32,234 nucleotides of DNA from Pyrinomonadaceae bacterium (GTDB lineage Bacteria > Acidobacteriota > Blastocatellia > Pyrinomonadales > Pyrinomonadaceae): assembly GCA_023717605.1 (NCBI GenBank), contig JAMQPH010000523.1, positions 1 to 32,234 on the forward strand, read 5' to 3'. The notes beneath the pieces were generated by a model. It was given only the letters and a program-made list of their open reading frames with translations, was not told the DNA's origin and ran no database searches. Shown here piece by piece: positions 1-32,234 of this stretch (within the stretch, counting starts at the first letter, position 1; each line of letters begins with the position of its first letter). Position numbers and translations under genes: made by a program.

Positions 1-302
1 GGCTTGGTCATCTGCCTGATTGCCATCACCACACGTCGGGCGGCCCAGAGCAGACGGGAAAACTCCTCGGTGTCCTTGCGTTCGATTAGGTCCGCCATAA
101 ACGACACATCGCCGCCGGCACAAAACGCCCGACCGGCACCGGTCACGACCACCACCCGAATCGCCCGGTCACTTCCCGTGGCCTCCAGTGCTTCTGCCAA
201 GTCACGCCGCATGTGCCCAACGAAAGCATTAAGCTTCTCAGGGCGGTTTAGCGTAATCGTGGCGATACCGGAATCTTCAGTGACGTCGATATGTTCGTAC
301 AT
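1..302 (-). CDS. Enoyl-CoA hydratase/isomerase (crotonase family), 3' end cut by window
   Basis: The reverse strand reads from an ATG at 302 without a stop to the window edge, giving about 100 residues that begin MYEHIDVTEDSGIATITLNR. Crotonase marks are visible: the TLNRPEKLNAF start of the fold and the oxyanion-hole segment GAGRAFCAGGDVSFM at about residues 58-72. Family members hydrate or isomerise enoyl-CoA thioesters in beta-oxidation-like routes. The gene is last in the visible part of a minus-strand run boxC-boxB-tetR-hydratase-hydratase, so it probably handles dehydroadipyl-CoA-type products made after ring cleavage; that role is inferred from position. The second catalytic glutamate lies beyond the window, so hydratase and isomerase cannot be told apart. 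A hairpin-forming repeat separates it from the upstream hydratase. Confidence 0.9.
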   Translation of the reverse strand, partial: MYEHIDVTEDSGIATITLNRPEKLNAFVGHMRRDLAEALEATGSDRAIRVVVVTGAGRAFCAGGDVSFMADLIERKDTEEFSRLLWAARRVVMAIRQMTK

Positions 303-310
303 GGTGGAAG

Positions 311-382
311 GGTGTCAGGTATCGGGTGCCGGGTGTCGGTAGTAAAATCCAAACCGGCACCTGACACCCGAAACCTGACACC
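311..382. repeat. Inverted repeat of GGTGTCAGG-type words between two hydratase genes
   Basis: Arms 311-340 and 353-382 pair with about 26 of 30 positions around a 12-base loop. Each arm is built from near-copies of the word GGTGTCAGGT / TCGGGTGTC. The right arm ends on the first base of the stop codon of the hydratase gene at 382-384. RNA from either strand would form a strong hairpin; there is no T-run, so an intrinsic terminator is not evident. Confidence 0.8.
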
Positions 383-1191
383 TATTTGCCTTTAAATACT
401 GGTTTGCGTTTGTTTACGTAAGCGTCGATGCCTTCCTTCGCGTCTTCCGACTGAAACAGTTGCTGCTGCAGCTCGCGCTCGAGTGCAAGTGCCGACTCGA
501 AGGGTATCTCCGCTCCGGTCTGGACACTGCGCTTGATGAGACCGACTGCGAGGGAGGCCCGGTTAGGCGTAATGAACTGTCGCGCATATTCCAGCACTCT
601 TTCTAGAAAGGCCGTAGCATTCTCTGTTTCGTAGATGTCGTTAATGATCCCGAGTTGTTGGCCGCGTTCAAAATCGAACAGCTCGCCGCTGGCCATTAAC
701 TCAATTGCCTTCGACTTGCCAACCATACGCACCACCCGCTGCGTGCCGCCAGTTCCAGGGAGAACACCCAGAGAAACTTCCGGCAAGCCCATCTTGCCCG
801 CGCCTTTGCGGGCAATGCGAAGGTCAGCGGCCATCGCGACCTCCAATCCTCCACCCACGCAGTGTCCGTTAATCGCGGCGATCACGAGCTTTGCCGTTTG
901 TTCCAGACGCGACAGAGTTTCATTGGCGTGGAGACAAAAATAGTACTTGAAAGTGGGCGTCACGTCAGCAAGCATCTGGATATTGGCGCCGGCGCAGAAG
1001 AATTTCTCACCATTGCCCGTGATCACAATGACCTGGACACTCTCATCCATTCGGGCGGCTAGGATGCGTTGATCCAGCGTTTGCATCATCTCGTGTGTGT
1101 AGGTATTCGCCGGAGGATCGTTGAGGGTCAGAATCGCCACGCCCTGGTCGACGACGTAGGTTACGAGATTGGCTGTTTCGGTATGTAGCAT
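382..1191 (-). CDS. Enoyl-CoA hydratase (crotonase family) of the box cluster
   Basis: The protein has 269 residues, a full-length single-domain crotonase. The oxyanion-hole segment FFCAGANIQML and both catalytic glutamate contexts, GGGLE and GLPEVSLGVLPGTGG, are present, so hydratase chemistry is expected. The segment YFCLHANETLSRLE resembles the corresponding part of the first domain of the neighbouring BoxC (NFCKFTNETRCSIE), which suggests kinship with ring-cleavage-type crotonases more than with general fatty-acid hydratases. I chose the ATG at 1191 (MLHTETANLV) because the fold starts right after it. An in-frame ATG at 1221 would add ten residues encoded by repeat DNA. No good Shine-Dalgarno sequence precedes either. 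The start codon lies inside one arm of a 28-base perfect inverted repeat. A role after BoxC in benzoyl-CoA breakdown is inferred from context. Confidence 0.9.
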   Translation of the reverse strand: MLHTETANLVTYVVDQGVAILTLNDPPANTYTHEMMQTLDQRILAARMDESVQVIVITGNGEKFFCAGANIQMLADVTPTFKYYFCLHANETLSRLEQTAKLVIAAINGHCVGGGLEVAMAADLRIARKGAGKMGLPEVSLGVLPGTGGTQRVVRMVGKSKAIELMASGELFDFERGQQLGIINDIYETENATAFLERVLEYARQFITPNRASLAVGLIKRSVQTGAEIPFESALALERELQQQLFQSEDAKEGIDAYVNKRKPVFKGK

Positions 1192-1260
1192 AGACTTTAG
1201 TCTGTGGATCGCTGTGAACATTCAAACCGACACACAGACTAAAGTCTATGCTACATACCG
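1179..1260. repeat. REP-like 28-base perfect inverted repeat overlapping the hydratase start
   Basis: Arms 1179-1206 and 1233-1260 are perfect reverse complements separated by 26 bases. Each arm contains the small palindrome AGACT-TT-AGTCT followed by GTG, which resembles the hairpin at 9313-9330. The minus-strand hydratase ATG (1191) and its first four codons come from the arm, and the other possible ATG (1221) lies in the loop, so mRNA folding could hide the start. Confidence 0.9.
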
Positions 1261-1290
1261 CGTCTTTGCGTGATTACCATGCCATCGCTA

Positions 1291-2007
1291 TCACTCGAGC
1301 ACCCCTGAAGCGCGCCACACACTCACCAACTCCGTCCTGGGCTGAGCGGTGGAGTTTAGTTCTTCAGGCGCCAGTTCATCAACAAAACCATGCAGAAATA
1401 GTCGGGTGACGTGTTCAACCAGCTCTGCAACCTTCAACTTACCGCTGGGATCGTACCAATTGTAAATCCAGTTCATCATTCCGAAGAGCGCGTATGTGGC
1501 CGCTGTAAGATCCACACGACGCTTCTCAGGCTGCTCGGCTTGCAGCTCGCTGAGAATCTCTCGGGCCAGTCTTGTATATTTCTGCTTCTTGCCGGAAACA
1601 TGTTGATGCAGATCACCAGCAAGAGAATCGGCCTCATGTGAAAGAACTTTCATCTCCGCCATGTTAGCCGCGAAAAATGCGAGGTGATTGTCGATAAAGA
1701 TTCGTAGTTTTTGAATTGGTTCCGATACTTCCGCCAGTCGCTGTTCCAACCGATCCAGGACACGCCCGAAGCAGTTGTCCTGAATCAGAAACAATAATTC
1801 TTCCTTTGATTTGCAGTAATGGTAAAGGCCAGCGAGGCTCACTTCAGTGGCGCGCGAGATGTCCCGCATCGAAGTGGAGTGATAACTCTTTTCGGCAAAA
1901 ATGCGCGCCGCATTGCGCAGGATAAACTCCAGCTTCTGATCGAATTTCGGATTTCGAATTTCGGATTTCGAACTTTGTGACGACTGTGCTTGGGTGATTT
2001 CTGTCAT
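1291..2007 (-). CDS. TetR/AcrR-family regulator of the box cluster
   Basis: The 238-residue protein has an N-terminal TetR helix-turn-helix at about residues 27-75 (ILRNAARIFAEKSYHSTSMR followed by DISRATEVSLAGLYHYCKSK) and a long helical C-terminal ligand domain resembling FadR/PaaR-type acyl-CoA-responsive members. It lies between boxB and a hydratase gene, co-directional with both, so it most likely senses an aromatic or aliphatic CoA thioester and controls the cluster. The palindrome at 5191-5208 upstream of boxC is a plausible target. The first ~25 residues (about SEIRNPKFDQ) are encoded by an iterated ATTTCGGATTTCGA repeat and are probably not part of the ancestral protein. The ATG at 2007 is the only convincing start. 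Regulator identity is firm; ligand and operator are inferred. Confidence 0.9.
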   Translation of the reverse strand: MTEITQAQSSQSSKSEIRNPKFDQKLEFILRNAARIFAEKSYHSTSMRDISRATEVSLAGLYHYCKSKEELLFLIQDNCFGRVLDRLEQRLAEVSEPIQKLRIFIDNHLAFFAANMAEMKVLSHEADSLAGDLHQHVSGKKQKYTRLAREILSELQAEQPEKRRVDLTAATYALFGMMNWIYNWYDPSGKLKVAELVEHVTRLFLHGFVDELAPEELNSTAQPRTELVSVWRASGVLE

Positions 2008-2059
2008 AGGTACTAAGTTCCAAGTTCAGACGAAATCCGCAATCCGAATTTCGAAATTC
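1942..2059. repeat. Inverted repeat of ATTTCGGATTTCGA words spanning the tetR start
   Basis: Arms 1944-1970 and 2031-2057 match at about 23 of 27 positions when one is reverse-complemented. The left arm lies inside the coding sequence of the regulator (codons for SEIRNPKF). The loop holds its start codon at 2005-2007, and the right arm stops just before the boxB stop codon at 2060-2062. The boxB-tetR junction therefore consists almost wholly of repeat. Confidence 0.85.
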
Positions 2060-3457
2060 TTAAAGCCTCACGTACTCAAATTCGAACGGCTTGCCTTTGA
2101 CTCCCGCTGCCGGAGGTGCGATCCAGTTAGCGATCTTGCCGGGCTCGACCACCGGATGCATCAGGCTGCGCACGTATTCGCGGTCTTCGATGGTTGGAAG
2201 CCACTCTGCCTTCCGCTGCTCAAATTCTGCGGCGCTGATCGGATTTCCTTCGATGTCGAAGTGGTGACCGGCATACTCACCCACGTGGCGATGGAACCGC
2301 GTGTTTGGTAGGTAGATTCGATCGCTGATGCCAGCTTCGGCCAGTGTCTTGTTCCAGCGCGCCAAACCCTTCTCGCAGTCTCTTACGTATTCGCCCCGCA
2401 GCACTTCATTCAAAGCGTTTCTAAGCGCAACTTCGCGTGAACCAAGCTTCCCGTCTTCGACAACCGTCATGGTAAATGTTTGATCCGCAGCGAGATGGTC
2501 ACTGTACAGCTCCTGTTCCTTGTAACGACCCTTGAGGCCGGCTGCGAAGAAGTCTGCCGAGTTGGAGCTGATCTCTCCGCCGAACAAGTCGAGCGAATAG
2601 CTAAACCAGAAGTTGACGTGCTTCTGAATAATGTCCAAAGGGATGCCACCGAGCTGGCGCACATCACCTTCTTTCATTAACTGCGCGGTGCGCTTAACGA
2701 TCCGATTGATGCCGGTGTCACCGACAAACATGTGGTGCGCTTCTTCAGTCAGCATGAACTGACAAGTGCGCGCGAGTGGCTCAAACCCCGACTCAGCCAG
2801 TGCTGAGAGTTGATACTTGCCGTCGCGATCCGTGAACATCGTGAAGCAGAAAAAGTTGAGCCAGTCGTCACAGGGCTGGTTGAAGGCCTCCAAAATGCGG
2901 GGTTTATCGGGATTGCCGCTGCGACGTTCCAACAAAGCGTCCGCTTCGTCACGCCCATCGCGTCCGAAGTAGCGTTGCAGCAGGTAAACCATGGCCCAGA
3001 GGTGACGGCCCTCTTCCACATTCACCTGAAACAGGTTGCGCAAGTCGTAGAGCGAAGGGCAGGTCTTGCCGAGCTCGCGTTGCTGTTCGACTGAAGCGGG
3101 TTCCGTGTCGCCTTGCGTGACAATGATCCGGCGCAAAGAATTACGAAACTCACCGGGTACTTCCTGGTAAGCAGGCTGACCATAGTTGTCACCAAACCCA
3201 ATCGTCGCGCCGGGTTCAGCCGGCTTGAGAAAAATTCCCCAACGATAATCGGGCATCTTCACGAAGTCGAAGTTGGCCCAACCATCAGGTTCAACGCTGA
3301 TCGCCGTGCGCAAGTAGACGTCCTTATTCTGAAAACCTTCCGGCCCCATCTCGCGCCACCAGTCGAGATAATTCGGGAGCCATTTCTCAAGAGCGCGCTG
3401 CAGTTTCTTGTCCTCTGCCAGATTTACGTTGTTTGGTATGCGATCGTATAGATTCAT
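2060..3457 (-). CDS. boxB: Benzoyl-CoA 2,3-epoxidase, oxygenase component BoxB
   Basis: BoxB is a class I di-iron oxygenase that epoxidises benzoyl-CoA with O2 and electrons from BoxA, the first dearomatising step of aerobic CoA-dependent benzoate degradation. The 465-residue length fits the family (about 470). The two di-iron ExxH motifs are visible: EEGRH (E149, H152) and TEEAHH (E239, H242). E119 and D210 stand where the Azoarcus enzyme has its remaining ligands, offset by one residue (numbering of that enzyme from memory). The ATG at 3457 follows a weak AAGG. It lies 13 bases downstream of boxC in the same direction, so the two are co-transcribed. BoxA reductase is not in the window. Confidence 0.96.
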   Translation of the reverse strand: MNLYDRIPNNVNLAEDKKLQRALEKWLPNYLDWWREMGPEGFQNKDVYLRTAISVEPDGWANFDFVKMPDYRWGIFLKPAEPGATIGFGDNYGQPAYQEVPGEFRNSLRRIIVTQGDTEPASVEQQRELGKTCPSLYDLRNLFQVNVEEGRHLWAMVYLLQRYFGRDGRDEADALLERRSGNPDKPRILEAFNQPCDDWLNFFCFTMFTDRDGKYQLSALAESGFEPLARTCQFMLTEEAHHMFVGDTGINRIVKRTAQLMKEGDVRQLGGIPLDIIQKHVNFWFSYSLDLFGGEISSNSADFFAAGLKGRYKEQELYSDHLAADQTFTMTVVEDGKLGSREVALRNALNEVLRGEYVRDCEKGLARWNKTLAEAGISDRIYLPNTRFHRHVGEYAGHHFDIEGNPISAAEFEQRKAEWLPTIEDREYVRSLMHPVVEPGKIANWIAPPAAGVKGKPFEFEYVRL

Positions 3458-3470
3458 GAATTAACCTTAG

Positions 3471-5105
3471 CTACGTCCTCTTAAAATCAAACTGAGCCTG
3501 CGTTGGCTTTCCGTAATTAGTTAATGCACCGTGTTCGCCTACGGCGTTAGGGCGTTGGAAGATCCAGTTTTGCCAGGCGGTCAAACGACCGTAGATCTTG
3601 GTATCCATGGTTTCGGGTCCGGCAAATCTTAGAGACGCTTCCATTCCCGTCAGCGCGTCCGGCGACAACGAAGTTCTTTCTTCAATCGCCACGCGGATTT
3701 CATCTTCCCAATCCAGATCATCCGGCGCAAAAGTGACCAGGCCCAGTTCGTCCGCCCGTTCGGTGTCAAGCCTGCTTTTCTGAACGAGGATCTCGCCAAC
3801 GCTGTCGGGCGTTGCGATGAAGCGCGATTCCAATCGTGTCAGTCCGTTGCTCATCGGCAATGGACCAGCATTCAACTCACTCACCGCGACTTCAATAGGT
3901 TTATCCGGGCTATTGAGCATGTAAGTCCGATCTGAGGCGATTGCAAGTTCAAGCAAATTTCCGGCAAAGCAACTGCCAGGTTCAATCAAGGCAAAGAAAC
4001 TCTTCGCAGTGAGATCAAGTCGCCTGAGCACGCGCGCCATGTTCAACGTGATTTCGCGAATCAGCCAATGGTCCTGGTGTGCCGCCAGGGTCTTATCAAT
4101 AGTCAAGACGTCGTCGATGTTTCCTTCGGTGCGAAGGCAGACGAGGCCGGTCTCCGGTTCATTCACACGCAGATGCAGCAGGGCATCATCAAGTTCCCGG
4201 TACGCCTGCAGTGGCCAGTACGAGTCACCGAGGATCTGAATCTGTTCCGGCGTTGTCGGCAGACCGGACTCCGGACCGCGGATGGTCAAATCTGCGTAGC
4301 GTTGTTCGCGGTTCAGTTTCACACTGACGTACTTGTATTCCCGACCATCAGCGCTGGACTCAAATGCGAGCGAATTGAGTTTTATGCCGGGCCCGGAATT
4401 CATCTGACCATTGGCTTCTACAATGCTGTGGACCCGCGCCTTCAGTCCTTCCTGGAACTTGCTGGTAGGACAATAGTCATCGATGAGACCCCACTCCTTC
4501 GCGCGCTTGCCTTTTAGTCCCTCCGCCAGCGTCGAAAACACGTCGGCGCGATCGCGGCGGACCTTGCGTTTATCCACCAGTCGCGTCAAGCCTCCGGTGC
4601 CAGGCAATACGCCCAGGAGTGGTACTTCGGGAAGGGAAACGGCGGAGTTGCCATCGTCAACCAGATAGATCTCATCGCAGGCAATAGCCAGTTCATAACC
4701 TCCACCGGAGGCTGTTCCATTCAGCGCGGCCACGAATGTCTTGCCCGAATGAGTTGAAGAGTCCTCAATCGAACACCTCGTCTCATTCGTGAACTTACAG
4801 AAGTTAACCTTGAAAGCGTGTGACGAAGTGCCGAGCATGTAGATATTGGCGCCGGCGCAGAAGATGCGCGGCTTAAGGCTGGTGATCACCACAACCTGGA
4901 CTTGCGGGTGCTCAAATCGGAGACGCTGCACCGCATCGGCTAGTTCGATGTCGACTCCGAGGTCATAGGAATTGAGCTTGAGCTTGTACCCTTCGGCGAG
5001 CGTTGCCTCCTCCTGAACGTCCATCGAGAGAGTGGCTACCGGACCCTCAGTCGTAAGCCTCCAGTGCTTGTACTGCTCGGGCGATGTCTGAAAGTTAATT
5101 AGCAA
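3471..5105 (-). CDS. boxC: 2,3-epoxybenzoyl-CoA dihydrolase BoxC (ring cleavage)
   Basis: BoxC opens the ring of 2,3-epoxybenzoyl-CoA hydrolytically, yielding 3,4-dehydroadipyl-CoA semialdehyde and formate. The protein is 544 residues, the usual length of this two-domain crotonase. The N-terminal domain (about 20-260) keeps FCAGANIYML (82-91), GGGYE (134-138) and LPE (158-160) with LLGVLPGTGG after it. The C-terminal domain (about 265-544) is a degenerate crotonase repeat. The start is TTG at 5105: GGAGAA sits eight bases upstream, and the first in-frame ATG is only at residue 28, inside the fold. It is the first gene after the promoter at 5217-5246 and precedes boxB. Identity is firm from length, motifs and the neighbouring boxB. 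Confidence 0.95.
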   Translation of the reverse strand: MLINFQTSPEQYKHWRLTTEGPVATLSMDVQEEATLAEGYKLKLNSYDLGVDIELADAVQRLRFEHPQVQVVVITSLKPRIFCAGANIYMLGTSSHAFKVNFCKFTNETRCSIEDSSTHSGKTFVAALNGTASGGGYELAIACDEIYLVDDGNSAVSLPEVPLLGVLPGTGGLTRLVDKRKVRRDRADVFSTLAEGLKGKRAKEWGLIDDYCPTSKFQEGLKARVHSIVEANGQMNSGPGIKLNSLAFESSADGREYKYVSVKLNREQRYADLTIRGPESGLPTTPEQIQILGDSYWPLQAYRELDDALLHLRVNEPETGLVCLRTEGNIDDVLTIDKTLAAHQDHWLIREITLNMARVLRRLDLTAKSFFALIEPGSCFAGNLLELAIASDRTYMLNSPDKPIEVAVSELNAGPLPMSNGLTRLESRFIATPDSVGEILVQKSRLDTERADELGLVTFAPDDLDWEDEIRVAIEERTSLSPDALTGMEASLRFAGPETMDTKIYGRLTAWQNWIFQRPNAVGEHGALTNYGKPTQAQFDFKRT

Positions 5106-5190
5106 GTTGGTTCTCCAAGCTCAGGTTTAGGTGATCGATTCGGGGCATAAGAGCATTTATAGCCCCTAAACATCGAGTTCTCTCATCACG

Positions 5191-5208
5191 TTCGAACGTT
5201 CGTTCGAA
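5191..5208. promoter_or_regulatory. Palindromic operator candidate upstream of boxC
   Basis: TTCGAACG-TT-CGTTCGAA is a perfect 8+8 inverted repeat with a two-base centre, the size and symmetry typical of TetR-family operators. It begins about two bases past the predicted transcription start of the boxC promoter, where a bound repressor would block initiation. The TetR gene two genes downstream is the obvious candidate to bind it. Confidence 0.65.
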
Positions 5209-5216
5209 GAGTCTGG

Positions 5217-5246
5217 ATAATAGACTGGTGGGTGTTTGGAGGTCAA
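5217..5246 (-). promoter_or_regulatory. Sigma70-like promoter of the box operon
   Basis: Read on the minus strand, TTGACC (5246-5241) and TATTAT (5222-5217) are each five of six matches to consensus and are 18 bases apart. Transcription would start near 5210, leaving a leader of about 105 bases before the TTG start of boxC. The palindrome at 5191-5208 overlaps the start of the transcript. Confidence 0.65.
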
Positions 5247-5322
5247 GCGACCGGGACGGAATCACGGTCGCCTTTAAGGAGCCTGGCGATGTTGTTGCAG
5301 GATTCGTCGCGCCGGGTCTCGC

Positions 5323-5352
5323 TTGACAGTTCCGCCTGACGGCGCGTAGGGT
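5323..5352 (+). promoter_or_regulatory. Probable promoter of the selenocysteine tRNA
   Basis: A perfect TTGACA (5323-5328) is followed after 18 bases by TAGGGT (5347-5352), which keeps the TA...T frame of a -10 box. Transcription would begin about 25 bases before the tRNA at 5384. The -10 is weak, so this is moderate evidence. Confidence 0.45.
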
Positions 5353-5383
5353 TGCGGCTTTGGCGGGCCGCTGTGGGATTCGT

Positions 5384-5482
5384 GGAGGCGAATCTGTTCT
5401 GGTGAACGGCGCGGTCTTCAAAACCGTCAGTGAGACTGTGAGAACAGGCTCAGGTAGGTTCGATTCCTACACGCCTCCGCCA
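5384..5482 (+). tRNA. selC: tRNA-Sec (anticodon TCA)
   Basis: A 99-base RNA folds as a bacterial selenocysteine tRNA, which inserts Sec at recoded UGA codons with SelA, SelD and SelB. Visible parts in order: acceptor GGAGGCG paired with CGCCTCC, a six-pair D stem CTGTTC/GAACGG with loop TGGT, and an anticodon loop CTTCAAA with TCA at 5418-5420. Then follow a long variable arm (GAGACTGT and ACAGGCTC around GAGA), a T arm GTAGG-TTCGATT-CCTAC, discriminator G and encoded CCA. The layout is the same as in E. coli selC. Oddity: the eighth acceptor pair typical of tRNA-Sec would be A-A here. It lies between the box operon and dprA. No selA, selB or selD and no obvious selenoprotein gene are in the window. 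Confidence 0.93.
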
Positions 5483-5489
5483 GACTATT

Positions 5490-5517
5490 AGGCAGGAGGC
5501 AGGAGCAGACGGCAGGA
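5490..5517. repeat. Iterated GGCAGGA words after the tRNA
   Basis: Four imperfect copies of GGCAGGA / GCAGGAG follow the CCA end of the tRNA by eight bases. It is a short array of the same style as the other iterated-word repeats in the window, but no clear second arm is seen. Confidence 0.5.
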
Positions 5518-5609
5518 ACCGGCGATAACCGACAGCCAGAGCGGTACACCTCACTTAAGATTGATGATTGAAAGAGCGCCAAACTCCAGCGCTCAAAGGA
5601 ACTCCTCAC

Positions 5610-6746
5610 ATGATTAGAGATTGGGTTGCGCTCAACATGACCCCGGGCATCGGACCTCGCGCTGCTGCCAAACTCCTGGAACGCTTTGGCTCCGCTGAAG
5701 CTGTTTATGGCGCGACTAGAGCCGAGTTGGAAAAGTTGCGGCTCTTGCCGGAAGCTATCGATAGCATCATTGCGCGCGACTTGTTTAAGAATGCCGAAGC
5801 CGAGATTGAAAGCGTTAGGAAATTCGGCGCCGATCTTTTAATACTTGACGATGGCGTTTATCCCGCGATGTTAAGCGAGATCTACGATCCACCAATCACT
5901 CTCTACGTGAAGGGCGCCTGGGAAGAATGTCTCGAGCATCCGTGCGTGGCGATTGTCGGCTCGCGCAGATGTTCGACATACGGGCAAAACGCGGCTTTGA
6001 TGCTGGCGCGTGATTTGGCCCAAAGGGGAGTCACAATAGTCTCGGGTTTTGCACGCGGAATCGATGCCTCAGCACACCGCGGCGCTCTCGAAGGCGGTGG
6101 TCGTACGGTAGCCGTATTGGGCACTGGGATTGACCAGGTTTATCCGCGCGATCATAGAAAACTTGCGGACGAGATTCTTGAAAGCGGTGGGTCAGTAGTC
6201 ACGCAGTTCCCACTTGGCACTCCACCTGTGTCAGAAAACTTTCCGTACCGTAACCGCATCATTAGCGGCTTGAGCCTCGGCGTTGTGGTGGTTGAGGCAG
6301 CGGAAAATTCTGGATCTTTGATAACGGCGCGGCTGGCGATTGAGCAAAACAGGGAAGTCTTCGCAGTCCCGGGCAATATTACTTCGCGGAACTCCTTCGG
6401 CACGAATTACCTGATCAAAGGTGCGGGCGCGAAGCTGGTGCAGCAGTGGCAGGATGTCGCAGCCGAGTTGCCACCGCAAATCGCGGCGAAGTTGTTGCCG
6501 CCCCCATTTGGAGAGAAGAAGAAGGAGAAGTCGCTAGCGGATCAACTGTCATTGGTGCCTCGTGGACTTTCAAATTCTGAGAGCACGGTTTTGAAACTGC
6601 TGGCAGCTGACAGTCCGGAACACATTGACTCACTTGTCGACCGAAGTAAGTTATCGATTTCCGATTTGACCGCCGCCCTGTTAGCGTTGGAGATGCGCGA
6701 ATTGGTGCGCGCCCTTCCAGGAAAGTGTTTTGTAAGGAAGATGTAG
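5610..6746 (+). CDS. dprA: DNA processing protein DprA
   Basis: DprA binds incoming single-stranded DNA and loads RecA during natural transformation. The 378-residue protein has an N-terminal helix-hairpin-helix region (TPGIGPRAAAKLLERFG, 11-27) and the DprA Rossmann fold (about 80-280). That fold carries IVGSRRCSTYG (115-125), GFARGIDASAHRGAL (146-160), and NSGSLITARLA and VFAVPGN near 233-255. A C-terminal winged-helix domain follows (about 325-378). The ATG at 5610 is preceded by AAAGGA at good spacing; an upstream in-frame TTG at 5568 is not needed. TopA begins 21 bases after its stop, the common dprA-topA order, so the two are likely co-transcribed. Confidence 0.96.
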   Translation: MIRDWVALNMTPGIGPRAAAKLLERFGSAEAVYGATRAELEKLRLLPEAIDSIIARDLFKNAEAEIESVRKFGADLLILDDGVYPAMLSEIYDPPITLYVKGAWEECLEHPCVAIVGSRRCSTYGQNAALMLARDLAQRGVTIVSGFARGIDASAHRGALEGGGRTVAVLGTGIDQVYPRDHRKLADEILESGGSVVTQFPLGTPPVSENFPYRNRIISGLSLGVVVVEAAENSGSLITARLAIEQNREVFAVPGNITSRNSFGTNYLIKGAGAKLVQQWQDVAAELPPQIAAKLLPPPFGEKKKEKSLADQLSLVPRGLSNSESTVLKLLAADSPEHIDSLVDRSKLSISDLTAALLALEMRELVRALPGKCFVRKM

Positions 6747-6767
6747 AACAAAGTACAAAGAGATAGC

Positions 6768-9305
6768 ATGGCAAAAAATCTGGTCATCGTTGAATCGCCG
6801 GCAAAGGCGAAGACAATTAATAAATACCTGGGAAAGGACTATCTGGTTAAAGCCTCGATAGGCCACATCAAAGATCTGCCTTCCAAAGGCCTGGGAGTTG
6901 ATGTCGACGATGATTTCAAACCCACCTACGAAGTAATTCCAGACTCCCGCAAGCGGAACAACAAAAGAATCGTCGCGGAACTTAGGAAAGCTGCCAAAGA
7001 TGCGGACGCCGTTTATCTTGCTGCCGACCCGGACCGCGAGGGCGAAGCTATCTGCCAACACCTTGCGGAAGAGATTATTCCTAAACGGCCTGCCAAGCCC
7101 ACCTATCGGGTGATGTTCAATGAGATCACGAAGCGCGCTGTGAATGCGGCGTTTGATAGTCCGGGACAAATTGATGAGAACCTCGTTGACGCCCAGCAGG
7201 CTCGCCGCGTTCTGGATCGGTTGGTGGGTTACAAAGTTTCACCGCTTCTGTGCCGCACCATCGGAGGCCGGCTTAGCGCAGGTCGGGTTCAATCAGTCGC
7301 CTTGAGAATGGTGGTCGAGCGCGAGCGTGAAATCGAAAAATTTCTGAAAACGGAGTACTGGACGATCGTCGCCAACGTTGCGGCGAAATTGCCGCCGGCG
7401 TTTGATGCCAGGCTTTTCAAGGTTGGCGAGCAAACGGTTAAGACGAGCGGTTTCGATCAGAACACTAAGAAGAGCGAGATTCTGATCAACGAAAAAGCCC
7501 GGGCGACTGAAATCGTTGCCGAGGCAGAGAAAGAACCTTTCGTTGTCAGCGAAGTAGCCACTAAGGAACGGAAACGAAATCCGGTACCACCGTTCATCAC
7601 ATCAAAGCTGCAACAGGAAGCGTCGCGCAAGCTTGGTTTTGCGGTAAAGAGAACGATGATGCTGGCGCAGAAGCTATACGAGGGTGTGGAGCTGGGGTCG
7701 GAAGGATCGGTGGGTCTGATCACCTACATGCGCACCGATTCTACCCGCGTTTCCGAAGCCGCTCTCGGTGAACTCCGTGATTTCATTGGCAAGCAATATG
7801 GTCCCGCTTATCTGCCGGAGAAGGCCGTTCATTATCGATCCAAGAAAGATGCGCAGGACGCACACGAGGCCATTCGCCCAACTGAGGTTGCGCGCACGCC
7901 GGATTCCCTGGCCCAGTATCTGAACAAGGATGAGCTGAGACTCTACCGACTTATCTGGCAGCGGACTGTGGCTTCGCACATGACTCCCGCGATCTTCGAT
8001 CAAACAACCATCGACATCAACGCCGGTCGTTTCCTTTTTCGCGCGACAGGTTCGGTGCAGAAGTTTGACGGATTTCTGAAGCTTTACCAGGAGGGTCGCG
8101 ACGAAAAGACCGAGGAAGACGAGGAGGCCGAACGCACTCTACCGATGGTTAAAGAGGGTGAAGTGCTGGATTTGAAGTCGATAACTCCCGAGCAGCACTT
8201 CACTGAGCCGCCACCTCGTTTTACTGAGGCCACTCTGGTCAAAGCACTTGAGGAAAAGGGAATAGGCCGGCCATCAACTTACGCCGCGATCATGACTACG
8301 ATTCAGGACCGTGAATATGTTGAGAAGCTGGAAGGTCGGTTTCATCCGACCGGTTTGGGCAAGACTGTAAACGACGTGCTGATCGAAGGCGGGTTCGACG
8401 ACCTTTTTAATGTGACCTACACGGCGCGCATGGAGGAAGAGCTCGATCACGTCGAAGAAGGAAAGCTCAAATGGACCACCGCGCTGCATGAATTCTATGA
8501 CAAGTTCAAGGACGATCTGGGTAAGTTCAAGAAGTACACCGACGAGATCAAGAATGTAGACACACCTACAGACGAGGTTTGTCTCAAGTGCGAAACCAAG
8601 GGGATGGTCAAGAAGTTTGGGCGTTTCGGCAAGTATCTCAAGTGTCTCAAATGCGGCGCCACCCGTGACGCTGAGCCTAAGGCCGGCGCGGATGGCAATG
8701 CAGCCGGAGAGGCAAATGCGGGAAGCAATGGATCGGAGGAACCGGAAGCCTGCGATCTGTGTGGAAAGCCCATGCAGCTGCAGCGAGGTCGCTTCGGTCA
8801 ATTCCTCGGCTGCACGGGTTATCCCGAGTGTCGTAACATTCGCAAGATCTCCAAAGCCGGTGCCGTTGCGCCGGCACCGATCCCGCTCGATGAGAAGTGC
8901 CCTGTCGACGGAGCGCAACTCGTGAGACGGTTCGGGCGTTTCGGGGAGTTTATCTCCTGCTCAAACTACCCAAAGTGTAAATACATCAAGCAGGAAACGA
9001 CGGGCGTCGCGTGCCTGCGGGAAGGATGCGTTGGTGAGCTGGTCGTCAAGAAATCGAAACGTGGAAAAACATTCTACGGTTGCTCGCAGTATCCCACCTG
9101 TGACGCGGTCTTCTGGAACAAGCCGGTGAAGGAAGCGTGTCCGAATTGCCGGGCTCCTTTTCTGCTCGAGAAGACCACCAAGAAGCAGGGTACGTTTCGT
9201 TACTGCGCAAACGAAGAGTGTGGGTACAGTTCGAATGCGGCGGGACCCGACATTGCCAAGGTCAAGCAAACCAAAGTCGAAAGAGACCGTCAACCTGCTC
9301 GATAA
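6768..9305 (+). CDS. topA: DNA topoisomerase I (type IA)
   Basis: TopA relaxes negative supercoils by transient single-strand cleavage. The 845-residue protein starts with the TOPRIM domain: catalytic E9 in IVESPAKAKT and the acidic triad D87, D89, E91 in AADPDREGE. The active-site tyrosine is Y320 in LITYMRTDSTR. The core ends near residue 600. Five four-cysteine zinc-ribbon modules follow, the first CLKCETKG and the last CPNCRAPF to ANEEC, which is at the rich end for the family. A low-complexity Gly/Ala-rich linker separates ribbons one and two. The start follows AGAGATAGC. Large open frames antisense to it are shadows. Confidence 0.98.
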   Translation: MAKNLVIVESPAKAKTINKYLGKDYLVKASIGHIKDLPSKGLGVDVDDDFKPTYEVIPDSRKRNNKRIVAELRKAAKDADAVYLAADPDREGEAICQHLAEEIIPKRPAKPTYRVMFNEITKRAVNAAFDSPGQIDENLVDAQQARRVLDRLVGYKVSPLLCRTIGGRLSAGRVQSVALRMVVEREREIEKFLKTEYWTIVANVAAKLPPAFDARLFKVGEQTVKTSGFDQNTKKSEILINEKARATEIVAEAEKEPFVVSEVATKERKRNPVPPFITSKLQQEASRKLGFAVKRTMMLAQKLYEGVELGSEGSVGLITYMRTDSTRVSEAALGELRDFIGKQYGPAYLPEKAVHYRSKKDAQDAHEAIRPTEVARTPDSLAQYLNKDELRLYRLIWQRTVASHMTPAIFDQTTIDINAGRFLFRATGSVQKFDGFLKLYQEGRDEKTEEDEEAERTLPMVKEGEVLDLKSITPEQHFTEPPPRFTEATLVKALEEKGIGRPSTYAAIMTTIQDREYVEKLEGRFHPTGLGKTVNDVLIEGGFDDLFNVTYTARMEEELDHVEEGKLKWTTALHEFYDKFKDDLGKFKKYTDEIKNVDTPTDEVCLKCETKGMVKKFGRFGKYLKCLKCGATRDAEPKAGADGNAAGEANAGSNGSEEPEACDLCGKPMQLQRGRFGQFLGCTGYPECRNIRKISKAGAVAPAPIPLDEKCPVDGAQLVRRFGRFGEFISCSNYPKCKYIKQETTGVACLREGCVGELVVKKSKRGKTFYGCSQYPTCDAVFWNKPVKEACPNCRAPFLLEKTTKKQGTFRYCANEECGYSSNAAGPDIAKVKQTKVERDRQPAR

Positions 9306-9312
9306 AAAGTGG

Positions 9313-9330
9313 CACAGAATTTAGTCTGTG
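9313..9330. repeat. Solo REP-like hairpin between topA and the peptidase gene
   Basis: CACAGA at 9313-9318 and TCTGTG at 9325-9330 are reverse complements around ATTTAG. The TTTAGTCTGTG half is the same as in the arms at 1179-1260, so this looks like a single diverged copy of that family. Confidence 0.6.
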
Positions 9331-9354
9331 ATTAAATCTCAGGAGAGTTTTAAT

Positions 9355-11067
9355 ATGTTACGACGCTATGTCGCACTTGCCCTGCTTGTGACCTTTCTCT
9401 TCTCGCCCAACGCGATTTTCGCGCAGCAACCAGCTCAAACTCCGAACAGTCAGCCCACGGTCAGAGTGCAGCAGTCGGGTCAGCAAACCCCGGCCAGGGA
9501 TCCGAACGATCCCATCGAGCGGATCAAGGACGAGGGTATGAATCGTTCACAGGTAATGCAGACTCTGAGCTATCTGACTGACGTAATTGGTCCTCGTCTT
9601 ACCAATTCGCCGGGAATGAAAAGAGCAAACGAATGGACGCGCGATCAAATGATCAAGTGGGGCCTGCAGAACGCCCATCTCGAAGCATGGGGACCATTTG
9701 GGCGAGGTTGGACACTAAAGCGATTTCCCGCGCAGGTGGTTGAGCCTCAGGCAATACCGCTGATCGCCTATCCAAAAGCCTGGTCGCCGGGTACCAACGG
9801 ACCACTCACGGCGGAAGTGATCTACTTCGACGCGAAAGACGAAGCGGACATGCAGCGATTCAAAGGAAAGTTAAAGGGCGCGATCGTTCTTAGCGCCCCA
9901 GTGCGTGAAGTGAAGGCTCACTTTGATGCGCCTGGTACCCGCATTAATGAGAAAGACTTGTTGGCTCTTGCCGATGCACCCGAGCCGAGGGCCGGTACGT
10001 CAAGGCGTTTTCAAATGACTCCGGAGATGCGAGCCGCATTCACGCTAGCTGCACAAAAGAATCTCTTCCTGCAAGCAGAAGGCGCGGCAATGGTAATTGA
10101 CCCCAGTCGTCAGGGCGATGGCGGAACAATCTTCGTGCAGTCCGCGTCAGTGCCACAGCCGGTACCGGCGGAACCCTTTGGTCCAAACTCACGCTCGATT
10201 CCCCCCTACGACAAGAACGCTCCCAAGTTTGCACCGCAAGTTGTGCTCGCAGTTGAACACTACAACCGCATCGTCCGCCTTATCCAGGCCGGCGAAAAAG
10301 TGACGATGACAGTAGACCTGGGCGTCGAATGGCAGGATACCGACCCGATGGGTTACAACACGGTTGCGGAGATTCCGGGAAGTGATCTAAAGGATGAGAT
10401 TGTAATGCTTGGCGGTCACATGGACTCCTGGCATTCCGGAACCGGCGCGACCGACAACGGCGCCGGCGTTGCTGTGGCCATGGAAGTCGTTCGTATTCTA
10501 CAGGCGTTGAATTTGAAACCACGTCGCACGATCCGCGTCGGATTGTGGTCGGGTGAAGAACAGGGACTGCTGGGTTCGCGAGCTTATGTGGCTGAGCACT
10601 TCGGCCGATTTGAAACCCCAGCGGCCGGAGCTCTTGGCCCCTCAGCGTCCCCGGCACCGGCTCCCAAGCTCTTGACGAAGCCGGAGTACGAGAAGTTTAG
10701 CGGCTACTTCAATCTGGACAACGGAACCGGAAAGATTCGCGGTGTGTACCTGCAGGGTAATGAAGGAGTGCGCACTTTGTTCCGCGAGTGGCTGACGCCC
10801 TTCCGCGATATGGGAGCAGCAACGCTCACGATCTCGAATACTGGCGGCACTGACCATTTGTCGTTCGATGCCATTGGTTTGCCGGGCTTTCAGTTTATTC
10901 AGGATGAGATCGAATACGACACTCGAACTCACCACTCGAACCAGGACGTCTTTGATCGCATTCAAGCCGACGATATGAAACAGGCGGCGACCATTATTGC
11001 GGCGTTTGTCTACAAGACCGCGACGCGAGATGAGAAGCTTCCGCGCAAGCCGATGACGGGACGCTGA
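9355..11067 (+). CDS. Secreted M28-family zinc peptidase with PA domain
   Basis: The 570-residue protein has a classic signal peptide ([20 protein letters not shown], cleavage probably after IFA), so it acts in the periplasm or outside the cell. A protease-associated (PA) insert spans roughly 140-290. The M28 co-catalytic zinc site is intact: H355 ([10 protein letters not shown]), D367 (ATDNGAG), E401/E402 (SGEEQG), D455 (NLDNGTG) and H526/H527 (TRTHHSNQD). Families like this include aminopeptidases and carboxypeptidase Q-type enzymes; the substrate cannot be read from sequence. The ATG at 9355 is chosen because AGGAGAG stands nine bases upstream; a GTG at 9328 would place extra residues before the signal peptide. 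It is transcribed with topA or from its own promoter near the REP-like hairpin. Confidence 0.93.
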
Positions 11068-11076
11068 TTTCGGTGC

Positions 11077-11745
11077 TTAGTTTGGATTGCGTTCAAGTAC
11101 CGGCTCATATGTGCTGGTACGGGGCCGCATGCTTGATGGAGATGCCTCTTGCGACTTGTCCTTATCCGAAAGATCAGCGCCAATCAGATTGCGAATTTTC
11201 CGAATCAAGGCGGGCAGAATTACTGTTTGTGCAGTAGTTGAGAGTTCTTCAACCAGCCGATCACCCAGGGATCCAACTTCCCGCTCCAAGCGATCAAAAG
11301 CCCGCGTTTCCTTAAACCGTCCCAGCAACCCCGGACCTTCGTCCTTGCCATTGGCCTTTTCCGCGGCATCAAGACTAGCCGATAAGGGCGTGTAAGATCG
11401 GCCGGTGATTGGCTGGCTGGCATAAGCGCGGGGTTCCGAGGGAACATTTCTTTCCGATCGTGACTCCTCGCCTTCAATCGCGGATGCAATGCAATAGCCG
11501 ACGCAGAAACCGACACCAGCCGCCCCCAGACTCCAGGCCACGGGACGTTTCTTAAATTGTTCACGCCAATCGAGCGCGTCCTTAACGTTTTCGTATTGGT
11601 GCACCACTGTCTCCTTGATTTCAGTTACCGTCTGCGCGATGGAATCTCGGGCTTCCTCCATCCGGAGCTGAAGTTCTTCTTTGGAGAGGTGTTCTTCCGC
11701 GACTTCGGTTGCTCGAGCTAAACCTAGAGTTCGTTCTTCAGCCAT
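11077..11745 (-). CDS. YqjD-like membrane-anchored protein (DUF3618-like)
   Basis: The 222-residue protein has a charged helical N-terminus (RMEEARDSIAQTVTEIKETV, about 28-47) and a single hydrophobic segment (about 69-90, VAWSLGAAGVGFCVGYCIAS). A long polar, partly disordered tail with a second helical stretch near 140-200 follows. The layout resembles YqjD/ElaB and DUF3618 proteins, which sit in the inner membrane. Its start lies 22 bases inside the 3' end of the upstream holin-like gene, pointing to coupled translation. No enzymatic motif is visible. A role in envelope or stationary-phase physiology is only suggested by the family and neighbours. Confidence 0.75.
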   Translation of the reverse strand: MAEERTLGLARATEVAEEHLSKEELQLRMEEARDSIAQTVTEIKETVVHQYENVKDALDWREQFKKRPVAWSLGAAGVGFCVGYCIASAIEGEESRSERNVPSEPRAYASQPITGRSYTPLSASLDAAEKANGKDEGPGLLGRFKETRAFDRLEREVGSLGDRLVEELSTTAQTVILPALIRKIRNLIGADLSDKDKSQEASPSSMRPRTSTYEPVLERNPN

Positions 11746-12179
11746 TGCTTGTCCCTTCTCAGTTCCTCCACCGTCTTGTTAGGCACCAGAGCCTGATGAG
11801 CTAGACGGTTCTTCACTGTCAAAATAACGATGCCACCTATGGTCAGGTAGAAGAGACCCGTCAGCCCAAACCCGAGGGCGTATTTGGCTGACTGGCTAAG
11901 ATTGGCGTTCGCAAAGATTGTCGAGACTGCGAAAGCGACGGCCACGTTAAGCAGCGCAAAACCGACGGCCGCGACTATCCCCCCAAGTGCGATAGCAATC
12001 CCGCCACGTGCGTACGCGTTTGCTTCCTCTTTGAGTTCGACCTTAAGCAAACTCAGCTTTGTGTCGAAGAGTTGCACCACGTCATCGCCAAGTCTTCCCA
12101 CCAGCGAAGGCAAACTCTCGCTTTCGGGTTTGAGCGATGAATCTCTTGCAGTTGCGACAGCGGTAGATGGAGCTGCCAT
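11724..12179 (-). CDS. Holin-like membrane protein, DUF1469 (YqjE-like)
   Basis: The 151-residue protein has an amphipathic N-terminal helix (about 24-57, LVGRLGDDVVQLFDTKLSLL onward). Two closely spaced transmembrane helices follow (about 58-90 and 100-125), then a basic tail. This is the layout of the phage-holin superfamily 3_6 / DUF1469 proteins such as YqjE. The family name does not imply phage origin, and nothing phage-like is nearby. It overlaps the YqjD-like gene by 22 bases and follows a DUF883-like gene, reproducing a yqjDE-type arrangement. Confidence 0.8.
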   Translation of the reverse strand: MAAPSTAVATARDSSLKPESESLPSLVGRLGDDVVQLFDTKLSLLKVELKEEANAYARGGIAIALGGIVAAVGFALLNVAVAFAVSTIFANANLSQSAKYALGFGLTGLFYLTIGGIVILTVKNRLAHQALVPNKTVEELRRDKQWLKNEL

Positions 12180-12243
12180 TTATACCTCCCATGTTCAAAT
12201 GCTGCAGCCATAGGTGGCGTCTGTTCTCACGCGTCGAGAGAGT

Positions 12244-12609
12244 CTACTGACGTCTGCCACGAAGGATCAGCCCGAGCACCAGTCCCGCGGCCGCCGAAAT
12301 CAGAATGGCCTGACCCGGATTCTTTCGCGCGTAGTCCTTGGCGTTCTCTGCAACCTCGCCCAGGTCCGCCTTCTGAAGTTCCTTCAGCTTGTCGCCCACG
12401 ACTGAGACTTTGTCGCTCACGTAGTCTTTCGCATGCGTGGCGGCCTCGGAAATCTTATGACCGTATTCCTGTGCGGTCTGAGAAAGTGCTGTGGCAGTTC
12501 CAGTGCTGCTGGAACCGGGGTTGGGGGAACCAATGCTACTGGAGCCGATGCCCGTGCCCGTATTGGTAGCTGGCGTGTTCGCATTAAAGCCTTCTGGGTT
12601 TTGTGACAT
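12244..12609 (-). CDS. DUF883/ElaB-YqjD-like small membrane protein
   Basis: The 121-residue protein begins with a Gly/Ser/Thr/Asn-rich disordered stretch (about 1-42). An amphipathic helical region rich in Ala, Lys and Glu follows (about 45-95), then a C-terminal hydrophobic anchor ending in GLILRGRRQ. The motif RKNPGQAILISAAAGLVLG is the DUF883 signature. ATG at 12609 is preferred since AGGAGAA lies about ten bases upstream and the extra N-terminal residues of the longer frame look non-coding. It heads the three-gene minus-strand group with the holin-like and YqjD-like genes. Confidence 0.8.
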   Translation of the reverse strand: MSQNPEGFNANTPATNTGTGIGSSSIGSPNPGSSSTGTATALSQTAQEYGHKISEAATHAKDYVSDKVSVVGDKLKELQKADLGEVAENAKDYARKNPGQAILISAAAGLVLGLILRGRRQ

Positions 12610-12943
12610 GTCGAAAATTCTCCTTTTCAATCTGGTTGGGAACCGCGAGCTTTCGCTCTTGCATGGGCACGCCGTCCGCAAAGTTATAGAAGAGCATCGA
12701 GCAAGAAACGTGCCGATACTCTTCCAAATGAATGAAGCAAGTCTACCTCAGTTAAATGAAACGCCTGGTGCGACGGAGTTGTTTCCTTGTTGTGAAAGGG
12801 TACAACCATTCGACCGTCAAGGTGCGGGAACCATACAAAGCGGCAAATGGGAAAGAGTGGCTTGACAGTACTCCATCCCCGATGGTAAGTAAGTACTTAC
12901 TTTGGGCAATGAGCGCTCAATAAACTAACCACCAGGAACAATT
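12610..12943. other. 334-base divergent intergenic region
   Basis: This gap separates the minus-strand DUF883-like gene from the plus-strand tetR-RND operon and must hold both promoters. On the minus strand TATAAC (12688-12683) could be a -10 box, without a good -35. On the plus strand a perfect TTGACA lies at 12862-12867, followed by the palindrome at 12887-12902. I see no credible coding sequence in between. Confidence 0.6.
12887..12902. promoter_or_regulatory. Perfect palindromic operator in front of the efflux operon
   Basis: AAGTAAGTACTTACTT is a perfect 16-base palindrome made of two direct AAGT words and their complements. It begins 19 bases after TTGACA (12862-12867), so it covers the -10/start region of the tetR promoter. 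This is the classic place for autorepression by an AcrR/TetR-type regulator, here the gene starting at 12944. Confidence 0.75.
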
Positions 12944-13669
12944 GTGACGAAGGAAATTACCGCTCTTGAACATCGCCCGGCGCCGGTTTCCGGTGGTCGC
13001 ATGGCTGGAGACAAACGACGACTGCAAATCCTGCGAGTGGCCGTAAGTCTCTTTGCCCATGAGGGTTTCCGGGGTACCACAACCAAGAAAATTGCGCAGG
13101 CGGCTGGTGTTTCGGAGGCAATGGTCTTCCGTCACTACGCAAATAAGGAAGATCTTTACACCGCTATTCTCGACCATAAGGCCTGTTCGGGCGATGCCAT
13201 CAATCCTGAGCTGATGGTGGCTGACGCCCTCAAACGCAAGGACGATCGCGCCGTCTTCGAGGGACTGGCTTTTGGGGCCCTGGAACATCACGAGAGTGAC
13301 CCCGAATTCCAGCGGCTGCTGCTCCATTCCGCTTTGGAAGGGCATCAACTCGCCCAAATGTTCTTTGAGAAATTCGTGCGCCGAGTTTATGAGTTTCTGG
13401 GGGCTTACATTCGTGAGCGGCAACGGGACGGCGCCATGATCGAGATCGATCCGGCAATTGTCGTGCGGGCATTCATCGGCATGATCATTCACCATTCGCT
13501 TAACAATAATCTTTGGGATCCTCAGCGTCGCCTGTTGAGTCTCTCAAACGAGAGCGCAGCAAAACACTTCACGGACATTCTCCTGGGAGGAATCAGCACT
13601 GAGCGCGAGCTGAAGCACTCCAGGAAGGATCGCAGGGAGGTCGCAAACGGTTCTCCAGTAAAAAGGTAA
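12944..13669 (+). CDS. TetR/AcrR-family repressor of the RND efflux operon
   Basis: The 241-residue protein has a TetR helix-turn-helix at about 24-72 (ILRVAVSLFAHEGFRGTTTK then KIAQAAGVSEAMVFRHYANK). The helical ligand-binding C-terminal domain resembles TetR_C regulators of RND pumps. The start is GTG at 12944, supported by AGGA seven bases upstream; the next ATG (residue 20) would still include the DNA-binding domain. The adaptor gene begins four bases after its stop, so repressor and pump form one transcript. Binding to the palindrome at 12887-12902 is inferred from position and symmetry. Confidence 0.92.
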   Translation: MTKEITALEHRPAPVSGGRMAGDKRRLQILRVAVSLFAHEGFRGTTTKKIAQAAGVSEAMVFRHYANKEDLYTAILDHKACSGDAINPELMVADALKRKDDRAVFEGLAFGALEHHESDPEFQRLLLHSALEGHQLAQMFFEKFVRRVYEFLGAYIRERQRDGAMIEIDPAIVVRAFIGMIIHHSLNNNLWDPQRRLLSLSNESAAKHFTDILLGGISTERELKHSRKDRREVANGSPVKR

Positions 13670-13673
13670 CGGG

Positions 13674-14930
13674 ATGTTTTCTCACAGACTAACTAGAATT
13701 GCTCTTCTCGCCGTCGTCCTGTTGGCGCTCGGCGCGTTGGCGATCTCTTGCGGCGGTTCTAAGGCGAATGTCAGGAACGAAGGAACTCCTGCCAGTTCGC
13801 CGACGGCGGTTGATGTGACCACAGCGCAGGCGATTACGCGCGATTTGCCCCGCTTTTTTGAAGCGACGGGAAGTTTGGCCGGTGACCAGCAGACTGATGT
13901 GGCGCCCTCAATTGCCGGCAAAGTCGTTGCCGTAGGCGTGGATCTCGGCAGTTATGTTAAGCGCGGACAGACGATCGTTCGCCTCGATGATGTGGACTCC
14001 AAGCTTCGCGTAGAGCAGGCGCAGGCTCAGGTTGAGCAGTCGAAAGCCGCCTTACGACAGGCGGAAGAGAAGGTCGGTTTGCGACCAGGGCAGGCTTTTG
14101 ATCCAAATCGCGTCCCAGAGGTAGCAAACGCTCGAGTAGCTCTGGAACTGGCAGAAAAGAACCTGCGCCGTTCCGAGAAGTTGATCGAATCCGGAGATGT
14201 CTCACGCTCCTTTTTCGATCAGCAAAAGGCACAACGCGATCAATTGAAAGAACAGTATGAATCGGCGTTGTCGCTGGCCCGACAAAATTACGCTGCGGTA
14301 ATGACTGCGCGCGCGAACCTGGCTAATGCAGAGAGCCAGCTGGGGCTGGCGCGAAGAAATCTTTCTTATGCGCTGGTTTTTTCCCCCATCGACGGATACG
14401 TGGCTGAGCGCAACGCCGATCTGGGCGAGTATGTTTCGCCCAGTACCAAGGTCGCGACGATCGTTCGGATCAATCCGCTAAGGATTCGTATCGACATTCC
14501 CGAACAAGCAATCCCGGAAGTGAGGGTTGGGCAATCGGTCTCATTAACCACGAGTGCCTGGCCTGATAAAAACTTCAGTGGTCACATCGCCAGGATTTCT
14601 CCTAATGTTTCTGCCACCTCACGCACTTTGTCGGTTGAGGCCGATATCGAAAACAGCAGTGGGGCGCTGAAGCCTGGTCAGTTCGCGACTGTGCGCATTC
14701 TGCAGTCGCGTTCCCAGCCGGCGGTATTGATTCCGGCGCGGGCTGTACGGACAGAAGCGGGAGTAAGTCGCGTATTCGTTATTAAGGACGGACATGCTCA
14801 GCAGAGGCTGGTCCAGCTGGGACAGTCTGAAAGCGACCTGGTTGAGGTGAAAAGCGGCGTGGCCGCAGGCGAACAGGTAGCCACCAGCAACATCGATCAA
14901 ATGAGCGACGGGATGGCAGTAAGACAATAG
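13674..14930 (+). CDS. RND efflux periplasmic adaptor (membrane fusion lipoprotein)
   Basis: The 418-residue protein links the RND pump to the outer-membrane channel. The N-terminus is a lipoprotein signal ending ALAISC (C about 27). A first lipoyl half (IAGKVVAVGVDLGSYVKRGQ, about 82-101) is followed by a long alpha-helical hairpin (about 115-225, rich in Gln, Ala and Glu). The second lipoyl half is at 235-260 (YVAERNADLGEYVSPSTKV), then come beta-barrel and membrane-proximal domains. It is an HlyD_D23/MacA-AcrA-like member. It starts four bases after the tetR stop and is followed by a 103-base repeat-filled gap before the pump. Confidence 0.94.
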   Translation: MFSHRLTRIALLAVVLLALGALAISCGGSKANVRNEGTPASSPTAVDVTTAQAITRDLPRFFEATGSLAGDQQTDVAPSIAGKVVAVGVDLGSYVKRGQTIVRLDDVDSKLRVEQAQAQVEQSKAALRQAEEKVGLRPGQAFDPNRVPEVANARVALELAEKNLRRSEKLIESGDVSRSFFDQQKAQRDQLKEQYESALSLARQNYAAVMTARANLANAESQLGLARRNLSYALVFSPIDGYVAERNADLGEYVSPSTKVATIVRINPLRIRIDIPEQAIPEVRVGQSVSLTTSAWPDKNFSGHIARISPNVSATSRTLSVEADIENSSGALKPGQFATVRILQSRSQPAVLIPARAVRTEAGVSRVFVIKDGHAQQRLVQLGQSESDLVEVKSGVAAGEQVATSNIDQMSDGMAVRQ

Positions 14931-15024
14931 ATTTTTGATTTGCGATTTTAGATTTGCGATTTGAAGATCTGACTCAAAGACTGAGAATTCTTCGAATCAG
15001 AAATCAAAAATCAAAAATCCCAAA
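14930..15024. repeat. Inverted repeat of GATTTTTGATTTGCG words between adaptor and pump genes
   Basis: The left part (14930-14963) iterates GATTTTTGATTT / GATTTGCGATTT. The right part (14995-15024) carries the complementary AAATCAAAAATCAAAAATCC. Together they can pair imperfectly. The first base of the repeat is the last base of the adaptor stop codon. The element lies inside the operon, ten bases before the pump ATG. Confidence 0.75.
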
Positions 15025-15033
15025 TGGCACTTC

Positions 15034-18000
15034 ATGCAAAAACTAGCTGAAATTTGTGTCCGGCGTCCGGTTTTTGCGACGATGCTGATCCTGAGCCTGA
15101 CGGTAGTCGGCCTCTTCTCGTATCGATCGCTCGGCGTTGACCTCTTCCCCAAAATTGACCTACCGACAATCACGATTACGGTCGTCAATCCAGGCGCCTC
15201 TCCGCAGGAGATTGAGACGGAAATCACAGACAAGGTCGAAGGCGCGGTTAACACCATCAGCGGTATCGACGAGCTTCGCTCCACTTCGGTCGAGGGTGTC
15301 TCCCAGGTCTTCATTGGTTTCTTGTTGGAGAAGAACCCCGATATTGCGGCTCAGGAAGTTCGCAACAAAATTGATTTGATTGCCAACGATTTACCTGTAA
15401 CAGCCGAGCAACCGATCGTTCAGAAACTCGACACCGATGCTGCGCCAGTAGTGCGCATCGCCGTTTCCGCTCCGCGTTCTTTGCGCGAGGTTACGGACGT
15501 AGCCGATAAGAAGATCAAAGAACAGATTGAATCGATTAATGGCGTCGGTGAGGTTCAGATTATCGGTGGCCGAACTCGTGAGATTCAGGTCTGGGTAGAT
15601 CCTGACAAGTTGCGCTCCTTTAACGTCACCGTCGCCGAAGTAGCGACCGCCGTGCGGGCGCAAAACATGGAAGTGCCGGGCGGGCGAGTTGACGAAGGCG
15701 CGCGTGAGCTGACTGTGCGTACGATGGGCCGCATCGTGGAGCCGGCCGAGTTCAACAATCTGGTCGTCGCCAATCGAGGCACTTATTCCGTTAAACTCAG
15801 CGACATTGGCTATGCGGAAGATGGGGCAGAGGAACCACGAACCGAAGCTCGCCTAAACGGCCAACCGGCCGTGACTCTCATCGTCTCGAAGCAATCGGGC
15901 CAGAATACTGTGGCCATCGCAGACGCCGTGAAAGAGCGTCTGAACGAGATTCAAAAAAGCTTACCGCCTGGATTCAAAACTCAGGTTGTCGGGGATCAGT
16001 CGATATTTATCAAGGCATCAATCAATTCGATCCGCACGCACTTGATCGAAGGCAGCATCCTGGCAGCCATCGTCGTTTTCATTTTCCTTTGGAGTTTTCG
16101 CTCGACGGTTATCGCCGCGCTGGCCATTCCCACTTCGCTGATCGCCACCTTCGGGCTGATGGCCGCGATGGGATTTACGTTGAATCAAATCACGATGCTG
16201 GCGCTGACTTTGATGGTGGGTATTGTGATCGACGACGCTATTGTCGTCCTTGAAAACATCTTTCGCTTCATTGAAGAGAAGGGTGTGCCTCCTTTCCAGG
16301 CAGCGATCGAAGGAACAAAGGAAATTGGTCTCGCCGTCATGGCGACAACGCTTTCTTTGCTCGCGGTGTTCTTGCCGGTAGGCTTTATGGGCGGCATTTC
16401 AGGCCGGTTTATGTCGTCGTTTGGCTTCACGGCCTCATTCGCTATCGCAGTTTCGCTGTTGGTTTCCTTCACGCTAACTCCGATGTTGTCGGCGCGGCTA
16501 ATCAAGCGCAGCAAAGATCAGACGACCCCCGATGGAGGAAAGCCGGTTCATCGCGATTCGAAGGAGTCGAGGTTCTATCGTCCGATTGATCGCGGCTACA
16601 CCCGCCTGTTGACCTGGTCCATGTCGCATCGCTGGATCATCGTTGCTGCGTGTTTGCTGGTAATCATAAGCATTGTGCCTCTGTTCATGTTTGTGGGGAA
16701 AAACTTCCTCCCGGTTGACGATCAATCTCAGTTTGAAATCAACGTACGCGCCCCCGAGGGGTCCACACTACCTGCAACTTCCGCTCTCACCGGGCGGATT
16801 GCCGCGGATCTCCGCCAGCTCCCCGGCGTCACCGATACGTTAACCACGATCGGCGGTGGACAACAGGAGCAGGTCAACGTCGCGACAATCTACGTCAAGC
16901 TGAAACCGATTGAGGAGCGCAGCGTTACGCAGAATGACTTGATGGTGCGGGCCCGCTCCGAAATATTGGGCAAGTATCTTAAGGAGTTTCCGGGACAGCT
17001 GCGCACCAGCGTCCAACAGGTCGCCACGATCTCAGGCGGCGGATTCCGCAATGCCGATATCCAGTACGTCATTAACGGGCCGGATCTGGAGCAACTGACA
17101 AAGTACTCGGATGAGTTGTTAGCCAAGATGAAAACCATTCCGGACGTGGTTGACGCTGACTCGACTCTGGTTACCGGCAAGCCTGAATTGCGAGTCGTCA
17201 TCGATCGCGCGCGGGCAGCAGACCTCGGTGTTCGAGTAGCCGATATCGCTCAGGCACTCAATATTCTGGTTGCCGGTCAAGAGGTATCCACCTTTAACGC
17301 GGGCACTGACCAATACAACGTTCGGGTACGAGCGATCGGAGCATTTCGCGCCAGCGTCGAAGGTCTGAAGCGGATGATAGTGTCTTCATCCAAGATTGGC
17401 TGGGTCAGCCTCGACAACCTGGTTCGGGTTGAGGAAGGCACCGGACCGTCAGCCATTGATCGTTTGAATCGTCAGCGGCAGGTGATGTTGCTGGGCAACG
17501 TCAAACCAGGTGGATCGCAGGCGGCAGTCATCCAGAAGATGGATGAGTTTGCCAAAGAGTCGAAGATTGGGGGAGCGTACACAACCGGATTGGCCGGGCG
17601 CTCGAAGGAGCTTGGCCGGACAGCTTACTACTTCGGACTCGCTTTCCTCCTGTCTTTTGTATTCATGTACATGGTGCTGGCGGCACAATTCGAATCGTTC
17701 ATTCACCCTGTCACCATCTTGTTGACACTGCCCCTCGCAATTCCCTTCGGCATCCTTTCGCTCCTGGTTACCGGACAGACGGTGAATATTTTCTCCGGCC
17801 TGGGACTGTTGCTGCTTTTCGGCGTGGTTAAGAAAATCGCGATTCTTCAGATCGATCATACCAACCAACTGCGCGCGCAGGGTATGGAACGTTTCGAAGC
17901 AATCATTCGGGCGAACCGTGAACGTTTGCGGCCCATCCTGATGACCACTATCGCGCTCGTGGCCGGCATGTTGCCCCTGACGATCTCCCGTGGTCCGGGG

Positions 18001-18225
18001 TCGGGTACGAGTCGGTCTATCGGTGTGCTGGTTGTAGGCGGACAGTCTCTCTGTCTACTGCTGACGCTGCTGGCGGTGCCGGTTTTCTATTCGCTCTTTG
18101 ACGATCTCGCGCGCAGTCGAGTTTGGGGGGCAATTGGCGCGCTCACCACCGGCGCGTTCGCCTGGATGCGACGTAAAGGGGCGAGCGCGACTGCATCGCT
18201 TTTTAGCGTGATAACGAGGGAGTGA
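15034..18225 (+). CDS. RND multidrug efflux permease (HAE1 family)
   Basis: The 1063-residue proton-driven pump has the AcrB-type plan: TM1 at about 13-30, a large periplasmic porter loop, TM2-6 at about 335-495, TM7 near 532-555, a second periplasmic loop and TM8-12 at about 870-1040. The proton-relay aspartates D400 and D401 are present in TM4 (GIVIDDAIVVLENI), and a TM10 lysine lies in LLFGVVKKIAILQ. The length is normal. Substrates cannot be predicted, and sequence features are closer to hydrophobe/amphiphile pumps than to metal pumps. It acts with the adaptor upstream and the TolC-like channel downstream. Confidence 0.96.
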   Translation: MQKLAEICVRRPVFATMLILSLTVVGLFSYRSLGVDLFPKIDLPTITITVVNPGASPQEIETEITDKVEGAVNTISGIDELRSTSVEGVSQVFIGFLLEKNPDIAAQEVRNKIDLIANDLPVTAEQPIVQKLDTDAAPVVRIAVSAPRSLREVTDVADKKIKEQIESINGVGEVQIIGGRTREIQVWVDPDKLRSFNVTVAEVATAVRAQNMEVPGGRVDEGARELTVRTMGRIVEPAEFNNLVVANRGTYSVKLSDIGYAEDGAEEPRTEARLNGQPAVTLIVSKQSGQNTVAIADAVKERLNEIQKSLPPGFKTQVVGDQSIFIKASINSIRTHLIEGSILAAIVVFIFLWSFRSTVIAALAIPTSLIATFGLMAAMGFTLNQITMLALTLMVGIVIDDAIVVLENIFRFIEEKGVPPFQAAIEGTKEIGLAVMATTLSLLAVFLPVGFMGGISGRFMSSFGFTASFAIAVSLLVSFTLTPMLSARLIKRSKDQTTPDGGKPVHRDSKESRFYRPIDRGYTRLLTWSMSHRWIIVAACLLVIISIVPLFMFVGKNFLPVDDQSQFEINVRAPEGSTLPATSALTGRIAADLRQLPGVTDTLTTIGGGQQEQVNVATIYVKLKPIEERSVTQNDLMVRARSEILGKYLKEFPGQLRTSVQQVATISGGGFRNADIQYVINGPDLEQLTKYSDELLAKMKTIPDVVDADSTLVTGKPELRVVIDRARAADLGVRVADIAQALNILVAGQEVSTFNAGTDQYNVRVRAIGAFRASVEGLKRMIVSSSKIGWVSLDNLVRVEEGTGPSAIDRLNRQRQVMLLGNVKPGGSQAAVIQKMDEFAKESKIGGAYTTGLAGRSKELGRTAYYFGLAFLLSFVFMYMVLAAQFESFIHPVTILLTLPLAIPFGILSLLVTGQTVNIFSGLGLLLLFGVVKKIAILQIDHTNQLRAQGMERFEAIIRANRERLRPILMTTIALVAGMLPLTISRGPGSGTSRSIGVLVVGGQSLCLLLTLLAVPVFYSLFDDLARSRVWGAIGALTTGAFAWMRRKGASATASLFSVITRE

Positions 18226-18227
18226 TC

Positions 18228-18256
18228 TCGCAAAGGCGCAAAGTGTGCAAAGACCC
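18228..18256. repeat. Short CGCAAAGGCGCAAAG iterated words after the pump gene
   Basis: Three to four near copies of GCAAAG (cgcaaag, gcgcaaag, tgcaaag, cccaaag) begin two bases after the pump stop codon (18223-18225). No second arm is seen. It fits the window-wide habit of iterated words sitting right at stop codons. Confidence 0.5.
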
Positions 18257-18305
18257 AAAGAAGAAGTTCTAGGATTGAAGGTTAAGAAATAGGTTATTAG
18301 AAGCC

Positions 18306-20069
18306 ATGACTAAGTTGTACTTCAGATTGGTCCCGCTAACAGTGGTTTTCGGTCTTCTCTGCGCCACGGGTGCGGCGGGCCAGGAACCGATGGCATCACC
18401 AACTCCAGCGGTCGAACAGAGTGTGCGCGTGCCAGCGATAGCTCCCGACTTTCGGCCGGAGCGGAAACCTTTGCCGCAGCTCGGCCGCGTTGGTGTGGAC
18501 ATGGAACAGCAGCGACCGCTAGCGCTGCGTGAAGCTCTGGCCGCTGCGCTGGAGAACAACAAAGACATCGAAGTCGCGCGGCACAATGTAAAGATTGCCG
18601 AATTTGACTTATTGGGTTCACGCGGCGCTTACGATCCGCGGTTGAGTTCTTCAACATATTTCGAGCGCATCAAGACTCCCATCTCCAGCTTCTTGAGTGG
18701 AGGCTCCAACGGCTCGATAACACAGAATGACTTTACCGGCACGGCGCGGCTCGAGGGTCTTTCACCAAAACTTGGCGGCACTTACCGGCTGGATTTCTCG
18801 TCCATCCGCCTGACTACGGACAACCAGTTTACCGGGCTTACTCCGCAGTACCCAACAGCACTGACTTTCAACTACACGCAGCCTTTGCTGCGTGGACTCA
18901 AGGTTGACAACAGTCGGCGGCAGATTGAGATTGCCAGGAAGAATCTTTCGCTCACCGACGCGCAATTTCGGCAGCGGGCAGTTGAGACGATAACCAGCGT
19001 GCAGCGTGCTTACTGGGACCTGGTCTTTGCGCTGAGAAATCTGCAGATCCAGCGAGATGCCGTGCGAGATTCGCGGACCCAACTTGAGCACAACCAACGT
19101 CTCGTTACCGAGGGTATGTTGGCGCCGATAGACGTCGTTGCGGTAGAAGCACAACTCGCGGGCTTTGAACAAACCCTCTTCTCCGCTCTTGAAGAGGTAT
19201 CGCGCAGCGAAAACAATCTCAAAAATCTAATTGCCAAAGACCATCAGTCCGAGATCTGGAGCGTGTCGCTGATCCCGACCGATTCTGTTGATCTGGTTCC
19301 ATCCAGTGTGTCTCTGGACGAAGCGATGAAGGTCGCGATGGAAAACCGTGCGGAACTGCAACAGTCGAACGTGGTGCGCGAAATCAATCAAATCGACCAG
19401 AGTTTCTTTCGAGATCAAACCAAACCACAAATTGATCTGGTGGGAAGTTACGGCGTCGTTGGGTTAGCGGGCGCGATCAACAGCAGCGCGATAAATCCCT
19501 TCGCCTCGACAGCCCAAATTCGCGACCGGGTAAATCTGTTGTCGGAGTTGGAAGGGATCCCGCCCTTACCTACGCCGCCGCCACAAACATTTCCCAGCGA
19601 CCTGATTGGCGGCTACGGTCAATCGCTCCAAGTCCTCGCCGGGAATCGTTACAGCAACTTCCGTGTCGGTGTGCAGATTAGTTTGCCTTTACGTAACCGA
19701 ACCGCTGAGGCGCAGTTAGGCCGATCACTGGTTGAGGGCCAACGCATTGCAACTCAGCGCGAGCAATTGGAGCAGTCTATCCAGGTGGATGTGAGAAATG
19801 CTTTGCAGGCGATGCGGAGTGCGGAAGCCAGGTTGCGGGCAGCGGCTGCGGCGCGCGAGGCTAGCGAGCAACAGTATGCGAGTGAACAAAGAAAACTGGA
19901 TGCCGGACAATCGACGGTGTTTTTGGTGTTGGAGCGACAGACAGCATTAACGACGGCCCGGGGAAATGAGCTTCGCGCTCAAACGGATCTGAACAAAGCG
20001 TCCGCCGAATTGCAGCGGGCAACCGGGAATGCCCTAACGGGAAATAGCATCGTGGTGCGTGTGCGCTGA
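18306..20069 (+). CDS. TolC-like outer-membrane efflux protein
   Basis: The 587-residue protein has a signal peptide (MTKLYFRLVPLTVVFGLLCA, ending near GAAGQ) and two OEP repeats of coiled-coil helices with beta-barrel strands. Typical motifs are present: LREALAAALENNKDIEVAR (about 79-97), RAYWDLVFALRNLQIQRDAV (about 236-255) and, in the second half, RVGVQISLPLRNRTAEAQLG (about 456-475). A coiled coil of the pattern EARLRAAAAAREASEQQY then follows. It completes the tripartite pump and is the last gene of the operon. It is somewhat long because of a loop near 395-450 rich in Pro and Ser. Confidence 0.94.
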   Translation: MTKLYFRLVPLTVVFGLLCATGAAGQEPMASPTPAVEQSVRVPAIAPDFRPERKPLPQLGRVGVDMEQQRPLALREALAAALENNKDIEVARHNVKIAEFDLLGSRGAYDPRLSSSTYFERIKTPISSFLSGGSNGSITQNDFTGTARLEGLSPKLGGTYRLDFSSIRLTTDNQFTGLTPQYPTALTFNYTQPLLRGLKVDNSRRQIEIARKNLSLTDAQFRQRAVETITSVQRAYWDLVFALRNLQIQRDAVRDSRTQLEHNQRLVTEGMLAPIDVVAVEAQLAGFEQTLFSALEEVSRSENNLKNLIAKDHQSEIWSVSLIPTDSVDLVPSSVSLDEAMKVAMENRAELQQSNVVREINQIDQSFFRDQTKPQIDLVGSYGVVGLAGAINSSAINPFASTAQIRDRVNLLSELEGIPPLPTPPPQTFPSDLIGGYGQSLQVLAGNRYSNFRVGVQISLPLRNRTAEAQLGRSLVEGQRIATQREQLEQSIQVDVRNALQAMRSAEARLRAAAAAREASEQQYASEQRKLDAGQSTVFLVLERQTALTTARGNELRAQTDLNKASAELQRATGNALTGNSIVVRVR

Positions 20070-20076
20070 ATTCTGC

Positions 20077-20229
20077 TTAGAGCACCGCTTCGAGGATGAA
20101 CAAGCCGCCGATGCAGCCTAGAATGCAGACGGCGGCGGCAATGATGTACCACTGAATAAGTTTAGTTCTGCATGCGCGGCATCGTGTTCGGGACCACACC
20201 ACCGGTCTGCCGCAGTTTGGGCACCTCAT
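20077..20229 (-). CDS. Tiny zinc-ribbon membrane protein
   Basis: The 50-residue protein starts MRCPNCGRPVVWSRTRCRAC, a four-cysteine CPNC...CRAC zinc ribbon. One transmembrane helix follows (about 27-48, IAAAVCILGCIGGLFILEAV). The ATG at 20229 overlaps the TGA of the upstream endonuclease-family gene as ATGA, which points to translational coupling and decides the start. A longer frame from 20277 would lie wholly inside that gene. Function is unknown. Confidence 0.7.
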   Translation of the reverse strand: MRCPNCGRPVVWSRTRCRACRTKLIQWYIIAAAVCILGCIGGLFILEAVL

Positions 20230-21188
20230 TTTGTTGTCCCCGAGGATTTCAAGCGGACCACAGTCCACAGCGGCCAATGATCAGACAAGTCGATCTTCTT
20301 ATCTATTCCATGGCTGGTGGCCTCCAGCCCTCGCAGCCAAATCCAATCCAGCTTCAGCCTTACCGGAATTAACAGCACAGTTCGGAGGAAAGTCGACTTA
20401 CCGTTCGCGAAGGGCGTCGTGAAGTTTTCGCGAATAAAGAGCTCAGATGTTTTCTTCACCGCTGAAGGCTCCCACGTATTCAAATCACCCAGAATGACCG
20501 CGCGCATGTGCTTCGGATACTGAGCCAGATCCTCCAGCACAGCCTTGGTTTGCGCGATCTTCTTGTCTACCGACATCCTGTTTTCAGAGTGAACCGAATA
20601 GACTCGCAAGTGGGTTCCTCCTATATCAACAGTGGCCCCAATTGCTACGCGCCTTCTACGGCCCGGACCCGGATGCGGTAAGACGATACGACGAACATCC
20701 GTCAAGGGATAACTGCACAGGATAGCAACTCCGGTCTCCTCTTCCATCTCCGACTTTGGAGTTGGTGGCGCAGCCCAAGCGTAGTAATGCCCGAGTTTAT
20801 CAGCCATCGATTTCACAGTATTCAAGTTGCCGGTTCGTTTCTTGTTGCGGTCGACTTCTTGTAAGCCAACAATACTAGCATCCGCGATTTCGCTGTCGTG
20901 CCTGAGAAGTTTCGCTAGTTCATTTAGCTCTTCGCCTCCACGCCAGCGAATATTGTAGGAAACCACCTTGATCTCAGCCGGGGATTTTGGTGCATCTGCG
21001 AGGGTTGGTGCGCGACCTGTTTCCACCAATTCTGAATCAGCTGTGCGGGCGGCCTGAGGGAACCCGGTAGTAGCAGAGAATGGAGCTACACAAAGAGGCA
21101 CTAGCAGCAGGCTGAAGCGCAGCAATACTTTCAACGGTTGATGTCTAATCTCGGCCGTGATATCGGCAACCTCTACCAAATTTTGCAT
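20226..21188 (-). CDS. Endonuclease/exonuclease/phosphatase (EEP) family protein, exported or membrane-anchored
   Basis: About 320 residues from the ATG at 21188. A hydrophobic segment (LLRFSLLLVPLCVAPFSATT, about 22-41) acts as signal or anchor. The EEP fold follows with its metal and catalytic motifs in order: VSYNIRW, LQEVDRN, VAILCSYPL, VILGDLNTW and the closing LSDHWPLW. Such proteins are DNases, phosphodiesterases or sphingomyelinase-like enzymes; substrate is not predictable. The start is uncertain: no clear Shine-Dalgarno is visible and the frame remains open up to 21278, inside the GNAT gene. Confidence 0.85.
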   Translation of the reverse strand: MQNLVEVADITAEIRHQPLKVLLRFSLLLVPLCVAPFSATTGFPQAARTADSELVETGRAPTLADAPKSPAEIKVVSYNIRWRGGEELNELAKLLRHDSEIADASIVGLQEVDRNKKRTGNLNTVKSMADKLGHYYAWAAPPTPKSEMEEETGVAILCSYPLTDVRRIVLPHPGPGRRRRVAIGATVDIGGTHLRVYSVHSENRMSVDKKIAQTKAVLEDLAQYPKHMRAVILGDLNTWEPSAVKKTSELFIRENFTTPFANGKSTFLRTVLLIPVRLKLDWIWLRGLEATSHGIDKKIDLSDHWPLWTVVRLKSSGTTK

Positions 21189-21232
21189 AATAACTATGAT
21201 AACTAACGGTTCTCGCAGCCGACAGACCAACC

Positions 21233-21871
21233 TTAAATGCCTCGTTGCGGAGTTACCGCTGCGCGTGGCCGTAGACAACTCGAACTTTTTACGTTAAATC
21301 GCATTATTGGCCGCGACTTTGATCGGCGTAGCACTTCTCGAAATCCCGCTGCCTTAAACGCCGATGGTATCCCGTGCCATAGAAAAGGATCGGGCATATT
21401 TCCCATCGACGGTTCGACCGGATAACCCTCCACGATCTTCGCACCGCGCTTTGCAGCGAACTCAATGGCCGCCTTCAGCAGCTTAGTGGAAACGCCTCTT
21501 CGCCGGTATGGCTTCTTAATAAACAAACAGGAAATAGACCAAACTGCCTGCTCATCAACAGGCTTTAGAATACGTGAACGCTCGAGGGCAACATAGTCCT
21601 CGCGAGGCGCCACGGCGCACCACCCCACGGGTTCGTTGCCCACGTATGCGAGCAGGCCAGGCTCTCGACTAGTAATCACGACCTTCTTGAACGCACGTTT
21701 GTTGCCCTCGCCTTTACCGGCGTCAAACTCCTTGCGCGGCAAGCGCCAGAACATGCACCAGCACCCGCCGCAAGCCCCACGCTCGCCAAACAATTCCTCC
21801 AGGTCAGACCAGCGCGCGGGCGTGCACGGGTGAAATTCCAAATCAGGAACTTGATTTTTTGGTTGTGCCAT
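21233..21871 (-). CDS. GNAT-family N-acetyltransferase
   Basis: The 212-residue protein has the acetyl-CoA-binding motif A (WSISCLFIKKPYRRRGVSTK followed by LLKAAIEFAAKRG, about 112-144) of GNAT enzymes. An N-terminal cysteine-rich signature GACGGCWCMFWR (about 33-44) is typical of one uncharacterised GNAT subgroup. The substrate is unknown. It starts 11 bases after the stop of the asparaginase-like gene and is probably co-transcribed with it. The last ~15 residues are basic and may be non-conserved. Confidence 0.88.
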   Translation of the reverse strand: MAQPKNQVPDLEFHPCTPARWSDLEELFGERGACGGCWCMFWRLPRKEFDAGKGEGNKRAFKKVVITSREPGLLAYVGNEPVGWCAVAPREDYVALERSRILKPVDEQAVWSISCLFIKKPYRRRGVSTKLLKAAIEFAAKRGAKIVEGYPVEPSMGNMPDPFLWHGIPSAFKAAGFREVLRRSKSRPIMRFNVKSSSCLRPRAAVTPQRGI

Positions 21872-21882
21872 GATCTCTTCTT

Positions 21883-23001
21883 TTACTCAGTCGGCTTGCC
21901 CGGGAGGAATGCATCGCTCTTTATCGTTTGCGGGCCCCGATCGTTGCAGATGGCGAACGAAGGGCCTTCATACATCGTGACGCCGGCGTATTCGCCTTTC
22001 GCGTTCAGAATGTAGAAGTTGATGCCGAAGTTCGGATTTCCTTTGCTGTTAAGAAGCCTTTTCTCAATGGTGTTTGCTTTGATGCGTTTGAGCGCCTCCA
22101 TGCCGGCGTCTTTCGGGTGGGCGCCACGACTCATTTCTTCAACAATCAGGAACGAGCATAGGTTATAGAGATTTGCTTCGCCTCTTCCGGTTGAGCCGGC
22201 CGCGCCAACGCTGCCATCAACATAAAGCCCTGCTCCCAGGATTGGTGAGTCACCCACTCGGCCGGGAATCTTCCAGGCCAGACCGCTCGTGGTTGTCACA
22301 CCGCAGATTTCGCCTTTTGAGTTTATGCCGTTGCAGTTGATTGTTCCGTAATAGTGGTCCGGGTCGATTAGACCTTCGGCAACCATCTTCAAACCTTCTC
22401 GATGCCAGACTTCTGACCGGGTTTTTGGATCAAGATAGTGGGAAGGATCGGTGCGACGCTTCCACTCCAGCCATAATCCCCGCGAGTGCTCAGTGTTGAG
22501 ATCGTCTTCTATCTTAAAACCCATGTTGCGGGCAAACATCTGCGCGCCTTTCCCGACTATTAGATGGTGATCGGTGGTTTCCAGCACCGCTTTCGCAACC
22601 AGCGATGGCGTGCGGACGCCTTCGAGCGATGCCACAGCTCCGGCCCGTTTCCTGGGTCCATGCATACATGAGGCATCAAGCTGCACCACACCGTCCGCAT
22701 TTGGCAGTCCGCCGTAACCCACGCTGTCGTCAAGCGGATCGAGTTCACAGATGTTGACGCCGGCAATCACCGCATCAAGCACGTCCGCTCCTTGCGTCAT
22801 CATGGTGAATGCCTTCTGCACAGAGGTCACGTTGCCATCGTGCTTGAAACGGTTTCCGTTGGCGGAAGCAATGACCAGGGGCTTCACTCCACTCTGAATA
22901 ACCACCGCCGAGAACTGGCCCACCGCTGATTTACTGGCGGCGAGAGTTAGGCCGGCGACCGCGCTATTCCTCATGAAGTCACGACGTTTGATCTTTTTCA
23001 T
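21883..23001 (-). CDS. N4-(beta-N-acetylglucosaminyl)-L-asparaginase-like Ntn hydrolase, Tat-exported
   Basis: The 372-residue protein belongs to the glycosylasparaginase/isoaspartyl peptidase family, which self-cleaves to expose a catalytic threonine. That residue is T220 in HYYGTIN. The family blocks TTTSGLAWKIPGRVGDSP, GAGLYVD and AAGSTGRGE follow. A twin-arginine signal (KRRDFMRNSAVAGLTLAASK) suggests folding before export to the periplasm. GGAGAAAC precedes the ATG. The likely substrate is a glycosylated or modified asparagine from glycoprotein or peptide breakdown. It heads a four-gene run with GNAT, EEP protein and zinc-ribbon protein. Confidence 0.92.
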   Translation of the reverse strand: MKKIKRRDFMRNSAVAGLTLAASKSAVGQFSAVVIQSGVKPLVIASANGNRFKHDGNVTSVQKAFTMMTQGADVLDAVIAGVNICELDPLDDSVGYGGLPNADGVVQLDASCMHGPRKRAGAVASLEGVRTPSLVAKAVLETTDHHLIVGKGAQMFARNMGFKIEDDLNTEHSRGLWLEWKRRTDPSHYLDPKTRSEVWHREGLKMVAEGLIDPDHYYGTINCNGINSKGEICGVTTTSGLAWKIPGRVGDSPILGAGLYVDGSVGAAGSTGRGEANLYNLCSFLIVEEMSRGAHPKDAGMEALKRIKANTIEKRLLNSKGNPNFGINFYILNAKGEYAGVTMYEGPSFAICNDRGPQTIKSDAFLPGKPTE

Positions 23002-23034
23002 GTTTCTCCAAAGAAGTAGAATTCAAGCGAACTT

Positions 23035-23070
23035 AGAGTTCAAGTAGTTTAGAGTTCAAGCTTTAGCTTG
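23035..23070. repeat. REP-like repeat, left flank of the Y1 transposase gene
   Basis: It contains two AGAGTTCAAG words and the perfect small hairpin CAAGCT-TT-AGCTTG (23057-23070), followed by GTGGCC. Read backwards it matches the right-flank copy at 23738-23777 apart from a four-base indel and one mismatch. It is part of a REP-transposase unit. Confidence 0.85.
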
Positions 23071-23108
23071 TGGCCACGCCGGATCACAGCGTCCAGTGAA
23101 TCGAGCAA

Positions 23109-23708
23109 CTAGCGATCCCACTTCTTACCGTAATCCAGTATCGGATACTCCTTCCAAAGTGTTTTCGCGCGCTCATAACCAACTTGCTCAAGAAACTCCC
23201 GCGCGCTTGACCACGGCCAATCCTGCCAGTGCTCTACATATCCATGGTGTACGGGGTTATGGTGCACGTAATTCAAAGTAGCCAGAAAGTGTCGTTCGGA
23301 CTTCATCGGACGCTCAAAGCAGTTGTGCCACACTTTTCGTCCGCGAAGGTTATCCTCGCCATTCCATTTGAATGATGAGCGCCCGTGGAATTGCCCCAAA
23401 CCGCGCCGCAATTCTTTTATTTGATCAGTTTTGATTAGAGCGTGATAATGGTTCGGGAGTATACACCAGGCGTAAATCTGCGAACAAAACCCTTCGCATA
23501 CCTCAATTACTGATGCTTCGCATTCTGTCATCCGTTCCGCGGTGGTGCCTATAACGGACTGATGCTCGTAACACGCAGATGAAATGAGGTATTGACGACT
23601 CCCCTCAAAGTCCAGGTGAGGTGGTGAATGCCACGGCAGATGACCGGACTGACGAAGTGCAAGAGCCTCTTGCTTTTGAATTTCGGTGAGCTTACGCTAG
23701 TTGTACAT
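23109..23708 (-). pseudogene. REP-associated Y1 (HUH) transposase, TAG stop at codon 4
   Basis: Reading back from 23109 in one frame gives a full transposase-like protein of about 199 codons. It includes KLTEIQKQEALALRQSGHLP, WHSPPHLDFEGSRQYLISSA, the HUH motif in NHYHALI and the catalytic tyrosine in NYVHHNPV. These single-strand transposases (RAYT/TnpA_REP) mobilise REP hairpins. The natural ATG at 23708 is followed by TAC AAC TAG, so the reading frame is closed by an amber codon at 23697-23699. The first ATG after that (23531) would remove the N-terminal third of the fold. The gene is therefore probably dead unless an alternative start or suppression is used. Inverted REP-like repeats lie on both sides. 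Confidence 0.85.
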
Positions 23709-23737
23709 CGAGTCGTGAGGGGCGCCTGTGGGCGCAG

Positions 23738-23777
23738 CAAGCTAAAGCTTGAACTCTGAACTACTTGAGTGAACTCT
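23738..23777. repeat. REP-like repeat, right flank of the Y1 transposase gene
   Basis: This is the inverted copy of the left flank. It has the CAAGCT-AA-AGCTTG hairpin (23738-23751), then GAACTCTGAACTACTTGAG and a second GAACTCT word. The pair brackets the transposase gene as in REP-transposase units. Confidence 0.85.
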
Positions 23778-23789
23778 AAAACTTTCGTC

Positions 23790-24245
23790 TCATTGGTGCA
23801 AGCTTTCTTTGATTCTCTCAGCGGTCTTTGGTCCAATACCGTCGACCAATTCCAAACCGCCGCTAGCGACGAACTTCTTTAGCTCAGCAAGCGAAGAGAC
23901 TTTGAACTTCTGATGGAGAGTAGCTGCGGTCTTTGGTCCAATTCCGGGGATCTCAAGCAGGTCAAGTAGGGTAGCCGGCGTTTCCGTGGTGATTCGTTCC
24001 CACGCGTCGAACGTGCCGCGATCAAGAAGCTCGACAATCTTTCCGGCGATTGCTTTCCCGACTCCGGGAATGCTCTGCAAGCCCGGGAGACCCTCATTTG
24101 CGGCGATTGTTTTTAAAGGCTTCGGCCAGGTTTCGATGGCCTCGCCGGCATTGCGATAAGAGCGCCAGCGAAAAGGATCGTCGCCCCGAAGCTCCATCAG
24201 TGCCGCAAGGCGGTAAAAACTCCGGGCGATGGCTTCGTTGTCCAT
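23790..24245 (-). CDS. Stand-alone PolX-type N-terminal helix-hairpin-helix protein
   Basis: The 151-residue protein matches the N-terminus of family X DNA polymerases: the 8-kDa lyase-like domain (IARSFYRLAALMELRGDDPF then RWRSYRNAGEAIE, about 5-37). Three helix-hairpin-helix motifs follow (SIPGVGKAIAGKI near 58, EIPGIGPKTAATL near 98, VDGIGPKTAERI near 135). It ends there: no polymerase palm/thumb and no PHP nuclease domain follow, and the DNA downstream is repeat and transposase. It starts six bases after the argB stop and so is probably transcribed with the arginine operon. It may bind gapped DNA or carry 5'-dRP lyase activity; function is inferred. Confidence 0.85.
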   Translation of the reverse strand: MDNEAIARSFYRLAALMELRGDDPFRWRSYRNAGEAIETWPKPLKTIAANEGLPGLQSIPGVGKAIAGKIVELLDRGTFDAWERITTETPATLLDLLEIPGIGPKTAATLHQKFKVSSLAELKKFVASGGLELVDGIGPKTAERIKESLHQ

Positions 24246-24251
24246 TCGTAG

Positions 24252-25163
24252 TTACGCCACGATCATGGTGCCCGTTCCTCTATCGGTGAAAATCTCCGAG
24301 AGGAGGGCATTGCGCTTCGTGCCGCTGATGACGTGCGCGCTGTGGACACCGCGTCGCAGCAGCTCGGAAATGCTCTGTAGTTTGGGAATCATTCCGCCCG
24401 TCGCACTTCCATCGTTGACCAAAGCATCGGCCTGATCGGCGGTCAGTTTTGAGAGTTTCGATTCGGGGTTGCCTGCCTGCAAATAGATGCCATCGACATC
24501 GGAAAGCAGAATCAATTTTTCCGCTTTAAGTTGAATCGCAATTTCGGCGGCGATAGTGTCGGCATTGATATTGAATACCGTTCCTTCAGCATCGGCTCCA
24601 AGAGATGAGATAACGGGAAGATAACCCTCCTTCAGCAACACCATCAGCAAACGCGCATTGATCTCCACTACGTCGCCAACGTGACCAAAATCGACATGCG
24701 AACGTTCGCCCGTTTCGCGGTTGAGAATCTCCTTTGCCGGTCGGCGTTCTGCATGAACAATGTTTCCATCGATGCCTGACAAGCCAACTGCTTCAATGCC
24801 TCTATTGCGCAATGCGGAAAGAATATCTATGTTGATTGTCCCCGCAAAGACCATCTTGGCCATCTCGAGTGTCGCGTCATCGGTCACGCGCCGGCCGTTT
24901 ATGATGGTTTGCTCTATGCCCATGCGCGTCGCCAACTCGCTCAACTGCTTTCCGCCGCCGTGGACGACGCAGATGCGGATGCCGACCTGATGAAGCAAAG
25001 CCAACTCCTCAGCCAGCGAGCTAAGGTTCTCCTGGTTCTCAGTCGCCTTACCCGAAAGTTTGACGACAAAGGTCTGACCTTTGAAACGTTGAATATAGGG
25101 CAATGCCTCGCGTAGTAAATCGAGGCGTAGCTGGCTGCCGACTTCGCTGGTTGCTTCGCTCAT
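24252..25163 (-). CDS. argB: N-acylglutamate kinase (acetylglutamate kinase family)
   Basis: ArgB phosphorylates N-acetyl- (or N-succinyl-) glutamate, the second step of arginine synthesis. The 303-residue protein has the amino-acid-kinase motifs VVKLSGKA (28-35), VVHGGGKQLSE and LLSDVDGIY. An N-terminal helix of about 25 residues (LREALPYIQRFKG) precedes the kinase core. That helix is typical of hexameric, arginine-inhibited enzymes, so feedback inhibition by arginine is likely. The ATG at 25163 is chosen; no clear Shine-Dalgarno is seen and a TTG at 25199 would add 12 residues. It lies downstream of the transcarbamylase gene, separated by an inverted repeat. Confidence 0.95.
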   Translation of the reverse strand: MSEATSEVGSQLRLDLLREALPYIQRFKGQTFVVKLSGKATENQENLSSLAEELALLHQVGIRICVVHGGGKQLSELATRMGIEQTIINGRRVTDDATLEMAKMVFAGTINIDILSALRNRGIEAVGLSGIDGNIVHAERRPAKEILNRETGERSHVDFGHVGDVVEINARLLMVLLKEGYLPVISSLGADAEGTVFNINADTIAAEIAIQLKAEKLILLSDVDGIYLQAGNPESKLSKLTADQADALVNDGSATGGMIPKLQSISELLRRGVHSAHVISGTKRNALLSEIFTDRGTGTMIVA

Positions 25164-25204
25164 GTCTATGAAATCAAAACGACGATCCGCCAAGCACAAA
25201 TAGA

Positions 25205-25334
25205 AAACGAGCCGCGGATTTTCGCGGATATACGCGAATCAGCAAACAAAAGACCGCGAACAAGCAGGCGCTTCCTTGGCTGGTATGCCATATTGCCTTA
25301 TCCGCGAGAGTCCGCGTTAATCCGCGGCTCGTTT
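25205..25334. repeat. Inverted repeat of GCCGCGGATT words overlapping the transcarbamylase stop
   Basis: Arms 25205-25241 and 25298-25334 share AAACGAGCCGCGGATT and a looser run of CGCGGAT words. The right arm encodes the last residues (NKRAAD) and the stop codon (25317-25319) of the transcarbamylase gene. The loop of about 56 bases shows nothing recognisable. Confidence 0.85.
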
Positions 25335-26345
25335 ATTCTGTGGCTTCACTTTCATCAACTCAGCGAGAATCGCCTTCTGTACATGCAAACGGTTCTCAGC
25401 CTCGTCGATCACCACCGAGGCCGGGGAATCAATTACCCCGTCGGTCACGATCACGTTGCGCCTCACCGGCAAGCAGTGCATGAAAATCCCGTGATTCGTG
25501 CGTGCCATTTTCCCTTCATCCACAATCCACTTCTCACGATATTGCGCCCGCTCCGCAATGTCTCGATCCGGCGTTCCGTAAAAATGTTTCCCGCCCCAGC
25601 TCTTCGCATAAACAACCTCGGCGCCCTCAACGGCCTGGTCAATGTCGCTTGTTATTTGCACACTGCCGCCCGCTTCCATAGCCTTGTGCCTGATTGTTTC
25701 CATCAACTTCTCATCCAGTTCGTAACCCAACGGATGCGCAACCGTGAGGTCGTGACCCATCTGGGCGGCAGCCAGAGCAAAACTGTTAGGCACCGCCATC
25801 GGCAGCGGTTTAGGGTGCCAGGCCCAGGTCAACGTCACCTTCTTTTTACCCGCGTCGAGCTTTTCTCGAATCGTCATCATGTCGGCCAGCGCCTGACAGG
25901 GATGATGCATCGCGGATTCGAGATTGATAATCGGTACTTCTGAATACTTTGCGAAGGCATTGAGTACCGGATCCACCCTGTCTTCGCTCCAGTCGTTCAT
26001 GGCGGCAAATGTCCTGACGCCGATCGCCGAACCGTAGCGACTAAGCACGCGCACAAACTCCGCCAGATGTTCTGTCTTATCGCCGTCCATTACCACGCCG
26101 TCTCGGTGTTCCAGCGTCCAGCTCGTCCCGCCTGGTTCCAGGACTACCGCATTTCCACCCAGTTCGTAAATACCAACCTGCATTGAGGCGCGTGTGCGCA
26201 AGCTGGGATTGAAGAACACCAGCGCCACTGAACGCCCAGCCAGGGGCTTGGACACATCGATGGCATGTTTGAACCGCTCGGCCGCGTGAAGCAAACGCTC
26301 CAGATCTTCCAGCGGGTAGTCGACAGTACTTAGAAAGCCTTTCAT
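25317..26345 (-). CDS. argF': N-acylornithine carbamoyltransferase (acetyl/succinyl type)
   Basis: The 342-residue enzyme carbamoylates an N-acylornithine, not ornithine, so ArgE-type deacylation comes after this step. Carbamoyl-phosphate site residues are in FFNPSLRTRAS (44-54) and HPCQALADM. The active-site loop HCLPVRRN is at 290-297. By alignment from memory with Xanthomonas N-acetylornithine transcarbamylase, its specificity Glu92 corresponds to T91 here (DGDKTEH) and its carboxylated Lys302 to I299 (RRNVIVTD). The Bacteroides N-succinylornithine enzyme has Pro and Ile there, and the local blocks HPKPLPMAVPNSFA and VRRNVIVTD also look like the succinyl type. The ATG at 26345 is preferred over a TTG-initiated longer frame. 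The last residues (NKRAAD) derive from a repeat. Confidence 0.9.
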   Translation of the reverse strand: MKGFLSTVDYPLEDLERLLHAAERFKHAIDVSKPLAGRSVALVFFNPSLRTRASMQVGIYELGGNAVVLEPGGTSWTLEHRDGVVMDGDKTEHLAEFVRVLSRYGSAIGVRTFAAMNDWSEDRVDPVLNAFAKYSEVPIINLESAMHHPCQALADMMTIREKLDAGKKKVTLTWAWHPKPLPMAVPNSFALAAAQMGHDLTVAHPLGYELDEKLMETIRHKAMEAGGSVQITSDIDQAVEGAEVVYAKSWGGKHFYGTPDRDIAERAQYREKWIVDEGKMARTNHGIFMHCLPVRRNVIVTDGVIDSPASVVIDEAENRLHVQKAILAELMKVKPQNKRAAD

Positions 26346-26356
26346 AGGATTTCCAC

Positions 26357-26617
26357 TCAAACGCTGGCCGCCGCAGGCTTGGAAATTGCTCGAAAGAACC
26401 CCAACAAACTGATCAGACACCAGAACGCCTCCATCAGAAATGCCGACAGATTGAAGTCGAACACAAGTGACACCATTACCAAAAAGGCGCCGATCGCATT
26501 CAGCAGCGAAAAGGCCGGGGCGGAGCTGGGCAGTTTGTTGAGCTGCAACAGCAAATACGCAACCACGATCAGCACAACTCCGACGAATCCAGGGAGATCA
26601 AACCAACTGAGATTCAA
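26357..26617 (-). CDS. Small four-helix membrane protein, CBU_0592-like
   Basis: The 86-residue protein is almost entirely hydrophobic with about three to four helices: 6-25 (FDLPGFVGVVLIVVAYLLLQ), a central pair near 36-57 and 60-78. Its layout fits the small CBU_0592-type membrane proteins of unknown function. The start is TTG at 26617, one base past the argD TGA. GGGGGAGG inside the 3' end of argD supplies the ribosome site, so translation is coupled to argD. It lies between argD and the transcarbamylase gene, with 11 bases to the next start; a link to arginine or ornithine traffic is only positional. Confidence 0.75.
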   Translation of the reverse strand: MNLSWFDLPGFVGVVLIVVAYLLLQLNKLPSSAPAFSLLNAIGAFLVMVSLVFDFNLSAFLMEAFWCLISLLGFFRAISKPAAASV

Positions 26618-26618
26618 A

Positions 26619-27833
26619 TCATGCCTCCCCCTGCGAACCCAGGTTAGCGATCACCGTCTTAAGCTCGTCGACGAAAAGGTCTATTTCAGAAGGCCTGAGG
26701 CATAGAGCCGGCAAGAGCCGCAGCACCTTGGGATCGCTCGAGGTTCCGGTAATAACATTTCGTTCCAGCAGGCCTTTATGAATCGGCGCTGCTTTATCGG
26801 CGAACTCCAGTCCAAGCAGGAAACCCAGACCTCGCACCTGCGTCACGTGAGGTATTTCGGCAATTCGGTTGCGCAATTGCGCCTCAACCTCTTTCACATT
26901 TTCCAGCATCGAATCTTTCTCTATTGCTTCGAGCGTGGCGGTGACAGCGGCCATGGCAATCATGCCGCCACCAAATGTGGTACCCAGGTCATTCTCTTTG
27001 ATGTGCGAGGCGATCTTCTCCGAAACCAAACAGGCACCAACCGGAATGCCGCTACCAAGCGCCTTGGCAAGTGTGATTACGTCGGGGACAATTCCACCGC
27101 CCGCATCGCTGCCGGCAAAAAACCACTCGCCGGTGCGGCCGATGCCTGTCTGGACCTCGTCATAAATCAAAACAATTCCCTGTGCGTCGCAGAGTTTTCT
27201 CAGTTCCCGAAAGAACTGAGGTGCAGCTGTGCGCACACCGGCCATCGACTGAATCGGCTCCAGCATGATTGCTGCGACCGTTTCGTCCGCCAGCTTTCGT
27301 GCCGATTCTATGTCGCCAAACTCGGCCTGCAGATGACCGGGCACGTTTGGTTTACCTAATTCGCGGTACTTTCCCAGAAAGGTGGCGCTGATAGCGTCGG
27401 CTGTACGTCCATGGAAACCGCCCGAAAAGGTGATTATGTTTTCGCGGCCTGAAGCGAGCCGGGCCATACGCATGGCGTTCTCATTAGCCTCGGTTCCGGA
27501 GTTGCAAAAGAAAACTTTCCTGAGCGACTCCGGGGCAATTGAGATGAGTTTCTCCGCAGCTCGAGCCCGCGCCTCGGAATAGACCAGGTTGGAGTAGAAG
27601 AGCAATTTCTCCGCCTGCTCGGTTATCGCTGCTACCACGTGCGGGTGCGAATGGCCGGTTCCCGCGACCGCGTGACCACCATAGAGATCGAGATACTTCT
27701 GACCATCGCAGGCGTAAAGCCAGACGCCTTCGCCACGCTCTGCGACGATCGGCATCTTCTTGTAAGTCGCGAGTGGAAAGGTCTCCTCGCTGGCCACAGT
27801 TCCCGTTGCGTTCTTAGAAGGTTGTACTTTCAT
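26619..27833 (-). CDS. argD: Acetylornithine/N-acylornithine aminotransferase
   Basis: ArgD converts N-acylglutamate semialdehyde to N-acylornithine with glutamate and PLP. The 404-residue class III aminotransferase shows the PLP-phosphate loop NSGTEANE (111-118), IYDEVQTGIGRTG with D225 holding the pyridine nitrogen, and the Schiff-base lysine K257 in TLAKALGSGIP. The length is normal. It overlaps the upstream tRNA-binding protein gene by four bases (ATGA), so it is tightly coupled. Given the unusual transcarbamylase, its real substrate may be the N-succinyl form. Confidence 0.96.
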   Translation of the reverse strand: MKVQPSKNATGTVASEETFPLATYKKMPIVAERGEGVWLYACDGQKYLDLYGGHAVAGTGHSHPHVVAAITEQAEKLLFYSNLVYSEARARAAEKLISIAPESLRKVFFCNSGTEANENAMRMARLASGRENIITFSGGFHGRTADAISATFLGKYRELGKPNVPGHLQAEFGDIESARKLADETVAAIMLEPIQSMAGVRTAAPQFFRELRKLCDAQGIVLIYDEVQTGIGRTGEWFFAGSDAGGGIVPDVITLAKALGSGIPVGACLVSEKIASHIKENDLGTTFGGGMIAMAAVTATLEAIEKDSMLENVKEVEAQLRNRIAEIPHVTQVRGLGFLLGLEFADKAAPIHKGLLERNVITGTSSDPKVLRLLPALCLRPSEIDLFVDELKTVIANLGSQGEA

Positions 27834-28216
27834 CCTGCCCTTGTCCCATCGGGAATCTTATTCTCGGGAATAGCCAGCACAGGCACCAATCCATCGGAAT
27901 AACCGATATCAAACAGCATGCCCTCTGAGCTCTGGCCCATCATCTTCCTTGGCTCCAGGTTCACCACGAACAAGGCTTGCTTACCTACGAGCTCTTGCGG
28001 GTTTTCGCGCTCCTGTTTCATCCCCGCGAGAATAGTTCGATGGACGTTCCCAAGCGCGACAGTCAACTTCAGCAGTTTGTCGGAACCCGCCACGTCTTCG
28101 ACTGACAAGATAGTGCCGACGCGAATGTCAATCTTGTCGAGATCGGCAGTCGTTATCGTTGGCTTGATAGGGGCAATAGCGAGGTCCATAGAAATCGATT
28201 CGCTTGGCCTGTTCAC
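27830..28216 (-). CDS. CsaA/MetRS-C-terminal-like tRNA-binding domain protein
   Basis: The 128-residue protein is a single OB-fold tRNA-binding domain like the C-terminus of methionyl-tRNA synthetase, CsaA and Trbp111. Marks are KIDIRVGTILSVEDVAGSDK (about 25-44), LAGMKQ, LVGKQALFVVNLEPRKMMG and SEGMLFD. It probably binds tRNA or chaperones proteins as a dimer. The start GTG at 28216 overlaps the argC TGA (GTGA), and its stop overlaps the argD ATG (ATGA), locking it between the two. An ATG at 28189 is the alternative start and keeps the whole domain. Its presence inside an arginine operon has no obvious biochemical reason. Confidence 0.87.
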   Translation of the reverse strand: MNRPSESISMDLAIAPIKPTITTADLDKIDIRVGTILSVEDVAGSDKLLKLTVALGNVHRTILAGMKQERENPQELVGKQALFVVNLEPRKMMGQSSEGMLFDIGYSDGLVPVLAIPENKIPDGTRAG

Positions 28217-29253
28217 GGATTGGTGCCTATCAGCATCAGACCTGTCTTCTCGTCGAGTCCAAACATCAGATTCATGTTCTGCACCGCCTGTCCCGCCGCG
28301 CCTTTGACGAGATTATCCAAAGCAGAGAAGACCACCACCTGACGTCCACGTGTTGCAAAACCAAGATCGCAGAAGTTTGTGGTCTTGACCCAGTTGATGT
28401 CCGGAGAACCTTTCACGATCCGGATAAAGAATGAGCCGTTATAGAAGTCACTGAAAACGGAGCGCACCTCGTCTTCGTTGATCTCTTGCTTAGTCTCGAC
28501 GTAGATAGAGGCAAAAATGCCGCGCGAGACAGGAAGCGAATGCGTCATAAAGACAAGTTCGCTGTCCCAGTTTCCGACCGCACGGAGCTCCTGCTCCACT
28601 TCCGGCACGTGCTGGTGAGTAAATGGCTTATAGGCGTAAAACGAATTCATCCGTTGGGGATGATGCGTATTTGCCGCCGCTTTGGCGCCGGAACCGGAAG
28701 AGCCGGTTTTAGCGTCCACGACTACGCGGCCTTCGATGAGGTTTCCGGCAACTAGCGGCGCCAGACCGAGCAAAGTTGCGGTTGCGAAACATCCGGGATT
28801 GCTAATCAGTCTCGCCTTTCTGATCGCGTCGCGATTGGTTTCGGTGAGACCGTAAACAAACTCCGCTTGAGTGTCCATGGCCGTGTGCTCACGGCTGTAG
28901 TGTTGCTCAAACTCTGCCTTGTCGCGCAGCCGAAAGTCGCCGGATAGATCGATTACCTTGACCCTTGAGGGCAGACGCGGTGCAATCTCCATCGCTTGAC
29001 CATGGGGCAACGCGAGAAACGCACAATCGAGATCCGTCAGCTTCTCGAGATCCTCAGGCACTTTGCTGAGCTTCAAATCAGTCAGTCCATGAAGACTTCG
29101 ATGCACTTCGCTCACCGATTTTCCAGCGTGTTCGTTGGCAGTAACGAAAGCAATCTCAGCGTTCGGATGCGGCAGGAGGATGCGCAACAGTTCCGAGCCG
29201 CCATAGCCCGAACCGCCAAAAATTCCCACTCGTATCCTGTCCGTCAACGTCAT
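28213..29253 (-). CDS. argC: N-acetyl-gamma-glutamyl-phosphate reductase
   Basis: ArgC reduces N-acylglutamyl phosphate to the semialdehyde with NADPH. The 346-residue protein has the Rossmann start VGIFGGSGYGGSELLRIL (9-26) and the catalytic cysteine C155 in SNPGCFATA. The substrate-binding HHPQRMNSF region follows near 205. The ATG is at 29253. It is separated from the P-loop protein gene by a 224-base stretch carrying a small plus-strand gene, so argC may have its own promoter. It is translationally coupled to the tRNA-binding protein gene downstream. Confidence 0.96.
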   Translation of the reverse strand: MTLTDRIRVGIFGGSGYGGSELLRILLPHPNAEIAFVTANEHAGKSVSEVHRSLHGLTDLKLSKVPEDLEKLTDLDCAFLALPHGQAMEIAPRLPSRVKVIDLSGDFRLRDKAEFEQHYSREHTAMDTQAEFVYGLTETNRDAIRKARLISNPGCFATATLLGLAPLVAGNLIEGRVVVDAKTGSSGSGAKAAANTHHPQRMNSFYAYKPFTHQHVPEVEQELRAVGNWDSELVFMTHSLPVSRGIFASIYVETKQEINEDEVRSVFSDFYNGSFFIRIVKGSPDINWVKTTNFCDLGFATRGRQVVVFSALDNLVKGAAGQAVQNMNLMFGLDEKTGLMLIGTNP

Positions 29254-29333
29254 CGATTTCTCACTTCAGACCGCTTCGTGCGAAACTTAACCACGCAAGA
29301 ACACGTTCCTAGAGACCAAGAGGAAATAAACCA

Positions 29334-29480
29334 ATGCGCTATGCTCCCTTCCCCTTCTTTGCCCTGGCGATAGCTTTCATCGCTATCGGTGCCAGCGGGC
29401 AACGCACGTTTATATACGTGGGCATCGTATTTCTTATCCTGGCGTTGGTTCTCATGCGCAAGCTGCATAGCAGCAACTAA
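29334..29480 (+). CDS. 48-residue two-helix membrane protein opposite the arginine operon
   Basis: ATG at 29334 is preceded by AGAGGA at good spacing. The product MRYAPFPFFALAIAFIAIGA then SGQRTFIYVGIVFLILALVL and MRKLHSSN has two hydrophobic helices (about 6-20 and 25-41) around a short polar turn, with a basic end. It is the only plus-strand gene in the arginine region. Its TAA overlaps the stop of the convergent P-loop gene by four bases, and it diverges from argC. Function is unknown; the ribosome site and clean membrane topology argue that it is real. Confidence 0.7.
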   Translation: MRYAPFPFFALAIAFIAIGASGQRTFIYVGIVFLILALVLMRKLHSSN

Positions 29481-30580
29481 GCGCGAGCCCCGACAAGTTT
29501 CTGGGGTCCCGCTGCTTCAACCTTCGACTTGATTAGTTCGAAGAGGAGTGCGCCGTTCCGCTTGGAATTTGCGGCGGGAATGCCAAATTCGTTCTGAATG
29601 TAATCCTCACCCATTTTCGAATCGGTTACCGACCCGGAGATTACATCGATTTCGATCCCTCGTTTGCGCAGCAGTTCTATGCCGCCCCAGGCTCCGACGT
29701 AGTCCGAAGCGCAGAAGATGATGGCAGCGGTCTGTTCCCGTAATTCAGGGTCATCTAAGATTGATTCGACCGAATAGCCACCAAGAATTCCGTCACCCAA
29801 CTCAATCACGATCAGATCAGGCGAGCTCTCGTTGAGTCGGGAAATTATCGTCTTAGCGACTGGAGAAAGGTCACCTACATCCACTGTGGAGGGCAGTCCA
29901 CAATCGAGAAAACTTGCGGTCGCGATTGCCCCGTGATCGGTCATGTTCAGGGTATCGCGTAGGCAGGCGACCCCTGAGAGCTTGCCCGCCGCCACCTGAA
30001 GGCCGGCGCGAGTGGCCTGCTTTATTAGTTCTGTCGCGGCGAAGGTCTTACCGCTGTTCATGCTTGTTCCCGCCACCATCACGATTGGCGCCGTCTCGCC
30101 CAGATTTGCGCGCAGGGGCAAGGCGGCGTCCGCAATGTTAAGGGCCCGCCCTTTTTCATCACACACCACGCCGATGACTTCGACTTTGATCGCATCACCC
30201 AGGCTCGAGTGATGTCCTGTGCAATAGCCAATGACTCCGCCCAGGCTGAGCAGATGAAGTTGATCGCCGGCATCGACGGCCTGCGGCACATCGCCAACAA
30301 AACCTTTCAACGCACGTCGCCGCCCCAGGACGCCAATAACCACATCGCCGGGATTGATCTTAGCCAGCCTTCCGGTAGGCAGTTCGAGCATGTTGTAAGT
30401 GGCGCTGTCCGTTAAAGTGCGAACGGCGATAACATCACCAGCCTGCGGCGTTCGACTACCGTTTGTAACGGCTACGGTACGCGCAAGACCAAGCGGCGAA
30501 GTGGCTGAGCCAAGCTTGTCGGCTTCCACGATCTTGACGACGGTGTAATGGGTATCGGTTGTTTGGTCGGTTTTGTTCAT
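29477..30580 (-). CDS. P-loop NTPase-fold protein of unknown function in the arginine operon
   Basis: The 367-residue protein has two parts. Residues 1-160 are beta-rich (VIAVRTLTDSATYNMLELPT, then KINPGDVVIGVLGRRRALKG), probably barrel- or Rossmann-like. Residues 160-360 form a P-loop domain with Walker A GTSMNSGKT (171-179), AAGKLSGVACLRDTLNM (197-213), a Walker B-like strand LIVIELGDG (256-264) and IFCASDYVGAWGG (288-300). The layout recalls DUF1611/DgcN and dethiobiotin-synthetase-type SIMIBI folds, but identity is not certain. Its ATG is directly next to the argG stop with no gap, so it is in the same transcript. A glutamate N-acyltransferase or ligase role would fit the pathway but is speculative. 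Confidence 0.8.
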   Translation of the reverse strand: MNKTDQTTDTHYTVVKIVEADKLGSATSPLGLARTVAVTNGSRTPQAGDVIAVRTLTDSATYNMLELPTGRLAKINPGDVVIGVLGRRRALKGFVGDVPQAVDAGDQLHLLSLGGVIGYCTGHHSSLGDAIKVEVIGVVCDEKGRALNIADAALPLRANLGETAPIVMVAGTSMNSGKTFAATELIKQATRAGLQVAAGKLSGVACLRDTLNMTDHGAIATASFLDCGLPSTVDVGDLSPVAKTIISRLNESSPDLIVIELGDGILGGYSVESILDDPELREQTAAIIFCASDYVGAWGGIELLRKRGIEIDVISGSVTDSKMGEDYIQNEFGIPAANSKRNGALLFELIKSKVEAAGPQKLVGARA

Positions 30581-31786
30581 CTACTTCGTACCTCTGTTTC
30601 GCTGTCTCAATCTCAGGGCGTTCAATTTTATAAACCCTTCCGCGTCGCGCTGGTTGTAAACCGAATCGGCCTCGAAAGTTGCCAGCTTTTCGCTGTAGAG
30701 CGAGTAAGGCGACCGCCGCCCGACCGTGAGGGCGTTGCCGCGATAGAGCTTCAAGCGAACGTCGCCCGTGACTTTTCTTTGGGTCGCGTCAACCATCTCG
30801 CGCAACAACTCAAACTCCGGCGCAAACCAGAATCCGTAATAGACGCTCTCCGCAAATTTCACTCCCAGGGAATCGCGCAAGTGCATCACTTCGCGATCGA
30901 GCGTGATTGATTCCAGCGCCCGGTGTGCGGCCAGCAGGATGGTCACTCCGGGAGTTTCATAAACGCCGCGTGACTTCATTCCCACAAACCTGTTCTCAAC
31001 CAGATCGACCCGGCCGATGCCGTGCTCACCACCCAACTTGTTTAGGGTTTCGAGCAGCGACACGGGATCCATCGCCTGACCATTGACGGCCACCGGTTCG
31101 CCCTTGTCGAACGAGATCTCGACATACTCAGCCTGGTCCTTTGCGTTTTCCGGAGACTTCGTAAGTTGAAAGATATTCTCCGGTGCCTCGGCCCAGGGAT
31201 CCTCAAGGATGCCGCCTTCGTACGAGATGTGCATGAGATTGCGATCCGTCGAATATGGCTTCGCATGAGTTGCTGTGACAGGAATCTGGTGTTGCTCGGC
31301 GTAAGCAATCAGATCGCTGCGGCCCTTGAACTCCCATTCACGCCAGGGAGCTATCACTTTGATGTCGGGTTCGAGTGCGTAATAGGTCAACTCAAAACGC
31401 ACCTGGTCGTTACCCTTACCGGTAGCGCCGTGCGCCACCGCATCCGCTCCTTCCTTCCGCGCGATCTCGATCTGGCCTTTGGCGATCACGGGGCGGGCGA
31501 GGGAAGTGCCCAGCAAGTAGACCCCCTCATAGAGTGCGTTCGCCTTAACGGCAGTCCAGACGTAATCGCGGACGAACTCTTCGCGCAGGTCTCCCACGTA
31601 GAGTTTCGACGCACCCGTTGCGAGCGCCTTGGCCTCCAGGCCATCCATTTCCTCGCCCTGGCCTACATCAGCGCAATAGCAAACAACCTCGCAGCCGTAC
31701 TCCTCCTTCAACCAGCGCAGCATGACGGACGTATCGAGACCGCCTGAGTAAGCGAGGACTATCTTGTTGATTCTCTTCTGTGACAA
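30581..31786 (-). CDS. argG: Argininosuccinate synthase
   Basis: ArgG joins citrulline and aspartate with ATP to give argininosuccinate. The 401-residue protein has the ATP pyrophosphatase motif [10 protein letters not shown] (12-21), the block [15 protein letters not shown] (about 117-131) and [15 protein letters not shown] (about 178-192). Length fits the family. The start is TTG at 31786, supported by GAGGAG six bases upstream; no ATG lies near the start of the fold. It is the first gene after argR and a heptamer repeat array, and the P-loop protein gene follows immediately. Repression by ArgR with arginine is expected, but no clear ARG box is visible in 31787-31934. Confidence 0.97.
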
Positions 31787-31797
31787 TTTTCTCCTCT

Positions 31798-31934
31798 TTG
31801 TCAGTGGTCAGTGGTCCGTTGTCAGTTGTTACTCTCTAAACTCGACGCTGTATTTCTTAACCACGAACCACTGACAACTGACAACTGACAACTGACCACT
31901 GACAAACCGACCACTGACAACTAACCACTGACCA
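31798..31934. repeat. Heptamer (ACTGACA) repeat array with an inverted partner between argR and argG
   Basis: From 31870 to 31933 about nine heptamers of the ACTGACA / ACTGACC kind follow one another. The stretch 31798-31830 carries the complementary words (GTCAGTGGTCAGTGG, GTTGTCAGTTG), so both sides can pair around a unique 36-base middle. The array ends one base before the argR stop codon (31935-31937). It resembles the short tandem heptanucleotide repeats known from cyanobacteria. It occupies nearly the whole leader of argG. Confidence 0.85.
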
Positions 31935-32234
31935 TTATCCAAACAACTCCCAAACCTTCTTAATCACGGCCCGCTGTGCTTTCCGGTCATTGACCGCAAT
32001 AAAGATCGTATCCTCGCCGGCGATCGTACCGACGATTTCCTCGATTGCCGCACCGTCGATATTCACGGCAACGGCAGACGCCATTCCTGGTTCAGTACGC
32101 GCCACCACAAGACTCTCGCCCGCCAAATCGAGACTCAGGAGTCCTCGTGCTGCGGCTCCATTCGAACGCTGCACGGTGTAGTGCCCGTGATGCTTTACAA
32201 CTCCCAACTCCTCCAGGTCGCGGGACACACTCGA
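31935..32234 (-). CDS. argR: Arginine repressor ArgR, 5' end cut by window
   Basis: Only the C-terminal 99 residues are present. They include the end of the winged-helix DNA-binding domain (SSVSRDLEELGVVKHHGHYT, with the SR contact motif) and the whole hexamerisation/arginine-binding domain. The latter has the strongly conserved GTIAGEDTIFIAV (about 67-79). ArgR represses arginine synthesis genes when arginine is bound. It is upstream of and co-directional with argG, so it probably heads or precedes the arginine operon and controls it. Confidence 0.93.
   Translation of the reverse strand, partial: SSVSRDLEELGVVKHHGHYTVQRSNGAAARGLLSLDLAGESLVVARTEPGMASAVAVNIDGAAIEEIVGTIAGEDTIFIAVNDRKAQRAVIKKVWELFG

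Follow-up and report, generated by a model that had tools for sequence, protein, structure and literature searches.

A predicted succinyl-type transcarbamylase and a candidate first enzyme in an arginine operon of the Pyrinomonadaceae

In the acetylornithine transcarbamylase (AOTCase) of Xanthomonas, the acyl pocket is lined by Glu92 of the neighbouring subunit and a modified Lys302. A published rule (PMC4581275) assigns Glu92, Asn185 and Lys302 to acetyl enzymes, and Ala/Ser/Pro/Val/Gln, Pro and Val/Ile/Glu at the same three sites to succinyl enzymes; site 92 is described as a single-residue specificity switch (PMC7311316, PMC4581275). PDB titles record the Xanthomonas mutants E92A, E92P, E92S and E92V with bound carbamyl phosphate and an N-succinyl ligand, as well as a P90E mutant of the Bacteroides fragilis succinylornithine transcarbamylase (SOTCase). 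Published accounts place succinylated arginine intermediates in Bacteroidetes. Among these bacteria, Bernardetia and Persicobacter (Cytophagales) have operons that read GNAT-argG-argC-argD-argF'-argB-M20-argH, in which we take the GNAT beside argG, by its place, to be ArgA2 (PMC9026213); the argF' of Bacteroides finegoldii and of Parabacteroides is a solitary gene outside any arg operon.

We analysed a stretch of 32,234 nucleotides (the window) from a Pyrinomonadaceae bacterium of the Acidobacteriota, for which an earlier note had proposed a transcarbamylase tuned for N-succinylornithine. Its arginine genes and the three diagnostic codons are as follows.

24252..25199, minus strand: argB, N-acylglutamate kinase, with a kinase domain only in Pfam
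25317..26345, minus strand: argF', knotted-type N-acylornithine carbamoyltransferase with succinyl-type switch residues (NF003384, 462 bits)
25449..25451, minus strand: I299 codon, aligned with Xanthomonas K302 and B. fragilis I282
25800..25802, minus strand: P182 codon, aligned with Xanthomonas N185 and B. fragilis P181
26073..26075, minus strand: T91 codon, aligned with Xanthomonas E92 and B. fragilis P90
26619..27833, minus strand: argD, class III N-acylornithine aminotransferase, below the NCBIfam argD cut-offs
27830..28216, minus strand: small gene with a tRNA-binding domain, inside the operon, with 4-base overlaps with argC and argD
28213..29253, minus strand: argC, N-acyl-gamma-glutamyl-phosphate reductase (TIGR01850, 398 bits)
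29477..30580, minus strand: DUFx (name coined here), 367-aa SIMIBI-type P-loop protein, candidate N-acyl(succinyl)glutamate synthase
30581..31786, minus strand: argG, argininosuccinate synthase
31935..32228, minus strand: argR, arginine repressor, N-terminal part off the contig end

Read as one operon, these genes would run argR-argG-DUFx-argC-[tRNA-binding]-argD-argF'-argB, with DUFx starting directly after the argG stop (gap 0). The order argG-argC-argD-argF'-argB is common to the window and the two Cytophagales operons, and the switch residues are shared with the Bacteroidetes succinylated pathway as described in PMC7311316; the window, however, lacks a GNAT beside argG and has DUFx in the operon instead.

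The argF' frame (26345..25317) encodes 342 aa from an ATG, and an alternative GTG 25 codons upstream would extend it to 367 aa. NCBIfam names the product N-acetylornithine carbamoyltransferase (NF003384, 462 bits against a cut-off of 288). This match does not discriminate, because the NCBIfam output contains no separate succinyl model, and we rejected the database name as proof of specificity since it follows the overall score. The structure model (pLDDT 94.2) had AOTCase and SOTCase chains as its first Foldseek matches, and the protein has both features of knotted-type transcarbamylases: a proline-rich loop (HPKPLPMAVP) and an extended 80's loop whose Trp, W76, pairs with W75 of B. fragilis.

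Diagnostic sites were mapped by HMMER alignment of the window protein to PDB chains of the Xanthomonas enzyme. The earlier note had equated T91 with E92 and I299 with K302, and both assignments held: chains 3l05, 3l06 and 3l02 (titled E92S, E92V and E92A) have S, V and A in the T91 column, which lies in an ungapped block, and chains 3m4n and 3m5d (K302A and K302R) have A and R in the I299 column. The Pro and Ile that it gave for the Bacteroides enzyme were likewise correct (chain 1js1, P90 and I282). A Glu at the switch site was rejected, as Glu92 of the window lies opposite Xanthomonas E93 rather than E92; equal numbering is a trap here, one that the earlier note avoided. The third diagnostic site, which that note did not name, pairs Xanthomonas Asn185 with Pro182. 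Instead of the AOTCase set Glu92/Asn185/Lys302, the window thus has T91, P182 and I299. Pro182 and Ile299 are among the residues published for succinyl enzymes; Thr91 is not Glu and falls outside the A/S/P/V/Q list. With that reserve about Thr, the predicted tuning for succinylornithine is supported, the transcarbamylase reading as succinyl-side at all three published sites.

Relative to B. fragilis SOTCase (1js1), residues W75, F112, E142, H176, K236 and R278 are kept (Trp76, Phe113, Glu143, His177, Lys248 and Arg295 in the window). Among the succinyl anchors H176, R178 and R278, the His and Arg278 are retained and R178 is replaced by Lys179; Lys also occupies this site in 85 of 104 aligned rows, Parabacteroides and Bernardetia among them, and in the Xanthomonas enzyme too. 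The ENRLHVQK block named in the earlier note is common to the window and the Xanthomonas enzyme and absent from B. fragilis. With Thr91, Pro182 and Ile299 at the pocket and these six residues (Trp76 to Arg295) kept, a succinyl group should fit, and the enzyme would carbamoylate N-succinyl-L-ornithine to N-succinylcitrulline.

These 104 knotted-type rows derive from 140 locus proteins (112 after removal of near-identical copies), which with the window and one PDB chain gave 114, from which 10 ornithine-type rows were set apart; they include Acidobacteriota, Bacteroidota, Planctomycetota and others. The full succinyl triad, with Thr counted, was present in 96 rows, the acetyl triad in 3 and a mixed set in 5. 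The succinyl triad is no accident of a single sequence: it persists in relatives as distant as ~43% identity, with substitutions confined to the succinyl residues. Of the 17 rows that come from genome_contigs records without Acidobacteriota in the title, none carries Glu at that first site (92).

Our main reading, to which we give a probability of roughly 65%, is that the operon combines a succinyl transcarbamylase with DUFx as the N-succinylglutamate maker and runs wholly on succinylated intermediates. DUFx is proposed as the missing N-acyl(succinyl)glutamate synthase: it would make N-succinyl-L-glutamate, with succinyl-CoA as the donor or through an ATP-dependent ligation. ArgB, ArgC and ArgD would process the succinylated compounds that follow, an M20 deacylase (encoded in the operon of some relatives) would release citrulline after carbamoylation, and argG and argH would finish arginine synthesis. 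A route succinylated throughout outside Bacteroidota, as the earlier note had suggested, is supported only indirectly, by the gene order shared with two Cytophagales operons, by the absence of matches to ArgJ, to the GNAT or, over cut-off, to ArgA in the window's genome, and by an ArgB without an acetyltransferase (NAT) domain.

In the window's genome, searches for ArgJ and for the Cytophagales GNAT found nothing, and no ArgA match exceeded its cut-off. Across 297 genomes of the phylum, argF' is present in 75 (E 1e-60 or better, leaving out G032, whose protein falls with the ornithine-type rows, and G207, a partial 53%-identity piece) and DUFx in 78, with both in 66. The DUFx count covers genomes at E 1e-70 or better out of 97 with any match; outside it are 7 genomes with only a ~1e-47 to 1e-61 copy (a paralogue group) and 12 with weaker P-loop matches. 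ArgJ exceeded its cut-off in 114 genomes, none of them with DUFx or argF'; ArgA did so in 5, all ArgJ genomes; and the GNAT profile, built from three Cytophagales genes identified by place, gave weak partial matches in 2, neither with DUFx. In these genome sets, compiled by hand from match tables, DUFx is complementary to the known first-step enzymes: none of the 78 DUFx genomes has ArgJ or ArgA over cut-off or the Cytophagales GNAT.

Gene neighbourhoods link DUFx to arginine synthesis. It occurs in 31 of 40 Acidobacteriota loci around argF', typically as argG-DUFx-argC-(argD)-argF'-argB. A wider scan found at least 573 related stretches; among the best 80, 77 have a core arg gene in the flanks retrieved (up to 9 kb), including 28 of the 31 not titled Acidobacteriota. 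An M20 gene accompanies arg genes in 16 of the 40 argF' loci. Among the best 80 DUFx records, it appears in the flanks of 9 of the 31 others and of none of the 49 titled Acidobacteriota. On the side against our main reading, the window contig carries none, and M20 matches elsewhere in its genome are weak, incomplete or located at the ends of contigs. DUFx and M20 co-occur in 14 of the 40 loci, so there DUFx is not required as the deacylase.

Described organisms can be set beside these distributions. Three genomes assigned to Chloracidobacterium from their FMO protein contain argF' and DUFx, and searches for the remaining first enzymes found nothing in them; two have no M20 match and the third a weak one. 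According to PMC4376005, the amino acid requirements of C. thermophilum are limited to Ile, Leu, Val and Lys. For the Holophagaceae, PMC11561045 reports N-acetylglutamate synthase as lacking outside Acidiparvus and describes 61 Acidiparvus MAGs as having a full arginine pathway, which implies that it counts a first enzyme there; our ArgJ, GNAT and ArgA searches found none in two genomes taken as Acidiparvus (G166, G287).

Above the Pfam threshold, DUFx matches no characterised acyltransferase family. The P-loop half of the window protein scored 19.9 bits (E 5e-4) against DUF1611 (PF07755), below the gathering score of 25, as did five DUFx relatives; hhalign gave P 2.8e-5 over 83 columns and Foldseek E 2e-5, with a TM of 0.34. 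Membership of DUF1611 was rejected on the gathering score and remote superfamily kinship kept. The DUF1611/DgcN structures (PDB 2g0t, 2obn, 7xrj) show a weak likeness to the P-loop half, and 7xrj ('N-acetyltransferase DgcN-25328') belongs to DUF1611 (phmmer 5e-26 from a DUF1611 query). Against DUFx, dethiobiotin synthetases and HypB reach equal or higher scores, which puts the kinship at superfamily level. Dethiobiotin synthetase (BioD) is the first Foldseek and first profile match, but only at the P-loop half; DUFx has in addition a beta-rich N-terminal half and its arg-operon context. Its conserved residues (P-loop K178 and T179; K200, D209 and E260) form a pattern that we take to resemble dethiobiotin synthetase.

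DUFx might instead be another part of the arginine pathway (a deacylase, regulator or partner ATPase), with the first step performed by an unrecognised GNAT or other enzyme elsewhere, a possibility that we consider improbable but worth weighing. Nine of the 75 argF' genomes have no DUFx match, which weighs against the main reading: G047, which is acetyl-type, G072, a fragmented assembly, G116, and six genomes from the family of the window (G125, G133, G157, G165, G188, G211). These six keep argF', argB and argG, and the four with cluster sequence examined also keep argC and argD, as would be expected if DUFx served another role. The many functions of its P-loop superfamily, a GNAT search made with a single Cytophagales profile, and the annotated first enzyme that PMC11561045 implies for Acidiparvus point the same way. 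Against this stand the mutual exclusion of DUFx and ArgJ in 297 genomes, the position of DUFx adjoining argG, a place that the GNAT occupies in Bernardetia and Persicobacter, and several loci with DUFx and M20 (L045, L046 and L047 among others) that have a gene for every step but the first.

No replacement first enzyme was found near argF' or argG in the six family genomes, where the stretches compared for G165 and G211 were the argG region and 4 kb around argF'. A 178-aa GNAT beyond argR in one locus (L065), presumably an ordinary RimI-type GNAT, was rejected for now, having no counterpart in the stretches of the other five genomes; a 181-aa gene (L059) was also rejected, as it has no Pfam match and has relatives near argF' in DUFx-bearing genomes too. 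Around argG, the genomes without DUFx share, among other genes, methyltransferases and one for a SnoaL-like protein.

An unlikely alternative is that argF' encodes an acetylornithine transcarbamylase working through other residues, or a promiscuous one, in an acetylated route for which DUFx makes N-acetylglutamate. Overall similarity favours it: 173 of 328 aligned residues (53%) are identical to the X. campestris AOTCase (PDB 3kzk and others), which shares the fold (Foldseek ranks 1–10, acetyl-enzyme structures coming first) and the NCBIfam name, against 130 of 314 (41%) for B. fragilis SOTCase (1js1, 2fg6), an enzyme from another phylum with Pro90 and Arg178 where the window has Thr and Lys. 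Thr, moreover, is off the site-92 list of PMC4581275. In eight genomes without a knotted-type match (L077–L084) the order is DUFx-argC-argD-argB, for which an acetyl route with an ordinary ornithine transcarbamylase is the simpler guess, and DgcN, the one listed fold relative of DUFx with an acyltransferase title, is called an N-acetyltransferase. Yet E92, N185 and K302 are all replaced in the window, which matches B. fragilis SOTCase in knotted type, proline-rich loop and succinyl side at all three sites; site 92 is itself the published switch, and sites 185 and 302 agree with it. In a tree of 76 rows (close Pyrinomonadaceae thinned), the acetyl-triad rows form one small clade, Xanthomonas and L043, whose sister L168 has succinyl-type residues (support 98/87). 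Both acetyl-triad loci have a NAT domain fused to ArgB, and the window ArgB has none. That the whole cluster sits on a foreign contig binned by mistake (the metagenome bin has 909 contigs and 5.3% estimated contamination) is highly improbable, given a same-order cluster at 72–85% identity per gene in a genome of the same genus (G181, locus L053) and the cluster's presence in other family members, synteny that disfavours contamination.

A wider reading of succinyl-type transcarbamylase with DUFx, on which we are evenly divided, is that DUFx founds a new N-succinylglutamate synthase family with a SIMIBI/BioD-like P-loop fold, unrelated to ArgA, ArgA2 and ArgJ; the two proteins would together mark an arginine pathway widespread outside Bacteroidota (Acidobacteriota, Planctomycetota, Sumerlaeota and others), and the acetyl-type Xanthomonas enzyme would be a derived side branch. 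We found no account of DUFx or of succinyl-type arginine synthesis in Acidobacteriota in the open-access literature. Arginine biosynthesis is a textbook pathway, yet its first enzyme is reported missing in most Holophagaceae (PMC11561045), and our analysis points to one conserved gene, DUFx, as the probable source of that missing activity. Should the switch rule hold, the transcarbamylase carries the wrong substrate name. Succinylated arginine intermediates are predicted in several phyla besides Bacteroidetes; cultivated bacteria that carry such genes include Pyrinomonas, Geothrix and Chloracidobacterium.

The arg operon of the window runs argR-argG-DUFx-argC-[tRNA-binding domain]-argD-argF'-argB, and contains the following genes:

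25317-26345, minus strand: argF', a knotted-type N-acylornithine transcarbamylase of 342 aa, matched by two Pfam domains and an NCBIfam model
27830-28216, minus strand: a tRNA-binding-domain gene, MetG C-terminal/CsaA-like, below NCBIfam cut-offs
29477-30580, minus strand: DUFx, a 367 aa SIMIBI-type P-loop protein that NCBIfam does not match at E 0.001; its Pfam match, to the P-loop of DUF1611, stays under threshold

DUFx starts immediately after the argG stop. We did not find argH or a deacylase gene on the contig, whose end falls within argR; in loci L052, L053, L054 and L063, argH lies beyond argR and is divergent. The tRNA-binding gene shares a 4-base overlap with each of its neighbours, argC and argD, and a relative of it occurs within the L052 and L054 arg operons. 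Directly after argB is a 151 aa protein made up solely of helix-hairpin-helix domains (23790-24245, minus), which resembles the N-terminal region of family X DNA polymerases and which also adjoins argB in a same-genus genome (L053). An IS200-like (Y1) transposase-type protein of 140 aa (23109-23531, minus) is encoded near the operon. Farther away, 382-5105 (minus) holds an enoyl-CoA-hydratase-like gene, a TetR-like regulator, a 465 aa PaaA/PaaC-like protein (Pfam 27.0 bits, slightly under its cut-off) and a 544 aa crotonase-like protein, presumably the BoxB/BoxC part of aerobic benzoyl-CoA degradation.

The earlier note had claimed that the transcarbamylase looks succinyl-type and is altered at two residues that set acetyl specificity, and our alignments confirmed the residue changes. 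In HMMER alignments to Xanthomonas PDB chains, T91 rather than Glu occupies the E92 site, opposite S, V and A of 3l05, 3l06 and 3l02 (titled E92S, E92V and E92A), and I299 stands opposite A and R of 3m4n and 3m5d (titled K302A and K302R). According to the review PMC4581275, the acetyl enzyme (AOTCase) is marked by Glu92, Asn185 and Lys302, and the succinyl enzyme (SOTCase) by A/S/P/V/Q at 92, P at 185 and V/I/E at 302. The window triad is T91, P182 and I299; the last two fall within these succinyl sets, whereas Thr is outside the site-92 list. W75, F112, E142, H176, K236 and R278 of Bacteroides fragilis SOTCase are all retained, and its R178 is Lys in the window protein. Similarity alone would point the opposite way from the triad, at 53% identity to AOTCase versus 41% to SOTCase; NCBIfam labels the protein N-acetylornithine carbamoyltransferase (462 bits; cut-off 288), and Pfam transcarbamylase domains span residues 3-161 and 185-328. 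With the AlphaFold model (pLDDT 94.2), Foldseek ranks 1-10 were Xanthomonas structures, including E92 mutants with an N-succinyl ligand in the PDB title, followed by B. fragilis SOTCase. Judged by its residues, the predicted succinyl specificity is well supported.

We assembled 104 knotted-type sequences, including the window's and one PDB chain, from a 297-genome survey of its phylum, Acidobacteriota, from titled genome_contigs records and from plasmid records, which supplied Bacteroidota and Xanthomonas arg genes. Counting Thr, 96 of 104 carry the full succinyl triad and five are mixed (L034, L038, L040, L167 and L173). The other three, which show the acetyl triad, are the PDB chain, the X. 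sacchari sequence and L043, the last from a single Acidobacteriota genome. Site 92 is T in 53, A in 23, S in 11, P in 8, E in 4, Q in 3, and V and I in 1 each. A maximum-likelihood tree built from 76 rows, its deep branches poorly resolved, unites all six Bacteroidota rows in a single long-branched clade. The acetyl-triad rows make up a clade of their own, whose sister, L168, has succinyl-type residues (98/87); the acetyl triad therefore seems to be a derived minority state. L043, in genome G047, groups with Xanthomonas (100/99), suggesting transfer of its acetyl set. This Xanthomonas-like set comprises an E/N/K transcarbamylase, an M20 gene and an ArgB-NAT fusion.

Gene order around argF' drew attention to DUFx, present in 31 of 40 Acidobacteriota loci; of the remaining nine genomes, at least three (G132, G141 and G274) carry it elsewhere. 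In L045, L046 and L047, argR, argD, argF', argB, an M20 deacylase, argH, argG, DUFx and argC cluster together, leaving glutamate acylation, the first step, as the sole step without a gene. Bernardetia and Persicobacter have the order GNAT-argG-argC-argD-argF'-argB-M20-argH, with a GNAT beside argG where the Acidobacteriota clusters have DUFx; in Bacteroides finegoldii and Parabacteroides, argF' lies outside any arg operon. By its place, we take this GNAT to be ArgA2, proposed as the N-succinylglutamate synthase of Bacteroidetes (PMC9026213; PMC7311316).

Across the 297 genomes, knotted-type argF' occurs in 75, DUFx in 78 and ArgJ, a known first-step enzyme, over cut-off in 114. argF' and DUFx co-occur in 66 genomes, and neither occurs with ArgJ in any (0/297 each); Fisher P values for these occurrences (2.9e-43, 1.6e-19 and 1.2e-20) ignore relatedness and are indicative only. 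ArgJ was found in no DUFx-holding family in a table of 21 families. Classical ArgA exceeded its cut-off in five genomes, each an ArgJ genome, and a GNAT profile from Cytophagales matched two, weakly and partially. Eight genomes of four further families, in fragmented assemblies, have DUFx without a knotted-type match, in the order DUFx-argC-argD-argB; this links DUFx with the acylglutamate end of the pathway and not with the transcarbamylase. G084, G124, G180 and G202 gave no transcarbamylase match to the window protein at E 0.001. Possible explanations for the 96 genomes with none of argF', DUFx and ArgJ are auxotrophy, assembly gaps or further enzymes.

A genome_contigs scan with DUFx returned at least 573 related stretches, of which we analysed the best 80. 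Core arg genes (argB, C, D, G, H or a transcarbamylase) occur in the fetched flanks of 77 of these 80, with two or more in 71; L151, L153 and L175 had no arg gene there. Among the 31 of the best 80 not titled as Acidobacteriota or a subgroup, 28 have a core arg gene, under titles (which can be wrong) of Planctomycetota, Sumerlaeota, Wallbacteria, Spirochaetes, Gemmatimonadetes and Myxococcota, several being bins titled only 'proteobacterium' or 'bacterium'. Seventeen of the 31 carry a knotted-type transcarbamylase, none with Glu at site 92 (0/17).

The confident DUFx model (pLDDT 93.4) retrieved SIMIBI P-loop proteins in Foldseek, led by a dethiobiotin synthetase, with DgcN (7xrj, whose title calls it an N-acetyltransferase) ranked 16th and a DUF1611 protein 36th; TM to the DUFx query was ~0.35, limiting the match to the P-loop half. 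Profile comparison with DUF1611, of which 7xrj is a member by sequence, gave 74% probability (P 2.8e-5, 83 columns). Two of the fetched DUF1611 genes adjoin an enolase-superfamily gene, an arrangement like that of dgcN-dgcA. All 114 DUFx sequences share Y62, E66, R88, K178, T179, K200, D209, E260, G262, D263, G264, Y269, D293 and N338. Because DgcN, a distant cousin, acylates D-glutamate, a glutamate-acylating role for DUFx is plausible by analogy. We infer that the product would be succinylated rather than acetylated because the partner transcarbamylase is succinyl-type, in keeping with the two acetyl-triad loci, which instead carry a NAT acetyltransferase domain fused to ArgB. A paralogue subfamily (L085-L091, in G018, G250, G136, G016, G129, G132 and G053; E ~1e-46 to 1e-61) lies outside arg clusters, also in ArgJ genomes, adjacent to ABC exporters (L085, L086 and L087), M20 peptidases (L088 and L090) or an AstE/AspA-like gene (L086). 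All seven retain K178, K200, D209 and E260, and they perhaps acylate other amino acids for export.

Some genomes argue against this role. DUFx is missing from 9 of 75 argF' genomes, six of them in Pyrinomonadaceae, the window's family (G157, G133, G125, G188, G165 and G211), where its absence takes roughly three changes to explain, the tree being weakly resolved. These six retain argF', argB and argG, and the four whose arg cluster was read (L056, L057, L059 and L065) also keep argC and argD; argR directly adjoins argC in the first three. Neither a replacement for DUFx nor a known N-acylglutamate synthase was found in the six. For deacylation, M20 genes flank none of the 49 Acidobacteriota-titled DUFx loci among the best 80 of at least 573, and a three-sequence M20 profile matched nothing at E 0.001 in Chloracidobacterium genomes G109 and G149, both of which have a succinyl-type transcarbamylase; another family may deacylate there. 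The lone argF' genes of B. finegoldii and Parabacteroides and the Acidiparvus data given below also count against the reading; together with the M20 counts they leave its odds as they were, since gaps of this sort had been allowed for.

As a candidate for the missing first enzyme across several phyla, DUFx is a larger and newer point than the transcarbamylase residues. On their FMO protein, three genomes with argF' and DUFx were taken as Chloracidobacterium, described as the sole chlorophyll-based phototrophic genus of Acidobacteriota (PMC8245765); they may be sister species of C. thermophilum. The latter needs Ile, Leu, Val and Lys and is said to make all other amino acids, arginine not being named in the text (PMC4376005); arginine would thus be made without any first enzyme that we searched for. 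Holophagaceae except Acidiparvus are described as missing N-acetylglutamate synthase, and the arginine pathway as complete in 61 Acidiparvus MAGs (PMC11561045). G166 and G287, two 1.2 Mb genomes taken as Acidiparvus, have DUFx; neither ArgJ nor the GNAT was matched in them, and no ArgA passed its cut-off. DUFx could fill the first-step gaps in both Chloracidobacterium and Holophagaceae.
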